The position numbers and the translations under genes were made by a program. Below, piece after piece: positions 1 through 64,000 of a stretch of DNA of 64,000 nt. Positions within the stretch are counted from its first letter, which is position 1. Each line of letters begins with the position of its first letter. Origin of the DNA: an uncultured Flavobacteriales bacterium. GTDB taxonomy: Bacteria > Bacteroidota > Bacteroidia > Flavobacteriales_F > PHOS-HE28. A model generated the notes under the pieces. The model did not search any database. It was not told where the DNA came from and saw only the letters and a program-made list of their open reading frames with translations. The stretch lies in NCBI GenBank assembly GCA_937872175.1, contig CALMPI010000042.1, positions 1-64,000 of the forward strand, written 5' to 3'.

Positions 1-297
1 CCGCTCGTTCCCCGGAACCCAGTGGGTCGGCGGGGGGTGGGGGGTTGTGCGGCCGGCGCAAACCAAGAAAAGGGGCGTTCTCCCCCCCCCCCCCCCTTGT
101 GAACAACGTGTTGAAACGAATGCAAAACTGGATCAAGAAGGGCCGCATGGCTGGGGTTCCAGAGCGTTTCATGATGATCGGTGTTGGGATGCGATGATCG
201 TAAGGCCGATGGAAGGTACAACGATAGGAGCTTTCATTCGACACCCGACCTTTGATCCCATCGAATGTTCGGCATTCATCTACCGGTCCGGTGAACC
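1..297. other. Noncoding or unassigned left edge with 15-C tract
   Basis: I see no gene here that I can support. An open frame exists over 47-391, but its composition is not protein-like and it overlaps the better gene at 298. The stretch holds a run of 15 C (82-96) next to G-rich DNA at 31-46. It is visibly less GC-rich than the rest from about 110 to 297. A GACCTTTG at 247-254 is one base from the Bacteroidota -7 box TAnnTTTG and could serve the gene at 298, but no -33 TTG is placed correctly. Confidence 0.4.
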
Positions 298-696
298 ATG
301 GCGAAGAAGGGAAGCTCCGATCACCGATCATCCGCTCGTAAACAGGTGCGTGATGGCGCCGTGCAAGAGCGCGACTTCTTCGCCGACGTGATGGACGTGG
401 TGCGCCAGATCCCCCGCGGACGCGTGACGAGCTATGGCGCCATCGCACGATATCTCGGTGCGGCGCGATCGGCCCGCATCGTGGGCTATTGCATGAACAA
501 CAGCCACACGGTGAAGCCGAAGGTGCCCGCCCACCGTGTGGTGAACAGCAGCGGCCTGCTCACCGGCAAGCACCATTTCGGACCGGAGGACCGCATGCGG
601 AAGCTGTTGGAGCGCGAAGGGGTGAAGGTGAAGGATGATCAGGTGGTCGACTTCGCCCGGAGGTTCTGGGACCCGGCCAGCGAGCTCGGGCTGTGA
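298..696 (+). CDS. Alkyltransferase-like (ATL) DNA-binding protein, MGMT family
   Basis: This 132-residue protein matches the C-terminal DNA-binding domain of O6-alkylguanine-DNA alkyltransferases. The helix-turn-helix region reads IPRGRVTSYGAIARYLGAA (about residues 38-56). The active-site segment that is PCHRV in true alkyltransferases reads PAHRV here (about residue 80), so the alkyl-accepting Cys is Ala. Known ATL proteins with this change (Atl1, E. coli YbaZ) bind and flip alkylated guanine and hand it to nucleotide excision repair. That role is inferred here. The basic N-terminus of about 20 residues is not conserved in the family. It stands alone, with a 56-bp gap before the next likely start (753). 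Confidence 0.85.
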   Translation: MAKKGSSDHRSSARKQVRDGAVQERDFFADVMDVVRQIPRGRVTSYGAIARYLGAARSARIVGYCMNNSHTVKPKVPAHRVVNSSGLLTGKHHFGPEDRMRKLLEREGVKVKDDQVVDFARRFWDPASELGL

Positions 697-752
697 GGCC
701 CTGGTGGCATCCCGTGGGATCGGCTATCTTCATCCTCCGATCAGTCCCGGCC

Positions 753-1184
753 ATGGTGATGTTCGTTGCCCACGAGGATGCCGACACCCGGATCGAGGTG
801 TACCCCACGCAGCAGCTGGTTCGGCTCACGTGGAAGGAGGCCGTGCCCGGCCCGAAGTACCGGGACACCCTGCTCCGCTTGTTGGAGATCGTGCGTGCGC
901 ACGGCCTGAAGCACTGGCTCAGCGACGGGCGCCGCATGGGCCCCATCCTCTTCGCCGACCAGGCGTGGACCATGAGCGCGTACGTTCCCCTGCTGGTGGA
1001 GGCCGGCATGGCGCGCATCGCCATCGTGAGCAGCGAGGATGTCCTCAACCGGATCGCCGTGGACCGCATGGTGAACGCCACCCCGGCCGATGTGCCGTAC
1101 ACCATCGCCTTCTTCCAGGATCCCTCCATCGCCCAGCTGTGGCTGATGGACAGGGCGGGATCGGCAGCGGTGCCGGCTCGGTGA
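753..1184 (+). CDS. Hypothetical protein, possible STAS/SpoIIAA-like fold
   Basis: A soluble protein of 143 residues with no signal peptide or membrane segment. I chose the ATG at 753 over an upstream GTG at 693 because the protein-like sequence begins at VMFVAHEDADTR and the extra 20 residues look like translated intergenic DNA. The pattern (strand, helix containing KYRDTLLRLLEIVRAHGL, strand LKHWLSDGRRMG, then a second helix-strand pair) resembles the small alpha/beta proteins of Bacteroidota often called STAS or SpoIIAA-like. This is a fold impression only and no motif decides it. Function is unknown. Same strand as the mrp-nifU-kor genes that follow. Confidence 0.6.
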   Translation: MVMFVAHEDADTRIEVYPTQQLVRLTWKEAVPGPKYRDTLLRLLEIVRAHGLKHWLSDGRRMGPILFADQAWTMSAYVPLLVEAGMARIAIVSSEDVLNRIAVDRMVNATPADVPYTIAFFQDPSIAQLWLMDRAGSAAVPAR

Positions 1185-1213
1185 CCCCGTGAACAGCGCA
1201 CCACGCCGGGCGT

Positions 1214-1221
1214 TAGTTTCG
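1214..1221 (+). promoter_or_regulatory. Possible -7 promoter box of mrp
   Basis: TAGTTTCG matches 7 of 8 positions of TAnnTTTG and ends 12 nt before the ATG at 1234. No -33 TTG was found at 19-21 nt, so this is tentative. If real, it supports 1234 rather than the upstream GTG at 1189 as the start. Confidence 0.3.
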
Positions 1222-1233
1222 CGCACCCAGCCC

Positions 1234-2298
1234 ATGCCCATCACCGACGAAGCCATCCAAGCCGCCCTGTCGCGCGTCATCGAACCCGACCTCAAGAAGG
1301 ACATCCTGGCGCTTGACCTTGTGCGCGAGGTGGTCGTCGACGAGAACACGCTGCACATCACCGTGGAAGTGAGCAACCCCGCCCTCCACAGCCGCAAGCG
1401 CATGGAGGAGGCGGTCACCTTCCAGGTGAAGAAGGAACTGGGCAACGAGGTGCAGGTGCGGGTGACCGTGAACCCGCTGAGCGGTGAGCGCGCCAACGTG
1501 CGCAAAGTGCTGCCGGGCGTGAAGCACATCGTGGCGGTGGCCAGCGGCAAGGGCGGTGTGGGCAAGAGCACCATCACCGCCAACCTGGCCGCCGGGCTGG
1601 CCGCGCGCGGGCTGAAGGTGGGCCTGGTGGATGCCGACATCCACGGCCCCAGCATGCCGCTGATGTTCGATGTGCTGAAGGAACGCCCCCGCACCAGCGA
1701 GCGCGACGGGAAGCCGGTGATCGTGCCCGTGGAAGCGCATGGCGTGAAGCTGCTCAGCATCGGCTTCTTCGCCGAACCGGACCAGGCCATCGTGTGGCGC
1801 GGTCCCATGGCCAGCAAGGCCCTGGAGCAGCTCTTCAAGGACGGGGATTGGGGCGAGCTGGATGTGATGCTCGTGGACCTGCCTCCCGGCACCGGGGACA
1901 TCCACCTCAGCCTGGTGCAGGCCGTGCCCCTCACCGGCGCCATCATCGTCAGCACGCCGCAGCCCGTGGCCCTGGCCGATGCGCGCAAGGGCGTGGGCAT
2001 GTTCCGCCTGCCCAGTGTGAACGTTCCCGTCCTGGGCATCGTGGAGAACATGGCCTGGTTCACCCCGGCCGAGCTGCCCAACAACCGCTACCACATCTTC
2101 GGACAGGGTGGGGCCCGGAAGCTCGCCGAGGAGCTCGGCGTCCCCTTCCTCGGGGAGGTCCCCCTGGTGCAGAGCATCCGCGAGGCGGGGGATGTGGGCC
2201 GGCCGGCGGTCCTGCAATCCGGCACCCCGAGCGCGGCCGCGTTCACCGACCTTTGCACCGCCGTGCTGGAGCGCCTTCGCCAGCCGGTCACCGCCTGA
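1234..2298 (+). CDS. mrp: Mrp/NBP35-type Fe-S cluster carrier ATPase
   Basis: 354 residues from the ATG at 1234. The N-terminal ~80 residues are the MIP18/DUF59-type domain (ALSRVIEPDLKKDILALDLV). A deviant Walker A (GKGGVGKSTI, about residue 107) with a ParA/MinD-like ATPase domain follows. Mrp/ApbC proteins bind a 4Fe-4S cluster at the dimer interface and pass it to apoproteins. The usual C-terminal CxxC is absent. In its place is MAWFTPAELPNNRY, a form I associate with Bacteroidota homologues, so cluster ligation may differ. It lies 3 bp before a NifU-domain gene and upstream of the Fe-S enzyme korAB, which fits a cluster-delivery role. Confidence 0.92.
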   Translation: MPITDEAIQAALSRVIEPDLKKDILALDLVREVVVDENTLHITVEVSNPALHSRKRMEEAVTFQVKKELGNEVQVRVTVNPLSGERANVRKVLPGVKHIVAVASGKGGVGKSTITANLAAGLAARGLKVGLVDADIHGPSMPLMFDVLKERPRTSERDGKPVIVPVEAHGVKLLSIGFFAEPDQAIVWRGPMASKALEQLFKDGDWGELDVMLVDLPPGTGDIHLSLVQAVPLTGAIIVSTPQPVALADARKGVGMFRLPSVNVPVLGIVENMAWFTPAELPNNRYHIFGQGGARKLAEELGVPFLGEVPLVQSIREAGDVGRPAVLQSGTPSAAAFTDLCTAVLERLRQPVTA

Positions 2299-2301
2299 AC
2301 C

Positions 2302-2565
2302 ATGCCCCGCCGCGAACACAGCCAGCTCGAACAACGCGTGCAGGAAGCCCTGCGCGAGCTGCGCCCCTTCCTGGAGGCCGACGGCGGCGACATCACCCTG
2401 GAGGAGATCACTTCGGAGGGCATCGTGCGTGTCCGCTTGCATGGCGCCTGCCGCGGCTGCGCCATGAGCCCCATGACCATGAAGGCCGGGGTGGAGGAGG
2501 CCATCAAGCGCGTGGCCCCGCAGGTCAAGGCCGTGGAGGCGGTGAACATGGGCGAGGTGGTCTGA
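2302..2565 (+). CDS. NifU-like C-terminal domain Fe-S scaffold/carrier protein
   Basis: An 87-residue single-domain protein of the NifU C-terminal (Nfu) family. It shows LRPFLEADGGDITL near residue 18 and the cluster-binding CxxC in GACRGCAMS (about residues 50-53). Nfu domains carry a 4Fe-4S cluster bridged between two subunits and deliver it to target enzymes. The gene starts 3 bp after mrp and is very likely cotranscribed with it, so the pair forms a carrier module. The next gene product, KorAB, is a plausible client, though that link is inference. Confidence 0.92.
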   Translation: MPRREHSQLEQRVQEALRELRPFLEADGGDITLEEITSEGIVRVRLHGACRGCAMSPMTMKAGVEEAIKRVAPQVKAVEAVNMGEVV

Positions 2566-2638
2566 GGCCGGAACATCCGTCCCCCGGGCGTGTTCCTTCG
2601 GCAGTGACCGCCATCACGGAGCGCCTCACCCCCGCCCG

Positions 2639-2646
2639 TACCTTTG
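2639..2646 (+). promoter_or_regulatory. -7 promoter box of korA
   Basis: TACCTTTG is a perfect match to TAnnTTTG and lies 14 nt before the korA ATG at 2661. No clear TTG sits at the -33 position. It falls in the 95-bp gap after the nifU-like gene. Confidence 0.5.
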
Positions 2647-2660
2647 CCGCGCATTTTCAC

Positions 2661-4529
2661 ATGGAGAGCCCCACCCGGACGAAGACGGTCCAAGAGCGAC
2701 GCAACGTGGTGATCCTGTTCGCCGGCGACAGCGGCGATGGGATCCAGTTGACCGGCGCGCAGTTCACCGACACCAACGCGCTGTTCGGCAACGACGTCAG
2801 CACCTTCCCGAACTTCCCTGCGGAGATCCGGGCACCCCAGGGCACCATCGCCGGCGTGAGCGGCTACCAGCTCCACTTCGGCAGCACCGAGGTCTTCACC
2901 CCGGGCGACCAGGCCGATGTGCTCGTGGTGATGAACGCCGCCGCGCTGAAGGCCAACCTCGGAAAGCTCAAGCAGGGCGGCATCATCATCGCCAACAGCG
3001 ACGGCTTCGACGCCAAGAACCTGCGGCTGGCCGGCTACATCGATCGGCAGGATCCCCTCACCGACGGCACGCTCGCCAATTACACCGTGCACGCGGTGGA
3101 CGTGACGAAGATGACCCGGAACGCCCTGGCGGACACCACCCTGGGCATGAAGGAGAAGGACCGCTGCAAGAACATGTTCGTGCTCGGCTTCATCAATTGG
3201 ATGTACAGCCGCAGCCTGGACAACAGCGAACAGTTCCTCGCACAGAAGTTCGGGAGGAAGCCTGAGCTGCTGGAGGCCAACCGCAAGGCCCTCCTTGCCG
3301 GCTACAACTACGGCGACACCAGCGAGACCTTCACCACCCGCTTCGAGGTGAAGCCCGCACCGCTGCCCAAGGGCACCTACCGCAGCATCACCGGCAACCA
3401 GGGCATCGCCCTCGGTCTGGTGGCCGGGGCCCAGAAGGCGGGCCTCGACCTGTTCTACGGCAGCTACCCGATCACACCGGCCAGCGACATCCTGCATGAA
3501 CTGGCCCGGCACAAGAACTTCGGTGTGCGCACCTTTCAGGCCGAGGACGAGATCGCGGCGATCTGCTCGGCCATCGGTGCCAGTTACGGCGGTGCGCTCG
3601 GCGCCACGGCGAGCAGTGGTCCCGGCATCGCGTTGAAGGGCGAAGCGATGGGCCTTGCCTTCATGTTGGAGATCCCGTTGGTGATCGTGAACGTGCAGCG
3701 CGGCGGCCCCAGCACCGGCCTGCCCACCAAGACCGAACAGGCCGACCTGTTCCAGGCGGTGCACGGTCGCAACGGCGAAGCCCCGATCCCCGTGCTCGCC
3801 GCCAGCAGCCCCACCGATTGCTTCGAGATGGCCTTCGAGGCCGTGCGCATCGCCGTGGAGCATATGACCCCTGTGATCCTGCTGAGCGACGGATACATCG
3901 CCAACGGCGCGGAACCCTGGCGGTTCCCCTCGGCCGCCGATCTGCAGGCCATCCGGCCACCCTTCGCCAGGCCCAAGGCGGAGGCGGACATGGAGAAGTT
4001 CCTCCCGTATTCGCGGGACGAGAACGGGGTGCGCCCGTGGGCCATCCCCGGCATGGCCGGCCTGCAGCACCGAATCGGGGGCATCGAGAAGGAGGACGGC
4101 ACCGGCAACATCAGCTACGATCCGTTGAACCATGAGAAGATGGTGCGTCTGCGGGCCGAGAAGGTGCGCAAGGTGGTGGAGGGCGTGCCCCCGCTCGACC
4201 TGAGCAACGGGGTGGATGGCGGGGACCTGCTGATCCTCGGCTGGGGCAGCACCTACGGGGCCATCAAGACGGCCGTGAACGAGCTATGCGCCGAGGGTCG
4301 CTGCGTGGGCCATGTCCACCTGCGCTACCTCCATCCCTTCCGCAAGGAGCTGGGCGAACTGATCTCCCGCTTCAAGCGCGTGCTGGTCCCCGAGATGAAC
4401 AGCGGCCAGCTTCGCCAGCTGATCCGCGCCGAGTACCTCGTGGACGCCAGGGGGCTCAACAAGATCCAAGGCATGCCCTTCACCGCCGCGGAGATCAAGG
4501 CCGCCGCGCTCGAACTCCTCCAGCCATGA
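2661..4529 (+). CDS. korA: 2-oxoacid:ferredoxin oxidoreductase, alpha subunit (gamma-alpha fusion)
   Basis: 622 residues. The open frame extends far upstream, but the protein begins at the ATG at 2661 (MESPTRTKTVQERR), just after a promoter box. Residues ~14-200 are the gamma domain (VVILFAGDSGDGIQLTG). The alpha domain follows, with GNQGIALGLVAGAQKAGLD and YGSYPITPASDILHEL (~250-280), and a C-terminal transketolase-like part. With KorB it oxidatively decarboxylates a 2-oxoacid, most likely 2-oxoglutarate, to acyl-CoA and reduced ferredoxin. Substrate choice within the family is not decided by sequence alone. It overlaps korB by 4 bp (ATGA), so the two are translationally coupled. Confidence 0.93.
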   Translation: MESPTRTKTVQERRNVVILFAGDSGDGIQLTGAQFTDTNALFGNDVSTFPNFPAEIRAPQGTIAGVSGYQLHFGSTEVFTPGDQADVLVVMNAAALKANLGKLKQGGIIIANSDGFDAKNLRLAGYIDRQDPLTDGTLANYTVHAVDVTKMTRNALADTTLGMKEKDRCKNMFVLGFINWMYSRSLDNSEQFLAQKFGRKPELLEANRKALLAGYNYGDTSETFTTRFEVKPAPLPKGTYRSITGNQGIALGLVAGAQKAGLDLFYGSYPITPASDILHELARHKNFGVRTFQAEDEIAAICSAIGASYGGALGATASSGPGIALKGEAMGLAFMLEIPLVIVNVQRGGPSTGLPTKTEQADLFQAVHGRNGEAPIPVLAASSPTDCFEMAFEAVRIAVEHMTPVILLSDGYIANGAEPWRFPSAADLQAIRPPFARPKAEADMEKFLPYSRDENGVRPWAIPGMAGLQHRIGGIEKEDGTGNISYDPLNHEKMVRLRAEKVRKVVEGVPPLDLSNGVDGGDLLILGWGSTYGAIKTAVNELCAEGRCVGHVHLRYLHPFRKELGELISRFKRVLVPEMNSGQLRQLIRAEYLVDARGLNKIQGMPFTAAEIKAAALELLQP

Positions 4530-5569
4530 CCACCGCCTCGGAAGTGATCAACAGCAACGGCGCCCCGGCGAAGGTGGACTATGCGTCCGACCAGGAAGTG
4601 CGCTGGTGTCCGGGCTGCGGCGACTACTCCATCCTGAAGCAGGTGGAGACCGTCCTCAAGGAACAAGGGCGCCCCAAGGAGGACATCGTCTTCATCAGCG
4701 GCATCGGCTGCAGCTCGCGCTTCCCGTACTACCTGGATACGTATGGCATGCACAGCATCCACGGGCGCGCCCCCGCCATCGTCAGCGGCCTGCGCGCGGT
4801 GCGGCCGGACCTGAGCGTGTGGATGATCACCGGTGACGGCGATGCGCTCAGCATCGGTGGCAATCACCTCATCCACCTGCTGCGCCGCAACGTGGACGTG
4901 AACGTGCTGCTCTTCAACAACGAGATCTACGGCCTCACCAAGGGGCAGTACTCGCCCACCTCGCCCGAAGGCGCCGTGACGAAGAGCACGCCCATGGGCA
5001 GCGTGGACCATCCCTTCAATCCGCTGGCCCTGTGCAAGGGCGCCGATGCCACCTTCCTGGCCCGCGCCATGGACCGCGACCCCAAGCACCTGCGCGAGGT
5101 CCTGCTGGCCGCCGATGCACATCGCGGCACCAGCTTCATCGAGATCTACCAGAACTGCAACGTCTTCAACGACGGCGCCTTCGAGGTCTTCACCGAGAAG
5201 GCCAGCAAGCCCTTCCACACGCTCTTCGTGGAGCACGGCAAGCCGCTCGTCTTCGCCAATGGCATCAAGGGCATCAAGCTCGATGGCATGACCCCGGTGA
5301 TCGTGGACCTGGCCGACGGCAGCGCATCGATGGGCGACCTCTGGGTGCACGACCAGCACGACAGCTTCAAGGCCAGCATCCTGGTGCGCCTCTTCGAGGA
5401 TCCGCGCCATGAAGGGGCCATGCCGCGACCCTTCGGCCTGTTCTACGTGGCGCAGCGCCCCACCGTGGAGGAGCGCATCAACGCCCAGGTGGCCCAGGCC
5501 AGGGAGAAGAAGGGCGGGGGTGACCTGGATGCGTTGCTGCGCGGGGAGCGGACGTGGACGATCGGGTGA
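4526..5569 (+). CDS. korB: 2-oxoacid:ferredoxin oxidoreductase, beta subunit
   Basis: 347 residues, starting in the ATGA overlap with korA. It carries WCPGCGDYSIL (about residue 28, a cluster-binding Cys pair), a further Cys in GIGCSSRFPYY, and the thiamine-diphosphate motif from GDGDALSIGGNH to LLFNNEIYGLTKGQYSPTS (~residues 104-150). This subunit holds the TPP and the 4Fe-4S cluster of the enzyme. The last 318 bp (5252-5569) recur at 6595-6912 as a mutated copy. The complete gene here is therefore the working copy, and its 3' end may have been supplied by the inserted islet. Confidence 0.93.
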   Translation: MTTASEVINSNGAPAKVDYASDQEVRWCPGCGDYSILKQVETVLKEQGRPKEDIVFISGIGCSSRFPYYLDTYGMHSIHGRAPAIVSGLRAVRPDLSVWMITGDGDALSIGGNHLIHLLRRNVDVNVLLFNNEIYGLTKGQYSPTSPEGAVTKSTPMGSVDHPFNPLALCKGADATFLARAMDRDPKHLREVLLAADAHRGTSFIEIYQNCNVFNDGAFEVFTEKASKPFHTLFVEHGKPLVFANGIKGIKLDGMTPVIVDLADGSASMGDLWVHDQHDSFKASILVRLFEDPRHEGAMPRPFGLFYVAQRPTVEERINAQVAQAREKKGGGDLDALLRGERTWTIG

Positions 5570-5574
5570 ATATC

Positions 5575-5595
5575 GAACAGGCATCTTGCCTGTTC
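5575..5595. terminator. Hairpin just after korB
   Basis: An 8-bp perfect stem (GAACAGGC / GCCTGTTC) with a 5-nt loop begins 6 bp after the korB stop. There is no T tract, so it may be a weak terminator or a processing/stability hairpin, or the edge of the inserted islet. Confidence 0.35.
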
Positions 5596-5612
5596 ACTTC
5601 AAGGATCGGCCC

Positions 5613-5912
5613 TCAGAACCAAGCACTATTGTCTGCCCGCGTATCCAGCAAGGTGATCATCAGTATCCTATCCGTATCCACACGATAGATGGCTTTCACA
5701 TTCCTGTGGATCGGACCCATGCGAAGATCCGGATGCGCAGGGGACACAGGGAAGCCGTTCGGGTAGCGGAGGATCAATTCCTCGAACTCCATGACAAGGG
5801 TCAGGAACCGCTCAGCGATGCGCTCGTTCCACCGATGACGAACGAAGCCATGAATGCGCTCCAGCTGTTCGAGCGCTTCCGGCGTCCACTCAACCCTTGG
5901 CGGACCGGCCAT
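5613..5912 (-). CDS. RelE/ParE-family toxin
   Basis: 99 residues from the ATG at 5912 (an upstream start at 5960 is possible). The pattern VEWTPEALEQLERIHGFVRHRW, ERFLTLVMEFEELILRYPNGFPVSP, and the C-terminal YRVDTDRILMITLLDTRADN is that of RelE/ParE-type toxins. Family members cleave mRNA on the ribosome or inhibit gyrase, and which applies here cannot be told. It follows and overlaps its antitoxin gene by 23 bp on the same strand, the classical type II layout. The pair sits in a less GC-rich islet between korB and a decayed korB tail, which fits horizontal transfer. Confidence 0.8.
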   Translation of the reverse strand: MAGPPRVEWTPEALEQLERIHGFVRHRWNERIAERFLTLVMEFEELILRYPNGFPVSPAHPDLRMGPIHRNVKAIYRVDTDRILMITLLDTRADNSAWF

Positions 5913-6126
5913 AGCGCTTCCATACTTCTGCCGAAGGAATGGTCCTGCCTGCGTCGGCATCGGCCAAACCGCGATCGATGGAAGCTTTCTGCTCCGGGGA
6001 AAGTGTGGCGTACCAGTCCTCCGCTTCGCTGGCCTTCTTCCAATGGAGCAGCGACGCTATCATACCAGGGTCCTTAAGCTTGGTCAGCCACTCGATCAAT
6101 TCGAGCTTCATGGCGTCGGTGCTCAT
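5890..6126 (-). CDS. Antitoxin of the RelE/ParE pair
   Basis: A 78-residue, mostly helical protein (MSTDAMKLELIEWLTKLKD) with no membrane segment. The C-terminal half carries a helix followed by an extended stretch (GRTIPSAEVWKRYG) of the kind that wraps toxins of this family. It lies directly upstream of the toxin gene and overlaps its start, and the length is typical. I do not see a clear DNA-binding motif, so the family assignment rests mainly on position and length. A TACCTTTG promoter box precedes it, so the pair can be transcribed on its own. Confidence 0.72.
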   Translation of the reverse strand: MSTDAMKLELIEWLTKLKDPGMIASLLHWKKASEAEDWYATLSPEQKASIDRGLADADAGRTIPSAEVWKRYGRSAKG

Positions 6127-6145
6127 GGCTTGCGGTTCAGTGTTT

Positions 6146-6153
6146 CAAAGGTA
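6146..6153 (-). promoter_or_regulatory. -7 promoter box of the toxin-antitoxin operon
   Basis: On the minus strand this reads TACCTTTG, a perfect TAnnTTTG match, 19 nt upstream of the antitoxin ATG. No -33 TTG is visible at the usual distance. Confidence 0.5.
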
Positions 6154-6189
6154 AGTCGGTGAGCATGGACGCGACTTCTCGGTGTTGTT

Positions 6190-6594
6190 TCATTCCTCTC
6201 CGGGCCAACCCTTCCCCCAACACGGGAACACCACGGGCAGCAACGCGTTCCTGAACTCATCCCGCTTCGCTTTCGCTTCTTGCCGCTTCGCTTCCCGCTC
6301 CAACCACTCCAAGTGACGCACCTGTTCCGCAAGGTCGTTCACCAGGGACGTGGTGACCTGGGGCGTTAGCACCATACGCTGCAACTCCGCATCGCTTGTG
6401 GGCTGCATGCCGATCGAAATACTCGATCCGCCCTTGATGTTCTGACGTGATGCAGCAAACTGCTGTCCGTCCTTCCTGCCCATGCGGACCAGGTCGTACT
6501 CGCAGAGGCTGTTCAGTTTCTCTGTGAAAGCGCCGTCCTTCTCCACCACGCGCTGGTAGCTGTTCAGTTCCTTCGGGATGAGGTATACGCGGAG
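6190..6594 (-). pseudogene. 5'-truncated gene of unknown function
   Basis: On the minus strand a protein-like frame of about 134 codons runs from 6594 to its stop at 6190. It has no start of its own at the upstream end: the frame runs straight into antisense korB-tail DNA at 6595. The residues include LIPKELNSYQRVVEKDGAFTEK, then MGRKDGQQFAASRQN, and a charged helix (LEWLEREAKRQEAKAKRDEF). I do not recognise the family. It is most simply the 3' part of a gene cut when the korB tail was joined to it. An internal ATG (MGRKDGQQ) could still give a short product. Confidence 0.55.
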
Positions 6595-6912
6595 TTCGCC
6601 AACGGCACCAAGGGCATCAAGCTCGATGGCATGACCCCGGTGATCGTGGACCTGGCCGACGGCAGCGCATCGATGGGCGACCTCTGGGTGCACGACCAGC
6701 ACGACAGCTTCAAGGCCAGCATCCTGGTGCGCCTCTTCGAGGATCCGCGCCACGAGGGGGCCATGCCGCGACCCTTCGGCCTGTTCTAGGTAGCGCAGCA
6801 CCCCACCGTGCAGGAGCGGATCAACCCCCAAGTGGCCCAGGCCAGGGAGAAGAAGGGCGGGAGTGATCTGGATGCGTTGCTGCGCGGGGAGCGGACGTGG
6901 ACGATCGGGTAG
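6595..6912 (+). pseudogene. Decayed duplicate of the korB 3' end
   Basis: 318 bp aligned without a gap to korB 5252-5569, with about 15 substitutions by my reading. It has an in-frame TAG (6787-6789) where korB has TAC, several changes at coding positions, and TAG instead of TGA at the end. Homology stops abruptly at its left end. Together with korB it forms a direct repeat around the 1.0-kb islet (5570-6594). The arrangement resembles integrative elements that carry a replacement 3' end of their target gene, the displaced original end then decaying. Confidence 0.88.
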
Positions 6913-6979
6913 GCCGACAGGCGTCCAGTCGACACGGCCCACGCTGAACCTCTCCTCCGCCTTCACGTACACGGGCCTG

Positions 6980-8416
6980 ATGCCCACGCGCGCGCTCGCT
7001 GTCCGTCCGCCTTTCGGGTTCACCATCGGCCTCTTCCACACCAGGGACCCCGGTGCGGTGCCGGCATGGCGCGCCGAGCTCGACCGCACGGCCTGGCGCC
7101 ACCACGTGCTGGGCAGCTGGGTGGCGGCGCTGCTGAATCCGCTCTTCGCCCTGAACGACCACGCGGTGATGCCCGAGCGCTGGACGGAGTTCCTCGTGCT
7201 CCGTGTACTGGTCAGTGCCGCGATCGTGGGGCTGATCGTCGGTCGCAGGCGGTTGCCGCTCACACCGGCCTCCTTCGTGTTCGTGCCCTTTCTGCTGATC
7301 AGCCTCGAGAACGCCTACATGTGGAGCTTCATGGGGCCCGACCTGTTCCGGCTGCACGCGCTGGCCTATGCGGTGCTCTTCGTCGGCGCCTCGATGATCA
7401 TCCTGTGGCCGCTGGCCTGGGGCCTTGCCGTGGTCGGCCTCACCGTGGCGGCCAACGTCCTCTTCCTCGGTGCGCACAGCGCGCTGTCACCCGCCGAAGT
7501 GATGGCCCATGGGGGCACCCTGTTGGCCGCCGTGATGGTGATCTCCACCGTGATGGCCCATAACCGCCATCGCCTTGTGCTCCGCGAGGTGCGTCTGCGC
7601 GAGGACCTGCGCGCCCGCACCGCCGAGGCGCAGGAACAGCGTGCCGTGATCGAAGCCGCTCACCGCGACCTCACGGACAGCATCCGCTACAGCCTGAACA
7701 TCCAGCAGGCCGTGGTGCCGGATATCTCCCTGCTCGACCGGCACACCGCGGGGCATTTCCTGCTCCACCGACCCAAGGACATCGTGAGCGGTGATCTGCC
7801 CTGGTGCGCACACCTGGACGGGCGCACCATCTGGGCCGTTGCGGACCATACCGGGCACGGTGTGCCTGGTGCCCTCATGAGCATCCTGGGCAGCACCCTG
7901 CTGCATGCGGTGGTGGTGGAACAGCGCGTGGCGCGTCCGGCGGAGATCCTGGACCGCTTGCGCGACGCGATGATCCGTGCCCTGCAACGGCCGGGCGGGC
8001 AGGGGCCGATGGACGGGATGGACATCGGGCTCTGTGTGCTGGACCATCGCGCCGGAACCCTGCGCTTCGCCGGGGCCCTGCATCCGCTCTATCGGGTGCG
8101 TGGTGGCGTGCTCACCGAGTTCGCCGCGGACAGGATGCCTGTGGGCTTGCTGCCCGATGTGTCCGGGGCCTTCACGGAGCAGGAGGTCGATGTCCGTCCG
8201 GGCGATATGCTCTACCTCTGTTCGGACGGGCTCCAGGACCAGTTCGGCGGTCCCGCGGACAGGAAGTTCGGGCGCAAACGCCTCAAGGAACTGCTTTCCG
8301 ACATCGCCGGCCTGCCGATGAACGAACAGGAGCGCCGGGTGCAGGACGCGCTGGCGCTCTGGCAGCAGGAGAGGCCCAGCGTGGACGATGTGCTCGTGCT
8401 GGGCGTGCGGATCTGA
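6980..8416 (+). CDS. Membrane-anchored SpoIIE-type PP2C phosphatase
   Basis: 478 residues from the ATG at 6980. The longer frame back to 6863 runs into the korB fragment and is not credible. The N-terminal half has about six hydrophobic segments (residues ~35-195, including FLVLRVLVSAAIVGLIVG). A short coiled coil (LREVRLREDLRARTAEAQEQ) and a SpoIIE/PP2C domain follow, with AVADHTGHGVPGALMS and GALHPLYRVRGG. Such enzymes dephosphorylate anti-anti-sigma-type proteins or act in Bacteroidota signalling. The usual SGDFYW metal-site motif reads SGDLPW. The stop codon abuts that of the convergent gene (TGATCA, 8414-8419). Confidence 0.85.
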   Translation: MPTRALAVRPPFGFTIGLFHTRDPGAVPAWRAELDRTAWRHHVLGSWVAALLNPLFALNDHAVMPERWTEFLVLRVLVSAAIVGLIVGRRRLPLTPASFVFVPFLLISLENAYMWSFMGPDLFRLHALAYAVLFVGASMIILWPLAWGLAVVGLTVAANVLFLGAHSALSPAEVMAHGGTLLAAVMVISTVMAHNRHRLVLREVRLREDLRARTAEAQEQRAVIEAAHRDLTDSIRYSLNIQQAVVPDISLLDRHTAGHFLLHRPKDIVSGDLPWCAHLDGRTIWAVADHTGHGVPGALMSILGSTLLHAVVVEQRVARPAEILDRLRDAMIRALQRPGGQGPMDGMDIGLCVLDHRAGTLRFAGALHPLYRVRGGVLTEFAADRMPVGLLPDVSGAFTEQEVDVRPGDMLYLCSDGLQDQFGGPADRKFGRKRLKELLSDIAGLPMNEQERRVQDALALWQQERPSVDDVLVLGVRI

Positions 8417-9316
8417 TCAGCGGATGGCCTCCAGCTTGCGCTTCAAGGCTTCAAGTTCGCTCACGGCCTGCTCCTTGCTCACCTGATGTTCCTGCTGCTC
8501 CTTCTGCGCGTCGGGGATCTCATCCTGGCGCTTGTTCGCGGCTTTCTGGGCATCAGCCTCCTTCTTCAATTGCTTCGATAGGTCCTGCTGCACCTTCACC
8601 AACTGCCCCTGCACCTTCGTGAGCTTCTCCAGGTCCTTCGGGGCCTGGCTGGTGTTGTACCGCTCTTGGGCGCGTTGTTGTTCCTTCTGCAATCGGGCCT
8701 GCTTGTCCGCCAACTTGCTCTTCTCCTTCTTGGCCTTCTCCAGGTCGCTGGCCGCGCTGCTGGCCTTCTTCTGGGCCTTCGCCTGGTCGCTTTGTGCGCT
8801 CTCCAGCTTGCTGCCGGCCTTGTCCACGATCTTCTGCTGGGCGTCGATCTGCTGTTGCACGATCGCGCGGTTGAGCTGGATGGCCATGGCATGGGCGGCG
8901 TGACGCACATCTTCCATCGCCGTGCTGTCGTTCGCGGCATAGGTCACACGCATCCGGGTGCCTCCCGCCGCGCGGTCCTTTTCCGCAGTGGCGATCAGCA
9001 GCACGGGAACACCGGGGATCTCGGGCACCATCACGGTGGCGCGCACCGGATCCGAACCGCTGAACTTGGCGCCCTGATCGGAGAACACGGACCTCAAGGT
9101 GCTCATTGCCGTTCCAGGGTCGGCCTCATGCACCATGAAGCTGTGCGCCGGCAGGGTGCGTGACCCGTGGTCGAGGCTGTCGCTCTCCACGGAGATGGGG
9201 TTCGTCCAGTTGAGCAGATGACCGCTGGCCGACCTGTCCTGCGCGAGCAATGGGACCGTTGCGGTGGACAGAAGCGCTGCGAGCGCCAGTGCGCGGAAGG
9301 GAGCACGGTGGTTCAT
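8417..9316 (-). CDS. Exported coiled-coil protein of unknown function
   Basis: 299 residues with a signal peptide (FRALALAALLSTATVPLLAQ, cleavage near residue 26). A globular part covers about residues 30-145. The rest, from ~145 to 299, is an almost uninterrupted Lys/Gln/Glu/Ala-rich coiled coil (QAKAQKKASSAASDLEKAKK) ending in a Leu/Lys/Glu heptad stretch. It is probably periplasmic. I do not recognise a family. A TAGCTTCG box ends 4 nt before the ATG (9321-9328, minus), suggesting its own near-leaderless transcript. It is 43 bp downstream of the DUF4421 gene on the same strand and its 3' end meets the convergent SpoIIE gene with no gap. Confidence 0.7.
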   Translation of the reverse strand: MNHRAPFRALALAALLSTATVPLLAQDRSASGHLLNWTNPISVESDSLDHGSRTLPAHSFMVHEADPGTAMSTLRSVFSDQGAKFSGSDPVRATVMVPEIPGVPVLLIATAEKDRAAGGTRMRVTYAANDSTAMEDVRHAAHAMAIQLNRAIVQQQIDAQQKIVDKAGSKLESAQSDQAKAQKKASSAASDLEKAKKEKSKLADKQARLQKEQQRAQERYNTSQAPKDLEKLTKVQGQLVKVQQDLSKQLKKEADAQKAANKRQDEIPDAQKEQQEHQVSKEQAVSELEALKRKLEAIR

Positions 9317-9359
9317 ACCGCGAAGCTAGCGCCCTGGCCGGGAGCCGGCCTCACCGGGA

Positions 9360-10448
9360 TCACAACAGCCCGAGCCGGCCCATCACCTTGTCCACGAAGC
9401 CCAATCGCACCGGTACGCGATAGGCGACGAAGAGGCGCAGGTTGCCCACGTTCCATGCATAGGTGGCGTCCCGTACGGGGTTGGTGCTGGAGGTCTCGTT
9501 CGAGAAGGACAGGCCCACGCAGGTGCGGGCGCTGTTGTAGCCGAGGGCGATGCGCTGCTGGCTCCGCAGGCCGGCCGACCAGATGATGTCGCGCCGGTCC
9601 GTGTCCGCTTCCGGATACCAGCCTTCGCTGCGCACCAACCCAAGGCCACCTGCGATGGATAGGGAGAGGAACACATGGTGCCGGATGACGAAGGTGTGCG
9701 CGTACCCGATCAAGCCACCCAGCTCGGCCTGCTCCAGGCGCCGGAAGCGCAGGGAGGGTGCGAACAGGCTGTCCACTTCGGATGGTATCTCCGGCCGCTC
9801 GGACCGCATGGCCTGGAACACCCCGTAACCACCCACCAGCATGGACCCGGCACTGCGGCGCTGCCACGCGTCCTGGTTGAACGCCGCCCGGTAGCTGAAA
9901 CGACGGTTCCCGAGGATGTGCAGCACGCTGAGCCCGAGGTTCTCCTGCACCAGGTCGGGACGCACCCGGTCCTCCCGCAGGATGCGCGCGTAAAGCGTGT
10001 CGCCCTCCGTGGAACCGGGATAGCTCAACACGTCGATGTAGTAGCCCTTGTAGGATTGCGCGAACAGGTTGGCCGCGAACCGCCGACCGAACAGGTTGCC
10101 CTGGGCGTCGAGGTAGCGGGTTTCCCCCAGCTCCGCATCGTCGTTGTTCAGGAATCCGAACCCGAAGCCCAGGTTGCCCGTGAGGCCGCGGTAGCTGGCG
10201 CCGAGGCCGAGGTTGATGTTGGTGTTGGGCCGGTAGGTCACCCGGCTCTCCCGCGCCGCATCACGCAGTTCGATCGAGTTGAATTTCGTGCTCATGTACA
10301 CCCGCAGGGTCAGCAGGTGGGTGAGGTCCAGCACGTAGGTGCTGTCGAAGCCGCCGTTCGTGGGCGTCGCCCATCGCTCCGTCTGCGCGTTCAGCGTTGG
10401 AACGACCTGCAGTGCGGCGAACAGGACGACGGAGCGGACGCGGCGCAC
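9360..10448 (-). CDS. DUF4421 outer-membrane-type protein
   Basis: 362 residues with a signal peptide ending ...VVPTLNAQ (~residue 22). The sequence follows the DUF4421 pattern of Bacteroidota: FDSTYVLDLTHLLTLRVYMS near residue 35, then YRPNTNINLGLGASYRGL (~72-89), NLGFGFGFLN, and alternating amphipathic strands to a C-terminal VPVRLGFVDK. It is probably a beta-barrel in the outer membrane, and its function is unknown. It begins 6 bp after the nadE stop, so the two are likely cotranscribed although no functional link is evident. Confidence 0.8.
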   Translation of the reverse strand: MRRVRSVVLFAALQVVPTLNAQTERWATPTNGGFDSTYVLDLTHLLTLRVYMSTKFNSIELRDAARESRVTYRPNTNINLGLGASYRGLTGNLGFGFGFLNNDDAELGETRYLDAQGNLFGRRFAANLFAQSYKGYYIDVLSYPGSTEGDTLYARILREDRVRPDLVQENLGLSVLHILGNRRFSYRAAFNQDAWQRRSAGSMLVGGYGVFQAMRSERPEIPSEVDSLFAPSLRFRRLEQAELGGLIGYAHTFVIRHHVFLSLSIAGGLGLVRSEGWYPEADTDRRDIIWSAGLRSQQRIALGYNSARTCVGLSFSNETSSTNPVRDATYAWNVGNLRLFVAYRVPVRLGFVDKVMGRLGLL

Positions 10449-10454
10449 GGACCT

Positions 10455-11252
10455 TCAGGACTTCAGCCCGGCAGGCACCGAGCACACCGGGATGGGCTCC
10501 ATCTTGTGGCGGTTGGCCGCGTTGCGCCGATCGTAGATGGCCAGCACTTCGCGCTGCCTCGGGGTGAGCTCCAGGGTCAACGGGTCGGTCGATCGTTCGC
10601 GCAGGTCCATGGCCCATTCCAACTCCGGATAGCTCGCGCCGATCTGGTCCTCATCGCTCCGGTCATCGCCCCAGAGGCCGTCGGTGGGCTTCGCCTGAAG
10701 GATGCTGTCGATCACCCCCAATGACCGGGCCACCGCAACCACCTCCGTCTTGGTCAGGTCGGCGATGGGCGAGAGGTCCACCCCACCATCGCCGTACTTG
10801 GTGAAAAAGCCCACGCCGAAGTCCTCCACCTTGTTGCCGGTGCCGGCCACCAGGTGGCGCAACAGACCGGCGAAGTAGTAGAGCGTGGTCATCCGGAGGC
10901 GGGCCCTCGCGTTGGCCTGGGCCAGCTCCATCACCGCCTGGTCGGGGAAGGACGGAAGGGAGGCGATGAGCTGGTCGAAGACCGGCGTCAGGTCCACCAC
11001 CTCCATGCGCACGTTCGGGTGACGTGCGCGCAGCCAGCTGATGTGGTCCTGTGCGCGCTGCACCTGGGCATGCGCCTGGTAAATGGGCATCTCCACGCAG
11101 AGCGTGGGCAGGCCCGTCCGGGCACAGAGCGTGCTTGTGAGCGCGCTGTCCACACCGCCGCTGACGCCCACCACGAAGCCCTGCTGGCCGGTGCGCGCGC
11201 ATTGATCCTTCAACCATCCGGTGATGTGGTCCGCGATGCCGATGCTGTCCAT
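10455..11252 (-). CDS. nadE: Ammonia-dependent NAD+ synthase
   Basis: 265 residues from the ATG at 11252 (a TTG four codons upstream is less likely). It contains the ATP-pyrophosphatase P-loop GVSGGVDSALTS (~residues 24-35), GTGNKVEDFGVGFFTKYGDGGVDLSPIADLTKTEV cut across residues ~143-177, and KPTDGLWGDDRSDE near 195. The enzyme adenylates and amidates nicotinic acid adenine dinucleotide to NAD+. There is no nitrilase domain, so it uses free ammonia. nadE near gldB and gldC is an arrangement I know from Flavobacteriia, which supports the assignment of those neighbours. Confidence 0.93.
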   Translation of the reverse strand: MDSIGIADHITGWLKDQCARTGQQGFVVGVSGGVDSALTSTLCARTGLPTLCVEMPIYQAHAQVQRAQDHISWLRARHPNVRMEVVDLTPVFDQLIASLPSFPDQAVMELAQANARARLRMTTLYYFAGLLRHLVAGTGNKVEDFGVGFFTKYGDGGVDLSPIADLTKTEVVAVARSLGVIDSILQAKPTDGLWGDDRSDEDQIGASYPELEWAMDLRERSTDPLTLELTPRQREVLAIYDRRNAANRHKMEPIPVCSVPAGLKS

Positions 11253-11267
11253 GGTCGTCTGCAATGG

Positions 11268-11299
11268 GAAAGGCCCCGCGAAGGTGCGCAGGGCCTTTC
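11268..11299 (-). terminator. Terminator after the barrel-protein gene
   Basis: A 9-bp perfect stem (GAAAGGCCC / GGGCCTTTC) around a 14-nt loop lies between the stop of the gene at 11319 and the start of nadE. It probably ends the minus-strand transcript coming from 12065, making nadE the start of a new unit. Confidence 0.6.
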
Positions 11300-11318
11300 A
11301 ATGGGTCGTTGACCGGGA

Positions 11319-12065
11319 TCAGAAGTACACGCCCAGGAGCAGCTCCGCATAGTGCAGCTTTCCGTGGGCCTCCACCTCGTCGGCCACCTCGGCGTCCTTC
11401 CGGTCGAAGAGCTTGTCCTTGTCAAAGGTGTCGGTGAAGCCGTTGTTGTAGTTGATGCCGAACACCAGCGTGGTGTTGCCGGCGAACTTGTACTCGGCGC
11501 CGATCCCCACCACCAGCGAGGCCCTGAACGGCACCGTTTCCGACAGGGTGTTGGCCTTCTCCTCGCGATCGAAGATTGCATCACGATCGACCCCCGTGTC
11601 CACCGCATCGTAGGCATACACATCGCTCTTGGCCGACACACAGAACGCCGAGCCGAAGCCCAGCTGGCCGAAGTAGGTCATGTAGCCCATTTCGTTGGTC
11701 TTCAGTTTGATCAGGATCGGCAGTTCCACGTACTGGTAGCGGCGTGCGAACTCGAAGGAGGGGATGGTCCGCTCCAGGCCGCCGACCGTGGTCGTGTAGG
11801 CCTTGCTGGTCTGGTTCGCGCCGAGGAGGTTCATGAAGAGGCCCGTGCTGAGGGCGTAGTTGTCGCTGCCCAGGCGGAAGTCGCCCATCAGGCCGAAGGA
11901 GAAGCCGAGGTTCACCCCGTCGCCCTCCAGCTCCTTGGTAGTGGAATTGATCCAGCCCAGGTTGGGGGAGGCCTTGATGCCGAGCTTGAAGCCCCGGGAC
12001 TCCTGGGCCATCGACGGAAGGGCCAGCAGGCTTGCGACAGCCAGGGGAAGGAACGCCTTCTTCAT
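11319..12065 (-). CDS. Outer-membrane beta-barrel protein (PorT-like family)
   Basis: 248 residues with a signal peptide (KKAFLPLAVASLLALPSMAQ, cleavage after residue ~21) and the GFKLGIKASPNLGW start of the OMP_b-brl_2/PorT-like barrels. Amphipathic strands follow (FARRYQYVELPILIKLK at ~105-121), and it ends in an aromatic residue (LLLGVYF) as expected for BamA-dependent insertion. The family includes the T9SS factor PorT, but the resemblance is general and the usual porT neighbours are absent. It is divergent from gldB, with only 11 bp between the two starts. Confidence 0.78.
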   Translation of the reverse strand: MKKAFLPLAVASLLALPSMAQESRGFKLGIKASPNLGWINSTTKELEGDGVNLGFSFGLMGDFRLGSDNYALSTGLFMNLLGANQTSKAYTTTVGGLERTIPSFEFARRYQYVELPILIKLKTNEMGYMTYFGQLGFGSAFCVSAKSDVYAYDAVDTGVDRDAIFDREEKANTLSETVPFRASLVVGIGAEYKFAGNTTLVFGINYNNGFTDTFDKDKLFDRKDAEVADEVEAHGKLHYAELLLGVYF

Positions 12066-12076
12066 AGGTTTGCGCG

Positions 12077-13111
12077 ATGTTCGTTGGCGTCAAAGGTAAT
12101 CGGGCGGTGCGCTTCCTTTCCGGTGCGATGCTCCTGCAGCTCATCGCCTGTGGCGCTCCGACCGGCTCCGATGAAGTGGAGCCCGTTCCGGTGCAGCTGG
12201 TGCCCTATCGACTGGACCAGCTGCTCTTTCATGCACCCGCTGATTCGCTCGCGGCCGCGAGCCTTCGCGCCTACGCCGACCTGGGGGACTTCCATCGCAT
12301 CTATGTGGAGCAGGTGCTGCAGGCGGCTCCGCTCGATGATCCGCGGCTCAGCATGGCCCTCATGCACTTCACCCGCGATCCGGACTGGTCCGCCGCACAG
12401 GCCGCCGCCGACAGCCTCTTCGGTGACATGGCCTCGGAACGTGCGGCGTTCGGGTCCGCCTTCGGAAGGCTGAAAGCGCTCTTCCCCGACAGCCTGGTGC
12501 CGCGCGTGGTGATCTTCAACGCCGGATACAACTACGGCATCTTCCCCACGGACAGTGTGCTGGGCGTGGGCATCGAATGGTTCATCGGCGCCGATCATCC
12601 CGTGGTGGGCCTCCTGGCCCCGGAGGCCTTCCCCAACTATGTGAAGCGGCGGATGGTGCCCGATATGCTGGTGCCGGCCGCGATGAAGGGCTGGTTGATG
12701 GTGCATTACCTGCGGGATGCCACCGGGGAGGACCTGCTCACCCAGCTGGTGGAGGTGGGCAAGGTGATGGCGCTGCTCGATGCGGTGCTCCCCGAGGCCG
12801 ATCCCGCGCTCAAGCTGGCCTTCACCGCGGAACAGCTTGCCTGGTGCGAGGCCAACGAGTTCAACATCTGGCGCACCCTCGTCAGTGATGGGCACCTGTT
12901 CAGCAAGGATCCCCAGCGCATCGCCACCTGGCTGAACGACGGGCCTTTCACGAGCGGACTGCCCCGTGAAAGCCCCGGACACATCGGGGAGTGGATCGGC
13001 CTCCGGATGGTGCAGGCCTACCTGAACGCCCATCCGGGCACCCGGCTGCCCGACCTCTTCCCGGGACCGGACGCCCGCACCATCCTGAAGGCCTACAAGC
13101 CCCGCGACTGA
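12077..13111 (+). CDS. gldB: Gliding motility lipoprotein GldB
   Basis: 344 residues with a lipoprotein signal (lipobox LIAC, Cys at residue 25). A GTG at 12107 is an alternative start. It carries the GldB-family pattern: YGIFPTDSVLGVGIEWFIG, then MVPDMLVPAAMKGWLMVHYL and FTAEQLAWCEANEFNIWRTLV. In Flavobacterium johnsoniae GldB is a membrane lipoprotein needed for gliding and linked to the T9SS machinery. It is followed by gldC after 8 bp. The window also encodes at least three T9SS type A cargo proteins, so the system is likely functional. Whether the cells glide cannot be told. Confidence 0.9.
   Translation: MFVGVKGNRAVRFLSGAMLLQLIACGAPTGSDEVEPVPVQLVPYRLDQLLFHAPADSLAAASLRAYADLGDFHRIYVEQVLQAAPLDDPRLSMALMHFTRDPDWSAAQAAADSLFGDMASERAAFGSAFGRLKALFPDSLVPRVVIFNAGYNYGIFPTDSVLGVGIEWFIGADHPVVGLLAPEAFPNYVKRRMVPDMLVPAAMKGWLMVHYLRDATGEDLLTQLVEVGKVMALLDAVLPEADPALKLAFTAEQLAWCEANEFNIWRTLVSDGHLFSKDPQRIATWLNDGPFTSGLPRESPGHIGEWIGLRMVQAYLNAHPGTRLPDLFPGPDARTILKAYKPRD
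12091..12098 (-). promoter_or_regulatory. -7 promoter box of the barrel-protein gene
   Basis: On the minus strand TACCTTTG, a perfect TAnnTTTG match, lies 25 nt upstream of the ATG at 12065. It overlaps the first codons of gldB on the other strand, so transcription of the two divergent genes may interfere. Confidence 0.5.
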
Positions 13112-13119
13112 ACATCACC

Positions 13120-13452
13120 ATGAGGACATCGGAGATCCGGCTCGACGTGCAACTGGACGAGAACCATGTGCCCGAGCGCATCCATTGGGAGGCCGAGGAC
13201 GGCGGGGCACGCAGTGAGGCGCGCGCCGTGCTCCTGGCGCTCTGGGACGAACGCGAGCAGAACACCCTGCGCATCGACCTGTGGACGAAGACCATGAGCG
13301 TGGATGACATGAAGCGCTTCTTCCACCAGAACATCCTCACCATGGCCGACACCTTCGAGCGTGCGACCGGCGAAGGGCGCATGGCCGCACAGATGCGCGA
13401 TTTCGGCGCCTATTTCGCCGAGCACATGCTGGGTACGAAGCCGGACGAGTGA
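13120..13452 (+). CDS. gldC: Gliding motility protein GldC
   Basis: 110 residues from the ATG at 13120, 8 bp after gldB. The sequence follows the small soluble GldC family closely: SEIRLDVQLDENHVPERIHW at the start, then LALWDEREQNTLRIDLWTK and a helical C-terminus with MKRFFHQNILTMADTFERAT. There is no signal peptide, so it is probably cytoplasmic. In F. johnsoniae gldC lies directly downstream of gldB and its loss only partly impairs gliding. Adjacency to gldB makes this assignment strong. Confidence 0.92.
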   Translation: MRTSEIRLDVQLDENHVPERIHWEAEDGGARSEARAVLLALWDEREQNTLRIDLWTKTMSVDDMKRFFHQNILTMADTFERATGEGRMAAQMRDFGAYFAEHMLGTKPDE

Positions 13453-13501
13453 GCTTCGGGACCTCCAGGGGTGACGTCGGGGTCCGTTGGCCCTTCAGCC
13501 C

Positions 13502-14131
13502 TCAACCACCGGCCACCCACTGCGCGTTGATGCCATCGATGTACTCCAGTACGGCCTCACGTCCCTGACGCGTTCCGCTGGAGGTGATGAACATCAACGG
13601 CAGGTTCTGCCAGGTCTTCTTCAGCACCCGTCGGAACAGCGCGACGTTGCTCTGCACCTTGGGCTGGGCCAGCTTGTCGCTCTTGGTGAAGGCGATGACG
13701 AAGGGGATGCCGTTCTCGCCCAACCACTGGATCATGTCCAGGTCGCTGTTCTGCGGCTCGTGCCGGGCGTCCACCAGCACGAACACGCATTGCAGGTTCT
13801 CCCGCGTGAGCAGGTACCGGTCGATCATGCGCTTCCATTCCTCCCGTTCGCTGCGGCTCGTGCGGGCGAACCCGTAGCCGGGAAGGTCGGCCAGGAGCCA
13901 GGGCCGGCCCGCATCGCTCCGGGACGGTTCCACGCGGAAGTGCTCCACGTTCCTGGTCTTGCCCGGTGTGGCGCTCACGCGCGCCAGTTTGTTGATGCCC
14001 ACGAGCATGTTCACCAGCGAGCTCTTGCCCACGTTGCTGCGACCGATGAAGGCGTACTCGGGGAGGGTGGGCGCGGGCCAGTGCCGCGCCTCGCGGCCGC
14101 TGCCCAGGTGCGTCGCGTTCAGTGTGCGCAT
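13502..14131 (-). CDS. engB: Ribosome biogenesis GTP-binding protein EngB (YihA/YsxC)
   Basis: 209 residues with all core G motifs: G1 GRSNVGKSSLVN (~residues 29-40), the switch-I region ARVSATPGKTRNVEHF, G3 DLPGYGFA (~80) and G4 TKSD (~140). EngB is an essential GTPase that takes part in assembly of the large ribosomal subunit. Length and motif spacing are normal. It is on the minus strand, 46 bp downstream of the alpha/beta hydrolase gene, and could be cotranscribed with it. I see no promoter box directly upstream. Confidence 0.95.
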   Translation of the reverse strand: MRTLNATHLGSGREARHWPAPTLPEYAFIGRSNVGKSSLVNMLVGINKLARVSATPGKTRNVEHFRVEPSRSDAGRPWLLADLPGYGFARTSRSEREEWKRMIDRYLLTRENLQCVFVLVDARHEPQNSDLDMIQWLGENGIPFVIAFTKSDKLAQPKVQSNVALFRRVLKKTWQNLPLMFITSSGTRQGREAVLEYIDGINAQWVAGG

Positions 14132-14177
14132 GAGCCGGACGGGTTGCGGCGCCGATCGGAAGCCGCGGGCACGGCGC

Positions 14178-14939
14178 TCAGGCCAGCTTGCGCGTCAACC
14201 ATTCGTCGAGGATGCGGTTGAACGCGGCGGGCTGCTCCATCATCGCTGCATGGCCGCACTCATCCACCCAGTACAGCTCGCTGCCGGGGATCAGCTGATG
14301 GAACTCCTCCGCCACTTCCGGCGGGGTGATGCCGTCCTGCCTTCCCCAGATGAGGCACACCGGCATGGCGAGCTTCGGCAGGTCGCGCGCCATGTTGTGC
14401 CGGATGGCGCTCTTGGCGAGCGCGAGGATCCGGATCAGCTTGGCCTTGTCGTTCACCGTGTCGTAACACTCGTCCACCAGTTCGTCCGTCGCGTGCCGCG
14501 GGTCGTGGAAGGTGAGGGCGATCTTCTTGCGCAGGTACTCCTTGTCCTCGCGGCGCGGGAAGCTGCCGCCGAAGGCGTTCTCATACAGGCCGCTGCTGCC
14601 GGTGAGGATCAACGTGCGAACCCCTTCCGGCCGGCGGGCGCAGTGGATCAGGGCCACATGCCCGCCCAGCGAATTGCCAAGGAGGTTCACCTCCGTGTAG
14701 CCCTTATGCCGGATGAAGCGATGCAGAAAGTCCGCCAGGGCGGGTACGTTGGTGCTGAGCATCGGCATGCTGTACAAGGGCAGCATCGGCACCACCACCC
14801 GGTATCGCCCGGCGAAGTGGCGGAACACCTCCTCGAAATTGCTCAGGGCTCCGAACAGGCCATGCAGGAAGAGAAGCACGGGACCATCGCCCTCCTCCAC
14901 GTAGCGGAACTCGCCTTCCTCCTTCAACCCGTGCAGCAT
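14178..14939 (-). CDS. Alpha/beta-fold hydrolase
   Basis: 253 residues from the ATG at 14939. The longer frame to 14978 would start inside the promoter. The oxyanion region LLFLHGLFGALSNFEEV (~residues 19-35), the nucleophile elbow GNSLGGHVAL (Ser ~residue 90), an acid in LIWGRQDGITPP and a C-terminal His (DECGHAAMMEQP) make a complete catalytic triad. There is no signal peptide, so it is cytoplasmic. The overall pattern resembles meta-cleavage-product hydrolases and esterases, but the substrate is not predictable. Confidence 0.85.
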   Translation of the reverse strand: MLHGLKEEGEFRYVEEGDGPVLLFLHGLFGALSNFEEVFRHFAGRYRVVVPMLPLYSMPMLSTNVPALADFLHRFIRHKGYTEVNLLGNSLGGHVALIHCARRPEGVRTLILTGSSGLYENAFGGSFPRREDKEYLRKKIALTFHDPRHATDELVDECYDTVNDKAKLIRILALAKSAIRHNMARDLPKLAMPVCLIWGRQDGITPPEVAEEFHQLIPGSELYWVDECGHAAMMEQPAAFNRILDEWLTRKLA

Positions 14940-14975
14940 CGGTACCGCGCGGCCCTGTGGGGGACCGCTTCCGTC

Positions 14976-14983
14976 CAAATGTA
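14976..14983 (-). promoter_or_regulatory. -7 promoter box of the hydrolase gene
   Basis: On the minus strand TACATTTG, a perfect TAnnTTTG match, lies 36 nt upstream of the chosen ATG (14939). It excludes the upstream start at 14978. No TTG is seen at -33. Confidence 0.45.
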
Positions 14984-15020
14984 GTGAAGCGCTCCCGTCA
15001 GCACCCGCACCCGCAGCGGG

Positions 15021-15247
15021 CTATCCACAAGCCCATGTGAGCAAGCCGGGTGCGGGGTGCGCAGGCTTCGGTCGTTCCGATGGGAGCTTCGTGGTCGCAC
15101 CCTTCGGGAGGCTGCGATCCCCGAAGGTGTTCCCGGAGGGTGTTCATTACTCCCACTTTCTCCCACCTTTCGGATCCCTTGTTTTTCCAGTGTTGATGAG
15201 GGGTTTGGCAACAAATCCCGAGCTTCGCCGTTGACAAGTTATCGACA
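15021..15247. promoter_or_regulatory. Two DnaA-box-like sequences upstream of mraZ
   Basis: CTATCCACA (15021-15029) and TTATCGACA (15239-15247) each differ from the DnaA box TTATCCACA at one position. They lie in the noncoding stretch 14984-15260 between two divergent genes. Two single-mismatch sites in about 230 bp could be chance, and there is no dnaA or typical origin structure nearby. Confidence 0.25.
15151..15165 (-). promoter_or_regulatory. Inverted upstream pair of MraZ-type repeats
   Basis: On the minus strand this reads TGGGA-GAAAG-TGGGA: two TGGGA elements with a 5-nt spacer, the spacing known for MraZ operators. It lies about 96 bp upstream of the main triple repeat and in the opposite orientation, so MraZ oligomers bound at both sites might loop the DNA. 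That is inference. Confidence 0.5.
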
Positions 15248-15260
15248 ACAGGGTAAGAAG

Positions 15261-15285
15261 TGGGAGTGAGTGGAGCAAAGTGGGG
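15261..15285 (+). promoter_or_regulatory. MraZ operator (three TGGnn repeats)
   Basis: TGGGA (15261), TGGAG (15271) and TGGGG (15281) are each separated by exactly 5 nt. E. coli MraZ binds TGGGN direct repeats with 5-nt spacers upstream of its own operon. The array lies immediately before the promoter-like box at 15295 and would cover the -33 region, so repression of the dcw operon by its first gene product is likely. Confidence 0.78.
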
Positions 15286-15294
15286 CAAAACCTC

Positions 15295-15302
15295 TACTTT
15301 CG
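15295..15302 (+). promoter_or_regulatory. Likely -7 promoter box of the dcw operon
   Basis: TACTTTCG matches 7 of 8 positions of TAnnTTTG, 24 nt before the mraZ ATG. An E. coli-like alternative also exists: TTGACA (15231-15236), 17 nt, then TAAGAA (15254-15259). I favour the former because Bacteroidota sigma factors rarely use the latter. Confidence 0.4.
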
Positions 15303-15326
15303 CTGCCGTCTCGCACGCGCATCCGC

Positions 15327-15791
15327 ATGCTGAACCTCCTGGGTGAATACGATCTGCGACTGGACGCCAAAGGGCGTTTGGTGCTGCCGAGCGGGCTGAA
15401 GCGTCAGCTCGCCGAGGTGGCCACCAAGGGGTTCGTGATCGCCCGCGATGTGTTCAAGCCTTGCCTGGTGCTTTATCCCATGAGCGAGTGGGAGCGGACG
15501 CAGGCCATGATGGCCCGCCTGAACCCCTTCGTGGAGAAGAACCGGGAGTTCATCCGGCGCTTCACGAACGGGGCCACCCGGGTGGAGCTGGACGGCAGCG
15601 ACCGCATTCTGCTGCCCAAGCCGCTGATGGACCATGCCGGCATCGGCAAGGACCTGAAGCTGATGGGCCTGCTCGACCGGGTGGAGCTCTGGAGCAAGGA
15701 AGGCCATGCCCGGATGCAGCGCGAGGCCGTGGACCTCACCGCCCTCGCCGAAGAGGTGATGGGCAGCCTAGGCAATGCGAATGGCCAGTGA
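15327..15791 (+). CDS. mraZ: MraZ, DNA-binding repressor of the division/cell wall operon
   Basis: 154 residues from the ATG at 15327. A GTG at 15270 lies inside the operator and is rejected. It has two SpoVT-AbrB-like halves: LLGEYDLRLDAKGRLVLPSG (~residues 3-22) and TRVELDGSDRILLPKPL (~87-103), each with the conserved D-x-x-(G/D)-R-(L/I) loop. MraZ forms a ring and binds direct repeats at its own promoter, and those repeats are visible just upstream. First gene of the dcw cluster. It overlaps rsmH by 11-17 bp, so it is cotranscribed. Confidence 0.95.
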   Translation: MLNLLGEYDLRLDAKGRLVLPSGLKRQLAEVATKGFVIARDVFKPCLVLYPMSEWERTQAMMARLNPFVEKNREFIRRFTNGATRVELDGSDRILLPKPLMDHAGIGKDLKLMGLLDRVELWSKEGHARMQREAVDLTALAEEVMGSLGNANGQ

Positions 15792-16686
15792 GTACCACGC
15801 TCCCGTTCTTTCCCAACCTTGTGTCAATGGCCTGAACATCCGTCCCGATGGCGTCTACGTGGACGTCACCTTCGGCGGCGGCGGGCACAGCCGGGCGATC
15901 CTCGAACGCCTCGGTCCTCAAGGGTCGCTCATCGCTTTCGACCGCGATGCCGACGCGTGGGCGAGGGCCCTGCAGGACCCGCGGTTCACGCTGGTGCGCT
16001 CCGACTTCCGGTGGGTGCGCAACCACCTGCGCTTCCTCGGCCGGCTTCCGGTCGATGGCCTCCTGGCGGACCTGGGGGTGAGCAGCCACCAGTTCGACAC
16101 CGCGTCGCGCGGCTTCAGCTTCCGCCACGAGGGTCCGCTGGACATGCGCATGGACCGGCGCGCGCGACGCACCGCGGCCGACCTGGTGAACGCCGCGGAC
16201 GAGGCCGGGCTCACCCGTGTGCTGCGCACCTATGGTGAGGTGGACGCGCCGCATCGCGTGGCCCGCTGCATCCTCAGGGCATCCGCCGGGAAGCGCATCA
16301 CCACCACCGGGCATCTGGTGGATGCGCTCCGACCGGTGACGCCGCGCCAGGATGCCAACGGCTTCCTCGCCCAGGTCTTCCAGGCCCTGCGCATCGCGGT
16401 GAACGATGAGCTCGGTTCCCTGGAGCGCCTGCTCACCGAGAGCCCGGCGATCATCCGGCCCGGTGGCCGCCTGGTGGTGATCAGCTATCACAGCCTGGAG
16501 GACAGGCTGGTGAAGCACTGGATGCGCGCGGGCGACCTCGGCGGCGAGGAGCGGAAGGACCTCTACGGCAACAGCCTCCGACCCTTCAGGCCATTGAACA
16601 CGAAGGCGATCAGACCGGACGACTTGGAGATCAACCAGAACCCCCGGGCGCGCAGCGCCAGGCTCAGGATCGCAGAACGAACGTGA
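15775..16686 (+). CDS. rsmH: 16S rRNA (cytosine-1402-N4)-methyltransferase
   Basis: 303 residues (MRMASEYHAPVL; a second ATG at 15781 is equally possible). It carries the SAM-binding motif VYVDVTFGGGGHSRAIL (~residues 27-43), FDRDADAW, the GLLADLGVSSHQFD motif (~100-113), and the C-terminal VISYHSLEDRLVKHWM. RsmH (MraW) methylates C1402 in the ribosomal P site. Its place between mraZ and ftsL is universal in dcw clusters. It overlaps both neighbours, sharing a GTGA junction with ftsL. Confidence 0.96.
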   Translation: MRMASEYHAPVLSQPCVNGLNIRPDGVYVDVTFGGGGHSRAILERLGPQGSLIAFDRDADAWARALQDPRFTLVRSDFRWVRNHLRFLGRLPVDGLLADLGVSSHQFDTASRGFSFRHEGPLDMRMDRRARRTAADLVNAADEAGLTRVLRTYGEVDAPHRVARCILRASAGKRITTTGHLVDALRPVTPRQDANGFLAQVFQALRIAVNDELGSLERLLTESPAIIRPGGRLVVISYHSLEDRLVKHWMRAGDLGGEERKDLYGNSLRPFRPLNTKAIRPDDLEINQNPRARSARLRIAERT

Positions 16687-17087
16687 ACCGCAACCGACCC
16701 CGCACCCCAGAGGAACCCGCAGCCGGGGGCGCTCCCGCGCCGCCGCGCACCAAGCGGCCCGGCATCCTCGCCGGCGTGCTGAACGGGTCCTTCCTCACCC
16801 GCGAGCAGGTATTGGGCAACATGCCCTTCCTGCTGTTCATCGCCGGGCTCATGCTCGTCTACATCGGGTACGGATACTGGACCGAGCGCACGGTGCGCGA
16901 CCTGCACCGCACCGACGCGGACCTCAAGGAACTGCGCAGCGAGTACATCACCGTGCGCAGCCACCTGGACCGCACCGAGCAGCAGAGCCAGGTGGCCGAG
17001 GACATCTCCGGCCTCGGCTTGCGCGAGAGCCGCGTGCCCCCCCGCAAGCTCACCGTCGAACCCGAACAGGCCGAGGCCGTGCGCTGA
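16683..17087 (+). CDS. ftsL: FtsL-like cell division protein
   Basis: 134 residues, GTG start overlapping the rsmH stop. A Pro/Arg-rich cytoplasmic N-terminus of ~45 residues precedes one transmembrane helix (MPFLLFIAGLMLVYIGYGYW, ~residues 47-66). A periplasmic coiled coil follows (LHRTDADLKELRSEYITVRS). This is the FtsL topology: a bitopic protein that with FtsQ and FtsB activates FtsW-FtsI. The primary sequence of FtsL is poorly conserved. Topology and the position between rsmH and ftsI decide the call. Confidence 0.88.
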   Translation: MNRNRPRTPEEPAAGGAPAPPRTKRPGILAGVLNGSFLTREQVLGNMPFLLFIAGLMLVYIGYGYWTERTVRDLHRTDADLKELRSEYITVRSHLDRTEQQSQVAEDISGLGLRESRVPPRKLTVEPEQAEAVR

Positions 17088-17089
17088 CC

Positions 17090-19204
17090 ATGGACCCCCA
17101 ACGCGCCTTCCGCCTCCGCACCCTGTTCGTTTACAGCGCGCTGCTGCTGTTCGCGCTGGCCATCATGGTGCAGCTGTTCACCATCCAGCTGGTGGAGGGT
17201 GAGCAGTGGACGGCCCGCGCCGAGCACGTGGCCACGGCCTACCGGACCGTTCAGCCCGACCGCGGGCACATCTTCAGCGAGGATGGACGGCTGCTGAGCA
17301 CCAGCGTACCGGAGTACGAGGTGCGCATGGACATGATGGCCGACGGGCTCAGTGATGAACTCCTGCGGGCCGAGATCGACGACCTCTGCCAGGCCCTCAG
17401 CACCCTGTTCGCCGATCGCACCGCCGCCGAATACCGCCGCGATCTGCTCGCCGCGCGTGCCCGAGGGGACCGCTATCACCTCGTGAAGCGGAAGGTGGAC
17501 CACGAGCAGCTGCAGGTGGTGAAGGAGATGCCCCTGTACCGTCGGGGACGCTTCGCCAGCGGTCTCATCCTGGAGAAGCGCACCGTGCGCATCCGGCCGT
17601 TCGGCCGGCTGGCGGCCCGCTCCGTCGGCTATGTCCTGAAGGACAGCAACGCCATCGGCATCGAAGGCGGATTCGATGCCTGGTTGCGCGGTGTCACCGG
17701 CCGCCGTCTGGAGCGCCGGCTCACCGGAGGCATCTGGATGCCGATCGATGACGGCAACGGACAGGACCCCGTGCCCGGCAGCGATGTGCACACCACCATC
17801 GACATCAACCTGCAGGACGTCGCCGACGCGGCGCTCGAGGCCCAGTTGCGCAAGCACGGTGCCCACCATGGTTGCGTGGTGGTGATGGAGGTTGCCACCG
17901 GCTACATCAAAGCGATCAGCAACCTCACGCTGCAGGGCGACAGCACCTACGTGGAGGACCTCAACTACGCGGTGGGCCTCACCACCGAACCGGGCTCCAC
18001 CTTCAAGACCGCGAGCCTGATGGTGGCGCTCGAGGACGGCGTGGTGAAGGCCACCGATACGGTGGACACCCGCAACGGCCAGGTGCGGTTCCACGACCGC
18101 ATCATGAAGGATTCGCACGAGGGCGGCTACGGCAGGATCACCGTGCACCGCGCGCTGGAGGTGAGCAGCAACACCGCCGTTTCGCAGGTCATCCACAAGG
18201 CCTATCGCAGCGATCCGAAGCGGTTCGTGGCGGGGTTGCGCAGTCTGGGCCTCGATCGTCCGCTCGGGGTGCGCATTCCCGGAGAGGGGCTGCCGGTGAT
18301 GCGCGATCCCGGCGACAAGGGCTGGAGCGGAGTGAGCCTTCCGTGGATGAGCATCGGCTACGAGATCAGCCTCACACCGCTCCAGGTGCTGGCCTTCTAC
18401 AACGCCATCGCCAACGACGGCCGGCTGATGCAGCCTCAGTTCGTGTCGCGTGTATCGCGCGCGGGCAAGGAGCTGCAGCGCTTCGACCCGGTGGCGCTCA
18501 ACGAGCGGATCTGTTCGCCCTCCACGCTCGAGCAGGTGCGCCGGATGCTGGAAGGGGTCGTGGACACGGGCACCGCCACCAACCTGAAGGCCGCGCACTT
18601 CCGCATCGCGGGCAAGACGGGCACGGCGCAGATCGCCAAGGAACGTTCGGGCTACAAGAGCGCGGGCGTGAGCTACCAGGCCTCCTTCGCCGGTTACTTC
18701 CCCGCCGACGCGCCGCGCTACAGCTGCATCGTGGTGGTGAGCTCCCCCAGCATGAGCGGCTACTACGGCAACGTGGTGGCCGGTCCCATCTTCAAGGAGA
18801 TCGCGGACAAGATCCACAGCAACCGCCTGGAGATGCAGACGGGCCTGGCCGGACTGGCCCCGCCCCAGGAACGCACCCCGGTGACCTTCGGCGGCCATGC
18901 CGGCGACCTGCGCACCGCCCTTGCCGGCCTGGGCGTGCCCGTGCAGCAGGAGGGCGAGGGCGAATGGGTGGTGTCCCAGGCCGCCGACACCAGCGTGGTG
19001 CTGAGGCCGCGCGGCCTGCCCGGTGATGCGCAGCATGTGGTGCCCAACGTGCAGGGCATGGGCCTGCGCGATGCGCTCTACCTCCTCGAGAACCGCGGTC
19101 TGCGCGTGCAGGTCTCAGGGGCGGGCATGGTGCGCCGCCAGTCGCTCACCCCCGGCCATCGCTTCACCCCGGGTACAACCATCGTGCTCGAGCTCACCAC
19201 ATGA
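17090..19204 (+). CDS. ftsI: Division-specific transpeptidase FtsI (PBP3) with C-terminal PASTA
   Basis: 704 residues. One N-terminal transmembrane helix (LFVYSALLLFALAIMVQLF, ~11-29), a PBP dimerisation domain, then the transpeptidase domain with the three catalytic motifs: STFK (nucleophile Ser ~303), SSN in EVSSNTAVSQ (~363) and KTGTAQ (~508). A PASTA-like stretch ends the protein (VPNVQGMGLRDALYLLENRG), with a degenerate one before it. It cross-links septal peptidoglycan with FtsW. PASTA domains on FtsI are common in Bacteroidota. The gene starts 2 bp after ftsL and overlaps murE by 4 bp. Confidence 0.96.
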   Translation: MDPQRAFRLRTLFVYSALLLFALAIMVQLFTIQLVEGEQWTARAEHVATAYRTVQPDRGHIFSEDGRLLSTSVPEYEVRMDMMADGLSDELLRAEIDDLCQALSTLFADRTAAEYRRDLLAARARGDRYHLVKRKVDHEQLQVVKEMPLYRRGRFASGLILEKRTVRIRPFGRLAARSVGYVLKDSNAIGIEGGFDAWLRGVTGRRLERRLTGGIWMPIDDGNGQDPVPGSDVHTTIDINLQDVADAALEAQLRKHGAHHGCVVVMEVATGYIKAISNLTLQGDSTYVEDLNYAVGLTTEPGSTFKTASLMVALEDGVVKATDTVDTRNGQVRFHDRIMKDSHEGGYGRITVHRALEVSSNTAVSQVIHKAYRSDPKRFVAGLRSLGLDRPLGVRIPGEGLPVMRDPGDKGWSGVSLPWMSIGYEISLTPLQVLAFYNAIANDGRLMQPQFVSRVSRAGKELQRFDPVALNERICSPSTLEQVRRMLEGVVDTGTATNLKAAHFRIAGKTGTAQIAKERSGYKSAGVSYQASFAGYFPADAPRYSCIVVVSSPSMSGYYGNVVAGPIFKEIADKIHSNRLEMQTGLAGLAPPQERTPVTFGGHAGDLRTALAGLGVPVQQEGEGEWVVSQAADTSVVLRPRGLPGDAQHVVPNVQGMGLRDALYLLENRGLRVQVSGAGMVRRQSLTPGHRFTPGTTIVLELTT

Positions 19205-20664
19205 AGCTGCTGAAGGACATCCTCTACCGGGCGCGCCTCGAACAGGTGGTGGGCAGCACCAATGCCGCCATCGAGAAGCTCTGCGCCGACAGCCGTGAGG
19301 TGGTGCCGTTCAGCGCCTTCTTCGCCTTGAAAGGCACCAGGGTCGATGGGCACGACCACATCGAACAGGCGGTGGAGCGCGGCGCCACGGCCATCGTGTG
19401 CGAACGCATGCCGGAGCGGTACAGGGAGGGCGTCTCCTACGTGCGGGTGGCCGACAGCACCCATGCGCTCGCCGTGGCCGCGGCCAACTTCCACGATCAT
19501 CCCTCGCGAGAGCTCATCCTCGTGGGCATCACCGGCACCAACGGAAAGACGAGCACCGCGACCCTGCTGTACCGCCTCTTCCGGGCGCTCGGCCACAAGT
19601 GCGGTCTCATCAGCACCGTCGAGGTCCGCATCGGCCAGCGCACCATCCCGGCCACGCACACCACGCCCGATGCGGTGCGCCTGAACGCCCTGCTGCGCGA
19701 GATGGTGGAGGAGAAGGTGACGCACTGCTTCATGGAGGTGAGCAGCCATGGGGTGGTGCAGGAGCGCATCACGGGCCTGCACTTCGACGTGGGGGTGTTC
19801 ACGAACATCACGCACGACCACCTGGACTACCATGGCACGTTCGCCGCGTACATCCAGGCCAAGAAGCGCTTCATCGACCAGCTCGGCGCCGACGCGCTGG
19901 CTTTGGTCAACGCCGACGACCCCAACAGTGCCGTGATGGTGCAGAACACCGCGGCCCGCAAGCGCAGCTACGCCGTGCATGGCATGGCGGACCATCGTGC
20001 CCGCATCATCGAGAACCAGCTCACCGGCCTCCACCTCAACATCGATGGCCACGATGTGTACACCCGGCTGGTCGGGGCCTTCAACGCGAGCAACCTGCTG
20101 GCCGTTTACGCGGTGGCCGTGCATCTCGGCCTCGCCCCGATGGACGTGCTCACCGCGCTGAGCGACCTGGAGCCGCCGCGCGGCCGTTTCCAGGCCGTGA
20201 GGGGTCCCGGCGGTGTGCTCGGTGTGGTGGACTACGCCCACACCCCCGACGCCCTCCGCAACGTGCTGGAGACCATGCGGGGTGTTTGCAGTGCGGACCA
20301 GCGGGTGATCACGGTGGTGGGCTGTGGCGGCGACCGCGACAAGGCGAAGCGACCCGTGATGGCGCGCATCGCCGCGGAGCTCAGCGACCGCGTGGTGCTC
20401 ACCAGCGACAACCCGCGCAGTGAGGACCCCATGGCGATCCTCGCCGAGATGCGGGCCGGTGTGCCCGCGGGGGATGCTGACCGCGTGTTCGTGAACGCCG
20501 ACCGCCGAGAGGCCATCCGCCAGGCCGTGGGCATGGCCGCGCCCGGTGATGCGGTGCTCGTCGCGGGCAAGGGGCACGAGACCTACCAGGAGATCGCGGG
20601 CGTGCGCCACCCCTTCGATGATGCCGCCGTGCTGAAGGAGACCCTTGAACTGATGCACCGCTGA
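19201..20664 (+). CDS. murE: UDP-MurNAc-L-Ala-D-Glu:meso-diaminopimelate ligase
   Basis: 487 residues, ATGA overlap with ftsI. The Mur ligase P-loop [12 protein letters not shown] lies at ~residues 107-118, the central domain has [14 protein letters not shown], and the C-terminal ligase domain has [14 protein letters not shown] and the substrate motif DNPR (~403). In MurE, DNPR is associated with selection of meso-diaminopimelate over lysine, so the wall is predicted to be meso-DAP type, as in other Gram-negatives. It adds the third stem residue in the cytoplasm. mraY follows after 2 bp. Confidence 0.96.
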
Positions 20665-20666
20665 CC

Positions 20667-21914
20667 ATGCTGTACCACCTGTTCAAGGCCATCGGTTTCG
20701 CCCTCCCCGGCAGCGGGGCCTTCAACTACATCTCCTTCCGCGCGGGCATGGCCGTCTTCGTGTCGCTGGTCATCAGTCTGTGGTTCGGCAAGGGCATCAT
20801 CCGGTTGTTGCGCCGCATGCAGGTGGGAGAAACGGTGCGCGACCTGGGCCTCGAGGGCCAGATGGGGAAGCAGGGCACCCCGACCATGGGCGGGCTCATC
20901 ATCCTCTCGGCCATCCTGGTCCCCACCCTGCTGTTCGCCCGCCTGGACAACATCTACATCCTGCTGATGCTGTCCGTCACCGTCTGGCTCGGTGTCATCG
21001 GCTTCATCGATGACTTCATCAAGGTCTTCAAGAAGGACAAGCGCGGGTTGGCGGGCAAGTTCAAGGTGGTCGGGCAGATCGGCATCGGCATCATCGTCGG
21101 TGCGGTGGTCTATTTCCACCCGTCCATCCGCACCAAGGTGGAGGTGCCCCCGGTGCTCGCCGAGCAGCTCGATCCCGCCGCGCTCAGCACGTTCGTGGAG
21201 GAGGACGGCACGGTGCATCACCTGCTGGACCGCAAGAGCCCGAACACGACCATCCCCTTCGTGAAGGGCAACGAGTTCAACTACTCCTCGGTGCTCGGCC
21301 TGTTCGGTCGGGAGGCGCGGCGCTACACCTGGGTGCTCTACATCCTGGTCGTCATCTTCATCATCACCGCGGTGAGCAACGGGGCCAACATCACCGACGG
21401 CCTGGACGGTCTGGCGACGGGCACATCGGCCATCATGGTGCTGGCGCTGGGCGTGCTGGCCTATGTGAGCGGCAACATCATCTTCTCGGAGTACCTGGAC
21501 ATCATGTACATCCCCGACAGCGGGGAGCTGGCCGTGTACATCGGTGCGATGCTCGGGGCGTGCATCGGCTTCCTCTGGTACAACGCCTATCCGGCGCAGG
21601 TCTTCATGGGCGACACCGGAAGCCTGGCGCTGGGAGGCATCATCGCCACGCTCGCCATCCTGGTGCGCAAGGAGCTGTTGATCCCCGTGCTGTGCGGGGT
21701 CTTCCTGGTGGAGAACCTCAGCGTGGTGATGCAGGTGTCCTGGTTCAAGTACACCAGGCGGAAGTACGGGGAGGGGCGAAGGATATTCCTGATGTCGCCC
21801 CTGCATCATCACTTCCAGAAGAAAGGCATCCACGAAAGCAAGATCGTGAGCCGGTTCTGGATCGTCGGCATCATGCTCGCCGTGTTGAGCATCGTCACCC
21901 TCAAGCTGCGATGA
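20667..21914 (+). CDS. mraY: Phospho-N-acetylmuramoyl-pentapeptide transferase
   Basis: 415 residues with about ten membrane helices. Diagnostic motifs are [13 protein letters not shown] (~70), [17 protein letters not shown] with the Asp pair (~112-128), [15 protein letters not shown] (~238-252) and [11 protein letters not shown] (~315). It transfers phospho-MurNAc-pentapeptide to undecaprenyl phosphate to make lipid I. It is longer than the ~360-residue E. coli enzyme because of a hydrophilic insertion at ~155-205 ([20 protein letters not shown]), which I regard as a Bacteroidota feature. It overlaps murD by 4 bp. murF, which usually lies upstream, is missing from this cluster. Confidence 0.96.
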
Positions 21915-23245
21915 GATCCATGGTGGTGCTCGGTGCGCAGGAGAGCGGGGTGGGCGCGGCGCTGCTGGCCCGCAAGCTCGGCCTGCCCGTGTTCGTCAGC
22001 GATGGCGGACCGATCAAGCCGCGCTACCGGGAGGTGCTCGTGGCCCACGACATCCCCTTCGAGGAGGGCGGTCATTCGGCCGCCCGCGTGCTGGCCGCGG
22101 ATGAGGTGGTGAAGAGCCCGGGCATCCCCGACTCCGCCGCGCTGGTCGCCGCTGCGCAGGAGCGTGGCATCCCGGTCATCAGCGAGGTGGAGCTCGCCGC
22201 CCGGCACACCACCGCGCCCATCGTGGCCATCACCGGCAGCAACGGAAAGACCACCACCACGCTGCTCACCCACCATATCCTCATGAAGGCCGGACTGGAC
22301 GCCGGCCTGGGCGGGAACGTCGGCCGCAGCTTCGCCGGCCTGGTCGCCGAGCGTGACCATGGCCTGTACGTGCTGGAGCTGAGCAGCTTCCAGCTCGACG
22401 GCATCCGCGCGCTGCGGCCGCACATCGCCGTCCTGCTCAACATCACTCCGGACCATCTGGACCGGTACGCATACCGGATGGAGAACTACGTCGCGAGCAA
22501 GTTCCGGATCGCGATGAACATGACCGGCGCGGACCACTTCATCCACAATGCCGACGATCCGGAGGTGGCACGCGGGCTTGACCTGCATGCGGTGCACGCG
22601 CAACGCTGGCCCTTCTCCATCGAACGTCCCGTTGACCGGGGCGGATGGCTCGACGATACGCACATCCACATCCACACCGACCAAAACCCGTTCCGCATGT
22701 CCATCCTCGAACTCGCCCTGCAGGGCAGGCACAACGTGTACAACTCGCTGGCGGCCGGCATCGCCGCGCGCATCCTTGACGTGCGCAGCGAGTCCCTGCG
22801 CGAGAGCCTGAGCGACTTCCAGAACGTGGAGCACCGCCTGGAGCGTGTCGCCACCGTGAACGGGGTCACCTTCATCAACGACTCGAAGGCCACCAACGTG
22901 AACAGTGCCTGGTACGCCCTGGAGAGCATGGACCGGCCTGTGATCTGGATCGCGGGCGGTGTGGACAAGGGCAACGACTACAGCACGCTGGTGCCGCTGG
23001 TGAAGCAGCGCGTGAAGGCCATCGTGTGCCTCGGCAAGGACAACGCCAAGGTCCATGCCGCCTTCGCTGGGGTGGTGCCCACGATCACCGACACCGACAG
23101 CGCCGAGGCCGCCGTGCATGCGGCCTACGGGCTGAGCGAGCCTGGCGACGCGGTGCTGCTCAGCCCGGCCTGCGCCAGCTTCGACCTGTTCGAGAACTAC
23201 GAGGAGCGCGGCCGCCGGTTCAAGGCCGCCGTCAAGTCCCTCTGA
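21911..23245 (+). CDS. murD: UDP-MurNAc-L-alanine:D-glutamate ligase
   Basis: 444 residues from the ATG in the ATGA overlap with mraY. The N-terminal Rossmann-like domain begins [21 protein letters not shown]. The P-loop [14 protein letters not shown] is at ~107-120, and the ligase domain has [23 protein letters not shown] (read in two parts, ~308-330) and a C-terminal [21 protein letters not shown]. It adds D-Glu to UDP-MurNAc-L-Ala. All domains are present and intact. A second copy of the C-terminal domain alone follows immediately, which is unusual. Confidence 0.96.
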
Positions 23246-23264
23246 TCACTTGAGCACCGATCCC

Positions 23265-23777
23265 ATGGACAAGGACACCCTGCACCTTCTGAACGCGCGC
23301 CAGGCCCGTGCCGGTCTGGTGGAGGCCCGTGCGAGCGCCTTGGGCGAGCTGTGGAGCGCACCGCACCGGATGGAGTTCGTCGGCACCGTGCGTGGCGTGG
23401 AGTACATCAACGACTCGCGCGCCACCTTCCTCGACGCGGCCCTGCAATCGCTCGCCTCCATCGAGAAACCCGTGCTGTGGATCACGGGCGAACTCCCGGA
23501 GGGGCTGCGTGAGGGGGGCGTGCTGGATCTCCTGCGTGACCGTGTGCGCGCGTTGATCCTCTGCACCCCTGGTGTGGACGACGTGCCCGACGGGTTGCGT
23601 GAAGCGCTCGGCCAGGCCTTCCTCGCCGGCGACGTACGCACGGCGGTCTTCCTGGCGCACGAGCTGGCGGCCAGTGGGGATGTGGTGCTCTTCAGCCCCG
23701 CCTGCCCCAGTGGCGGCGGGTTCGCCAACTACGAGGAACGTGGTCACGCCTTCAAACGCACCGTGCGCGAGCTCTAG
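23265..23777 (+). CDS. Stand-alone MurD C-terminal (ligase) domain paralogue
   Basis: 170 residues from the ATG at 23265 (a TTG at 23250 would add five). It aligns with the last ~145 residues of MurD. EFVGTVRGVEYINDSRATF matches [30 protein letters not shown] matches [12 protein letters not shown], and LFSPACPSGGGFANYEERG matches [18 protein letters not shown]. No P-loop or UDP-binding domain is present, so it cannot be a complete ligase. The frame is open and key positions are kept, which argues against a simple pseudogene. Lying between murD and ftsW, it is cotranscribed. It could be a regulatory or partner subunit of MurD. Function is unknown. Confidence 0.82.
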   Translation: MDKDTLHLLNARQARAGLVEARASALGELWSAPHRMEFVGTVRGVEYINDSRATFLDAALQSLASIEKPVLWITGELPEGLREGGVLDLLRDRVRALILCTPGVDDVPDGLREALGQAFLAGDVRTAVFLAHELAASGDVVLFSPACPSGGGFANYEERGHAFKRTVREL

Positions 23778-23786
23778 TCCCACGCC

Positions 23787-24974
23787 ATGAACCGCCTCTT
23801 CCACGAACACCTGCGCGGCGACCGCACCATCTGGATGGTGGCGCTGCTGCTCGGCGTGGTCAGCCTGCTGGCCGTGTACAGCTCGATCGCCTCCCTGGCG
23901 TTCAAGCAGGAGGGGCGCGGCACCCTGCACTTCCTCATGAAGCACGGCCTGATGCTGGCGAGCGGTGGGGCCATCATGTACGGGGCGCACCGGCTTCGCT
24001 TCGGGATCTATGGTCGCCTGTCGCAGTTGCTGCTCGGTGTCACCATCGGCCTGCTCGTGCTCACCCTGGTGCTGGGCACCAACCTGAACGATGCCAGCCG
24101 CTGGCTCCGCATCCCCATCATCGGCCAGAGCTTCCAGACCAGCGACCTGGCCAAGGTGGTGCTGATCGTGTTCGTGGCCCGGGTCATCGCCAGGCACAAG
24201 GACGCCCCGTGGACATTCCGCGACGTCGTGCTCAAGCTCCTGCTTCCCATCGGCGCGGTGTGCGGCACCATCCTTCCGGCGAACTTCAGCACCGCCGTGC
24301 TGCTCTTCACGGTGTGCATGACGGTGGCCTTCCTCGGCGGGGTGCCGCTGAAGTGGATCCTGGCATCGGTCGGGCTGACCCTTGGTGCCTTCGCCCTCCT
24401 GGTGGCCATCAACGAGGCCGGCGACCTGGGCCTTCTGCCACGTGTGGAGACCTGGCGTGCACGCCTCGAGAACCACGGTTCGGCCGATAGTGATGCCAAC
24501 TACCAGGTGGAGCACGCCAAGATCGCCATCGCCAGCGGTGGCCTGCTCCCCAACGGACCCGGCAGCGGAACCTCGCGCAACTTCCTTCCGCATCCCTACT
24601 CCGACATGATCTATGCGTTCATCATCGAGGAGTATGGCAGCCTGCTGGGTGGCCTTGGTCTGCTGCTGCTCTATCTGATCCTGATGGGCCGCGCCGTGAA
24701 GATCGCGCGCCTCTGCCCCAAGCCCTTCGGAGCCCTCACCGCGCTGGGCCTCAGCCTCAGCCTTGTGGTGCAGGCGCTGGTGAACATGGCCGTGGCCGTC
24801 AACCTCGTGCCCGTCACCGGGCAGCCATTGCCCCTGGTGAGCATGGGCGGCACCTCCATCTGGTTCACCAGCCTCATGATCGGCATCGTGCTCAGCGTGA
24901 GCCGGAGCGTGTACGACGAACCCGCGAACGACCATGTCCAACCCCAACCCCGCACCGCTCCGGCGGCCGCTTAG
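23787..24974 (+). CDS. ftsW: Septal peptidoglycan glycosyltransferase FtsW
   Basis: 395 residues of the SEDS family with about ten membrane helices. It shows LGVVSLLAVYSSIASLAF in the first helix, LGTNLNDASRWLRIP (~residues 93-107, the conserved N-x-A-x-R-W region) and FIIEEYGSLLGGLGLLLLYL (~276). The C-terminal part has NLVPVTGQPLPLVSMGGTS (read in two parts, ~335-354). FtsW polymerises lipid II at the septum with FtsI. The start is 9 bp after the MurD-like gene. It overlaps murG by 41 bp. Confidence 0.95.
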   Translation: MNRLFHEHLRGDRTIWMVALLLGVVSLLAVYSSIASLAFKQEGRGTLHFLMKHGLMLASGGAIMYGAHRLRFGIYGRLSQLLLGVTIGLLVLTLVLGTNLNDASRWLRIPIIGQSFQTSDLAKVVLIVFVARVIARHKDAPWTFRDVVLKLLLPIGAVCGTILPANFSTAVLLFTVCMTVAFLGGVPLKWILASVGLTLGAFALLVAINEAGDLGLLPRVETWRARLENHGSADSDANYQVEHAKIAIASGGLLPNGPGSGTSRNFLPHPYSDMIYAFIIEEYGSLLGGLGLLLLYLILMGRAVKIARLCPKPFGALTALGLSLSLVVQALVNMAVAVNLVPVTGQPLPLVSMGGTSIWFTSLMIGIVLSVSRSVYDEPANDHVQPQPRTAPAAA

Positions 24975-26076
24975 GCTGATGATCAGCGGAGGAGGCACCG
25001 GCGGACACATCTTCCCGGCGATCGCCATCGCGAACGCCGTGCGGGAGCGCCTGCCCGATGCGGAGGTGCTCTTCGTGGGTGCCGAGGGCCGCATGGAGAT
25101 GACCAAGGTGCCGGCGGCCGGCTATCGCATCGAGGGCCTGCCGATCCGCGGATTCCAGCGCGGTGCGGTGCTCGCCAACCTGGGCCTGCCCTGGAGGCTG
25201 CTGCGCAGCTTCCTCAAGGCGCGACGGCTGGTCCGCTCCTTCCGGCCCGATGTCGCCGTCGGCGTCGGCGGCTACGCCAGCGGTCCTCTCCTCGCCATGG
25301 CCCAGCGCATGGGCGTGCCCACGCTCATCCAGGAGCAGAACAGCCACGCGGGCAGGACCAACATCCATCTGGGCCGGCGTGCGCATCGCATCTGCGTGGC
25401 CTATCCGGGCATGGAGAAGTACTTCCCCATGGATCGCCTGCGCCTCACCGGCAATCCTGTGCGCAGCGCCACCGTGCACCTGGAGGGCAAGCGCCCCGAG
25501 GCGCTCACGCATTTCGGCCTTCGCGGTGACGCGCCCATCGTGCTGGTGACAGGCGGCAGCCTTGGTGCGCGTGGTGTGAACCTGGGCGTGGCCGCCGCCC
25601 TTCCCGCATGGAAAGCGGCGGGGGTGCAGGTGATCTGGCAGACCGGGACGCCCTTCCTCGACCAGGCGCGCGCGGCCGTGAGCGAGCTCGGCCACGTCGA
25701 CTGCAAGGTGAGCGCCTTCATCGACCGGATGGACCTGGCTTACGCATGCGCCGATGTGGTCGTGGCCCGGGCGGGTGCCATCAGCATCAGCGAACTGTGC
25801 CTGGTGAAGCTGCCCGCGGTCCTCATCCCTCTGCCCACCGCAGCGGAGGATCACCAGACCTCCAACGCACGCGCCCTCACCGAACGGGGCGCCGCGCTGC
25901 TCGTTCGCGACAGCGATGCACGGGAGCAGCTCGGACACACCGTGCTGCGCCTGCTGAACGACGCCCCGGCCCGGGACCGCATGCGCTCGGCCATCGCCGC
26001 CCTTGGCCACCCGGACGCCGCCGGCGCCATCGCCGATGAGGTGATCGCGCTCGCCAACATCTCCATGCGCCCATGA
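24934..26076 (+). CDS. murG: UDP-GlcNAc:lipid I GlcNAc transferase
   Basis: 380 residues (ATG at 24934; an ATG at 24979 directly before the first motif is possible and would not overlap ftsW). The lipid-contact loop ISGGGTGGHIFPAIA is at ~17-31, VGVGGYASGPLLAMA at ~109, IQEQNSHAGRTN at ~132, and the donor-binding region VVVARAGAISISEL at ~272. MurG converts lipid I to lipid II on the inner face of the membrane. It overlaps murC by 4 bp. Confidence 0.95.
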   Translation: MSNPNPAPLRRPLRLMISGGGTGGHIFPAIAIANAVRERLPDAEVLFVGAEGRMEMTKVPAAGYRIEGLPIRGFQRGAVLANLGLPWRLLRSFLKARRLVRSFRPDVAVGVGGYASGPLLAMAQRMGVPTLIQEQNSHAGRTNIHLGRRAHRICVAYPGMEKYFPMDRLRLTGNPVRSATVHLEGKRPEALTHFGLRGDAPIVLVTGGSLGARGVNLGVAAALPAWKAAGVQVIWQTGTPFLDQARAAVSELGHVDCKVSAFIDRMDLAYACADVVVARAGAISISELCLVKLPAVLIPLPTAAEDHQTSNARALTERGAALLVRDSDAREQLGHTVLRLLNDAPARDRMRSAIAALGHPDAAGAIADEVIALANISMRP

Positions 26077-27443
26077 GCATCGCGGTCCAGCGCCTCTATT
26101 TCGTCGGCATCGGCGGCATCGGCATGAGCGGCCTGGCCCGCTACTTCCGTCGTGCCGGTGCTGTCGTGGGGGGGTATGACCGCACGCCATCGCCGCTCAC
26201 CGACAGCCTCTCCGCGGAAGGCATGATCATCCACTTCGACGAGGACCCCGCCTCGATCCCGGCACCGCTGCGCGAACGGCCTGCCGAGGTGCTGGTGGTG
26301 CGCACTCCCGCCGTGCCCGCCACGAGCCGGCTGCTGGCCTGGTGGACCGCCGCCGGTGCGCGCATCGTGAAGCGCAGCGAACTGCTCGGGCTCATCACCC
26401 GCGACCGCCCCACTTACGCCGTGGCCGGCACGCATGGAAAGACCACCGTCAGCACCATGCTGACGCATCTGCTCCACAGCGGTGGTGTGCCGGTGAACGC
26501 CTTTCTGGGCGGCATCAGCGCGAACTACCACACCAACGTGCTGCTGGACGAAGGGGCGGTGGCGAACGTGGTGGAGGCCGACGAGTACGACCGCAGCTTC
26601 CTGCAGCTCAGCCCCACGGATGCCATCATCACCTCCGCCGACCCCGATCACCTCGACATCTATGGCACGGCGGAAGCGATGCTCGACGCGTACCGGTCCT
26701 TCGCCGGCCTGTGCACGGGGGGGCTGCTCGTGCATGAGCGCGTGAAGGCCGTTCTTCCCGGGCTCAAGGCCGACACCTACGCCATCGGCGGAGAGGGCGT
26801 CCCGCGTGCGGAGCAGGTGGAGGTGCGCGCTGGCGCCTACGAGTTCGACCTGGTCACCGAAGGTGCCACGCTCCGCGGGCTGCGCCTCGGCATGGCCGGA
26901 CGGCACAATGTGGAGAACGCCACCGCGGCGGCCACCATGGCGCTGCGGGCCGGTGTGACCCCGGAGGCGGTGCGTGCCGCCCTGGCCTCGTTCCGCGGTG
27001 TGGAGCGCCGGTTCCAGGCCATCCTCGACGGACCGGGCACGATCTTCATCGACGATTACGCCCACCACCCCGCGGAACTGGACGCTGCGATCCGTTCGGC
27101 GCGCGAGCTCCATCCCGGACGCAGGCTCACGGTCGTCTTCCAGCCCCACCTCTTCACCCGCACGCGTGACCTTGTCGACGGGTTCGCGCGGAGCCTGGCC
27201 GGTGCCGATCGGCTGTTGTTGCTGGACATCTATCCGGCGCGCGAGGAGCCCATCCCCGGCATCACCTCGTCCTGGCTTCTCGATCGGGTGGCGCTGGCCG
27301 ACAAGCACCTCGTGGGCCGGGACGAACTGGTCGCACGCCTTTCCGCCGAGCGTCCCGAGCTGCTGCTCACCCTGGGTGCCGGCGACATCGACCGGCTCGT
27401 GCCCCGCATCGCCGCCGTCCTCCAACACCCCGTTGCCGCATGA
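26073..27443 (+). CDS. murC: UDP-N-acetylmuramate:L-alanine ligase
   Basis: 456 residues, ATGA overlap with murG. The N-terminal domain has YFVGIGGIGMSGLARYFRRAG. The P-loop is AVAGTHGKTTVSTML (~residues 114-128), and the C-terminal domain carries FIDDYAHHPAELDAAIRSAR (~325) and VVFQPHLFTRTRDL. It adds the first amino acid of the peptide stem. Length and motifs are normal, and it overlaps ftsQ by 4 bp. Confidence 0.96.
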   Translation: MSIAVQRLYFVGIGGIGMSGLARYFRRAGAVVGGYDRTPSPLTDSLSAEGMIIHFDEDPASIPAPLRERPAEVLVVRTPAVPATSRLLAWWTAAGARIVKRSELLGLITRDRPTYAVAGTHGKTTVSTMLTHLLHSGGVPVNAFLGGISANYHTNVLLDEGAVANVVEADEYDRSFLQLSPTDAIITSADPDHLDIYGTAEAMLDAYRSFAGLCTGGLLVHERVKAVLPGLKADTYAIGGEGVPRAEQVEVRAGAYEFDLVTEGATLRGLRLGMAGRHNVENATAAATMALRAGVTPEAVRAALASFRGVERRFQAILDGPGTIFIDDYAHHPAELDAAIRSARELHPGRRLTVVFQPHLFTRTRDLVDGFARSLAGADRLLLLDIYPAREEPIPGITSSWLLDRVALADKHLVGRDELVARLSAERPELLLTLGAGDIDRLVPRIAAVLQHPVAA

Positions 27444-28243
27444 ACGCTCCGCGCGCCATCGTCCGTCCCCTGCTGCTCTCCGCCACCGCAGCCCTGGTCG
27501 TGGTGGCCCTGGGATTCGTGGAGCGCACCGCCGACCGCCGGCCTGTGCAGGACCTCGCCATCGATGTGCGCGAAGTGGATGATGCGCGGTTCATCACCCC
27601 GCAGCAGGTCCGCGAGCAGGTGCTGGGCATGGGCGGGGAGGTGGTGGGCGTGCCCCTGGCCGAGATGGACCTGGAGGCGATCGAGGAGCGGCTGCGCGCA
27701 GTGCCCTGGGTGAACGCCGTGGAGGCCTACCATACGTTGGACGGGATCCTGCACGTCCGGGTGGAGCAGCGCGAGCCCATCGTGCGTGTGCTCGACCGGG
27801 ATGGCCGCGGCTATTACCTCGATGCGGAGGGTCATACCATGCCCTTGAGCGCGCAGCATACGGCGCGTGTGCCCGTGGCCCTGGGTGCGGTGCATCTTGA
27901 CGGGGCGGCGGAGCGCGTGATCGACCTGCATGCCACCGACAGCCTGATCGCCGCGTCGCACCTGCCCGAGGTGCATCGGATCGCCACCTTGCTGCACCAG
28001 GACCCCTTCTGGGCCGCCCTCATCGACCAGATCGTCGTCACGCCCGAAGGTGAGTTCGAGCTGGTGCCCCGGGTGGGCGGTCAGCGCATCCGCATCGGTG
28101 GTGCCGACCGCCTCGAACCACGCTTCGCGAAGCTCCGCCTCTTCTACCGCCAGGGCATCGATCAGACCGACTGGCGTCGACATGCCATCATCGACCTGCG
28201 CTTCGACGGGCAGGTCGTCTGCACCCAACGCTCAACGCCCTAA
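27440..28243 (+). CDS. ftsQ: Cell division protein FtsQ
   Basis: 267 residues, ATGA overlap with murC. One N-terminal transmembrane helix (PLLLSATAALVVVALGFVE, ~10-28) is followed by a POTRA-like domain (VDDARFITPQQVREQVLG; LRAVPWVNAVEAYHTLDGIL at ~85-104) and a beta domain with QREPIVRVLDRDGRGYYLD. It links FtsZ/FtsA to the FtsWI synthase through FtsL and FtsB. Sequence conservation in FtsQ is low, but topology and the murC-ftsQ-ftsA order make the call firm. Confidence 0.92.
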   Translation: MNAPRAIVRPLLLSATAALVVVALGFVERTADRRPVQDLAIDVREVDDARFITPQQVREQVLGMGGEVVGVPLAEMDLEAIEERLRAVPWVNAVEAYHTLDGILHVRVEQREPIVRVLDRDGRGYYLDAEGHTMPLSAQHTARVPVALGAVHLDGAAERVIDLHATDSLIAASHLPEVHRIATLLHQDPFWAALIDQIVVTPEGEFELVPRVGGQRIRIGGADRLEPRFAKLRLFYRQGIDQTDWRRHAIIDLRFDGQVVCTQRSTP

Positions 28244-28255
28244 CACGCTGTACAC

Positions 28256-29548
28256 ATGGACCAACAAGAGATCGTGGCCGGATTGGACATCGGCACCACC
28301 AAGATCGCCTGCATCGTCGGGCGCAGGAACGACCAGGGAAAGATCGAGATCCTCGGCATGGGCCGAAGCCGCTCCGAAGGGGTGAGCCGTGGCATGGTGG
28401 CCAACATCCAAAAGACCGTGGACTCGATCATGGCCGCCGTGAAGGAGGCCGAGGCCAACGCCAACGTGGAGATCGGCACGGTGAACGTGGGCATCGCCGG
28501 CCAGCACATCCGCAGCATGCACCACCGCGGCATGATCACGCGCCAGAGCCTGGAGGAGGAGATCCGCCAGCTGGACATCGACCTGCTGATCGACGACATG
28601 TACAAGCTGGTGATGCCGCCCGGCGAGGAGATCATCCATGTATTGCCACAGGAGTACATCGTCGATGGTGAGCAGGGCATCCGCGACCCGATCGGCATGA
28701 GCGGTGTGCGGCTCGAGGCCAACTTCCACATCATCAGCGGGCAGGTCACTGCCGCGCGCAACATCAACAAGTGCGTGCATCGCGCCGGGCTGGATGTCAC
28801 CGAGCTCATCCTGGAACCGCTCGCCAGCGCGGACGCCGTGCTGAGCGCCGAGGAGAAGGAGGCGGGCGTGGTGCTCGTCGACATCGGTGGCGGCACGACG
28901 GACATCGCCATCTTCTACGACGGCATCATCCGCCACACGGCCGTGATCCCCTTCGGCGGCAACGTGATCACCGAGGACATCCGTCAGGGCTGCGGAGTGA
29001 TGCGCGAGCAGGCCGAGCTGCTGAAGGTGAAGTTCGGCAGTGCGCTCGCCGCGGAGAACAAGGACAACGAGGTGGTCTGCATCCCCGGTCTGCGCGGCCG
29101 CGACCCCAAGGAGATCAGCCTGCGCATGCTCGCCGAGGTGATCCAGAGCCGCATGGAGGAGATCCTCGAGCACGTGCACTTCGAGATCAAGAACAGCGGG
29201 CTGGAGAAGCAGCTCATCGCCGGCGTCGTCCTCACCGGCGGTGGTGCTCAGCTCAAACACCTCCGCCAGCTGGTGGAGTACATCACCGGCATGACCGCCC
29301 GCATCGGTTACCCCAACGAACATCTGGCCAAGAGCAATGTCGAGCAGGTCACCAGCCCGCTGTTCGCCACCGGCGTGGGCCTGGTGATGAAGGGCTTTGA
29401 CTTCCTGCACCGCCAGCGCGCCAAGCAGGGCGGCCAGCCTGCACAGGCCCCCAAGGTGAAGGGCCACAGCCAGGGCAGCCGCGTGGGCAGCTTCTTCGAC
29501 AAGGTGATCAAGGGCGCCTCCGAGATCCTCAGCGACGACGACATCTAG
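28256..29548 (+). CDS. ftsA: Cell division protein FtsA (actin-like)
   Basis: 430 residues. It opens with VAGLDIGTTKIACIVGR (ATPase phosphate-1 motif, ~residues 6-22). It then shows VGIAGQHIRSMHHRGMI, the second phosphate motif VVLVDIGGGTTDIAIFYDG (~205-223) and the adenosine motif GVVLTGGGAQLKHL (~323). FtsA polymerises on the membrane and anchors FtsZ filaments. The C-terminus has a basic/hydrophobic helix region (SFFDKVIKGASEILSDDDI) that would bind the membrane. It lies 12 bp after ftsQ and 45 bp before ftsZ. Confidence 0.95.
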   Translation: MDQQEIVAGLDIGTTKIACIVGRRNDQGKIEILGMGRSRSEGVSRGMVANIQKTVDSIMAAVKEAEANANVEIGTVNVGIAGQHIRSMHHRGMITRQSLEEEIRQLDIDLLIDDMYKLVMPPGEEIIHVLPQEYIVDGEQGIRDPIGMSGVRLEANFHIISGQVTAARNINKCVHRAGLDVTELILEPLASADAVLSAEEKEAGVVLVDIGGGTTDIAIFYDGIIRHTAVIPFGGNVITEDIRQGCGVMREQAELLKVKFGSALAAENKDNEVVCIPGLRGRDPKEISLRMLAEVIQSRMEEILEHVHFEIKNSGLEKQLIAGVVLTGGGAQLKHLRQLVEYITGMTARIGYPNEHLAKSNVEQVTSPLFATGVGLVMKGFDFLHRQRAKQGGQPAQAPKVKGHSQGSRVGSFFDKVIKGASEILSDDDI

Positions 29549-29593
29549 ACCGCATCCCCGCCACCGCAGTTCCACTCTCCAATCCTCAACGAC

Positions 29594-31186
29594 ATGAAAT
29601 TCGACCTTCCCCGAGAGCTCTCCTCCATCATCAAGGTGATCGGCGTGGGGGGCGGCGGCAGCAACGCCGTGAACCACATGTACGCCCAAGGCATCAAGGG
29701 CGTCGACTTCATCATCTGCAACACGGACAAGCAGGCGCTGGACATCAGCCCGGTGCCCGTGAAGGTGCAGCTCGGCCCTGCGCTCACCGACGGCCTCGGC
29801 GCCGGCTCCATCCCCGAGCGCGGCAAGGACGCCGCCCAGGAGAACCTCGACGAGCTCCGTCAGCTGCTGAGCACCCGCACGAAGATGGTCTTCATCACCG
29901 CCGGCATGGGCGGAGGCACCGGCACGGGCGCCGCACCGGTGATCGCCGACATCGCGCGCGAGCTCGGCATCCTCACCGTGGGCATCGTCACCATGCCCTT
30001 CCTGTGGGAGGGCCGCAAACGCAAGCTCCAGGCCGTGAGCGGCATCGACGACCTGCGCCGCTCGGTGGACACGCTGCTGGTGATCAACAACGACCGCCTG
30101 CGCGACCTGTTCGGCAACCTCAGCCTGGACAACGCCTTCGGCCATGCCGACAACGTGCTCACCACCGCCGCCCGTGGCATCGCCGAGATCATCACCATGA
30201 CGGGGAAGGTGAACGTGGACTTCGAGGACGTGAAGACCGTGATGACCAACAGTGGCGCCGCGATCATGGGCATGGCCGAGGCCGAAGGAGAGGACCGCGC
30301 CCTGCGTGCCGCCCAGGAGGCCCTCGCCTCGCCCCTGCTCAACGACAACGACATCAAGGGCGCCAAATTCGTGCTGCTCAACATCACGCACGGTGAGCGC
30401 GAGGTCCTCATGGACGAGATCAGCGAGATCACCGATCACATCCAGGATGCGGCCGGCAGCAGTGCCGATGTGATCTGGGGCTACTGCCGCGAGGAGAGCC
30501 TCGGCGACCGCCTGCGCGTGACCGTGATCGCCACCGGTTTCCAGGTGAACCCGGAAACGGGCGCCGTGGGCCACGTGCCCGAGGCGCGCAAGGTGATCCC
30601 GCTCGATGCCGATGTGCCCACCATGATCACACAGCCCATCAGCAACCCGGTCGCCACCGCCCCACCCACCGCGCTGCGGGAGGTCAAGGACGCGGAAGCG
30701 CCGGTGGGCACCCCGTTCGAGCCCTACTTGAAGCCCGCTGCGCCGCAGCATGATCCCGTGGGCCATGAGCCGGCACGGCCCGCGACACCGGTGAACGAGC
30801 GCACCGTGGAGCTCGAGGTGACGCCGCCGGTGGAGGGAAAGGTGCGCCACGACCTGTACGATGCGACCGTCGCGCCGTCCACCCCGCCGACGGCCGCCAG
30901 CGAACCGGCACAGTCCCGCCTCAACCCGGCCGAACATCAGGCCCGCGTCGAGGAGCGCCTCATGCGGATGCGGGAGATGACCATGCGCCTGCGTTCGCCC
31001 AACGGGATCAACGACATGGAGCGCGAGCCGGCCTATGTGCGCAAGCGCATCGCCCTGAGCGAAGGACCGCGCAGCACCGACAGCAACGTAAGCCGGTACA
31101 CACTGACCGAGGACCAGGACGAGAACGGCGAGCGTCGTGTGGAGCTCAGGCGCAACAACCCGTTCCTGCACGACAACGTGGACTGA
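29594..31186 (+). CDS. ftsZ: Cell division protein FtsZ (tubulin-like GTPase)
   Basis: 530 residues. The GTPase domain covers ~1-325, with IGVGGGGSNAVNHMY (~18), the tubulin signature GGGTGTGAAPVIAD (~104-117) and TVMTNSGAAIMGM (~214). A long, Pro- and charge-rich linker of about 185 residues follows, much longer than in E. coli. The C-terminal peptide ends NPFLHDNVD, where FtsA is expected to bind. It forms the Z ring. It is the last division gene of the cluster. Confidence 0.96.
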   Translation: MKFDLPRELSSIIKVIGVGGGGSNAVNHMYAQGIKGVDFIICNTDKQALDISPVPVKVQLGPALTDGLGAGSIPERGKDAAQENLDELRQLLSTRTKMVFITAGMGGGTGTGAAPVIADIARELGILTVGIVTMPFLWEGRKRKLQAVSGIDDLRRSVDTLLVINNDRLRDLFGNLSLDNAFGHADNVLTTAARGIAEIITMTGKVNVDFEDVKTVMTNSGAAIMGMAEAEGEDRALRAAQEALASPLLNDNDIKGAKFVLLNITHGEREVLMDEISEITDHIQDAAGSSADVIWGYCREESLGDRLRVTVIATGFQVNPETGAVGHVPEARKVIPLDADVPTMITQPISNPVATAPPTALREVKDAEAPVGTPFEPYLKPAAPQHDPVGHEPARPATPVNERTVELEVTPPVEGKVRHDLYDATVAPSTPPTAASEPAQSRLNPAEHQARVEERLMRMREMTMRLRSPNGINDMEREPAYVRKRIALSEGPRSTDSNVSRYTLTEDQDENGERRVELRRNNPFLHDNVD

Positions 31187-31197
31187 ACCCTGAGCGC

Positions 31198-31653
31198 ATG
31201 GACTTCCAACAACGCATCGACGCGGACATCAAGGCTGCGATGCTGGCCCGTGACAAGGACCGGCTGAACGCCCTGCGGGCGATCAAGAGCGCGATCCTGC
31301 TGGAGCTCACCAAGGAGGGCGGAGGCACCGCCGGGATCAGCGACGAGGCGGGACTTCGCATCCTGCAGAAGCTCCACAAGCAGCGCGCCGAAGCGGCCAC
31401 CATCTTCCACCAGCAGGGCCGCACCGACCTGGCCGGTGAGGAGGAGGCGCAGGCCCGCGTGATCGAGGCCTACCTGCCCGCCCGGCTCAGCGACGCGGAG
31501 CTCGAGGACGCCGTGCGCGCCGTGATCGCCGCCACAGGCGCCAGCGGCATGAAGGACATGGGCCGCGTGATGGGCGAGGCGAACAAGCAGCTTGCGGGCA
31601 GGGCCGATGGCGGGATCCTCGCGGCCCTGGTGAAACGCCTCCTGGCCGGTTGA
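31198..31653 (+). CDS. GatB/YqeY domain protein
   Basis: 151 residues of the YqeY family: FQQRIDADIKAAMLARDKDR at the start, LNALRAIKSAILLELTKEGG (~residue 24), EEEAQARVIEAYLPARLSD (~82), and the C-terminal SGMKDMGRVMGEANKQLAGR typical of the GatB tail-like fold. YqeY proteins resemble the tRNA-binding tail of the amidotransferase subunit GatB, but their own role is not settled. It starts 11 bp after ftsZ, a neighbour relation common in Bacteroidota, and is followed by a strong terminator. Confidence 0.9.
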   Translation: MDFQQRIDADIKAAMLARDKDRLNALRAIKSAILLELTKEGGGTAGISDEAGLRILQKLHKQRAEAATIFHQQGRTDLAGEEEAQARVIEAYLPARLSDAELEDAVRAVIAATGASGMKDMGRVMGEANKQLAGRADGGILAALVKRLLAG

Positions 31654-31673
31654 TCCATCCACCACTGAACAGG

Positions 31674-31699
31674 AAAGGGGCGCCCGAGGGCGCCCCTTT
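31674..31699. terminator. Bidirectional terminator at the end of the dcw cluster
   Basis: A near-perfect 12-bp stem (AAAGGGGCGCCC / GGGCGCCCCTTT) with A and T flanks works in both directions. It sits between the GatB/YqeY gene (+) and the LytTR regulator (-), two convergent genes. Confidence 0.85.
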
Positions 31700-31723
31700 G
31701 CGTGCTCCCCGGTCCGGGGTGTG

Positions 31724-32479
31724 CTACAACTTGGCCAGGTTGTCCATGAGCTCCTGCTTCTTCCGCCGGCTCACCGCCACGTTGGTGCCATCGGTCATGA
31801 TCACCTCGCCGCCCTCGCCCCGGATGTACTTCTTCACGTGCTTCACGTTGATGAGGTAGCTGTGGTGCACCCGCACGAACTGGGCGGGGTCCAGCATGTC
31901 CTCGAACTCCTTCAGCGTGCGGCTGATCACCAGGCGCTTCTTGTCCTTCTGGTGCACCACCGTGTAGTTGCTGTCGCTCTCGCAGTACATGATGTCGTCC
32001 ACGTCCACCATCTCCAGGCCGTCCGCCACGGGCAGGGCGATGCGCTTGTCGGCCCCGGCGGGACGGGTCAGGTTCTTCAGCAGGGCCATGAACTGGTCGG
32101 GGCTCTGTGGGGTGCGCTCCTCCTGCCGCACCTTGCCGATGGCCGTGGCCAGTTCCTCCGCGTCCACCGGCTTCAGCAGGTAGTCCAGCGCGCTGAAGCG
32201 GATGGCCTTCACCGCGTAGCCTTCGTGCGCGGTGGTGAAGATCACGTGCGGCCGATCGGGCCCGATCGCTTGCAGCAGGTCGAAGCCCGTCTGCTTGCCC
32301 ATCTCGATGTCCAGGAAGAGCACCTTCGGCTTCACCTTGCTCAGCAGATCGATGCCCTCGGGCACATTGGTGGCCATGCCCAGCAGTTCGATCTCCGGAT
32401 GCTTGCGCTGCAGCAGGCCGCTGAGGGCATCGCGGCAGTGTTGCTCGTCGTCCACGATGACGGCGGTGAGGGTGCTCAT
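31724..32479 (-). CDS. LytTR-family response regulator
   Basis: 251 residues from the ATG at 32479. The receiver domain has AVIVDDEQHCRDAL at the start, the phosphoacceptor in VLFLDIEMGKQTG (Asp ~58) and the conserved Thr and Lys in IFTTAHEGYAVKA and LDYLLKPVDAEEL. The LytTR DNA-binding domain covers ~150-250 (IMYCESDSNYTVVHQKDKKR; FVRVHHSYLINVKHVKKYIR). Such regulators pair with LytS-type kinases. The only one in the window is the TPR kinase at 34850-37054 on the same strand, a plausible but unproven partner. Confidence 0.93.
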   Translation of the reverse strand: MSTLTAVIVDDEQHCRDALSGLLQRKHPEIELLGMATNVPEGIDLLSKVKPKVLFLDIEMGKQTGFDLLQAIGPDRPHVIFTTAHEGYAVKAIRFSALDYLLKPVDAEELATAIGKVRQEERTPQSPDQFMALLKNLTRPAGADKRIALPVADGLEMVDVDDIMYCESDSNYTVVHQKDKKRLVISRTLKEFEDMLDPAQFVRVHHSYLINVKHVKKYIRGEGGEVIMTDGTNVAVSRRKKQELMDNLAKL

Positions 32480-32538
32480 GGTCGCTCGGTTGAGGCGGGC
32501 AAGGTAGCACGAGCGGACGGGTGGCACCAGGAACCGGA

Positions 32539-32559
32539 AAAGCCCCTCATCGGGGCTTT
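32539..32559 (-). terminator. Terminator of the small exported protein gene
   Basis: An 8-bp stem (AAAGCCCC / GGGGCTTT) with a 5-nt loop, followed on the minus strand by a further T. It lies 22 bp beyond the stop of the gene at 32582 and upstream of the LytTR gene. Confidence 0.75.
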
Positions 32560-32581
32560 CGGATCGGGTGGGCCGAGGCGC

Positions 32582-32803
32582 TCACTTGGCCATGCGCACG
32601 GTGGCGGCTTGGGCGGCGCGCTGCTGCTCGGTCCAGGCGGCCAGGTCCATCGTGGGGTCCACGAAGGGGGCCACCATGCGGCGCTCGGTGCGCACCGGCT
32701 TGCCCTTGGCGGCCTTGCGTGGGGCGGCGGCGAAGCTGCCCTGGGCCAGGGTGATGAGGCTGATGAGGACCAGGAGGCTGCGGAGGGTGGCGAGGCGGTT
32801 CAT
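32582..32803 (-). CDS. Small exported protein with APFVDPTMDLAAW tail
   Basis: 73 residues from the ATG at 32803. A signal peptide (LRSLLVLISLITLAQGSFAA) is followed by a short basic stretch (RKAAKGKPVRTERR) and the tail VAPFVDPTMDLAAWTEQQRA. The tail matches that of the protein encoded at 33711-34286 (EAAPFVDPTMELAAWVETQRA), and the two genes share about 95 bp of upstream DNA. It looks like a shortened paralogue that has lost the middle domain. Family and function are unknown. Confidence 0.65.
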   Translation of the reverse strand: MNRLATLRSLLVLISLITLAQGSFAAAPRKAAKGKPVRTERRMVAPFVDPTMDLAAWTEQQRAAQAATVRMAK

Positions 32804-32817
32804 GGCGTGGGTCGGGG

Positions 32818-32915
32818 TTCGTTGGTGACCCAAAGCAAGGCCCGGACGCAGGGGGAGCGTGAGCTCAACTGAGCAGGTGGTGGCGCACAGGGAGCAAGTG
32901 GCGGGAGGGAGCAAC
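32818..32915 (-). repeat. Duplicated upstream region, copy 1
   Basis: This stretch upstream of the gene at 32582-32803 resembles 34311-34407 upstream of its paralogue. Both contain a 21-nt identical block (32819-32839 / 34312-34332), which on the minus strand includes TTGCTTTG, one base from the TAnnTTTG box. Both also contain a GCAAGTGGCGGGAGGGAGCA block at their far end. The shared DNA probably includes the promoter. Confidence 0.6.
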
Positions 32916-32924
32916 AGAGCGCCT

Positions 32925-33066
32925 CACGCAGCGGCGCAGAGGACGCTGAGGAAGCAGGAGCAGGGGCAGCAGCAGGAGCAGGGGCCGTGCCTTCGCCGAA
33001 GGCTTCGGCAGGCGGAGCAGGAGCAGGGGTTGCAGCTTGGCCTTCGCCAGAGGCTGCGGCAGGCGG
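32925..33066. repeat. Low-complexity GGAGCAGGGG and GCCTTCGCC repeats
   Basis: A noncoding stretch built of short repeats: GGAGCAGGGG-like units at 32957-33031, and two imperfect copies of a ~27-nt unit (GCCTTCGCC...CGGCAGGCGG) at about 32990-33016 and 33040-33066. No gene can be supported here. Confidence 0.5.
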
Positions 33067-33075
33067 GCCGGGTCG

Positions 33076-33687
33076 CTAGACCGCGCGGCGGAGCAACGGA
33101 GCCGGGTGGGGACCGCTCTCGCGCACCCCACGGGCCCGGTCCCATTCCACCAGCAGTCGTCCGTGGCGGTCCAGGAGGGTGATCCGTTCGGCCATGGGCT
33201 TCACGGCCGTGCCGTCCCGCGGGGTCAGGATCACATGGAGGGGGATCGGGAGCGGCTTGCCATGGTCGGCGGCGGGGCGGCCCTCCCAAGGGCGGATCTC
33301 GATCATGCGCGGCAGGTGGCCCGGTTGCACCAGCACCAGGCGGATGGCGACATCCTCCGGCAGCTGCAGCGCGAAACGGCCCTCGTCGTCGGTATCGATC
33401 ACCTGCGCAAGCCGTTCGTTCAGCACGATGCTCACGGCACAGGGATGGTCGTTGAGGCCTTCCACCTGGCCGCGCACCTGCAGCGGACCGGACACTGACC
33501 GGGGCCGCCAGTCATCCCGGTCCAGGTCGTCGAGCGCCTTGCGGATCACGCTGAAGGGCGGGATCGTGGGGTCGGCGTTCGCCGTGGAGCGGCTCCACGG
33601 CCAGCCAGGACCGCTGCGGGCGATGCGGCGCTTGAGGGTCTCCAGGAAGGGGTGCATGGGCGTGGCGGATCGGCTTCGGGGCGTCAT
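33076..33687 (-). CDS. Hypothetical protein with carboxypeptidase-regulatory-like domain
   Basis: 203 residues from the ATG at 33687 (an ATG at 33657, MHPFLETLKRRI, is an alternative). No signal peptide is seen. From about residue 72 the sequence VRGQVEGLNDHPCAVSIVLN, then VIDTDDEGRFALQLPED and VQPGHLPRMIEIRPWEG follows the beta-sandwich pattern of CarboxypepD_reg-like domains, which in Bacteroidota are found on surface proteins. The final ~40 residues contain ITLLDRHGRLLVEWDRARG. It begins 23 bp after the paralogue gene at 33711. Function unknown. Confidence 0.6.
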   Translation of the reverse strand: MTPRSRSATPMHPFLETLKRRIARSGPGWPWSRSTANADPTIPPFSVIRKALDDLDRDDWRPRSVSGPLQVRGQVEGLNDHPCAVSIVLNERLAQVIDTDDEGRFALQLPEDVAIRLVLVQPGHLPRMIEIRPWEGRPAADHGKPLPIPLHVILTPRDGTAVKPMAERITLLDRHGRLLVEWDRARGVRESGPHPAPLLRRAV

Positions 33688-33710
33688 ACGGCGGCTGGGC
33701 GTCAAGGGGT

Positions 33711-34286
33711 TCACTGCTTGGCCTCTGCGCGCTGGGTCTCCACCCAGGCGGCCAGCTCCATCGTCGGGTCCACGAAGGGCGCGGCCTCGCGGCGCACGCG
33801 CTTCACCGGGGCGGCCGCAGGGCTTTCCGCAGGCACCAACCGGGCCGTACGCAGGTGCTCGTAGCCGAAGTCGCCTTCCTTGCTGTTGAAGGCGATGAGG
33901 CCAACCGGACCGTCGTAGCGCATGGGCCCTTCGGCCGGCTGGGCGAGCAGGCTCACCTGGAAGTGGAAGAGGAAGTCCTTGCGGGGCTGCACATCGCCCG
34001 GCAGGCGCGTGTCGAACACCAGCTCCTTGGCGATGGTGCCCGGCCGCTCGAAGCTCAGGCGGTATTCGTGGCCCAGGGGCAGGTCCAGCTGGAACTGCGC
34101 CAGGCCCTGCTCCATGCGGGTGAAGGCCGCGCCGTCCTGCAACACCGTCAGGGTGGCGCCCGTGAGGGCTTCGCTGCTCAGCACCTTGCCGTCGATGCGG
34201 AGGATGCGGGCCTCCTCGGCGTGCGCGGCGGCAGTGCACAGGCTGGCGGCGAGGGCGAGCTGGCGGAGGGTGGCGGTGGTGGTCAT
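33711..34286 (-). CDS. Exported protein with APFVDPTMELAAW tail
   Basis: 191 residues from the ATG at 34286. A signal peptide (TLRQLALAASLCTAAAHAEE) precedes a beta-rich domain, ~25-150: LRIDGKVLSSEALTGATLTV, LDLPLGHEYRLSFERPGTIA, KELVFDTRLPGDVQPRKDF. This resembles the Bacteroidota carboxypeptidase-regulatory or peptidoglycan-associated-type sandwich in which a gliding parameter list is rendered as text, but I cannot name the family. The C-terminal tail EAAPFVDPTMELAAWVETQR is shared with the 73-residue protein at 32582. Likely periplasmic. It heads a two-gene unit with the gene at 33076. Confidence 0.65.
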   Translation of the reverse strand: MTTTATLRQLALAASLCTAAAHAEEARILRIDGKVLSSEALTGATLTVLQDGAAFTRMEQGLAQFQLDLPLGHEYRLSFERPGTIAKELVFDTRLPGDVQPRKDFLFHFQVSLLAQPAEGPMRYDGPVGLIAFNSKEGDFGYEHLRTARLVPAESPAAAPVKRVRREAAPFVDPTMELAAWVETQRAEAKQ

Positions 34287-34310
34287 GGCCTTGGGCGTTG
34301 AGGGTTCCGT

Positions 34311-34407
34311 GTCGTTGGTGACCCAAAGCAAGCCCCAGGGGCGGGGGGTGGGTGAGCCCCGGTGAGCAGGTGGCGGGGGGGAGGGCGCAAGTGGCGGGAG
34401 GGAGCAC
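34311..34407 (-). repeat. Duplicated upstream region, copy 2
   Basis: Counterpart of 32818-32915. The 21-nt identical block lies at 34312-34332 and carries TTGCTTTG on the minus strand, 33 nt upstream of the ATG at 34286. This copy is the likely promoter region of the larger paralogue. Confidence 0.6.
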
Positions 34408-34449
34408 GCGGAGCAGTTCCTACCCGTTACTGCGCGGCGTGGGTTGGTG

Positions 34450-34830
34450 TGCAGTGCGCCGTGGCAGTCTCCCCAAGGTCAGCGGGACAGCAACCAGGGA
34501 GATCGCTTCGCCCGCGGAGCGGGGCGGCGAGGCAGGAGCAGGAAGGATGAAGGAACAAGGAGGAAAAAAGCCAGGAAGAAAGATGGCTGGCGACCTGACG
34601 ACGGCGGTGGACGATCACACACGCGGAGGGCGCAGAGGACGCAGAGCATATCCGCATCGTCACTGCGAGGCGCTGCGATGGACCGGTGGGTGGAGCGCCG
34701 TGGCAGTCTCCCGGAGATGGGCTGGAGCACATACCGGGGAGATCGCTTCGGCGGCAAATGCCCGCCTCGCGAAGACGTGTTCGAGAGGGGAGATCGCTTC
34801 GCCCGCAGAGCCTGGCTCGTGAGGACGTGT
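34450..34830. repeat. Palindromic dispersed repeat, two copies and a fragment
   Basis: GCGCCGTGGCAGTCTCCC occurs at about 34457-34475 and 34690-34708, each followed after ~25-30 bp by GGGAGATCGCTTCG (34498 and 34738); a third GGGAGATCGCTTCG lies at ~34789. The second copy is framed by CACTGCGAGGCG and CGCCTCGCGAAG. Left and right halves are roughly inverted. This matches the widespread family of repeats with a GGCAATCTCCC / GGGAGATTGCTTC core seen between genes in many Bacteroidota genomes. Role unknown. Confidence 0.6.
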
Positions 34831-34849
34831 GTGGAGGGTCGTTCAACCG

Positions 34850-37054
34850 CTACCCATCCCTCAACAACGGCATCTCCACCTCCACGCGTGTGCCGGTGGG
34901 ACGGTCCACATAGCGGAAGCCGGCGTGGCCGCCGTGCTGCTTCTGCACCAGATCGAGGCGGCTGCGCGTGATGGCCGTGCCGAGCGAGGTCTTCTTGGTG
35001 GGCTGCTCGGGCGCGGCGGCCTTGGGGGCGTGGCGCCCCACACCATCGTCCTCGATGATCCACAGCAGCTGGCTGCCGCGCGGCTCCACGGTGAGGGTGA
35101 TGTGGCCTTTGCCCTCCATGTGGGTGACGCCGTGCCAGATGGCGTTCTCCACGAAAGGCTGCACCACCAGGGGTGGCACCTGCACGTCCTGCGGGTCGAT
35201 GTCGGGGTGCACGTGGATGGTGAAATCGAACTTCTCCTGGAGGCGGCGGCGCTCGAGGTCCATGTAGCCGCGCAGGGTCTCCAGGTCGTCGTGCAGGGGC
35301 ACGGTGGCGTGGCGGCTGTTCTCCAGCACGCTGCGCATCACGCGGGCGAAGCGGGTGAGGTAGGAGCCGGCCGTATCGGGGTCGTTGCGCTGGATGTAGG
35401 CGTTGATGGAGTTGAGGGCGTTGAAGATGAAGTGGGGGTTCATCTGGCTGCGCAGGGCCTGGGTCTCCAGGTGGGCGGCCTCCTTCTCGAAGCGTTCGCG
35501 GCGGCGCTTGCGGTCGGTGCGGAACCAGAGGGCGCCGCCCACGAGCAACAACAGGCCACCGCCGCCCACGGCCCAGGCCCGGGCCCGATTGCGGTCGGCG
35601 CGCAGGGCTTCGATGGTGCGGGCGGCTTCCAGTTCATCCAGCTCGCTGGCGTGCCGCAGGCTGTCGGAGAGCTGCTGTTTGTTGAAGGTGTGCAGCATGT
35701 CACGCTGGGTGAGCTGCCGTGTGGTCCGGTCGTTCGCGATGCTGTCGCGCAACATCACCCAGGTCTCGTGGTAGCGCAGGGCCTCCATGCCGCGTCCCTG
35801 CGCCTTGTAGGCCTGATGGAGGCAGCTGCAGGCTTCCATCCGCACGTCCCGGTTGTGATGGACCTGGGCGAGCTGCTCACCTTGGGCGCAGTACCTGACG
35901 GCTTCGGCGGTACGCGCAAGGGCCAGTTCGGTCAACCCCAGCCCGATGAGCGACAGGGCCTCGCCCGGTGCGTCGCCCAGTTCGCGCGCGAGCTGAGCCG
36001 CTTCGTTCAGGAGGTCCATCGCCTCACCGGTGCGCTGCTGCGCGCGACGCACGGCGGCCAGGTCACGCAGCGGCCGGCCCATCACATCGCGTGCGTCCGC
36101 GGTGCGCACCAGGTCCACGGTCCCCTCGAGCACCAAGGCGGCGCTGTCCACCGCACCGCGTGCCAGCAGCATGGAACCCAGGGTGGTGCCCGCCGTCATC
36201 ATGCCCTGGCGATAGCCGACCTCGGTATAGATCGCGAAGGCCTTTTGTTGCAGGGCGTAGGCTTCGTCATGCTCTCCGAGCGCGTTCTTCAGCGCGCTGA
36301 TCCCGGTGTAGCAGGTGGCCACGCCCTTCCGATCGCCGAGCCGTTCCATGATGGCCAGGCTGCGGTAGGTGAGGTCGATGGCCTCGCCGATGCGGCCCAG
36401 CTCGGCGTTCGCGTTGGCCATGTTGCCGTAGCCAGCGGCCTCCATGTCCTCCATCCTCAGGCGCGCCGCCACCTCGGCCACCGCACCGTAGTACACCAGG
36501 GCGCTGTCGTAGGCGCCCTGCATCTCGTGCAGAAGGCCGAGGCCGTTCAGGGCGTACACGGTGCCCCCTTCATCGTTGGCGAGCCCATGCTCGGCGATGC
36601 AGCGCCGGTAGGCGGTGACCGCTTCGTTCATGCGGCCGGCGTTCTTGTGCACGATGCCGAGGCTGCTCAGGGTGGCCCCGGCACCCTTGTGGCCCACACT
36701 GTCGCCCACCTGGAGGTAGAGATCCAACGCGCGTTCCAGGTGGAGCCGGGCCCGGTCGTTGTCGCGTTGCAGGATCGCGGCGATCCCGAGGTCGCGTTCG
36801 GCCAGCGCGGTCATCAGGGTGTCCTTCGCCACCAAGGCCTCGGCCCGCATGCGTTCCGCCAGGGTCCTGCTGCTGTCGACATCGTGCGCGCGCAGTTCGT
36901 GGATCAGCAGGTGGAGTGACGTCAAGCGCTCACGCGCGCTCAGCCGGGCATCCTGATAGCGCGCCCATAGCGAGTCCGTGGTGCCTGCCATCGCGGACAC
37001 GGTGCACACGCCCACCAGCACGGCACAGACCAGGGAACGGGGCACGCGGCTCAC
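34850..37054 (-). CDS. TPR-containing LytS-type sensor histidine kinase
   Basis: 734 residues. A signal peptide or membrane anchor (LVCAVLVGVCTVSAMAG) is followed by about ten tetratricopeptide repeats (~residues 30-430, e.g. YGNMANANAELGRIGEAIDL). A coiled coil, one membrane helix (WAVGGGGLLLLVGGALWF, ~495-512) and a His_kinase domain of the LytS/YehU type follow: SQMNPHFIFNALNSINAYIQ (phospho-His ~545), VPPLVVQPFVENAIWHGV and an ATP-binding IIEDDGVGR. The TPRs would face the periplasm. It starts 21 bp after the OmpR-type regulator gene, probably in the same operon. A LytTR regulator is encoded 2.4 kb further along the strand. Confidence 0.93.
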   Translation of the reverse strand: MSRVPRSLVCAVLVGVCTVSAMAGTTDSLWARYQDARLSARERLTSLHLLIHELRAHDVDSSRTLAERMRAEALVAKDTLMTALAERDLGIAAILQRDNDRARLHLERALDLYLQVGDSVGHKGAGATLSSLGIVHKNAGRMNEAVTAYRRCIAEHGLANDEGGTVYALNGLGLLHEMQGAYDSALVYYGAVAEVAARLRMEDMEAAGYGNMANANAELGRIGEAIDLTYRSLAIMERLGDRKGVATCYTGISALKNALGEHDEAYALQQKAFAIYTEVGYRQGMMTAGTTLGSMLLARGAVDSAALVLEGTVDLVRTADARDVMGRPLRDLAAVRRAQQRTGEAMDLLNEAAQLARELGDAPGEALSLIGLGLTELALARTAEAVRYCAQGEQLAQVHHNRDVRMEACSCLHQAYKAQGRGMEALRYHETWVMLRDSIANDRTTRQLTQRDMLHTFNKQQLSDSLRHASELDELEAARTIEALRADRNRARAWAVGGGGLLLLVGGALWFRTDRKRRRERFEKEAAHLETQALRSQMNPHFIFNALNSINAYIQRNDPDTAGSYLTRFARVMRSVLENSRHATVPLHDDLETLRGYMDLERRRLQEKFDFTIHVHPDIDPQDVQVPPLVVQPFVENAIWHGVTHMEGKGHITLTVEPRGSQLLWIIEDDGVGRHAPKAAAPEQPTKKTSLGTAITRSRLDLVQKQHGGHAGFRYVDRPTGTRVEVEMPLLRDG

Positions 37055-37075
37055 CCGCCCAAGGTAACCGGACGT

Positions 37076-37774
37076 TCAGCCCACCTGCAACTTGAAGCCC
37101 ACGCCGTGCACGTTCACGATCTGCACCGAGGCATCCGCCTTCAGGTACTTCCGCAGCCGGCTGATGAACACGTCGAGGCTGCGGCCGAGGAAGTAGGTAT
37201 CGTCGCCCCACACCATGTTGAGCACCAGTTCCCGCGGGAGCACCTGGTCCTGGTGCATGCACAGCAGGCGCAGGACGTCGGCCTCCTTGCGGGTGAGCTT
37301 GCGGTCGCCGCCGGGATGCTTCAGGCTCAGGTCGCGATGATCGAAGAGGTAGCTGCCCAGCTCGAACCGTTCGCGCTGACGCTTGTCCTCGCCCTTGCCC
37401 TTGGTGCGGCGCAGGATGGCCTCGATGCGCAGCACGAGCTCCTCATGGCTGAACGGTTTGGTGAGGTAGTCGTCGCCGCCGGCCTTGAAACCCGCGATGC
37501 GGTCCTCCGTCTGGCTCTTGGCCGTGAGGAAGACGATCGGCACCTGTTCGTTGGTGATGCGGATGTCCTCCGCCAGGCTGAAGCCGTCCTTCTGGGGCAG
37601 CATCACGTCCAGCACGCAGAGGTCATAGGTGTGGCTGTTGAAGTAGCGGAGCCCCTCCTTGCCGTCGCGGCACAGGTGCACCGTGTAGCCCTTGCGGGCC
37701 AGGGCGTCCTGGATGACGAAGCCCAGGTTGGGGTCGTCCTCCACCAGCAGGATGTGGCCTTTGCTGTCGCTCAT
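37076..37774 (-). CDS. OmpR-family response regulator
   Basis: 232 residues. The receiver domain has ILLVEDDPNLGFVIQ, the phosphoacceptor in LCVLDVMLPQKDG (Asp ~54), and KPFSHEELVLRIEAIL. The winged-helix C-terminal domain has LTRKEADVLRLLCMHQDQVL and SLDVFISRLRKYLKADASVQ. It overlaps the upstream kinase gene by 4 bp, so the two form a two-component pair. It resembles RprY-type regulators of Bacteroidota, but I would not assign the name from sequence alone. Confidence 0.94.
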   Translation of the reverse strand: MSDSKGHILLVEDDPNLGFVIQDALARKGYTVHLCRDGKEGLRYFNSHTYDLCVLDVMLPQKDGFSLAEDIRITNEQVPIVFLTAKSQTEDRIAGFKAGGDDYLTKPFSHEELVLRIEAILRRTKGKGEDKRQRERFELGSYLFDHRDLSLKHPGGDRKLTRKEADVLRLLCMHQDQVLPRELVLNMVWGDDTYFLGRSLDVFISRLRKYLKADASVQIVNVHGVGFKLQVG

Positions 37775-39102
37775 GGGGATGGGGTGTGGCGGGGAAGGAG
37801 CAGGGTGAACCGGCTGCCCTTGCCGGGTTCGCTGTGCACACGCACCGAACCCTGGTGCGCCTTGATCACCTGTTGCACATGATGAAGGCCCAGGCCGAAG
37901 CCTTTGACGTCGTGCACGTTGCCGGTGGGCACGCGGTAGAACCGCTCGAAGACGTGCCGCAGATGCTCACGGGCGATGCCGATGCCGTGGTCGGCCACCT
38001 CCACCGCCACATCGCCGCCATCCTCCCGCGTGGACACGGTGATCCGCGGCGGATCGGTGCTGTACTTGATGGCATTGTCCACCAGGTTGGCCAGCGCGTT
38101 GGAGAGGTGCACGCGATCGCCTTTCACCATGGGCTGCGTGGCACGCAGGTCGAGCGCGAACTCTCCTTTCCGTTCCTCCAACACCAGGGTGAAGGACGCG
38201 GTCACCTCGCGGATGAGCGCATGCAGGTCGACGAGCTCGGTCCTCAGGGATGGGCCGTCGCGTTCCAGCGTGGTGAGCTGCAGCACGCGATCCACCTGGG
38301 CCCGCAGGCGTTCGGTCTCGCTCCGGATGATGCGGGCGTAGGCCGCCAGCCGGTCCGGCTCGCGCACGATGGCCGGGTCGGCGATCACCTCGCTGCTGAG
38401 CGCGATGGTGCTGATCGGCGTCTTCAGCTCGTGCGTCATGTTGCCGATGAAGTCGTTCTTCATCTCGCTCAGGCGCTTCTGCCGCATGATCATCCATACG
38501 CTGTAGGCGAAGAAGCCGAAGACGATGAGGGTGACGATGGCCGGGTAGATCCACGTGCCGCTGCTCGCCGGCTCGGGGCTCCACAGGGCGCTGTGCCGCC
38601 GGGGGAAGTACACTCCGAAGTAGTGACCGTCCTTGTCCAACTTCATCAGCTCCGAATGGGTGGTGTCCGCCGGCACGGAGTCCAGGCCCACATAGTTGCC
38701 GTACACGATGGAATCGGTGAAGCAGTCATAGATGCCGTATTCGAAGTCCTCGCTGATGCCCCTGCGCTGGAACTCCTTCTTCAGCATGGATTCGAGCAGG
38801 TAGGGGTGGAGCGTGTCGTTGATGGTGACCACGAAGTAGTTGGGCCGCTCCTGCTTCACGGCGTCGAACAGGTCGGAGGGGTCCTTGTTGATCGACAGGA
38901 TGCGCTCGGTGACGTCGGTGAGCGCGATCACCACACGGTCGTTGAACTGCTTGTCGAGCTGCACCTGCTGCTGGCGCTGCAGGGTGAGCTGCTCGCGCTG
39001 CATGCGGAAGGCGCGGTCCAGCCACAGGATCTGGATGAGCACCACGCCCACCACGCTCAACGTGGCAAGGATCACCAAGGTGGCCAGTCCGCGGCGCTTC
39101 AT
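37771..39102 (-). CDS. Sensor histidine kinase (HisKA type)
   Basis: 443 residues with two membrane helices (LATLVILATLSVVGVVLIQI, ~5-24, and IYPAIVTLIVFGFFAYSVWM, ~178-197) enclosing a periplasmic sensor region. The H-box is NMTHELKTPISTIALSS (phospho-His ~219). The catalytic domain shows LVDNAIKYSTDPPRI (N box), VADHGIGIAREHL (G1) and GFGLGLHHVQQVIKAHQGSV (G2). No HAMP domain is evident. It is the partner of the overlapping OmpR-type regulator. A TAACATTG box (39111-39118, minus) ends 8 nt before the ATG, suggesting a very short leader. Confidence 0.94.
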   Translation of the reverse strand: MKRRGLATLVILATLSVVGVVLIQILWLDRAFRMQREQLTLQRQQQVQLDKQFNDRVVIALTDVTERILSINKDPSDLFDAVKQERPNYFVVTINDTLHPYLLESMLKKEFQRRGISEDFEYGIYDCFTDSIVYGNYVGLDSVPADTTHSELMKLDKDGHYFGVYFPRRHSALWSPEPASSGTWIYPAIVTLIVFGFFAYSVWMIMRQKRLSEMKNDFIGNMTHELKTPISTIALSSEVIADPAIVREPDRLAAYARIIRSETERLRAQVDRVLQLTTLERDGPSLRTELVDLHALIREVTASFTLVLEERKGEFALDLRATQPMVKGDRVHLSNALANLVDNAIKYSTDPPRITVSTREDGGDVAVEVADHGIGIAREHLRHVFERFYRVPTGNVHDVKGFGLGLHHVQQVIKAHQGSVRVHSEPGKGSRFTLLLPRHTPSP

Positions 39103-39165
39103 GCTCCGGACAATGTTACAGGTTCACGATCTTGGCCGCCCCTGCGTTAACGATCCTTTCGATCC

Positions 39166-40743
39166 ATGGTCGCTCCCACCTTCTTCCGCTGGTCGCTCCT
39201 GGGCCTGGTGGTGGTGGTGCTGGCCGGCCTCGGCCTCGACCTGATGGAGGTGGACGCGGCCCAGTACGCGGCCATGACGCAGGAGATGATGGACAGGGGT
39301 GACCTCCTCCATCTGTATTTCCGTGGTGCCGATTATCTGGACAAGCCCCCGCTCCTGTTCTGGAGCGCCACGGTCTCGCACTCGGCGTTCGGCGTGAACG
39401 ATTGGAGTTACCGTCTTCCCTCCGTCATGGCCGCCTTCTTCGGCCTGTGGGCCTTGTACCGGTTCACCCTGTTGCACGACGACGCGGACTGTGCGCGCCG
39501 CTCCGTGCTGGTGATGGGATGCAGCGCGGCCTTCCTGCTGATGACGAACGATGTCCGCACCGACACCCTGCTCACCGCAGCGGTGATCGGCACCATCTGG
39601 ACAGGCTCGGTGTGGATGGAGCACCGTCGCTGGTGGGCGCTGGCAGGCTGCGGTGTGGCGCTGGGTGCGGGGCTGCTGGCCAAGGGGCCCATCGCTGCCG
39701 TGGCACCGGCCCTCGCGCTTGGGCTTGACGCCGCCTGGCGCGGTCGATGGTCCCGCCTGTTCGACCCCGCCTGGTCCGTGGTGGCCGCGATCGCGGGCCT
39801 TATGCTGGTGCCCATGCTCATCGGGCTTTACGAACAGCACGGCCTGCATGGCATCCGCTTCTTCTTCTGGGAACAGAGCTTCGGCCGCATCACCGGCGAG
39901 AACCGCTGGAAGGACGACTCCACTCCGCTCTACTTCCTTCACGAGCTGCCCTGGCTGATGCTGCCTTGGACCCTGTTCCTGGTCGCCGGGCTGGTCCTTG
40001 CGTTCCGCCAGATGAAGGCCGACCGGGAGCGTGTGTCCCTGTTCGGAGGGTTGTCCGTGCTGATCGCCTTGTCGTTCTCGCAGTTCAAACTGCCGCACTA
40101 CATCTATGTGACCCTTCCGCTCTTCGCCGTGCTGGCCGCGCGCGGCATGCGTGACCTCGGCCGGGGATGGTGGCGTGCCCAGCTGGTGGTGCTCGCCGTG
40201 CTGCTCGGCGTGGTCATGGTGCTCTGCGGGTGGTCCTTTGCGTCGCCTCGAGGGGCGGCGTTCGCCGTGGCTGCCGGCCTGGGCATCCCCTGGGTCCTGC
40301 GGGGATGGCGGAAGGCCGCACCGACACCGGTGCTCATCCGCAGCGTGGCGACCCTCCTCCTGGGCGGCCTTGCGCTCAACCTGCATGTGTACCCCACGCT
40401 CCTGTCCTTTCAGGCCAATGCCCACGCTGGCCGTTGGGCCGCTCAGCATGGACTGGGCCCTGACCGGTTCCTTGGGCTGCAAACAGCGGGTACGGCGCTG
40501 GACCGCTACGCGGGCTTTGCCGTGCCCTGGCTCTCCAACGTGGAGGAGGCCGCCCGAGTGATCGGTCCAGGGGTGCACATCTACACGGATCCCGCCCACG
40601 AAGAAGCCTTGCGCGCCGCTGGTCATGCGCCTGTACGTGTCGCTGCTTGGCCGGATGCCCGGGTGCAGGTGATCGGGCTCGAGTTCCTTGTACCGGACCG
40701 GCGGGGTGCTCTGCTGCACGAGCGAGTGATCCTTCGCTTCTGA
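39166..40743 (+). CDS. ArnT/PMT-type family 39 glycosyltransferase
   Basis: 525 residues with about ten membrane helices. Near the N-terminus it has MEVDAAQYAAMTQEMMDRGD followed by YFRGADYLDKPPLLFW (~residues 45-65), the motif region of family 39 lipid-linked sugar transferases (ArnT, dolichyl-phosphate mannosyltransferase-like). NDVRTDTLLTAAVI and GAGLLAKGPIAAV follow. Such enzymes move a sugar from an undecaprenyl carrier to lipid A, proteins or other glycans in the periplasm. The substrate is not predictable. It is monocistronic, divergent from the histidine kinase gene. TCCTTTCG ends 4 nt before the ATG. Confidence 0.88.
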   Translation: MVAPTFFRWSLLGLVVVVLAGLGLDLMEVDAAQYAAMTQEMMDRGDLLHLYFRGADYLDKPPLLFWSATVSHSAFGVNDWSYRLPSVMAAFFGLWALYRFTLLHDDADCARRSVLVMGCSAAFLLMTNDVRTDTLLTAAVIGTIWTGSVWMEHRRWWALAGCGVALGAGLLAKGPIAAVAPALALGLDAAWRGRWSRLFDPAWSVVAAIAGLMLVPMLIGLYEQHGLHGIRFFFWEQSFGRITGENRWKDDSTPLYFLHELPWLMLPWTLFLVAGLVLAFRQMKADRERVSLFGGLSVLIALSFSQFKLPHYIYVTLPLFAVLAARGMRDLGRGWWRAQLVVLAVLLGVVMVLCGWSFASPRGAAFAVAAGLGIPWVLRGWRKAAPTPVLIRSVATLLLGGLALNLHVYPTLLSFQANAHAGRWAAQHGLGPDRFLGLQTAGTALDRYAGFAVPWLSNVEEAARVIGPGVHIYTDPAHEEALRAAGHAPVRVAAWPDARVQVIGLEFLVPDRRGALLHERVILRF

Positions 40744-40765
40744 AGTCCCTTCCCTTTTTTCCACC

Positions 40766-40838
40766 CGGCCGTGAACACTCGGCCGAACACTGTGTTTAAG
40801 GTTGGTCCAAAAACCCTAAACACCTGCCCTTCGGCAGG
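40766..40838 (+). promoter_or_regulatory. 5' region of the giant repeat gene: two hairpins and a small direct repeat
   Basis: A direct repeat, CGGCCGTGAACACT then CGGCCGAACACT, lies at 40768-40791. It is followed by an inverted repeat GTGTTTAAGG (40792-40801) / CCCTAAACAC (40814-40823), 9 of 10 paired, and a short hairpin CCTGCC-CTTC-GGCAGG (40823-40838). These lie just before the ATG at 40862 and could be leader-RNA structures or protein-binding sites. Their role is unknown. Confidence 0.4.
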
Positions 40839-40861
40839 AACCCATCCAACCCCTTCCGATC

Positions 40862-43800
40862 ATGGAGCACAATCCTCCCCCTGGTCCGACGGCGCGCCGT
40901 GCACGGCGGGCGCGTCGAGCGACCGTGGCGACCGCCTTGTTGCTGGCGGCCGCCCCGATCAGCGCCCAGACCTACTGTCCCAGCGACGGTGGCTCGGGCA
41001 ACACGTTCAACATACAGCGCGTGCAGTTCGCTGGGATCGACAATACGTCCGGCGACAACAACGGGTACGGGGACTTCACCGCCCTGTCCGCCACGGTCAC
41101 CCCAGGCACGTCGAACACCATCGCGCTGGACGGCAACGGTCTATTCTTCCTGCAGCGGCGCTATCGTGTGTGGGTGGACTGGGACCGCAACGGGGTGTTC
41201 GCCGGCAGTGAGCTGGCCTTTCAGGGTTCAGGCTTCGGACAAGTGAACGGCAGCATCGCCGTGCCTGCCAACGCACCGGCAGGTCCTACGCGCATGCGCG
41301 TCAGCATGAGCTCCCTGATCTATCAGGGTCCCTGTGCCAATTTCTCCCTGGGTGAAGTGGAGGATTATACGGTGAACGTCACGGCCGATTGCGTGGCCGA
41401 CGCAGGAACGCTCACCACCCAGAAACCGGAGGTCTGCTTCGACGCAGGGGGGACCTTCGTTTCCGGTGAAGCGGCCACGGATCCCGTGGTGCCCGCCGGG
41501 TATCAGGTCCTCTACGTCCTCACCGAAGGCCCGGGTCTGGTGATCCAGGCCGTGAACGGGGATAGTGAGTTCCAAGTGAACACGCCGGGCAACTACACCA
41601 TCCATACCCTGGTGTACGATCCAGCCACGCTTGATCTCTCCATCGTTCAGTTCGGTGTCACCACCGGCTTCGATGTGAACGGTCTGCTCATTCAAGGCGG
41701 TGGCAGCATCTGCGCTGCGCTGGATGTGGCTGGTGTTCAGGTTTCCGTGCTCGCTCCCGATGCCGGTACGCTGAGCGGCGGGACCTCCCTGTGCAGCAAC
41801 GGCGGTGCGCCGGTGACGCTGACGGCCACGCCGAGCGGCGATGCCAACGTGCCCGCCGGCTACCAGACGGTGTACGTGCTGACACAGGGCGCTGGTCTCA
41901 CGATCGTGAACGCGGGTCCGAACCCGAGCTTCGACGTGACGGATGACGGCCTGTACACGATCCACACGCTGGTGTACGACCCGGCCACGCTCGATCTCTC
42001 GATCGTGCAGCTGGGCGTGACCACGGGCTTTGATGTGAACGGCCTGCTCGTGCAGGGCGGTGGCAGCATCTGCGCCAGCCTGGATGTGCCGGGTGCGGCC
42101 TTCAATGTGAGCAGCCCGAGCGCCGGCACCCTGAGCGGTGGCGCCTCGATCTGCGGCGATGGCAACGCGGTGACGCTGACGGCCACGCCGAACGGCGACG
42201 CCAACGTGCCCGCCGGCTACCAGACGGTGTACGTGCTGACGCAAGGCGCCGGTCTCACGATCGTGAACGCCGGTCCGAACCCGAGCTTCGACGTGACCGA
42301 CGACGGCCTGTACACGATCCACACGCTGGTGTACGACCCCGCCACGCTCGATCTCTCGATCGTGCAGCTGGGCGTGACCACGGGCTTTGATGTGAACGGC
42401 CTGCTCGTGCAGGGCGGTGGCAGCATCTGCGCCAGCCTGGATGTGCCGGGTGCGGCCTTCAATGTGAGCAGCCCGAGCGCAGGCACCCTGAGCGGTGGTG
42501 CCTCGATCTGCGGCGACGGCAACGCGGTGACGCTGACGGCGACCCCGAACGGCGACGCCAACGTGCCCGCCGGCTACCAGACGGTGTATGTCCTGACACA
42601 GGGCGCTGGTCTCACGATCGTGAACGCGGGTCCGAACCCGAGCTTCGACGTGACCGACGACGGCCTGTACACGATCCACACGCTGGTGTACGACCCCGCC
42701 ACGCTCGATCTCTCGATCGTGCAGCTGGGCGTGACCACGGGCTTTGATGTGAACGGCCTGCTCGTGCAGGGCGGTGGCAGCATCTGCGCCAGCCTGGATG
42801 TGCCGGGTGCGCAGTTCAATGTGGCCAGCCCGAACGCCGGCACCCTGAGCGGTGGCGCCTCGATCTGCGGCGATGGCAACGCGGTGACGCTGACGGCCAC
42901 GCCGAACGGCGACGCCAACGTGCCCGCCGGCTACCAGACGGTGTACGTGCTGACGCAAGGCGCCGGTCTCACGATCGTGAACGCCGGTCCGAATCCGAGC
43001 TTCGACGTGACGGACGATGGCCTGTACACGATCCACACGCTGGTGTACGATCCGGCGACGCTGGACCTGAGCATCGTACAGCTGGGCGTGACCACGGGCT
43101 TTGATGTGAACGGCCTGCTCGTGCAGGGCGGTGGCAGCATCTGCGCCAGCCTGGATGTGCCGGGTGCGGCCTTCAATGTGAGCAGCCCGAGCGCCGGCAC
43201 CCTGAGCGGTGGCGCCTCGATCTGCGGCGATGGCAACGCGGTGACGCTGACGGCCACGCCGAACGGCGACGCCAACGTGCCCGCCGGCTACCAGACGGTG
43301 TACGTGCTGACGCAAGGCGCCGGTCTCACGATCGTGAACGCCGGTCCGAATCCGAGCTTCGACGTGACGGACGATGGCCTGTACACGATCCACACGCTGG
43401 TGTACGATCCGGCGACGCTGGACCTGAGCATCGTACAGCTGGGCGTGACCACGGGCTTTGATGTGAACGGCCTGCTCGTGCAGGGCGGTGGCAGCATCTG
43501 CGCCAGCCTGGATGTGCCGGGTGCGCAGTTCACGGTGGGTACGCCGAGCGCAGGGACCCTGACCGCGGATGCCGAAGAGGTCTGTTTCGAGCAGGGTACG
43601 GTGATGATCTCCGCGACCCCGAACGGTGACGCCAACGTGCCGGCCGGTTACCAGACGATCTACGTGCTGACGCAAGGCGCGGGCCTCGTGATCCAGAACG
43701 TGAACGCGGTACCGGAATTCGAGGTGAGCGCGTTGGGCACATACACGATCCACACCCTGGTGTACGACCCGGCCACGCTCGATCTCTCGATCGTGCAGCT

Positions 43801-45382
43801 GGGCGTGACCACGGGCTTTGATGTGAACGGCCTGCTCGTGCAGGGCGGTGGCAGCATCTGCGCCAGCCTGGATGTGCCGGGTGCGGCCTTCAATGTGAGC
43901 AGCCCGAGCGCCGGCACCCTGAGCGGTGGCGCCTCGATCTGCGGCGATGGCAACGCGGTGACGCTGACGGCCACGCCGAACGGCGACGCCAACGTGCCCG
44001 CCGGCTACCAGACGGTGTACGTGCTGACGCAAGGCGCCGGTCTCACGATCGTGAACGCCGGTCCGAATCCGAGCTTCGACGTGACGGACGATGGCCTGTA
44101 CACGATCCACACGCTGGTGTACGATCCGGCGACGCTGGACCTGAGCATCGTGCAGCTGGGCGTGACCACGGGCTTCGATGTGAACGGCCTGCTGATCCAG
44201 GGCGGCGGCAGCATCTGCGCCAGCCTGGACGTGCCGGGTGCGCCCTTCAACGTGAGCAGCCCGAGCGCCGGCACCCTGACCGCCGCCTCGGCCGATGTCT
44301 GCCTGGAGAACGGGGTGGCCACGCTGGCCGCCACGGCCAATGGTGACGCCAACGTGCCCGCCGGCTACCAGACGGTGTACGTGCTGACACAAGGCGCTGG
44401 TCTCACGATCGTGAACGCGGGTGCGAACCCGAGCTTCGATGTGACGGCCGATGGCCCGTACACGATCCACACGCTGGTGTACGACCCGGCCACGCTCGAT
44501 CTCTCGATCGTGCAGCTGGGTGTGACGACCGGCTTCGACGTGAACGGTCTCCTCGTGCAGGGCGGTGGCAGCATCTGCGCCAGCCTGGACGTACCGGGCG
44601 CAGCCTTCAACGTGAGCGTCTGCACGGACGAGTGCCTGGCGAGCGCCGGTACCATCGCGCCGGAGGACTTCATCGAGTGCCGTGTCGGTGGCAGCGCCAC
44701 GCTGGTGGGACTGCCCGGCGGTGATGCCGTGGTGCCGGCCGGCTACCAGACCCTGTACGTGCTGACGCGCGGCACCGGGCTCACGATCCAGCAGGTGAGC
44801 GCCACGCCGGTGTTCACGGTGCAGCAACTGGGTCTGTACCGCATCCACACGCTGGTGTACGATCCGGCCACGCTGGACCTGAGCATCGTGCAGCTGGGCG
44901 TGACCACGGGCTTCGACGTCAACGGCCTGCTCATCCAGGGCGGCGGCAGCATCTGCGCCAGCCTTGATGTCACCGGCGCCCCGCATCTCGTCGTGGGTCC
45001 GTTCCTCTGCGCCATCCTGAACGGTGTGTTCGGTGTGGACCAGGACGGCACCCAGTCGCTGGTGCTGAGCGACGGCCGTGTGGTGGACGAGGAACTGGTG
45101 AAGGCCATCGAACAGGACATGCCGCTGGCCGACCTGAACCTGTGGCCGAACCCTGCCCGCGATGTGCTCAACATCGCGCTCAACACCTATGCGGAGGCCC
45201 GCGTGGAGATGAGCGTGATCAACATCCTGGGCCAGGAGGCCATCCCTGCCCTGGCGGTGAACGCCGGCAAGGGTGAGACCCGGACCACGATCGATGTGGC
45301 CGGTCTCGTACCCGGCCAGTACATCCTGCGCCTGACGATCGGCGATGGGGTCATCACGCAGCGGTTCACGAAAGTGGACTGA
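40862..45382 (+). CDS. Giant T9SS-secreted protein with ten tandem repeats
   Basis: 1506 residues. A signal peptide with an unusually Arg-rich start (TVATALLLAAAPISAQ, cleavage ~residue 36) precedes a GEVED domain (~40-178, RVWVDWDRNGVFAGSEL; ANFSLGEVEDYTVNVTADC). Ten repeats of ~119 residues follow (~214-1375), each with YVLTQGAGL, YTIHTLVYDPATLDLSIVQ and GFDVNGLLVQGGGSICASLDV. A T9SS type A sorting domain ends it (LWPNPARDVLNI ... GQYILRLTIGD). It should be exported by Sec and then secreted to or attached on the cell surface by T9SS. An adhesin or matrix role is plausible but not shown. A terminator follows. Confidence 0.9.
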   Translation: MEHNPPPGPTARRARRARRATVATALLLAAAPISAQTYCPSDGGSGNTFNIQRVQFAGIDNTSGDNNGYGDFTALSATVTPGTSNTIALDGNGLFFLQRRYRVWVDWDRNGVFAGSELAFQGSGFGQVNGSIAVPANAPAGPTRMRVSMSSLIYQGPCANFSLGEVEDYTVNVTADCVADAGTLTTQKPEVCFDAGGTFVSGEAATDPVVPAGYQVLYVLTEGPGLVIQAVNGDSEFQVNTPGNYTIHTLVYDPATLDLSIVQFGVTTGFDVNGLLIQGGGSICAALDVAGVQVSVLAPDAGTLSGGTSLCSNGGAPVTLTATPSGDANVPAGYQTVYVLTQGAGLTIVNAGPNPSFDVTDDGLYTIHTLVYDPATLDLSIVQLGVTTGFDVNGLLVQGGGSICASLDVPGAAFNVSSPSAGTLSGGASICGDGNAVTLTATPNGDANVPAGYQTVYVLTQGAGLTIVNAGPNPSFDVTDDGLYTIHTLVYDPATLDLSIVQLGVTTGFDVNGLLVQGGGSICASLDVPGAAFNVSSPSAGTLSGGASICGDGNAVTLTATPNGDANVPAGYQTVYVLTQGAGLTIVNAGPNPSFDVTDDGLYTIHTLVYDPATLDLSIVQLGVTTGFDVNGLLVQGGGSICASLDVPGAQFNVASPNAGTLSGGASICGDGNAVTLTATPNGDANVPAGYQTVYVLTQGAGLTIVNAGPNPSFDVTDDGLYTIHTLVYDPATLDLSIVQLGVTTGFDVNGLLVQGGGSICASLDVPGAAFNVSSPSAGTLSGGASICGDGNAVTLTATPNGDANVPAGYQTVYVLTQGAGLTIVNAGPNPSFDVTDDGLYTIHTLVYDPATLDLSIVQLGVTTGFDVNGLLVQGGGSICASLDVPGAQFTVGTPSAGTLTADAEEVCFEQGTVMISATPNGDANVPAGYQTIYVLTQGAGLVIQNVNAVPEFEVSALGTYTIHTLVYDPATLDLSIVQLGVTTGFDVNGLLVQGGGSICASLDVPGAAFNVSSPSAGTLSGGASICGDGNAVTLTATPNGDANVPAGYQTVYVLTQGAGLTIVNAGPNPSFDVTDDGLYTIHTLVYDPATLDLSIVQLGVTTGFDVNGLLIQGGGSICASLDVPGAPFNVSSPSAGTLTAASADVCLENGVATLAATANGDANVPAGYQTVYVLTQGAGLTIVNAGANPSFDVTADGPYTIHTLVYDPATLDLSIVQLGVTTGFDVNGLLVQGGGSICASLDVPGAAFNVSVCTDECLASAGTIAPEDFIECRVGGSATLVGLPGGDAVVPAGYQTLYVLTRGTGLTIQQVSATPVFTVQQLGLYRIHTLVYDPATLDLSIVQLGVTTGFDVNGLLIQGGGSICASLDVTGAPHLVVGPFLCAILNGVFGVDQDGTQSLVLSDGRVVDEELVKAIEQDMPLADLNLWPNPARDVLNIALNTYAEARVEMSVINILGQEAIPALAVNAGKGETRTTIDVAGLVPGQYILRLTIGDGVITQRFTKVD
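41501..44990 (+). repeat. Ten tandem coding repeats, mostly 357 bp
   Basis: Unit starts (codon of the Tyr in GYQTxYVL) are at 41501, 41861, 42218, 42575, 42932, 43289, 43649, 44006, 44366 and 44744. Spacings are 357, 360 or 378 bp. Units 2-5 and 7-8 are almost identical at the DNA level, including at third codon positions, while the first and last are diverged. This implies recent duplication or gene conversion inside the array. Confidence 0.92.
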
Positions 45383-45400
45383 TCACGAGGTCCGGTGAAG

Positions 45401-45457
45401 GCGGGGCCCGGGTGGATCCGACGCAGGTCGGTGAAGCCCGGGCCTCGCTGATTTTTT
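45401..45457 (+). terminator. Terminator after the giant repeat gene
   Basis: GCGGGGCCCGGGT and GCCCGGGCCTCGC form an imperfect GC-rich stem (about 11 of 13 pairs) around a 22-nt loop, followed by a run of six T (45452-45457). Confidence 0.75.
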
Positions 45458-45495
45458 CATGTTGCAGTTCCATGACCCACCACCGGGCTTTCCCC

Positions 45496-45527
45496 TTGTT
45501 CCTGCCCGTGGACCCTCGCTTGCTTTG
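45496..45527 (+). promoter_or_regulatory. Candidate promoter of the haem-uptake-like locus
   Basis: TTG (45496-45498), a 21-nt spacer and TTGCTTTG (45520-45527; 7 of 8 to TAnnTTTG) match the Bacteroidota -33/-7 arrangement. The predicted transcript start is about 15 nt before the ATG at 45547. Confidence 0.45.
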
Positions 45528-45546
45528 CACCCCCGAACACCGACCC

Positions 45547-46764
45547 ATGCGTTCATCGCTCCTCCTCGCCTCCGTCCTTCTCGTCCACGGCCTTCACGCC
45601 CAGACCCCCGTCACCGTCAGCATCGCCCCGGGCTACGCCGATCAGGTGTGGTACAGCCTGCAGAACGGGGTGGTGGGCACCGCCCCGGTGAACAACTGGG
45701 ACCTGGCCTTCGAGATCCAGGGCTTCACGGCCAGTGTGCTGGTGAACACCCAGAAGGCCGGCGTCGAAGTGGTGAAGAGCCCCTTCAGCATCGCCGGCTG
45801 GAACAACGTGGACACCACGGGGCTCTCCACCTGGCCGCGTGCCCATAATGCGGACACCAGCTGGAGCTTCGGCGCCCTCAATCAGGGGCCCTTCGCCGAT
45901 GAGTTCGACCTGGGCTGGGGCAACTACAACATGATCACCCATGTGGTGGCCGGCGACACCATCTTCCTGATCCACCTCGCCAACGGCAGCTGGCGGAAGC
46001 TGCGCATCGATGGCCTGGCCACGGGCACCTACACCTTCACCCACGCCAACCTCGACGGCAGCGACGAGCTTGTCGGTCAGATCAACAAGGCGGCATACAG
46101 CACGAAGAACTTCGCCTACTGGGACCTGGAGACCCACACGGCGGTGGACCGCGAGCCGGCCAATGACAGCTGGGACCTCACCTTCGTGAAGTACGTCGCC
46201 TTCATCCCGCAGCCCTACGGGGTCACAGGGGTGCTCCAGAACAAGGGCATCGAGGCCGCCCGGGCCGCCGGTGTTCCTCCTGCGGATGCCGACTGGACCG
46301 CCGCCGCGTACAGCGCGCACATCAACACGATCGGCTTCGATTGGAAGCGCTTCGACATGCAGACCTTCCAGTGGGTGATCGAGGATTCATTGAGCTACTT
46401 CGTCAAGGACCTGGGAGGCAATGTGTGGCATGTGGCCTTCACGGGCTTCGGTGGCAGCACCTCCGGGACCATCGACTTCTCCCAGGAGCTCGTGAGCGCC
46501 ACCGGTCTGGCCGACCGCGACCGGCCGGCGGACCTCCACCTCTGGCCGAACCCCACGCCCGATGGCACCTTCACCATCGATGCCGGGGAGGCCCGCATCC
46601 TGGGCCTGGAGGTGCTGGACGCATCCGGCCGCGTCGTGCGCACCCACGGGGCCATGAGCGCCGTGCCGTTCACCATGGAGCTGGGGGGGCTTGGAGCCGG
46701 CAGCTACACCGTGCGTCTCCTCACCGACCGTGGCCCTGCCATGGCCCGGCTGCTTCGCCAGTGA
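45547..46764 (+). CDS. HmuY-like protein with T9SS type A sorting domain
   Basis: 405 residues from the ATG at 45547. The signal peptide is SSLLLASVLLVHGLHAQ. The body resembles the HmuY family: VTVSIAPGYADQVWYSLQNG and NNWDLAFEIQGFTASVLVNT near the start, then a second WDLTFVKY and NTIGFDWKRFD (~265). The last ~75 residues are a T9SS type A sorting domain (LHLWPNPTPDGTFTIDAGEA; GSYTVRLLTDRG). HmuY proteins capture haem on the outer face and pass it to a TonB receptor. The usual form is a lipoprotein, so T9SS sorting is a variation. The receptor and a second HmuY-like gene follow. Confidence 0.8.
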   Translation: MRSSLLLASVLLVHGLHAQTPVTVSIAPGYADQVWYSLQNGVVGTAPVNNWDLAFEIQGFTASVLVNTQKAGVEVVKSPFSIAGWNNVDTTGLSTWPRAHNADTSWSFGALNQGPFADEFDLGWGNYNMITHVVAGDTIFLIHLANGSWRKLRIDGLATGTYTFTHANLDGSDELVGQINKAAYSTKNFAYWDLETHTAVDREPANDSWDLTFVKYVAFIPQPYGVTGVLQNKGIEAARAAGVPPADADWTAAAYSAHINTIGFDWKRFDMQTFQWVIEDSLSYFVKDLGGNVWHVAFTGFGGSTSGTIDFSQELVSATGLADRDRPADLHLWPNPTPDGTFTIDAGEARILGLEVLDASGRVVRTHGAMSAVPFTMELGGLGAGSYTVRLLTDRGPAMARLLRQ

Positions 46765-46830
46765 GCGTATCCTGACGCGACCGTGACCGTGCGCACGCGC
46801 ACGTGTGCGCTCCTTTGCAAGGTCCTTCCG

Positions 46831-49071
46831 ATGGGTCCCTTCCTGCGCGTCCTCACGGCCCTCCTCCTGACCGTTGCCACCTGCCCGGTCATCCTGCACG
46901 CCCAGGTCCGGCTCATCTGCATGGCCGAGAACGGGGCTTCCCTTCCGTTCGCAAGCGTCACCTGGCAGCAGGACAACGGACCGACCTCGGTGCAAGCCGA
47001 TGACCGCGGTGCACTGACGGTGCCGGTGGATGCCTCGCGCCCCCTGCTGGTGCACGTGCACATGATGGGCTTTGCGGCCTTCGCCGATACGCTCATCGGA
47101 GCCGGTCCACACGCGCTTCGCCTGCGGCCGGCATCCATCCACATGCCCGAGCTCGTGGTCACCGGACAGTATGGCGCCGGCATCGCGGAGAACGCGGTGC
47201 ATCGGGTGCGCGTGATCGACCGCGGGCGGATCGATCGCATGGCCGCCAACACCTTGGGCGAGGCCCTGCGCAATGAGCTCACCGTGCGCCTCGGACAGGA
47301 CAATATCCTCGGGACCGCGGTGAGCATGCAGGGACTGGGCGGCGAGAACGTGAAGGTGCTGGTGGACGGTGTTCCGGTGATCGGGCGGCAGGATGGCAAC
47401 CTCGATCTGGCACAGCTTGACCTCACGGGCATCGAGCGGGTGGAGGTGGTGGAGGGTCCGCTGAGCGTCAATTACGGCACCAACGCACTGGCCGGCACGA
47501 TCAACCTGATCACCCGCAAGCGCTCCAACGACCGCTCCAGCGCCAGGGCCACGGCCTACGCCGAGCACATCGGCCGGCTCAACCTCACCGGCACGGCCAC
47601 CGCCCATCTTGGGAAACACGACCTCGTGATCACCGGCGGCCGCAACGCTTTCGCGGGTTGGGACCCCTCCACCGGCGGCTGGTACGACCCTTCGCCCACC
47701 CTCGCCGACAGCACGCGTCACCAGCAATGGAAACCCCGTGAGCAGTACTTCGCCCGCCTCAACCACCGTTGGCGCGGCGCGCACTGGGACCTGGGGTACA
47801 AGGGCGAGGCCTTCCAGGACCGCATCACCAACCGGGGTCGTCCGCGCGCGCCCTATCACGAGACGGCCTTCGATGAGCAGTACCTCACGCACCGTCTGGA
47901 TAACGCGGTCTTCGCCGAGGGCCGGTGGGACCGGGGACGCCGGTTCAATGCCCTGCTCGCACACCAGCGCTACCGCCGCATCCGCAACACCTGGTTCCGT
48001 GACCTCACCGACCTGAGCGAACAGCTGGTGACCACGCCCGGCACGCAGGACACGTCGCGGTTCACGCTCACCAACCTGCGCGCCACATGGGCCTCGGCAC
48101 CCGACAGTGCCCGGCTGGCGTGGGAGGTGGGCACCGACCTCAACCATGAGACCGGGGAGGGCGATCGGATGGCGGGTGACGGCGAGACCATCACCGACCT
48201 GGCGGCCTTCGCCAGCGCGGAGTACCGCCCGTGGAGCGGCCTCACCCTGCGGCCCGGCCTTCGATACGCCTACAACACCCGGTACGAAGCCCCGTTGATC
48301 CCCTCGTTGAACGTCCGCTGGACACCGGCACCGTCGCTCACCGTCCGCGCCGCCTATGCCCGAGGGTTCCGCGCGCCTTCCTTGAAGGAACTGTACCTCT
48401 TCTTCGTGGATGTGAACCACGACATCGTCGGCAATCCCGAGCTGCGTCCGGAGCGGGCGCACCATGGCAGCGCCGGCCTCACCTATCGCACACAACGGGA
48501 GCGGGGCACCTGGTCCGCCGAGCTCACGGCCTTCCTCAACGAGGTGGAGGACGTCATCAGCCTGGCCCAGGTGGGCGGCACGCGCTACACCTACGTCAAC
48601 ATCGGCGGGCTGCGCACCTATGGAGGCACGGTGGGCGCAGGGTGGGATGACGGACGCTGGGCCCTGTCCGCCGGAGCCTCCATCACCGGCAGGGAGGATG
48701 CCATCTCGCCCGCCGCCCTGTGGAGCCCCGAGGCCCGCGCCTCGCTGACCTGGAACCACGGCCGGATGGGCCTTACCGCATCCCTCTTCTACAAGTACCA
48801 GGGAGAGCTCGCCAATTACATCGCCGATGCCGACGGCGCCTTGACCCGCGGCACGATCGGCGCCTACCACCTGGCCGACGCCACCCTGACCAAGGCCTTC
48901 CTCGACCGGCGCATCAGCCTCTCCGTGGGCTGCAAGGACCTGTTCGATGTACGGAACCTGGCGGCGACCATGGCCGAAGGGGCCCACTCGGGCGGTGCCA
49001 CCGCCGTGCCGATGACCACCGGGCGCACCTGGTTCATGCGCCTTGATGTTGAATTGCGCAAGCGATCCTGA
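46831..49071 (+). CDS. TonB-dependent outer-membrane receptor (HmuR-like)
   Basis: 746 residues from the ATG at 46831. The signal peptide LTALLLTVATCPVILHAQ supports this start over a GTG at 46783. A short carboxypeptidase-regulatory-like N-terminal domain is followed by the plug (~115-240, AVSMQGLGGENVKVLVDGVP; VEVVEGPLSVNYGTNALAGT) and a 22-strand-type barrel with FRAPSLKELYLFFVDVNHDI (~515), ending ...MRLDVELRKRS. It imports a metal complex, most likely haem or a siderophore given the flanking HmuY-like genes. It starts 66 bp after the first of them and ends 2 bp before the second. Confidence 0.9.
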   Translation: MGPFLRVLTALLLTVATCPVILHAQVRLICMAENGASLPFASVTWQQDNGPTSVQADDRGALTVPVDASRPLLVHVHMMGFAAFADTLIGAGPHALRLRPASIHMPELVVTGQYGAGIAENAVHRVRVIDRGRIDRMAANTLGEALRNELTVRLGQDNILGTAVSMQGLGGENVKVLVDGVPVIGRQDGNLDLAQLDLTGIERVEVVEGPLSVNYGTNALAGTINLITRKRSNDRSSARATAYAEHIGRLNLTGTATAHLGKHDLVITGGRNAFAGWDPSTGGWYDPSPTLADSTRHQQWKPREQYFARLNHRWRGAHWDLGYKGEAFQDRITNRGRPRAPYHETAFDEQYLTHRLDNAVFAEGRWDRGRRFNALLAHQRYRRIRNTWFRDLTDLSEQLVTTPGTQDTSRFTLTNLRATWASAPDSARLAWEVGTDLNHETGEGDRMAGDGETITDLAAFASAEYRPWSGLTLRPGLRYAYNTRYEAPLIPSLNVRWTPAPSLTVRAAYARGFRAPSLKELYLFFVDVNHDIVGNPELRPERAHHGSAGLTYRTQRERGTWSAELTAFLNEVEDVISLAQVGGTRYTYVNIGGLRTYGGTVGAGWDDGRWALSAGASITGREDAISPAALWSPEARASLTWNHGRMGLTASLFYKYQGELANYIADADGALTRGTIGAYHLADATLTKAFLDRRISLSVGCKDLFDVRNLAATMAEGAHSGGATAVPMTTGRTWFMRLDVELRKRS

Positions 49072-49073
49072 CC

Positions 49074-50036
49074 ATGCGTGCCACCGCACTGCTCCCGCTC
49101 TCCATCCTGCTCCTCTCCGGATGCATCAAGGATGAACTCCCCGTGCCCGCCCGCCCGCGTGGGGAGGCGGCCCAGGTGCAGCTTTGCATGGGCAGCGGCT
49201 ATCAGGACCAGCTGTGGGTCGACATCTCCTCGCGCACGGTGGTGCGCAGCAACCCGAAGACCACCTGGGACCTGGCCTTCGAGAGCGGCCCGGACCAGTG
49301 GCGGGTGTGGCTCAACGGCAGCCGCCTGATGACCGCCTGGTCGATCGGCCCGGGTGACATCACGGCGGTGATGGATACGGCGGGCATGGCCCAAGGGCGC
49401 CGCATCGACGCGCCCAGCGGCCACCCGGACAGCACCGCCATCGGGGACTGGCGCGGTGCGCAGGACATCCACCTGATCGACCTGGGCTACAATGCCTTCG
49501 GCGCGCACCTTGGCGTTCGGAAATTGCAGCTGCTTGAGGTCACCGCCTTGACGTACACGTTCCGGACCGCCCTGCTGGACGGCAGCGGCATGCAGGAGCA
49601 CACCCTGGCCAAGTCCGTCAGCAGCGGCTCCACCATGTTCAGCTTCGCTTCCGGGCCGGTGGACGTGGAGCCGTCCGCAGGCAGCTGGGACATGGTCTTC
49701 ACGCAGTACACGCACCAGTTCCACGAGCCCTTCATCCCCTACATCGTCACAGGCGTGCTCACCCCGCCGGGGGTCCGTGTGGCGCGCATCGCCGCTGCCG
49801 ACATGGCCACGGTGAGCCTATCGGACACCTTGCAGCATCCCTTCAGCACTGCACGGGACGCCATCGGCTTCGACTGGAAGACCTATTCGTTCGACGACGG
49901 CGCCTACACGGTGGACCCCTCCATCGTGTACATCATCCATGATGCGCAGGGCCTGTTCCACAAGCTCCACTTCCTGGACTTCTACGACGATCTGGGGACC
50001 GTGGGCTGCCCCACCTGGGAGGTGCGGGAGCTGTAG
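49074..50036 (+). CDS. HmuY-like lipoprotein
   Basis: 320 residues. The lipobox LLLSGC (Cys ~17) gives a lipid-anchored protein. The pattern parallels the T9SS protein upstream: CMGSGYQDQLWVDISSRTVV, TTWDLAFESGPDQWRVWLNG, a second WDMVFTQYTHQFHEPFIPYI and DAIGFDWKTYSFDD. This is the HmuY family (haem-binding lipoproteins of Bacteroidota), here without a T9SS domain. It starts 2 bp after the receptor gene, so it is cotranscribed. The two HmuY-like proteins may act in series or on different haem sources. That is inference. Confidence 0.82.
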   Translation: MRATALLPLSILLLSGCIKDELPVPARPRGEAAQVQLCMGSGYQDQLWVDISSRTVVRSNPKTTWDLAFESGPDQWRVWLNGSRLMTAWSIGPGDITAVMDTAGMAQGRRIDAPSGHPDSTAIGDWRGAQDIHLIDLGYNAFGAHLGVRKLQLLEVTALTYTFRTALLDGSGMQEHTLAKSVSSGSTMFSFASGPVDVEPSAGSWDMVFTQYTHQFHEPFIPYIVTGVLTPPGVRVARIAAADMATVSLSDTLQHPFSTARDAIGFDWKTYSFDDGAYTVDPSIVYIIHDAQGLFHKLHFLDFYDDLGTVGCPTWEVREL

Positions 50037-50041
50037 CGCGC

Positions 50042-52534
50042 TTACATCTCCATGCCCCCACCGTCGCCGGCATCGCGCTGCGGCTGACGGCGCCGGAAGA
50101 GGGAGCTGTTCTGCTCGCCGAACTTCCACGTGAGGGTGAAGCGCACGAAGCGCATCTCGCGCCGGCGGTAGCTCTCCTGTTCGAAGAAGGCCGTTTCCAC
50201 CGTGTTGCCCCAGCGACGCGTGAAGAACACATCGTTCACCGATACCACGGCGTTCAACCGGCGCGTGATGTCCTTGCCCACCGAAAGGTCCACCCCGTAC
50301 TGTTCCAGGCCACGCCCCTGCGGCTGCACGCGGGGTCCCTCGTACTCGCCGTTCACCTGCACGGACCAGTCCTTCGGCAGGCGGTAGTTCACGAGCAACT
50401 TGGCGTTCCACTGGAAGCCCGTGTTCCGCACACCGCCGTCGGCGGAGGACAAGGCCACGTCCAGGTATTGCGCCGTTCCGCTCAGCGTGAGCTGGAGGCC
50501 CTGCACCGGTTCCACCTTCAGCACGTTCTCCCAGCCGGCGGTGACGCTGTGGCTGCCGTTCACGAAGGTGTTCAGCAGCACGGTGCTGTCGGTGGCCAGC
50601 GGTGTGCTGTAGCCCGTGATCACATCCTCCGTGTAGCGTCCGAACACGCTGGTGAGCCAGCTGGCCCTGCCCTTCCAGAAGGGGAGCAGATGGTTCACCT
50701 CGGCCAGGTTGTTCATCTCCGGCGCCAGGCCCGGGTTGCCGATGCGCACGTTGCGGGCGTCGCTGAACATGATGAAGGGCATGATCTGCCAGAAGCGCGG
50801 CCGGTCGATCTTGCGCGAGAAGTTCACCTGCAGTTCGCGCATGCTGCCCGGCCACCGGTGCACCAGGTAGACCGCGGGGAACAGCGCCTTGAGCAGGTCC
50901 TGACCGCCATCCGGGTACTTGTAGCTGAACACCTGGTCCTTGCCGATCAGCTCCGTTTCGAACCACGTCTGCTCGAACCGAAGCCCGGCCTGGAGGCTCC
51001 AGCGTTCGCTGAGCGTCCGCGTCCAGTTCACGTAGGCCGCGTTGATCACATCCGTGATCCGGTAGTCGTTGGTGAGCGCACTGTCCAGCTCGCCTGACGG
51101 CGTCTGTGGCGTGGTGAGCAGCACGTCCAGCCAGGTGCGGTCCCACTTCAGGTTGCTCTTCACCCCGTATTCCAGCTTGCTCCGTTCGCTCAGCGGGTCC
51201 GCCATGTCGAACTGGAAGGACCACTGGTCGTAGTACGATCCGCCCAGGTTGTCCTGGATGCGCGGCGTGGTGGTGTCCGGGCCGCCATCCGCGATGAAGC
51301 GCCGGAGGTCGAAGCGCGAATCGCTGTCGCGGTCCCAGCGGTTGTACGTGAGGTCCACCGACCACTCCTTGCCCTCCTTGGGGGTCTTGTGCCGGAAGGC
51401 CAGCTGGCCGTTGAGGCTCCGGGTCCGCGTCTCCGTGTCGTTCACCTGCGTGCCGTAGGTGCTCACCGCTCCATCGGACGCGCGGCTCTCGAAGGTCTGG
51501 CTCTCGCGCCCGGACATGTTGTGGAAGCGCGATCCCAGGGACAGGGACAGCACGCTTCGGTTGCTGACCTGCACATCCGTTCCGAACCGGCCGCCAAAGG
51601 ACCTGCGTCCCGACCGGTTGTCCGTGCGCTGTTCGAAGGTGCCCGCCGGCACACCTTGGGCCAGGTCCGTGCGCAGGGTGAGCCCGTCGGTGACGTTGGT
51701 GCCGCCGTTGTAGTTGGCGCTGAGGTTGAAGCCCCAGCGGCCTTCGCGCAGGTTGACGTTGGCACCGGCCTGGTAGCGGTCGTTCGTGCCCACCCCCGCC
51801 TGCATCTGACCGCTGTACCCGGGCTTGGTGCTCTTCTTCAGCACCACATTGATGATGCCACCGGTGGTGTTGGCATCGAAGATCACCGATGGGTTGGTGA
51901 TCACCTCCACGCGTTCGATCTCCTCGGCCGGGATCTGTTCCAGGGTCAGTGAGGAGGGGCGACCATCCACCAGGATCTGGGGGCGGGCCCCCCGCATCTC
52001 CACGTTGCCTTCCAGGTCCACGCTCAGCCCGGGCACGTTCTTCATCACGTCCACACCCGATCCACCGCGTGCGGCCAGGTCCTTGTCCACGTTGAACACG
52101 CGCCTGTCCACCAACATCTGCATCGGGCTCCTCTCGCGCACCACCGTGGCCTCCTGCAGCACGCCGGCGTCGGCCTCCAGCCTCAGGTTGCCCAGGTCGA
52201 CCTCGCTCCGGTCGCGGGTCACCTCCACGGTCTGTTCGATGGTGCGGTAGCCCAGAAAGCTCACCTGCACGCGATACCGTCCGCCCGGCACCGGTTCCAG
52301 CAGGAAATCGCCGTTGCCCCGCACCATGGTGCCGGTGATCACGCTGTCCCTGCTGCCGGCGAACAGGGTCACTGTGGCGAACTCGGCGCCCTTGCCGCTC
52401 ACCGCGTCGATCACCTTACCGTAGACACGGCCGCTCACCGGACGTCCGCCACCCCCTGGCCGTTGGGCCGGTAGTACGGTCACCCACCCGAAAGCGAACA
52501 GCAGGAGGAGCGCCCGAGGGCAGGGGAGGGACAT
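50042..52534 (-). CDS. Outer-membrane beta-barrel family protein (OMP_b-brl_3)
   Basis: 830 residues. A signal peptide (ALLLLFAFGWVTVLPAQ), then a carboxypeptidase-regulatory domain (~33-115, VYGKVIDAVSGKGAEFATVT; YRVQVSFLGYRTIEQTVEV), a TonB-receptor-like plug (VDVMKNVPGLSVDLEGNVEM; ITNPSVIFDANTTGGIINVV) and a long barrel. There is no classical TonB box that I can identify. The C-terminus ends in a Gly/Met-rich tail (DAGDGGGMEM) beyond the last strand, which is common in this family. Substrate unknown. It is convergent with the HmuY-like gene, with 5 bp between stops. Confidence 0.88.
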   Translation of the reverse strand: MSLPCPRALLLLFAFGWVTVLPAQRPGGGGRPVSGRVYGKVIDAVSGKGAEFATVTLFAGSRDSVITGTMVRGNGDFLLEPVPGGRYRVQVSFLGYRTIEQTVEVTRDRSEVDLGNLRLEADAGVLQEATVVRERSPMQMLVDRRVFNVDKDLAARGGSGVDVMKNVPGLSVDLEGNVEMRGARPQILVDGRPSSLTLEQIPAEEIERVEVITNPSVIFDANTTGGIINVVLKKSTKPGYSGQMQAGVGTNDRYQAGANVNLREGRWGFNLSANYNGGTNVTDGLTLRTDLAQGVPAGTFEQRTDNRSGRRSFGGRFGTDVQVSNRSVLSLSLGSRFHNMSGRESQTFESRASDGAVSTYGTQVNDTETRTRSLNGQLAFRHKTPKEGKEWSVDLTYNRWDRDSDSRFDLRRFIADGGPDTTTPRIQDNLGGSYYDQWSFQFDMADPLSERSKLEYGVKSNLKWDRTWLDVLLTTPQTPSGELDSALTNDYRITDVINAAYVNWTRTLSERWSLQAGLRFEQTWFETELIGKDQVFSYKYPDGGQDLLKALFPAVYLVHRWPGSMRELQVNFSRKIDRPRFWQIMPFIMFSDARNVRIGNPGLAPEMNNLAEVNHLLPFWKGRASWLTSVFGRYTEDVITGYSTPLATDSTVLLNTFVNGSHSVTAGWENVLKVEPVQGLQLTLSGTAQYLDVALSSADGGVRNTGFQWNAKLLVNYRLPKDWSVQVNGEYEGPRVQPQGRGLEQYGVDLSVGKDITRRLNAVVSVNDVFFTRRWGNTVETAFFEQESYRRREMRFVRFTLTWKFGEQNSSLFRRRQPQRDAGDGGGMEM

Positions 52535-52538
52535 GGCG

Positions 52539-52546
52539 CAAAGCTA
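52539..52546 (-). promoter_or_regulatory. -7 promoter box 4 nt from the barrel-gene ATG
   Basis: On the minus strand TAGCTTTG, a perfect TAnnTTTG match, is followed by CGCC and then the ATG at 52534. The transcript would start at or next to the ATG, so the mRNA would be leaderless. Confidence 0.55.
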
Positions 52547-52631
52547 CCGGGATGCCCTATGGCGGCTCTGCGCCATGCGGGATCTCCGGTCGAGATCAAC
52601 AACTTTTCACAGGGACCGGGGGGGTGGAACG

Positions 52632-52661
52632 AAAGAGCCCCGCCGAAGCGGGGCCCCTTTG
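52632..52661 (-). terminator. Terminator of the RNA-binding protein gene
   Basis: A GCCCCGC-TTCG-GCGGGGC hairpin (minus strand) followed by a short T-rich stretch, 17 bp beyond the stop at 52678. Confidence 0.8.
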
Positions 52662-52677
52662 TTGGCATGGGATGGGA

Positions 52678-53034
52678 TCACTCCTCGTCGCGACGGTAGG
52701 AGCGCTCGCCCCGATCGCGGAAACCGCCGCGGTCGTTGCGGTAGCCGCCACGGTCGCCACCACCTCCTCCGCGGAAGGGGCGGTCGCCCTCCGGACGGGG
52801 GCGGGCCTCGTTCACCACGAGGTCACGGCCATGGAAGTTCTTGCCGTTGGTGGCCTCGATGGCCTGACGGCCGGCGTTGTCATCGGACATCTCCACGAAT
52901 CCGAAGCCGCGGCTCCGGTTGGTGGCCTTGTCCATGATGATCTTGGCCGAGGTGACCTCGCCGTAAGGCTCGAAGAGCTCACGGAGGTCCTGGTCCTTCA
53001 CAGAGTAAGGGACGTTGGCGACGTAAATGTTCAT
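52678..53034 (-). CDS. RRM-family RNA-binding protein with Gly/Arg-rich tail
   Basis: 118 residues from the ATG at 53034. One RRM domain covers residues 1-80, with RNP2 in MNIYVANVPYSV and RNP1 in RSRGFGFVEM (~41-50). A tail of about 35 residues rich in Gly, Arg and Asp follows (GGGGGDRGGYRNDRGGFRDR). Such small RRM proteins are common in Bacteroidota and cyanobacteria, where several are induced by cold. They bind mRNA, and the RGG-like tail adds RNA affinity. An upstream promoter predicts a leader of about 75 nt. The gene is monocistronic with its own terminator. Confidence 0.93.
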   Translation of the reverse strand: MNIYVANVPYSVKDQDLRELFEPYGEVTSAKIIMDKATNRSRGFGFVEMSDDNAGRQAIEATNGKNFHGRDLVVNEARPRPEGDRPFRGGGGGDRGGYRNDRGGFRDRGERSYRRDEE

Positions 53035-53114
53035 GCGTTCTACTGACGTGTTTGGTTGGTCTTTGCCTGTGCCGGGGTGGTCTCGCCAAAGCACACCACG
53101 GTCGTTGGGCGGCA

Positions 53115-53144
53115 CGAAAGTAGGCAGAAGTCCGATCCCGGCAA
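53115..53144 (-). promoter_or_regulatory. Promoter of the RNA-binding protein gene
   Basis: On the minus strand TTG (53142-53144), a 19-nt spacer and TACTTTCG (53115-53122; 7 of 8 to TAnnTTTG) form a complete Bacteroidota promoter. The leader to the ATG at 53034 would be about 75 nt, longer than for other genes in the window. Confidence 0.6.
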
Positions 53145-53371
53145 GTACCCCCCGCCCGGCAGGCCGTTCCCCTTGGGGCTTCCCGACCCCGTCCCGGTGC
53201 GACGTGCCACCCGACAGGAGGTGCATCGCCGGGGCCGGCGGCCACACCGGTCAGGCCCGGCGCCGCTCTGCAGCCCGCCGGTCGGTCCCCGTTCGTCCCT
53301 GCCGGTCATCCACCCACCGGTCCATCCCTTTCGCCGCGGTCCGGCGCCCTCACAGCCCTCAGTTTCGGCCC

Positions 53372-54619
53372 ATGGACCGCGTCATCGACCCCAGGCCGGC
53401 CCGGCGAAGGCGGGTGATCGCGTTCGGAGGAACGGTCGTCGTGTTCCTCGTCGCCCTGGCCCTCTGGGGCGGCTCGTTCGCCACCAGCCGGGTCCGTGTG
53501 GAGACCGCCAGGGTCACCATCGGTGTGGTGGAACGGGGCCTCTTCAAGGAGTTCATCCCCGTCACCGGCACGGTGCAGCCCATCCAGACGGTGTTCCTGG
53601 ACGCGCTCGAAGGGGGCACCGTGAAGCACCGGTTCGTGGAGGACGGCACGCACGTGAAGGCGGGCGACCCCATCATCGAGCTCAGCAACCCGCAGTTGCA
53701 CATGGACGCCATCAACCGCGAGGCACAGTTGCTCGACCAGCAGAACAACCTGCGCAACACCCGTCTGGCGATGGACCAGCAGACCACCCGACTGCGGGAC
53801 GAACTGCTGAACCTGGACAAGGAACTGAAGCGGCTCGAACGCGACCAGCGGGTCAACGACCGTCTGCTCCGTGATTCACTGCTCGCGCAGAACACCTACA
53901 TGGCCGACCGGGAGAACCTGGAGTACATGCGGGCGAAGCGCATGCTGCTGGCCGCGAACGTCCGCAGTGATTCGCTCTTCCGCCTCAGCCAGATGGGCTC
54001 CATCAGCAGCAACCTCGAGCTGATCCAGCAGAACCTCCACTTCCTGCGCGAGAACCTGCAGAACCTGGTGATCACGGCGCCGATCGACGGGCAGCTCAGC
54101 GGGCTCAACGTGGAGCTGGGCCAGACGCGGCAGCGCGGTGAACGCATCGCCCAGATCGACGTGCTGGAGCGCTTCAAGGTGCGCGCACGGATCCCCGAGC
54201 ACTATGTGAGCCGTGTCGTCATCGGCCTTCAGGGCACCTTCATCCATGCCGGTTCGGAGCACACCATCGAGGTGTTCAAGGTGTATCCCGAAGTGAGCAA
54301 CGGCGAGTTCGATGTGGACCTGCGGTTCACGGGTGCGACGCCGGCCGACATCCGCCGCGGGCAGACCTTCCAGGTGCGGCTCCAGCTCAGCGAGGACATG
54401 GAGGCCGTGATGCTGCCACGCGGCCCCTTCTTCCAGGATACCGGCGGCCAGTGGGTGTTCGTGGTCGATGCCGAAGGCAGGGCCACCCGGCGCGAGCTGA
54501 AGCTGGGCCGACAGAACCCCGATATGTACGAGGTGATCGAAGGACTGCGGCCCGGCGATCGCGTCGTGACCAGCCGATACAGCGCGTTCAACGATGCGGA
54601 CGAGCTCCTGATCCAATAG
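53372..54619 (+). CDS. HlyD/MacA-type periplasmic adaptor
   Basis: 415 residues from the ATG at 53372. The longer frame upstream is intergenic. One membrane helix (VIAFGGTVVVFLVALALWGG, ~residues 14-33), a lipoyl/barrel-sandwich half (VTGTVQPIQTVFLDALEGGT and VEDGTHVKAGDPIIELSNPQ), a coiled-coil hairpin (~110-210), the second half-motif NLVITAPIDGQLSGLNVELG (~231) and a beta-barrel. It bridges an inner-membrane transporter to an outer-membrane channel. ATPase and permease genes follow, making a MacAB-like exporter. No TolC-type gene is in the window. CAGTTTCG ends 4 nt before the ATG. Confidence 0.92.
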   Translation: MDRVIDPRPARRRRVIAFGGTVVVFLVALALWGGSFATSRVRVETARVTIGVVERGLFKEFIPVTGTVQPIQTVFLDALEGGTVKHRFVEDGTHVKAGDPIIELSNPQLHMDAINREAQLLDQQNNLRNTRLAMDQQTTRLRDELLNLDKELKRLERDQRVNDRLLRDSLLAQNTYMADRENLEYMRAKRMLLAANVRSDSLFRLSQMGSISSNLELIQQNLHFLRENLQNLVITAPIDGQLSGLNVELGQTRQRGERIAQIDVLERFKVRARIPEHYVSRVVIGLQGTFIHAGSEHTIEVFKVYPEVSNGEFDVDLRFTGATPADIRRGQTFQVRLQLSEDMEAVMLPRGPFFQDTGGQWVFVVDAEGRATRRELKLGRQNPDMYEVIEGLRPGDRVVTSRYSAFNDADELLIQ

Positions 54620-54695
54620 CAGCCACGGTCCTGCGCACCTCGCGTGTTGCAGGACCTGCCAACACGGAACGTCGATCACGATAACCCCCCACCCC

Positions 54696-55391
54696 ATGAG
54701 CCTCCTGAGCACCCGCAACCTCTCGAAGATCTATCGCACGGACACCGTGGAGACCACCGCCCTTCATGACGTGAGCATCGAGATCGACCAGGGCGAGTTC
54801 GTGGCGATCATGGGACCCAGCGGCTGCGGCAAGTCCACATTGCTCAACATCATCGGACTGCTGGATCCACCCAGCAGCGGCAGCTACCTCGTGAACGGCG
54901 AGGACGTGAGCGGCTACAACGAGCGGCGGCGCGCCGAAGTGCGCAAGAGCACCATCGGCTTCGTCTTCCAGAGCTTCAACCTGATCGACGAGCTCACCGT
55001 GGATGAGAACATCGAGCTTCCCTTGGTCTACACGCGGATGGGCAAGGCGGAACGCCGCCAGCGCGTGCAGCAGGCGATGGACCGCATGAACATCGCCCAC
55101 AGGGCGAAGCACTTCCCCCAGCAGCTCAGCGGCGGACAGCAACAGCGCGTGGCCATCGCCCGGGCCGTGGTGAACAGCCCCAGGCTCATCCTGGCCGACG
55201 AGCCCACGGGCAACCTGGACAGCGCGATGGGCGAGGAGGTGATGGGCCTGCTCACCGAGCTGAACAAGGCCGGCACCACCGTCATCATCGTCACGCACAG
55301 CCTCCGCGATGCGGGCTACGCCCAGCGGACGATCAAGCTGCTCGACGGAAAGGTGGTGGCGGGCAACGTGCCGGCGCAGGCGCTGCTTTGA
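54696..55391 (+). CDS. ABC transporter ATPase (MacB/LolD type)
   Basis: 231 residues. Walker [12 protein letters not shown] (~residues 37-47), Q-loop [20 protein letters not shown], signature [14 protein letters not shown] (~142), Walker [14 protein letters not shown] (~164), and the switch His in VIIVTHS. It powers the FtsX/MacB-type permease encoded 10 bp downstream. These three-gene units export peptides, lipoproteins or antibiotics by mechanical coupling rather than by moving substrate through the membrane domain. Confidence 0.95.
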
Positions 55392-55401
55392 GAACGATGC
55401 C

Positions 55402-57819
55402 ATGTGGAAGAACCACCTTCTCATCGCCTGGCGCACCCTGAAGCGCGACAAGCTGTTCGCCGCGCTCAACATCCTCGGCCTCGCCATCGGCGTGGTCGCC
55501 TGCTTCCTCATCTACATCTACGTGCAGGATGAACTGAGCTACGATGCGCACCATCGGAAGGCCGACCGCATCTTCCGCATCCAGGCCCATTACCACTTCG
55601 GCGATACGAAGGACGATTTCGGCATCACGCCCTTTCCGATCATGGATGTGCTGCTGCAGGAGTATCCGGAGATCGAGGCCGGGGTGTCGCTCTTCCAGCT
55701 GGGGCAGACCACGCTCGAGTTCAACGGCCAGCGCTTCACCGCCGAGCACGGCTACAACGCCGACACCAGCACCTTCCGCACCTTCGACTTCACCTTCACG
55801 CACGGCGGGCCGGATGCGCTGGATGAGCCGGACCACATCGTGATCATGCAGGAGATGGCCACGCGCATGTTCGGCGCGGATGATCCCATCGGCAAGCTGG
55901 TCACGCGCAATGGCCGCACGCTGAAGGTGGCGGGCGTGATCGATGAGAAAGCGGAGAGCACGCATATCCCCATGGGGGTCTTCATGAGCCGGCTGGGCCT
56001 GCCGCCGCAGGCGAAGGAGCAGCTTTCGCAAAGCTGGGGCAACAACAGCTGCTTCAACTACCTGGTGCTGGCGACGGGCACCAGCGCGGGCGATTTCCAA
56101 GGGAAGATCGATGCGTTCGTGGCCAAGCACATCCTCCCGCGCTGGGAGGGCTGGGGCTTCAAGGGCGAGATCCGCTTCAACCTGGAGCCGCTGCGCGAGG
56201 TGCACTTCAACAACGAGCTGATCTACGACACACCGAAGAAGGGCAACAAGGCCTACGTCACGCTCTTCGCGATCGTGGCGGTGCTCATCCTGGCCATCGC
56301 GTGCATCAATTACATCAACATGAGCACCGCCGATGCCACGCGCCGCGCCAAGGAGGTGGCCCTTCGCAAGGTGAGCGGCGCGCAACGCGGGCAGCTCGTC
56401 GCGCAGTTCATCGGCGCCAGCGTCCTGATCGCGGTCATCGGCATCGTGGTCGCCCTGGGCCTGCTGTGGCTCTGCCTGCCCGCGTTCAACTCCATCACCG
56501 GGAAGGAGATCGGCATGGGCCACCTGCTGCGCGGCAGCTTCTTCGCGGTCGTGCTGCTCATCGTGCTGCTCATCGGTGTCGTGGCGGGCAGCTATCCCGC
56601 CTTCTTCCTCTCGCGCTTCGCACCGCAGCTGCTGCTCAAGGAAGGCATCGCGAGCGGAGCCGGGAAGCAGCGCGTGCGCAAGGTGCTGATGGGCGCGCAA
56701 TTCGCCATCGCGCTCTTCATGGTCGTGGGTACGCTCGCGGTCTTCGCGCAACTGCACTGGCTGCGGAGCACCGACATGGGCTTCCGCAAGGAGAACCTGC
56801 TCACCATCACCATGCCCCGGCCGCCGGGGCCCGATACGCTCGCGTGGGATGCCCTGCGCCCGGTGAAGCAGGAGCTCATGCGTGAGAGCTTCGTCACCGG
56901 TGCCGCCTTCACCCAAAGCCTCCCCGGGAACAGCGGTGGCCGCTGGGTGCTGCGGGTGGTGACGCCGGATGGCAAGATCGACAAGCCCATGCCCACCATG
57001 AACGTGGATCCCGACTTCCCGGAGGTGCTGGGCCTGCAGTTGGTGGCCGGTCGCATGTTCGATCCGGCCATCGCGAGCGACAACGACCGCGCGGTGGTGG
57101 TGAACGAGAGCGCCGTGCGCAGCTTCGGTTGGAAGGACCCGCTCGCGGAGAAGATCTACGTGCCCGGCGACAGCAGTGAGCAGGAGCTTTCCGTGATCGG
57201 CGTGGTGAAGGACTTCCACTATGCCAGTCTGCACACGCCGATCGAGCCGATGTGCCTTTTCCAGAGCGATCGCCGCTACGGTGCGGCCAACCTGGTGCTG
57301 CGTCTTGCTCCCGGTGATCCTTCCGCGCAGCTCGAAGCGCTGCAGGCGCGCTGGAAGGAATTGCGGCCCAACGACAGCTGGGAGGCCAGCTTCCTCACGG
57401 ACAGCATCGCGCAGCTCTACCAGGCCGAGGACAAGCTCTACCGCGTCTTCGCGGCATTCGCCGTGCTCACCATCCTGCTCACCATCATGGGCCTCTATGG
57501 GCTGGCGTATTTCACTGCCAGGCAGCGCACCCGCGAGATCGGTATCCGCAGGGTGCTGGGAGCGCCGGTGTCCGATATCGTCGGCAGGCTGAACAAGGAG
57601 TTCGTGGTGCTGCTGGGCCTGGCGCTCCTCGTGGCCTTCCCGCTGGCCTTCTACGCCATCGGCCGCTGGCTGGAGACCTTCGCCTACCACACGGACATCT
57701 CACCGATGCTGTATGCAGCGGCCTTGCTCATCACCTTGGTGGTGACCGTGGTGACGGTGACGGTGCATGCGTACAGGGCCGCCGTGGCCGACCCGGTGAA
57801 GGCGCTGCGATACGAGTGA
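55402..57819 (+). CDS. FtsX/MacB-type ABC permease
   Basis: 805 residues from the ATG at 55402. The first membrane helix is LNILGLAIGVVACFLIYIYV (~22-41), followed by a large periplasmic domain. Three helices follow (~290-430) with the coupling motif RRAKEVALRKVSGAQRGQLV. A second half repeats the pattern: a helix near 425-445 (VRKVLMGAQFAIALFMVVGT), another periplasmic domain, and a final three-helix FtsX unit (RTREIGIRRVLGAPVSDIVG, ~710). This doubled FtsX layout is typical of the ~800-residue Bacteroidota permeases. Partner of the ATPase upstream. The rhodanese gene starts 9 bp later. Confidence 0.92.
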   Translation: MWKNHLLIAWRTLKRDKLFAALNILGLAIGVVACFLIYIYVQDELSYDAHHRKADRIFRIQAHYHFGDTKDDFGITPFPIMDVLLQEYPEIEAGVSLFQLGQTTLEFNGQRFTAEHGYNADTSTFRTFDFTFTHGGPDALDEPDHIVIMQEMATRMFGADDPIGKLVTRNGRTLKVAGVIDEKAESTHIPMGVFMSRLGLPPQAKEQLSQSWGNNSCFNYLVLATGTSAGDFQGKIDAFVAKHILPRWEGWGFKGEIRFNLEPLREVHFNNELIYDTPKKGNKAYVTLFAIVAVLILAIACINYINMSTADATRRAKEVALRKVSGAQRGQLVAQFIGASVLIAVIGIVVALGLLWLCLPAFNSITGKEIGMGHLLRGSFFAVVLLIVLLIGVVAGSYPAFFLSRFAPQLLLKEGIASGAGKQRVRKVLMGAQFAIALFMVVGTLAVFAQLHWLRSTDMGFRKENLLTITMPRPPGPDTLAWDALRPVKQELMRESFVTGAAFTQSLPGNSGGRWVLRVVTPDGKIDKPMPTMNVDPDFPEVLGLQLVAGRMFDPAIASDNDRAVVVNESAVRSFGWKDPLAEKIYVPGDSSEQELSVIGVVKDFHYASLHTPIEPMCLFQSDRRYGAANLVLRLAPGDPSAQLEALQARWKELRPNDSWEASFLTDSIAQLYQAEDKLYRVFAAFAVLTILLTIMGLYGLAYFTARQRTREIGIRRVLGAPVSDIVGRLNKEFVVLLGLALLVAFPLAFYAIGRWLETFAYHTDISPMLYAAALLITLVVTVVTVTVHAYRAAVADPVKALRYE

Positions 57820-57828
57820 ACCAACGCC

Positions 57829-59037
57829 ATGCGTGCCGGACAGCCCATCGCCTCGATGCTCCTCCTGCTCCTCGCCGGCGCGGTCCGCGGGCAGTTCGAA
57901 GGCGACGACCGGCGCTACCGGTGCATCGCGCTGGAGGATCTTCCGGCCGAGCTCGCCGCCGCGCCGAACGCCCTGTTGCTCGATTTCCGATCGGTCGGGG
58001 AGTTCAACGATACCGCAGCATGGGCGGGGCTGAACATCGGTCGGTTGAAGGGGGCCATCCACATCGGCCACAAGGAGCTGCCCCATCGACTTGCCGGGCT
58101 AGGCGTGGATCGGGACCGGCCCATCATCGTGTACTGCTCCCACAGCCAACGCAGCCGCCGTGCCAGCAACGCCCTTGTGGACAGCGGCTTCACCCATGTC
58201 ATCAACCTCAACGCCGGGCTGAGCCGCTACTGGCTCGAACGGGACAGGCTGGGTCAGGTTTCGGACCTGATCGAGCGCGCGCAGCGTTATGGTATCCTGA
58301 ACGCCGTCGAGCTGTGCACGTTGCTGTCCGCGGGCCCGGTCAGCCTTGTGGACGTACGGCCCGACACCCTGCTCGACCTCGAGCACCGGCCTGAACGCGT
58401 GTGGGCGATGGGCCGCGTCAATGGCGCGGTCCACATCCCGCGAGCGGATCTGCCCGGCCGCATGCAGGAGCTTCCGCACGACAGACCCATCGTGCTCTTC
58501 GATGAAGGCGGAAGCGATGCGCCCCGCGCAGCGGATCTCTTGTTGGACAATGGGTTCACGGACGTTCATGTGCTCTTCGATGGGCTGTCGGGGTTGATGG
58601 AGCTGCCGCCGGACCGCTTCCCCTGCCGTGCACCCACCTGGACCGCCACAGCGCCATATTCCGTCCTTCCTCCCACCGGACTGGATACTGCTGCCATCAG
58701 CGCGGGGCGCTGGACCGTGATCGACGTGCGTGGCCGCCAGCAGTACGACGAGCGAGGTCCCAACGGACCACGAGCCATGAACCGGTTCCGAGGCGCGGTC
58801 CACATCCCGGCGGAGGAGCTGATGGCTCGCATCAACGAGCTTCCGACCGACCGGGGCCGACCGGTCCTGCTCGTCGGTGACATGACCGGTGGACCTGTGC
58901 TCGATGCGGCCCGATCGCTCACCGATCGGGGGTTCACGCATGTGCATACGCTGTCCGGCGGCATCTGGGGGTTGCGGTGGGCGGTCCACAACCTGCCGGG
59001 ATATGGAGCTTGGCGTTCCTGGCTCATGGACCCGTGA
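57829..59037 (+). CDS. Exported protein with three rhodanese-like domains
   Basis: 402 residues with a signal peptide (ASMLLLLLAGAVRGQ). Three consecutive rhodanese-like domains are visible: ~34-135 (LLLDFRSVGEFND; IVYCSHSQRSRRASNAL), ~155-255 (VSLVDVRPDTLLDLEHRPER; IVLFDEGGSDAPRAADLL) and ~285-390 (WTVIDVRGRQQYDERGP; VLLVGDMTGGPVLDAAR). Only the first keeps a catalytic Cys (Cys103). The active-site loops of the second and third have none. Periplasmic sulfur transfer or cyanide/sulfide handling is possible for domain 1, and the others may be structural. It is probably cotranscribed with the exporter genes. Confidence 0.82.
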   Translation: MRAGQPIASMLLLLLAGAVRGQFEGDDRRYRCIALEDLPAELAAAPNALLLDFRSVGEFNDTAAWAGLNIGRLKGAIHIGHKELPHRLAGLGVDRDRPIIVYCSHSQRSRRASNALVDSGFTHVINLNAGLSRYWLERDRLGQVSDLIERAQRYGILNAVELCTLLSAGPVSLVDVRPDTLLDLEHRPERVWAMGRVNGAVHIPRADLPGRMQELPHDRPIVLFDEGGSDAPRAADLLLDNGFTDVHVLFDGLSGLMELPPDRFPCRAPTWTATAPYSVLPPTGLDTAAISAGRWTVIDVRGRQQYDERGPNGPRAMNRFRGAVHIPAEELMARINELPTDRGRPVLLVGDMTGGPVLDAARSLTDRGFTHVHTLSGGIWGLRWAVHNLPGYGAWRSWLMDP

Positions 59038-59125
59038 TCGCGCACCGGCCGACGGCGTCCGTGGCAGAATGAACGGTACGCCATCGAACGGGATGGTCGC
59101 TGCTTCGCCCGCAGCACTTTCGTGC

Positions 59126-59995
59126 ATGCGCCGACAACACCTGCCTCTGCTGCTCGCTTCGCTGTTGCTGTGCAGCGTGGCGCGATCCCAGGGCTTCTGG
59201 CTCCAGCCGAGCTCCACATGGCATGAGACCTATGCCTACTTCGACGGGACCTATCTGCACCATGCCGAATTCGACATCGTGCTGGACGGCGATACCACCA
59301 TCGCGAACCAGACCTATCACCAGTTGCGTCGGTACGGCACCGATACGACATGGACGATCGGCGGGACCGTGCCGGTGGCCATCGATCCGCTGGACGACTA
59401 TCTGGGCGCCTTGCGGGAGGACACGGTGTCGGACCGATGGTGGGTGGTCTTCGAAGGCTTCCAGAACGAAGAGCTGCTGTTCGAGTTCGCGCTCGCATCA
59501 GGGCAGGTGATCGGTGGCACGTATGGCGATTGCGCCGAGGGCTACACCGTGGATGCGATCGACTCGGTGGCGATCGGCAGCTCATGGCGGCATCGCTATC
59601 ATGCCGGCCCATGGAGCGGATACATCATCGAAGGCATCGGGATGCACAGCGGCCTGTTCGGTCGCCTGTGCCTGGGCTTCGAGGAGTTCGGTTGTCTGCG
59701 GCGCTACGCGGTCGGAGGCGATACGCTCGTTGTGGACGGCTGTCAGGAGCTCACACTGGCCCTTCCTGAACCGGCGCGATCCCCGGTCCCGTCGCCATTC
59801 CCAAATCCGGCTACGGACCGATGCCAGCTGGGGGAAGCGTTCACGGGGGAGAGGATCCTCATCCTGGATGCCACGGGCCGCGTGGTCGCGCATGAACGCC
59901 TGGAGGCCGGAGGTTCCGTGGATCTCCATGCGCTGCTACCGGGACTGTACGTGCTGCGTGGGCCCGACTGGCAGGTGCGCGTGATCCGTCCGTGA
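59126..59995 (+). CDS. T9SS-secreted protein of unknown function
   Basis: 289 residues from the ATG at 59126, which follows a CACTTTCG box by only 3 nt. The signal peptide is LPLLLASLLLCSVARSQ. The central part has no recognised domain (WHETYAYFDGTYLHHAEFDI; EDTVSDRWWVVFEGFQNEEL; FGRLCLGFEEFGCLRRYAVG). The last ~75 residues are a T9SS type A sorting domain (PSPFPNPATDRCQLGEAFTG, ILILDATGRVVAHERLEAGG, LPGLYVLRG). It should be released or anchored on the surface by T9SS. Its own promoter suggests it is separate from the rhodanese gene upstream. Confidence 0.78.
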   Translation: MRRQHLPLLLASLLLCSVARSQGFWLQPSSTWHETYAYFDGTYLHHAEFDIVLDGDTTIANQTYHQLRRYGTDTTWTIGGTVPVAIDPLDDYLGALREDTVSDRWWVVFEGFQNEELLFEFALASGQVIGGTYGDCAEGYTVDAIDSVAIGSSWRHRYHAGPWSGYIIEGIGMHSGLFGRLCLGFEEFGCLRRYAVGGDTLVVDGCQELTLALPEPARSPVPSPFPNPATDRCQLGEAFTGERILILDATGRVVAHERLEAGGSVDLHALLPGLYVLRGPDWQVRVIRP

Positions 59996-60185
59996 TCGGT
60001 CCCGATCGCACACCGGCCGGTGTGTCGCTCTGGCGGACCGTGCACCCGGCGCCCCGCTGCTGTTCCGGGTGGCCACCACCGTAGGGGAAGGGCACGATGA
60101 ACCGTTCATCACCGAGGCAACGCCAGCGCACCGGATCCTTCGCTACTGCAGAACGGAGAGGCACCTTGCATGTCCCTTGTCGCGG

Positions 60186-60238
60186 GTTACGAGTTGGCGT
60201 GTTACGCGTTCGCACGCGCCCAACACGCCACACGTAAC
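60186..60238. repeat. Imperfect inverted repeat upstream of the second permease
   Basis: GTTACGAGTTGGCGTGTT (60186-60203) and AACACGCCACACGTAAC (60222-60238) pair along nearly their full length. The GTTACG and GGCGTGTT blocks are perfectly inverted and the loop is 18 nt. No T run follows. It could be a mobile-repeat remnant or an operator for the gene at 60266. Confidence 0.55.
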
Positions 60239-60265
60239 GGATCAACCCGCAACTGAGCTCCCCCC

Positions 60266-62668
60266 ATGCTCAAGAACCTCCTCCTCACCGGCTTCCGCAA
60301 CCTCTGGAAGCAGAAGCTCCACACCCTCATCAACCTGCTGGGCCTGGCCACGGGCATCGCGTGCTTCGTGCTCATCGGGCTGTATGTGCGGTACCAGCGC
60401 AGCTTCGACCGGTTCGTACCGAACAACGAACGGGTTCATCGCGTGGTGGGCGAGATCGAGATGGAAGGTCAGGGCGAGCACAGCAGCAGCATGGTCTTCG
60501 GCCTCGGGCCCACGCTCTACCATGATCACCCCGAGCTGATCGAACGCTATTGCCGATGGTTCGATTTCCAGGACCCGCAGCACACGTTGAAGGTGGGTGA
60601 CAGCCTGAGCACCGACCGCATGTTCACCGAGAGCGGCCTCTACCTGGTGGACAGCACCGTGTTCGACATGTTCAACTACCCGCTGCTCGTCGGCGATCCG
60701 AGGACCGCGCTCAGCAAACCCGGCAGTATCGTGCTCTCGCAGGAGCTGGCGAAGAAGTACTTCGGCGATGCCGACCCCATGGGCCGGATGATGAAATGGG
60801 ACAATGCCATGGACGTGCAGGTGACCGGCATCCTGGGCGAGATCCCGCGCAATTCCCACATCAGGTTCACGGGACTGGTCTCGTTCTACACCATCACGCA
60901 GTTCTGGCGCAACATCGAGAAGAACAACTGGGTGTGGAACCCCTGCTGGACCTATGTGCGGCTGAAGGATGGCATCACCAAAGCGGAGGTGGACCGCGTG
61001 TTCCCGGACTTCATCCAGAAGTACTACCCCGACTTCCTCAAGGACCAGATCGGGCACGAACTGCAGCCGCTCGCCGATATCCACCTCACCAGCAAGCTCG
61101 ACTTCGAGATGCACCAGAACGGCGACAAGGGCAGCGTGAACATCCTCTGGGCGATCGGCTTCTTCATCCTCGTGCTGGCGGGCGTCAACTTCATGAACCT
61201 TGCCACGGCGCGAAGTGCGTACCGGGCGCGGGAAGTGGGCGTGCGCAAGGCGGCGGGCGCAACGCGCGGTCAGCTGATCGCCCAATTCCTGCTGGAGAGC
61301 GTGCTGATGAGCCTGCTCGCGGCATTGATCGCCTTGTTGCTGATCAAGTTGCTGATGCCCGCGTTCAACTCCCTGGCGGGAGAGAGCATCCCGCTGCCTT
61401 CGATGCTGGTGCCCGGCGTGCTGGGCATCGCGCTTGTGCTCGGTCTGCTCAGCGGCATCTATCCGGCCTTCTTCCTCAGCAACTTCAGACCGGCGGTGGT
61501 GCTGAAAGGCAACAGCGGTGGCACCTCGCGAGGGCAGGCCCTGCGCAAGGCGTTGGTGGTGGTGCAGTTCGCCATCGCGCTGGTGCTCATCATCGGCACC
61601 GTCTTCGTGAAACGCCAGCACGATCATCTGCGCAGTGTGGACCTCGGCTTCAACAAGGAGCAGGTGATCCTGATCCCCGTGCGTGCGCCGATGAGCGACG
61701 TGTACCTCGCGGTGTTCCCCGAGCTGAAGAAGATCAGCGGTGTGAAGGCCGTGAGCTGGGCCAACGACATCATCGGCAAGAAGCACAACACGCACGAGTT
61801 CAACTGGGGCACCATGGAGCAGGGCACGTGGACCTACCTGCCCGCGCTCTATGTGAACCCCGAGTTCCAGGAGGCGATGGACATCGAGCTGCTCGGCGGC
61901 CGCTGGTTCAGCCGTGAGTTCCCCGGCGATGATTCGCTCAGCGTGGTGGTCAACGAGACCTTCGCGAGGCAGTTGCATCCGGAGGATCCCACCAAGGCCA
62001 TCGGCGAGCGCATGGACACGCCGCATGGCGAGGAACGCGTGATCGGTGTGGCGAAGGACTTCGCCTTCGATCCGCTCTTCAAGGCCGTGCAGCCATTCGT
62101 GTTCGACATGACCAGGGACATCGGGCAATGGCTGCGCTACATCTATATCCGCACCGAGGCCGGCGACCCCACACCGGTGATCGAGGCCGCGCGCAGGGAG
62201 TGGAACGCGCGCACGACGCAGTTCCCCTTCGAGTACCAGTTCCTCGATGATCAGCTCGACATGCAGTACGAAGCGCAAGGCCGCCTCGCTTCATTGGTCG
62301 GCGTCTTCTCGCTGCTCGCGGTCTTCATCGCCTGCCTCGGCCTCTTCGCGCTCGCCAGTTGGACCGCCGAGAAGCGCACGCGCGAGATCGGCATCCGGAA
62401 GGTGATGGGCGCCGATACGCTGCGTATCACCTGGGTGGTCACCCGCGATTTCCTATTGCTGGTGCTCGTGGGCGCCGTGGTCGCCGTGCCGCTCGCGTGG
62501 TTCGGCGTGGGCCGCTGGCTGGAGAACTTCGCCTTCCGCACGCACATCGAGCCGCTGGTCTTCCTCGGCGCGGGGCTGGTCGTACTCCTCATCGCCACCT
62601 TCACCGTGAGCTTCCGGGCGATCCGAGCGGCGCAGACGGATCCGGTGAAGGCGTTGCGGCATGAATAA
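60266..62668 (+). CDS. FtsX/MacB-type ABC permease (second copy)
   Basis: 800 residues, paralogous to the permease at 55402: first helix LINLLGLATGIACFVLIGLY, periplasmic domain, three-helix unit with YRAREVGVRKAAGATRGQLI (~320), a second membrane segment (LRKALVVVQFAIALVLIIGT), periplasmic domain, and a final FtsX unit with RTREIGIRKVMGADTLRITW (~710). No ATPase gene accompanies it, so it may share the one at 54696 or one elsewhere. A 270-bp gap with an inverted repeat separates it from the T9SS gene. It overlaps the next gene by 8 bp if that gene starts at 62661. Confidence 0.9.
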   Translation: MLKNLLLTGFRNLWKQKLHTLINLLGLATGIACFVLIGLYVRYQRSFDRFVPNNERVHRVVGEIEMEGQGEHSSSMVFGLGPTLYHDHPELIERYCRWFDFQDPQHTLKVGDSLSTDRMFTESGLYLVDSTVFDMFNYPLLVGDPRTALSKPGSIVLSQELAKKYFGDADPMGRMMKWDNAMDVQVTGILGEIPRNSHIRFTGLVSFYTITQFWRNIEKNNWVWNPCWTYVRLKDGITKAEVDRVFPDFIQKYYPDFLKDQIGHELQPLADIHLTSKLDFEMHQNGDKGSVNILWAIGFFILVLAGVNFMNLATARSAYRAREVGVRKAAGATRGQLIAQFLLESVLMSLLAALIALLLIKLLMPAFNSLAGESIPLPSMLVPGVLGIALVLGLLSGIYPAFFLSNFRPAVVLKGNSGGTSRGQALRKALVVVQFAIALVLIIGTVFVKRQHDHLRSVDLGFNKEQVILIPVRAPMSDVYLAVFPELKKISGVKAVSWANDIIGKKHNTHEFNWGTMEQGTWTYLPALYVNPEFQEAMDIELLGGRWFSREFPGDDSLSVVVNETFARQLHPEDPTKAIGERMDTPHGEERVIGVAKDFAFDPLFKAVQPFVFDMTRDIGQWLRYIYIRTEAGDPTPVIEAARREWNARTTQFPFEYQFLDDQLDMQYEAQGRLASLVGVFSLLAVFIACLGLFALASWTAEKRTREIGIRKVMGADTLRITWVVTRDFLLLVLVGAVVAVPLAWFGVGRWLENFAFRTHIEPLVFLGAGLVVLLIATFTVSFRAIRAAQTDPVKALRHE

Positions 62669-62678
62669 CCGCTGCCAC

Positions 62679-63188
62679 ATGCACCGCCGCCACTTCCTCA
62701 CCACAGCTACCCTTGGCCTCCCGCTGCTCGGTGGCACTACCCTCTTCGCCCAAGACCTCATGAAACCCGCCAAGCCCGCGCAGCTCGCGCCCGAGCTGGT
62801 GAAGGAGTTCGTGCGTGTGGGCCACAACAACCTGCCGGAGGTGCAGCGCATGCTGAAGGAGCAGCCTGGACTGCTGAACGCCAGCTGGGATGTGGGCGGC
62901 GGCGATTTTGAGACGGCACTTGAGGGCGCGGGCCATGTGGGCGACCGGGAGATCGCGGAGTACCTGATCGGCCAGGGAGCGCGTGCCAACATCTTCGTGC
63001 TCACCATGCTCGGCCGTACCACGGAGGTCAAGGCGTTGCTGGCGGCTTTCCCGAACCTGTTGCGCTCGAAAGGGCCGCATGGGCTGACGTTGCTTCACCA
63101 CGCCACGCGCGGAGGGGAGCCGGCGAAGGAACTGTTGGAACACATCAGCCAGTTGGGCTTGACGGAGACGAAGTTGGCGATGCCCTAG
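62679..63188 (+). CDS. Ankyrin-type repeat protein with Tat-like signal
   Basis: 169 residues from the ATG at 62679 (MHRRHFLTTATLG). An ATG at 62661 overlapping the permease is possible. The N-terminus has a twin-arginine signal (RRHFLTTATLGLPLLGG), cleaved near FAQ. The body has ankyrin-like helix pairs: LVKEFVRVGHNNLPEVQRML, TALEGAGHVGDREIAEYLIG, MLGRTTEVKALLAAFPNLL and GLTLLHHATRGGEPAKELL. Such proteins bind partners through the repeats, and here it would be periplasmic. Partner and function are unknown. Confidence 0.75.
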   Translation: MHRRHFLTTATLGLPLLGGTTLFAQDLMKPAKPAQLAPELVKEFVRVGHNNLPEVQRMLKEQPGLLNASWDVGGGDFETALEGAGHVGDREIAEYLIGQGARANIFVLTMLGRTTEVKALLAAFPNLLRSKGPHGLTLLHHATRGGEPAKELLEHISQLGLTETKLAMP

Positions 63189-63196
63189 GCAAGCAC

Positions 63197-64000
63197 TCAC
63201 TGTGGGGTCGGCACCCGCACGAACACCGGCGCCTGCTCGCTCAGCGTATCCGTCGCCAGCGGCTTCACTTTCTTGGTGCGCATGTCCATCAGGAAGATGT
63301 CGTACACCGGTCGCTCCTCTTCGCTCACGAGCGGGGTGCCGCTGTACACGAGCCATTGCTCGTCCGGGCTCCAACTGTGCCAGTCCTCATCGAAGCCGTC
63401 AGCGGTGAGTTGTTGCTCGCCGGTGCCGTCGGCTTTGATGCTGAAGATGCTGAGGTTGCCGTTGCGCTTGGAGCAATAGGTGATGCGCCCGCTCTTCAGC
63501 CAGTTCGGTGGACCGGCATGGTAGGCCCACCACTCGGCGGTGGTATCGTTGGCGGGATAATGCGTGAGCTGCCGCAGGCCGCTTCCATCCGTGTTGATGA
63601 TGTGCAGTTCGGCGGGATAGCCATGCTTCACTTTCTCCTCCGCGCCACGGAAGACGATCTGCTGGCCATCCGGTGAGAAGCACGGGTCGTTGGCATATGC
63701 AAGGCCGTGGTAGAGCGTGTCGAGGATCGCGCCATCCTTGTTGATCCGGAAGAAGGCGGTGTCGTGGATGCCCTTCGGGTCCACGATGAATTCGCTGCCG
63801 TTCACGCGCGCGCTCATCCAGCTGTCCTGCAACTGACGGTCGCTGATGCGGCGCACGTCGTTCCCGTCGGCGTCCATCTCGTAGAGGAAGTAGCAGCGGT
63901 GGCAGGTGTCGCGGTCGCTGAGGAACAGGAGCCGATCATCGTACGCTGCGTACACCCAATCCACACCGGGCGTATTGGTGATGTTGCGCCGGTTCTTGCC
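63197..64000 (-). CDS. TolB-like beta-propeller protein, cut by the window edge
   Basis: The minus-strand frame is open from its stop at 63197 to the window end, so only the last ~267 codons are present. A GTG at 63964 is not the true start, because the twelve upstream codons (KNRRNITNTPG) are also protein-like. It shows WD40-like PD40 repeats: NITNTPGVDW, YEMDADGNDVRRISDRQLQ, ANDPCFSPDGQQIVFRGAEE, LHIINTDGSGLRQLTHYPAN and FSIKADGTGEQQLTADGFDE. These are TolB/WD40-type blades of an extracytoplasmic propeller. A Cys pair (DTCHRCYF) may bind metal or form a disulfide. Function unknown. It converges on the ankyrin gene. Confidence 0.82.
   Translation of the reverse strand, partial: GKNRRNITNTPGVDWVYAAYDDRLLFLSDRDTCHRCYFLYEMDADGNDVRRISDRQLQDSWMSARVNGSEFIVDPKGIHDTAFFRINKDGAILDTLYHGLAYANDPCFSPDGQQIVFRGAEEKVKHGYPAELHIINTDGSGLRQLTHYPANDTTAEWWAYHAGPPNWLKSGRITYCSKRNGNLSIFSIKADGTGEQQLTADGFDEDWHSWSPDEQWLVYSGTPLVSEEERPVYDIFLMDMRTKKVKPLATDTLSEQAPVFVRVPTPQ

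Follow-up and report, generated by a model that had tools for sequence, protein, structure and literature searches.

The MurE-like subunit of the plastid RNA polymerase is a Mur-ligase homologue with a non-catalytic role. It forms part of a larger complex (8r6s chain Q, 8w9z chain N). In bacteria, the non-canonical homologue MurT pairs a Mur central domain with its partner GatD in the MurT/GatD amidotransferase, and the MurD2 of Xanthomonas, a full three-domain ligase, adds L-Glu while MurL epimerises; bacteria with this pathway do without D-Glu formation (PMC8788868). Regulation of MurD by a separate protein is known from Acinetobacter, where the GTPase MigC inhibits it (PMC12208494). Each of these bears a partial likeness to a gene in the dcw cluster of an uncultured Flavobacteriales bacterium, which we analysed within a 64,000-nucleotide stretch of DNA (the window) and which encodes a MurD C-terminal domain and nothing else.

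The protein shares its predicted fold with MurD (TIGR01087) and is 39% identical to the neighbouring MurD over the C-terminal domain, a resemblance far above chance at the sequence level, but it lacks the N-terminal and central domains and its stand-alone relatives have mostly lost ligand residues, the K348 equivalent among them. MurD2 has a homologous C-terminal domain, and Pro occupies E. coli position 414 in many stand-alone copies as it does in MurD2, but MurD2 is encoded by a separate gene alongside the stand-alone domain in one family (f72, below). The MurT C-domain is structurally similar (6gs2, Z 11.4), whereas the stand-alone gene has neither central domain nor GatD and is flanked by murD and ftsW. 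The plastid subunit is MurE-derived and belongs to a different, eukaryotic complex, and MigC is a COG0523 GTPase of unrelated fold. The domain is already known; the stand-alone gene is undescribed as far as the literature could be searched, with no description found in a search that covered few subscription journals. The dcw cluster is among the most studied of bacterial operons; an undescribed member of it, shared across at least 19 families of a single class, would add a new part to the apparatus of cell-wall synthesis or division in these bacteria.

The cluster runs murE, mraY, murD, the small ORF, ftsW, murG and murC, followed by further cell-division genes, those after murC being read from ORF translations as ftsQ, ftsA and ftsZ (Table 1). 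The ORF (23250–23777, forward strand) is intact and real. Its best start is the ATG at 23265, giving 170 residues; the alternative TTG at 23250 would give 175. We take the ATG as most likely because close relatives all open with MDKDTLHLL at that codon. The gene lies 19 bp 3′ of murD (19–34 bp in close relatives) and 9 bp 5′ of ftsW, short gaps from which we infer co-expression with both.

Table 1 Features of the stand-alone domain gene and its neighbours in the window.
Feature	Positions	Strand	Basis and remarks
mraY	20667..21914	+	In family f72 directly upstream of the stand-alone domain gene
murD, full-length, C-terminal domain intact	21911..23245	+	TIGR01087 407.6 bits; ATG overlaps mraY stop; stop 23243-23245
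Stand-alone MurD C-terminal domain gene	23265..23777	+	170 aa plus stop; ORF, PF02875, TIGR01087 C-terminal part only, start kept in relatives, AlphaFold2 model
N-terminal helix, residues 3-29	23271..23351	+	DSSP on the model; aligns with the MurD inter-domain helix preceding the C-terminal domain
NDSRAT motif (E. coli MurD N316-T321; K319 to R)	23409..23426	+	Alignment with E. coli MurD from the PDB
E. coli MurD K348 position (D-Glu site), here Glu79	23499..23501	+	K in 96/98 MurDs, 9/80 stand-alone copies
SPAC motif (E. coli MurD S410-C413)	23694..23705	+	Alignment
NYEERG motif (E. coli MurD N421-G426)	23727..23744	+	Alignment
ftsW	23787..24974	+	ATG 23787, 9 bp downstream of the stand-alone domain gene

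Mur_ligase_C (PF02875) is the sole Pfam domain above cut-off in the small ORF, matched over its full length (positions 1–127 of 127; 35.4 bits, cut-off 28.4). The NCBIfam murD model, TIGR01087, is matched only at profile positions 293–440 of 441 (E 2.7e-27), and the 96-bit score falls below the equivalog cut-off of 211.95 bits. Pfam reports neither the central ATPase domain (PF08245) nor the UDP-binding N-terminal domain in the 175-residue protein, and both are present in the neighbouring MurD. HRME, NDSRAT, SPAC and NYEERG motifs can all be read in the sequence. The first-pass annotation had described an intact, lone MurD C-terminal domain gene closely spaced between murD and ftsW, with NDS(K/R)AT and SPAC...NYEERG motifs and no ATP- or UDP-binding domain, and this description is confirmed.

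An AlphaFold2 model built from an alignment of 75 stand-alone copies has a mean pLDDT of 86, with lower confidence in the N-terminal helix, the counterpart of the helix at the end of the MurD central domain. MurD C-terminal domains rank first by both Foldseek and VIA-align, at Z 17–21 (best match 7ti7; Z 21.0, RMSD 2.1 over 137 residues), and the next non-MurD match is the Mpl domain 3mvn at Z 12.3. The predicted fold can therefore be assigned confidently as that of a MurD C-domain.

Numbering residues as in E. coli MurD, from the PDB alignment, we compared 98 Bacteroidia MurDs with 80 stand-alone copies. H301, R302, E304, N316, D317, S318, K319, A320, T321, N322 and S415 are invariant in all 98 MurDs, and K348 is present in 96. 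K348 is kept by only 9 of the 80 stand-alone copies (lost in 71), R302 by 41, K319 by 33 and N322 by 14, and T321 is also often lost. Largely retained are H301, E304, N316, S318, P411 and R425–G426, together with the fold core and the SPA motif. Among the D-Glu and ATP residues, the window copy keeps R302, D317, T321 and S415 and replaces K319 by Arg and K348 by Glu. Two substitutions are favoured in the stand-alone copies: Ser at window residue 62 (73%, family-weighted), an invariant Ala in MurD, and Phe at residue 143 (65%, family-weighted), where MurD has Leu. On these alignments the protein looks like a pseudo-ligase domain with a constraint of its own.

This residue pattern bears on three proposals. 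Competition for D-Glu, raised by the first-pass annotation, is unlikely: most copies have lost the K348 equivalent along with several others of the D-Glu/ATP residues. It is improbable, too, that the protein is a sensor that binds nucleotide, glutamate or UDP-MurNAc-peptide and signals to the division machinery how much precursor is available: the former ligand face (NDS loop, SPA motif and Ser 415) is among the best-conserved parts, but K348 is lost, K319, T321 and N322 often are, most f72 copies are missing the NYEERG loop, and the other domains of MurD also contribute to binding these ligands. A catalytic role, completing or replacing a Mur ligase active site in trans, is more doubtful still and seems very unlikely, given that 96 of the 98 MurDs have the full set of these residues and that most stand-alone copies are missing the K348 equivalent. 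What speaks for it comes from family f11, an exception whose copies retain catalytic-type residues, the K348 equivalent included, and in which one pair has a lower dN/dS for the stand-alone gene (0.01) than for murD (0.10). Because the f11 copies keep these residues, function may differ between lineages.

Of 34 related genomes in the window's genus, 32 have a match; the two others also show no murD, and both are incomplete assemblies. In every relative whose assembly contains murD the domain gene follows it, one copy being partly read as N (L049) and one truncated at a contig end (L051). A profile of the stand-alone copies cannot separate them from MurD by E-value, so we scored presence by locus anatomy. 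By this measure stand-alone copies occur in 19 sampled families of Bacteroidia, the class name following GTDB and being deduced from the named close relatives, which are Flavobacteriales MAGs (f1, f4, f5, f9, f11, f12, f20, f24, f27, f29, f31, f36, f40, f41, f43, f45, f54, f72 and f73). The order murD–domain–ftsW holds in nearly all fetched loci, with a median gap after murD of about 20 bp. The gene is present in only some members of f20, f40 and f5, and many Bacteroidia families are without it; it is therefore dispensable in general. About 190 genomes from other classes of the phylum yielded no stand-alone copy; nearly all have a single MurD-type match, and two have a second, weak one.

Across close pairs the stand-alone gene has a dN/dS of 0.01–0.43. 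Values among close relatives in the genus are 0.13–0.43 for the domain against 0.08–0.25 for murD; elsewhere the domain gives 0.03–0.05 in f4, 0.11 in f20 and 0.01 in f11. We used close pairs only: NG86 values between distant genus members climb to 0.5–1.1 and were left out, since at such high divergence, and with synonymous change probably compressed in these GC-rich genes, we do not consider them reliable. The close-pair rates all indicate purifying selection. The first-pass annotation had named frame loss and neutral rates as the marks of a decaying partial duplication; frames are intact, and close-pair dN/dS is well below 1. Decay of a functionless murD fragment has next to no chance as an account of the family as a whole, with intact frames retained in 19 families, conserved synteny and low rates, that of f72 (0.15) among them. 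In its favour are the many families without the gene and one genus sub-clade (L045, L049) with long branches and degenerate motifs, and decay could apply to single degenerate copies.

Family f72 amounts to a natural experiment in which the domain is uncoupled from catalysis by canonical MurD, and it opens the question of the domain's partner to direct testing. One f72 genome (G283) carries murE–mraY–domain–ftsW–murG–murC, with murD absent. The one MurD-type ligase in this genome forms the C-terminal half of an 876-residue protein and, like MurD2, carries Arg at the K348 position (GGMDRG). The N-terminal half of that protein is a match to MurL (NF041275; 257.8 bits, short of the cut-off, which was set for the Xanthomonas family). 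Matches to MurL and to MurD2, in one fused protein or as separate ones, occur in all 16 f72 genomes sampled; in each of them MurD2 is the only MurD-type ligase found, canonical MurD being absent. Glutamate racemase was found in none of the 16. The stand-alone domain is present in every one. Seven of eight fetched f72 loci are intact and read mraY–domain–ftsW; the eighth ends at a contig end. A comparison of two f72 species gives the domain a dN/dS of 0.153, close to the 0.168 of MurL–MurD2. The stand-alone domain is thus maintained where canonical MurD has gone, so a role purely as accessory subunit of that enzyme does not account for it. The first-pass suggestions of an accessory subunit or a competitor at the MurD interface become unlikely on the same ground, at least as an obligate function.

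Two f72 copies sat among the MurD rows in a free tree, so it is possible that the f72 domain is a relic of canonical MurD. Relic or not, selection in f72 preserves a lone MurD C-domain without its ligase. A quick tree split MurD from stand-alone rows at 69% support; in a more careful one (153 columns, long branches) the deep branches were unsettled. The likelihood improved when the stand-alone rows were constrained to group, whether f72 was included or not. The tree in which f72 joins the other stand-alone copies scored better, but with 153 columns and long branches this is a slight preference and no proof. With deep branches open yet constrained trees scoring better, a single origin is compatible with the data, short of proof. 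The gene probably arose once, from a murD duplication in Bacteroidia.

We favour, with a probability of roughly 45%, a reading in which the protein is a non-catalytic relative of the MurD C-domain that serves the precursor machinery near the membrane as an adaptor or regulator, and is neither a ligase nor an obligate subunit of canonical MurD. It draws on the predicted MurD-type fold, the disappearance of most catalytic residues, a constant position in the operon, purifying selection, and retention of the gene once MurL/MurD2 had taken the place of canonical MurD, and it is closest to the repurposed scaffold among the first-pass suggestions. Duplication of murD in Bacteroidia would have given rise to a non-catalytic C-domain relative, whose gene would have been retained in the dcw operon beside ftsW; the product would then serve as a small protein–protein adaptor or regulator of that machinery, which comprises MraY, MurG, FtsW and the glutamate-adding Mur ligase. 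Mur ligases form complexes in other bacteria, with MurG proposed as their scaffold (PMC6420597), a precedent for a role on the MraY/MurG/FtsW side. More tentatively, the gene may stand for a family, so far undescribed, of Mur ligase relatives that consist of a single non-catalytic domain, belong to the conserved content of the dcw operon in many Bacteroidia and have an MraY/FtsW-side role independent of MurD catalysis, for example as an adaptor coupling precursor synthesis to septal peptidoglycan synthesis.

The main rival is a dedicated regulator of MurD or MurD2, docking on the ligase's central domain, in place of or beside its own C-domain, and tuning the open-to-closed cycle. Adjacency to murD across a short gap in almost all families fits such a regulator, as does retention of the hinge residues H301 and E304; Arg302 in the same hinge governs how the C-domain of the E. 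coli enzyme rotates (PMC4816537), but roughly half of the copies have lost it. MigC shows that a protein inhibitor of MurD exists in another phylum (PMC12208494). Set against these are the f72 loci, which keep the domain without canonical MurD, and an f41 genome (G074) in which murD lies on a separate contig and the domain gene still stands directly 5′ of the ftsW reading frame. A fused MurD-plus-domain sequence, made by reading through 24 in-frame loci with stop codons rendered as Gly solely for modelling, gave an AlphaFold2 model with a pTM of only 0.60, in which MurD retains its own C-domain in the closed state. A dedicated MurD regulator is on balance doubtful, and an adaptor or regulator on the membrane-proximal side is the reading we prefer.

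Several further observations concern the loci themselves. In an f73 genome (G310), two stand-alone MurD C-domain genes lie in tandem between murD and ftsW (L102:2064–3138, forward strand). Extra, more degenerate stand-alone copies occur outside the dcw cluster in one f4 and one f41 genome (G037 and G074; L050:3383–3922, forward strand, and a reverse-strand ORF of 206 residues on L134). At the f11 loci L035, L058, L059, L062, L110 and L112, the C-domain of MurD is unusually divergent. The MurDs of L004 and L005 read GGEEHG, with His at the K348 equivalent where other MurDs have Lys, and dN/dS of their C-terminal part is raised (0.39–0.50 against the window, L002 and L003). We considered trans-complementation of a defective MurD and rejected it: the MurD of carriers is complete, and the stand-alone copies of L004 and L005 do not supply the missing K348 equivalent. 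Among 44 genomes, MurL was found in f72 only, where the MurL plus MurD2 set (L138:3264–5894, reverse strand) extends over 12 genera and is fused in several of them; in a review, the pathway is listed for Gamma- and Alphaproteobacteria and actinobacteria only.

Follow-up and report, generated by a model that had tools for sequence, protein, structure and literature searches.

How a bacterial gene comes to contain ten tandem copies of a 357 bp coding unit, in which the middle copies are near-identical and the outer ones diverged, and what kind of protein it encodes, are the questions raised by an open reading frame in the 64,000 nucleotide stretch of uncultured Flavobacteriales DNA analysed here, referred to as the window. 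The best explanation, which is probably correct, is a surface stalk of ten uncatalogued Ig-like domains that is exported by the type IX secretion system (T9SS), homogenised by recombination, held by selection, and changeable in length.

The array gene and its neighbourhood

In a preliminary description of the window the protein was called giant and secreted. At 1506 residues it is large rather than giant, while its secretion agrees with the probable signal peptide and the T9SS tail (Table 1). The sorting tail scores 40.9 bits against TIGR04183, for which the cut-off is 23. The genome also has the SprA translocon, as a 2459-aa frame (E 7.3e-154), and at least 150 scored T9SS type A tails over the cut-off, which would mean that an export machine exists for the tail of the array protein; from the sorting-domain score and the presence of SprA this protein is predicted to be T9SS type A cargo. 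A tail of this type predicts export and usually anchoring at the surface. All ten unit matches in the genome are within the array gene, with no second site.

Table 1. Positions in the window of the array gene, its domains and repeat units, and the neighbouring genes
Feature	Position	Strand	Basis or remark
Whole gene, 1506-aa predicted secreted repeat protein	40862..45382	+	ORF list; open frame confirmed in source genome
Probable signal peptide, residues 1-36	40862..40969	+	Basic stretch, hydrophobic core, ...ISAQ/TYC; by eye from translation
GEVED domain, residues 101-172	41162..41377	+	PF20009, E 4.3e-20, over gathering score
Ten-unit repeat array, residues 181 to 1387	41402-45022	+	Between GEVED and sorting domain
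Repeat unit 1	41402..41761	+	Edge; positional orthologue in relatives
Repeat unit 2	41762..42121	+	First third edge-like, 3' part shared
Repeat unit 3	42122..42478	+	Homogenised
Repeat unit 4	42479..42835	+	Homogenised; other silent haplotype in bases 1-150
Repeat unit 5	42836..43192	+	Homogenised
Repeat unit 6	43193..43549	+	Homogenised
Repeat unit 7	43550..43909	+	First half diverged, second half shared
Repeat unit 8	43910..44266	+	Homogenised
Repeat unit 9	44267..44644	+	Edge; longer linker with extra Cys pair, CTDEC
Repeat unit 10	44645..45022	+	Edge; positional orthologue in relatives
T9SS type A sorting domain, residues 1427-1504	45140..45373	+	PF18962 E 6.8e-10; TIGR04183 E 1.5e-10; both over cut-off
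PMT_2-type glycosyltransferase, upstream neighbour	39166..40743	+	PF13231 E 1.1e-18; kept beside array in relatives
HmuY-like protein, downstream neighbour	45412..46764	+	PF14064 E 1.1e-5, just below gathering; synteny
TonB-dependent receptor, downstream neighbour	46783..49071	+	PF00593, PF07715; synteny
HmuY protein, downstream neighbour	49074..50036	+	PF14064 E 2.2e-11; synteny

The array is detected as a tandem repeat of period 357 (8.4 copies, score 4386) and contains ten in-register copies, which are, in order, 120, 120, 119, 119, 119, 119, 120, 119, 126, and 126 residues in length. The near-identical 357 bp coding repeats reported at the outset are therefore present, although the array had been placed at 41501-44990 with fewer units, and both of these borders fall inside units. 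The longest exact repeats are 356, 334, 311, and 272 nt, several of them spanning unit borders, which rules out chance likeness. Any two of units 3, 4, 5, 6, and 8 agree at 322-348 of the 357 bases. One additional codon is present in unit 2, the first third of which is divergent; in unit 7 the first 64 residues are diverged and the 3' half is common to other units, and units 1, 9, and 10 are diverged. The contrast between an alike middle and diverged ends was thus correctly noted before; in the numbering used here the near-identical set consists of units 3, 4, 5, 6, and 8.

On the opposite strand, a 1252-aa ORF (41228-44986, -) spans the whole array. It is probably not a gene, as reverse ORFs of 900 and 979 aa are found elsewhere in this window of 66% GC, and the antisense frame is probably open because the high GC content and a period divisible by three keep it so. 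A scan of 40700-45600 for promoters and terminators found none. Just 5' of the glycosyltransferase and the array, and in the opposite direction, is a response regulator and histidine kinase pair (37076-39102, -). Further 3', at 53027-62668, a likely transporter cluster is made up of an HlyD-type protein, two MacB/FtsX-type permeases, and, between them, a rhodanese-domain protein.

The tail of the HmuY-like protein immediately 3' of the array gene scores 20.3 bits against TIGR04183, below the cut-off of 23. HmuY-like and TonB genes adjoin the array in several loci of the genus (L040, L041, L042, L045, L074, L086) and each unit has a near-invariant His, as might be expected if array and neighbours cooperated in the uptake of haem or metal. 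Beside the arrays of other genera, tblastn at E 1e-10 finds no homologue of TonB or HmuY within the flanks that were fetched, which would suggest that the domain is not tied to them. With these neighbours kept only within the genus, the partnership is rejected as quite improbable.

The repeat domain

The preliminary description could not name the repeat domain and proposed a profile search with one unit. The domain still has no name: in Pfam and NCBIfam there is no family that matches more than one of 68 diverse units, even at E 0.1. These 68 comprise four window units and 64 others, the latter from a set of 102 made by clustering at 60% identity, of which 75 were listed. Scans of the whole protein give summed weak matches to unrelated models, such as Ig_SIBA-E_2nd, GO-like_E_set, and DUF7490, some of them over the whole-protein cut-off, but no single stretch passes alone. 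A PDB sequence search with the unit profile matches no chain at E up to 10, and a single-protein query likewise names nothing. As these searches give no consistent match, membership of a known domain family, which the preliminary description had named as a refuting outcome, is rejected. The literature search found no paper for the peptide IHTLVYDP, nor, in the portions of text that it covered, any description of the unit.

Of 58 genomes searched, 29 have the unit at E 0.001 or better: the source genome, 27 of the 34 remaining members of its genus, and one of the 23 that belong to other genera. At 1e-6, it is found in five of 395 genomes sampled evenly across the phylum, the source genome among them. 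A scan of contigs from 84,980 species confirmed 84 relatives, of which 80 were kept, as 78 loci, and all of these loci carry Bacteroidota names.

AlphaFold2 models the single unit with a pLDDT of 88.3 and the two-unit tandem with a mean pLDDT of 96.8 and pTM of 0.86. In these models each unit is one domain, a beta-sandwich with a loop-and-helix insertion preceding the last strand. The fold matches of the single unit are to Ig, Fn3, and PKD-like domains and are middling (best Z 8.0, rmsd 2.0 over 75 residues; best Foldseek E 0.058); at Z of 8.0 or less they may reflect only a common arrangement. Matches of the two-domain model are to rods of the titin, NCAM, and contactin type (best Z 9.1, rmsd 3.9, 168 aligned). 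The models are consistent with the unit being an Ig-like sandwich of an uncatalogued family, tandem units of which would form a rod.

Conservation was assessed over 228 non-redundant units, obtained from 489 matches by de-duplication at 70% and gap filtering. The Cys of ICASLDV is present in all 228 and the His of YTIHT (His67) in 226, while several F, L, P, G, and GGG positions are conserved at 95-99%. A count of Cys parity was made in 256 uninterrupted periods, from which L011-L038, being duplicates of named records, were left out. The number of Cys is even in 255 of these and the remaining period has three. The Cys pair near positions 11 and 103 is seen in 113 of the 256 periods, and the same pair with two more Cys in 95. 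Of the 47 periods without the first Cys, all 47 carry a Cys in the linker after the last strand. This pattern suggests that the invariant Cys is always bonded, with its partner in strand B or in the linker, and that each unit is probably stapled by one conserved disulfide. An unpaired invariant Cys, as seemingly present in 40 of the 228 units, is rejected, since by the even-number test the linker Cys replaces the missing partner. Some units have an extra Cys pair in the linker, as in the CTDEC at 44621-44644 in the window.

Concerted evolution and the length of the array

Bases 1-330 of units 3, 4, 5, 6, and 8 contain 26 codons with silent polymorphism. Along the unit, there are first 11 sites at which unit 4 differs, next 10 at which units 5, 6, and 8 are set against units 3 and 4, then one site with a third pattern, and finally 4 sites with a fourth, where unit 8 differs. 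The silent pattern therefore switches three times, while none of 100,000 permutations has as few switches, the permuted minimum being 7. Judged from these silent sites, a block mosaic of this kind is a signature of segment exchange between copies that were already diverged.

Three relatives that share the neighbours of the array (G033, G025, G005) were compared with it unit by unit. Window units 1 and 10 are closest to the first and last units of G033 and G025 (97% and 94% at the protein level), and against the sister species these edge units have dS 0.46-0.74 and dN 0.014-0.050. Unit 9 is closest to the second-last unit in both G033 and G025, and unit 2 has its best match in the second unit of G025 (97% versus 95%). 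In contrast, units 3-6 and 8 have their best match in their own genome (98-100% versus 90%), and the internal pairs of the window that were tested have dS of 0.01-0.28. The next relative, G005, has two internal units with no DNA difference across the 82 codons compared and with dS of 0.73-0.82 to the internal units of the window; its right end shows an order of unit types like that of window units 7-8-9-10. Homogenisation independent of that in the window array is seen in G005, G007, G024, and M315. There are two exceptions: in G009 all 8 units are closest to their own genome, four of them by small margins, and in G010 the units are mostly diverged. From these sequence comparisons, concerted evolution inside the array with positional orthology at its edges is real and well-supported. 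The recent expansion or conversion first proposed for this array is supported by the silent mosaic and by internal units that are closest to their own genome while edge units are closest to other species.

Could a single recent tandem duplication, with no continuing exchange and with older edge units, account for the same array? Units 5 and 6 have a dS of 0.01, as for fresh duplicates, and the 334-356 nt exact runs also fit; part of the pattern could have arisen from duplication and later drift with nothing else. This explanation is nevertheless unlikely. Within a unit the silent differences change from block to block, and some blocks but not others are common to units 3, 5, and 8, which would place the exchange after the copies diverged. 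Nor would it provide for the four relatives in which homogenisation is independent.

Not all of the likeness is of this origin. Units 2-7 and 9 encode one and the same protein sequence over a 46-codon core (YTIHT... to ...DVP), although 16 of the 46 codons differ silently between units 5 and 9. The earlier statement that the copies are the same even at silent sites therefore holds for units 5 and 6, with no silent difference at 109 codons up to the end of the core, and fails for units 5 and 9. In the first unit of one sister-species pair dN is 0.014 and dS 0.74. Silent divergence so far in excess of replacement divergence would mean that the protein likeness is also held by purifying selection, and the sequences point to purifying selection on the core with homogenisation of the internal copies on top of it.

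The number of units in complete ORFs of named relatives is 1-19 (31 ORFs), and uninterrupted arrays of the genus have 10 (the window), 8 (L118, in the single-contig genome G009), and 7 (L074). The variable repeat number, which had been anticipated for strains, is seen between species, and a constant copy number across relatives, which had been put forward as evidence to the contrary, is not. Within species, with one genome for each, the comparison comes down to a single pair above 99% identity, L118 and L075. These are 99.2-99.4% identical outside a gap at which 598 bases in L118 correspond to 13 N in L075, which means either that the strains truly differ or that one assembly is too short.

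Trouble with assembly of the array had also been foreseen. In 29 of 78 relative loci the array is within 60 nt of a contig end, versus 12.6 expected from a crude null, and in the three closest orthologues (G033, G025, and G005) the gene is in two pieces, broken in the array. Such breaks make the count of ten in the window less certain. That this count is an artefact, with the array collapsed or wrongly extended, would also fit with exact repeats of up to 356 nt, longer than the usual short reads, and with the difference of about 585 bases at the gap between L118 and L075. It is not, though, a probable explanation: unit-specific variants in codons 112-119 allow most copies to be placed, the 87,988-base contig continues for ~40 kb on either side of the array, and the domain, the edges, and the mosaic are independent of the exact number of units.

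Several arrays of the genus have a two-unit, A-B-A-B higher-order repeat, which the window array does not. In the left half of the arrays of L118:1596-4965, L074:4383-7353, L122, and L132, spacing alternates near 120/126, and units 1 and 3, and 2 and 4, are most alike within the genome. In G024 (L121:1200-12001) two adjacent genes, one with 9 and the other with at least 3 units, start with units that are similar, probably through local duplication of the repeat gene. In a marine MAG (L043:5115-7443) the array is in two adjacent frames, split near 6402, which is either an interrupted gene or an assembly error.

Function and comparison with known systems

In the preferred explanation, the T9SS would export the protein to the cell surface, where its middle would be a semi-rigid stalk of ten disulfide-stapled Ig-like domains. 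Because their DNA is nearly the same, the internal copies would keep being homogenised, gained, and lost, with unequal crossing-over or conversion between them making them alike and the same recombination inserting or deleting complete 119-residue units without loss of frame. Edge units, which are without a good partner on one side, would drift as ordinary orthologues, and amino-acid changes would be removed by purifying selection. With the middle copies made alike within a species, length would differ between species and short-read genomes would often break there. The stalk could change in length without loss of function, and its likely use would be to present the N-terminal GEVED region, and/or many repeat surfaces, away from the outer membrane. 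Anything beyond "extracellular stalk or adhesin" would be a matter of interpretation.

The GEVED head is not a constant part of these proteins. Of 14 relatives scanned at E 0.01, two have it (L092, L068) and none was found in L074, L118, L095, L089, L121, L061, L106, L067, L078, L077, L028, and L122. Of these, L074 shares the neighbours of the window array, so that this locus occurs both in headed and in headless form. Among the 25 complete ORFs that have three units or more, the array starts within 90 residues of the frame start in 8. In the window protein Pfam finds GEVED, with no known adhesive domain and no domain of any kind before it. With the head missing from some orthologues, the repeats themselves may bind, and the headless forms are the strongest point in favour of this and against a pure periscope reading (see the Periscope Proteins below).

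In its full form this alternative makes the repeats the binding part, with a ligand site in each unit, for example around His67 near the inserted loop, and with copy number setting avidity. The near-invariance of His67 and of the F, L, P, G, and GGG positions would suit it, as would a core protein that stays the same despite silent differences. These positions could equally be structural, serving the core, the turns, or the disulfide, and stalk domains might be as well conserved; the PDB search gives no solved relative by sequence, and no ligand has been seen. Binding by the repeats is on balance a possibility, weaker than the stalk explanation but to be taken seriously. More speculative, and rather doubtful, is a combination of the two: a new bacterial Ig-like family with a partner-swapping disulfide, forming head-optional multivalent adhesins of which reach and avidity are both set by in-frame recombination, a "poly-adhesin periscope" of T9SS Bacteroidota.

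The contrast between edge and middle units of the stalk gene is a clean natural record of concerted evolution in one bacterial gene. Surveys built on Pfam stalk domains would overlook proteins with this repeat, and short-read assemblies would cut or shorten them, so that their number and length variation in the Bacteroidota are probably underestimated.

Among T9SS adhesin filaments are SprB and GhpA, the grappling hook of Aureispira (PDB 9fls, 9fly, 9flw). GhpA is a large surface protein of the Bacteroidota, and the tandem model matches it with Z 8.3 (153 aligned, rmsd 5.0). It is rejected as a relative, this being a match at the level of fold, with a Z no better than that of titin and no PDB sequence match at E up to 10. 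Using known Pfam adhesive and stalk domains, a survey of fibrillar adhesins reports 581 Bacteroidetes proteins (PMC8286594), which resemble the window protein, in the parts of that report consulted, in having tandem stalk domains on a surface protein. As the survey relied on known Pfam domains and the unit matches none, such proteins would be missed by their repeats. The GEVED domain was defined from CshA-type adhesins, in which, according to the sections consulted, NR2 domains are always paired with a downstream GEVED (PMC10952558). The window protein is like these fibrillar adhesins in having GEVED (PF20009) directly before a tandem repeat stalk and unlike them in having no Pfam domain before GEVED and repeats that are not CshA_repeat.

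The closest comparison is with the Periscope Proteins, a class described as having long, highly identical tandem surface domains, variable in number and forming rods; the length variation has been proposed to come from intragenic recombination. Examples are SasG, Rib, Sgo_0707, CdrA, and CshA (PMC8201768, PMC9704523). As far as the class is set out in the portions consulted, the array protein shares its sequence features, with tandem domains of more than 50 residues, at least 80% identity, likeness at the DNA level, and short Pro-containing linkers; a predicted rod and a putative C-terminal anchor at the surface would be further points in common. It differs in having a T9SS tail, where Periscope Proteins have LPXTG, autotransporter, or other anchors, in a repeat that belongs to no Pfam family, and in the absence of a recognised adhesive head. 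Length variation is seen here between species; variation between strains or close homologues is the feature looked for in a Periscope Protein. The word stem "bacteroid" is absent from the main texts of both papers in the form consulted, and the array would extend the idea of a recombination-tuned, variable-length stalk to the Bacteroidota and the T9SS, which these texts do not mention. The kind of system is a known one, of which the domain, the predicted export route, the headless forms, and the putative swapping disulfide make this a variant.
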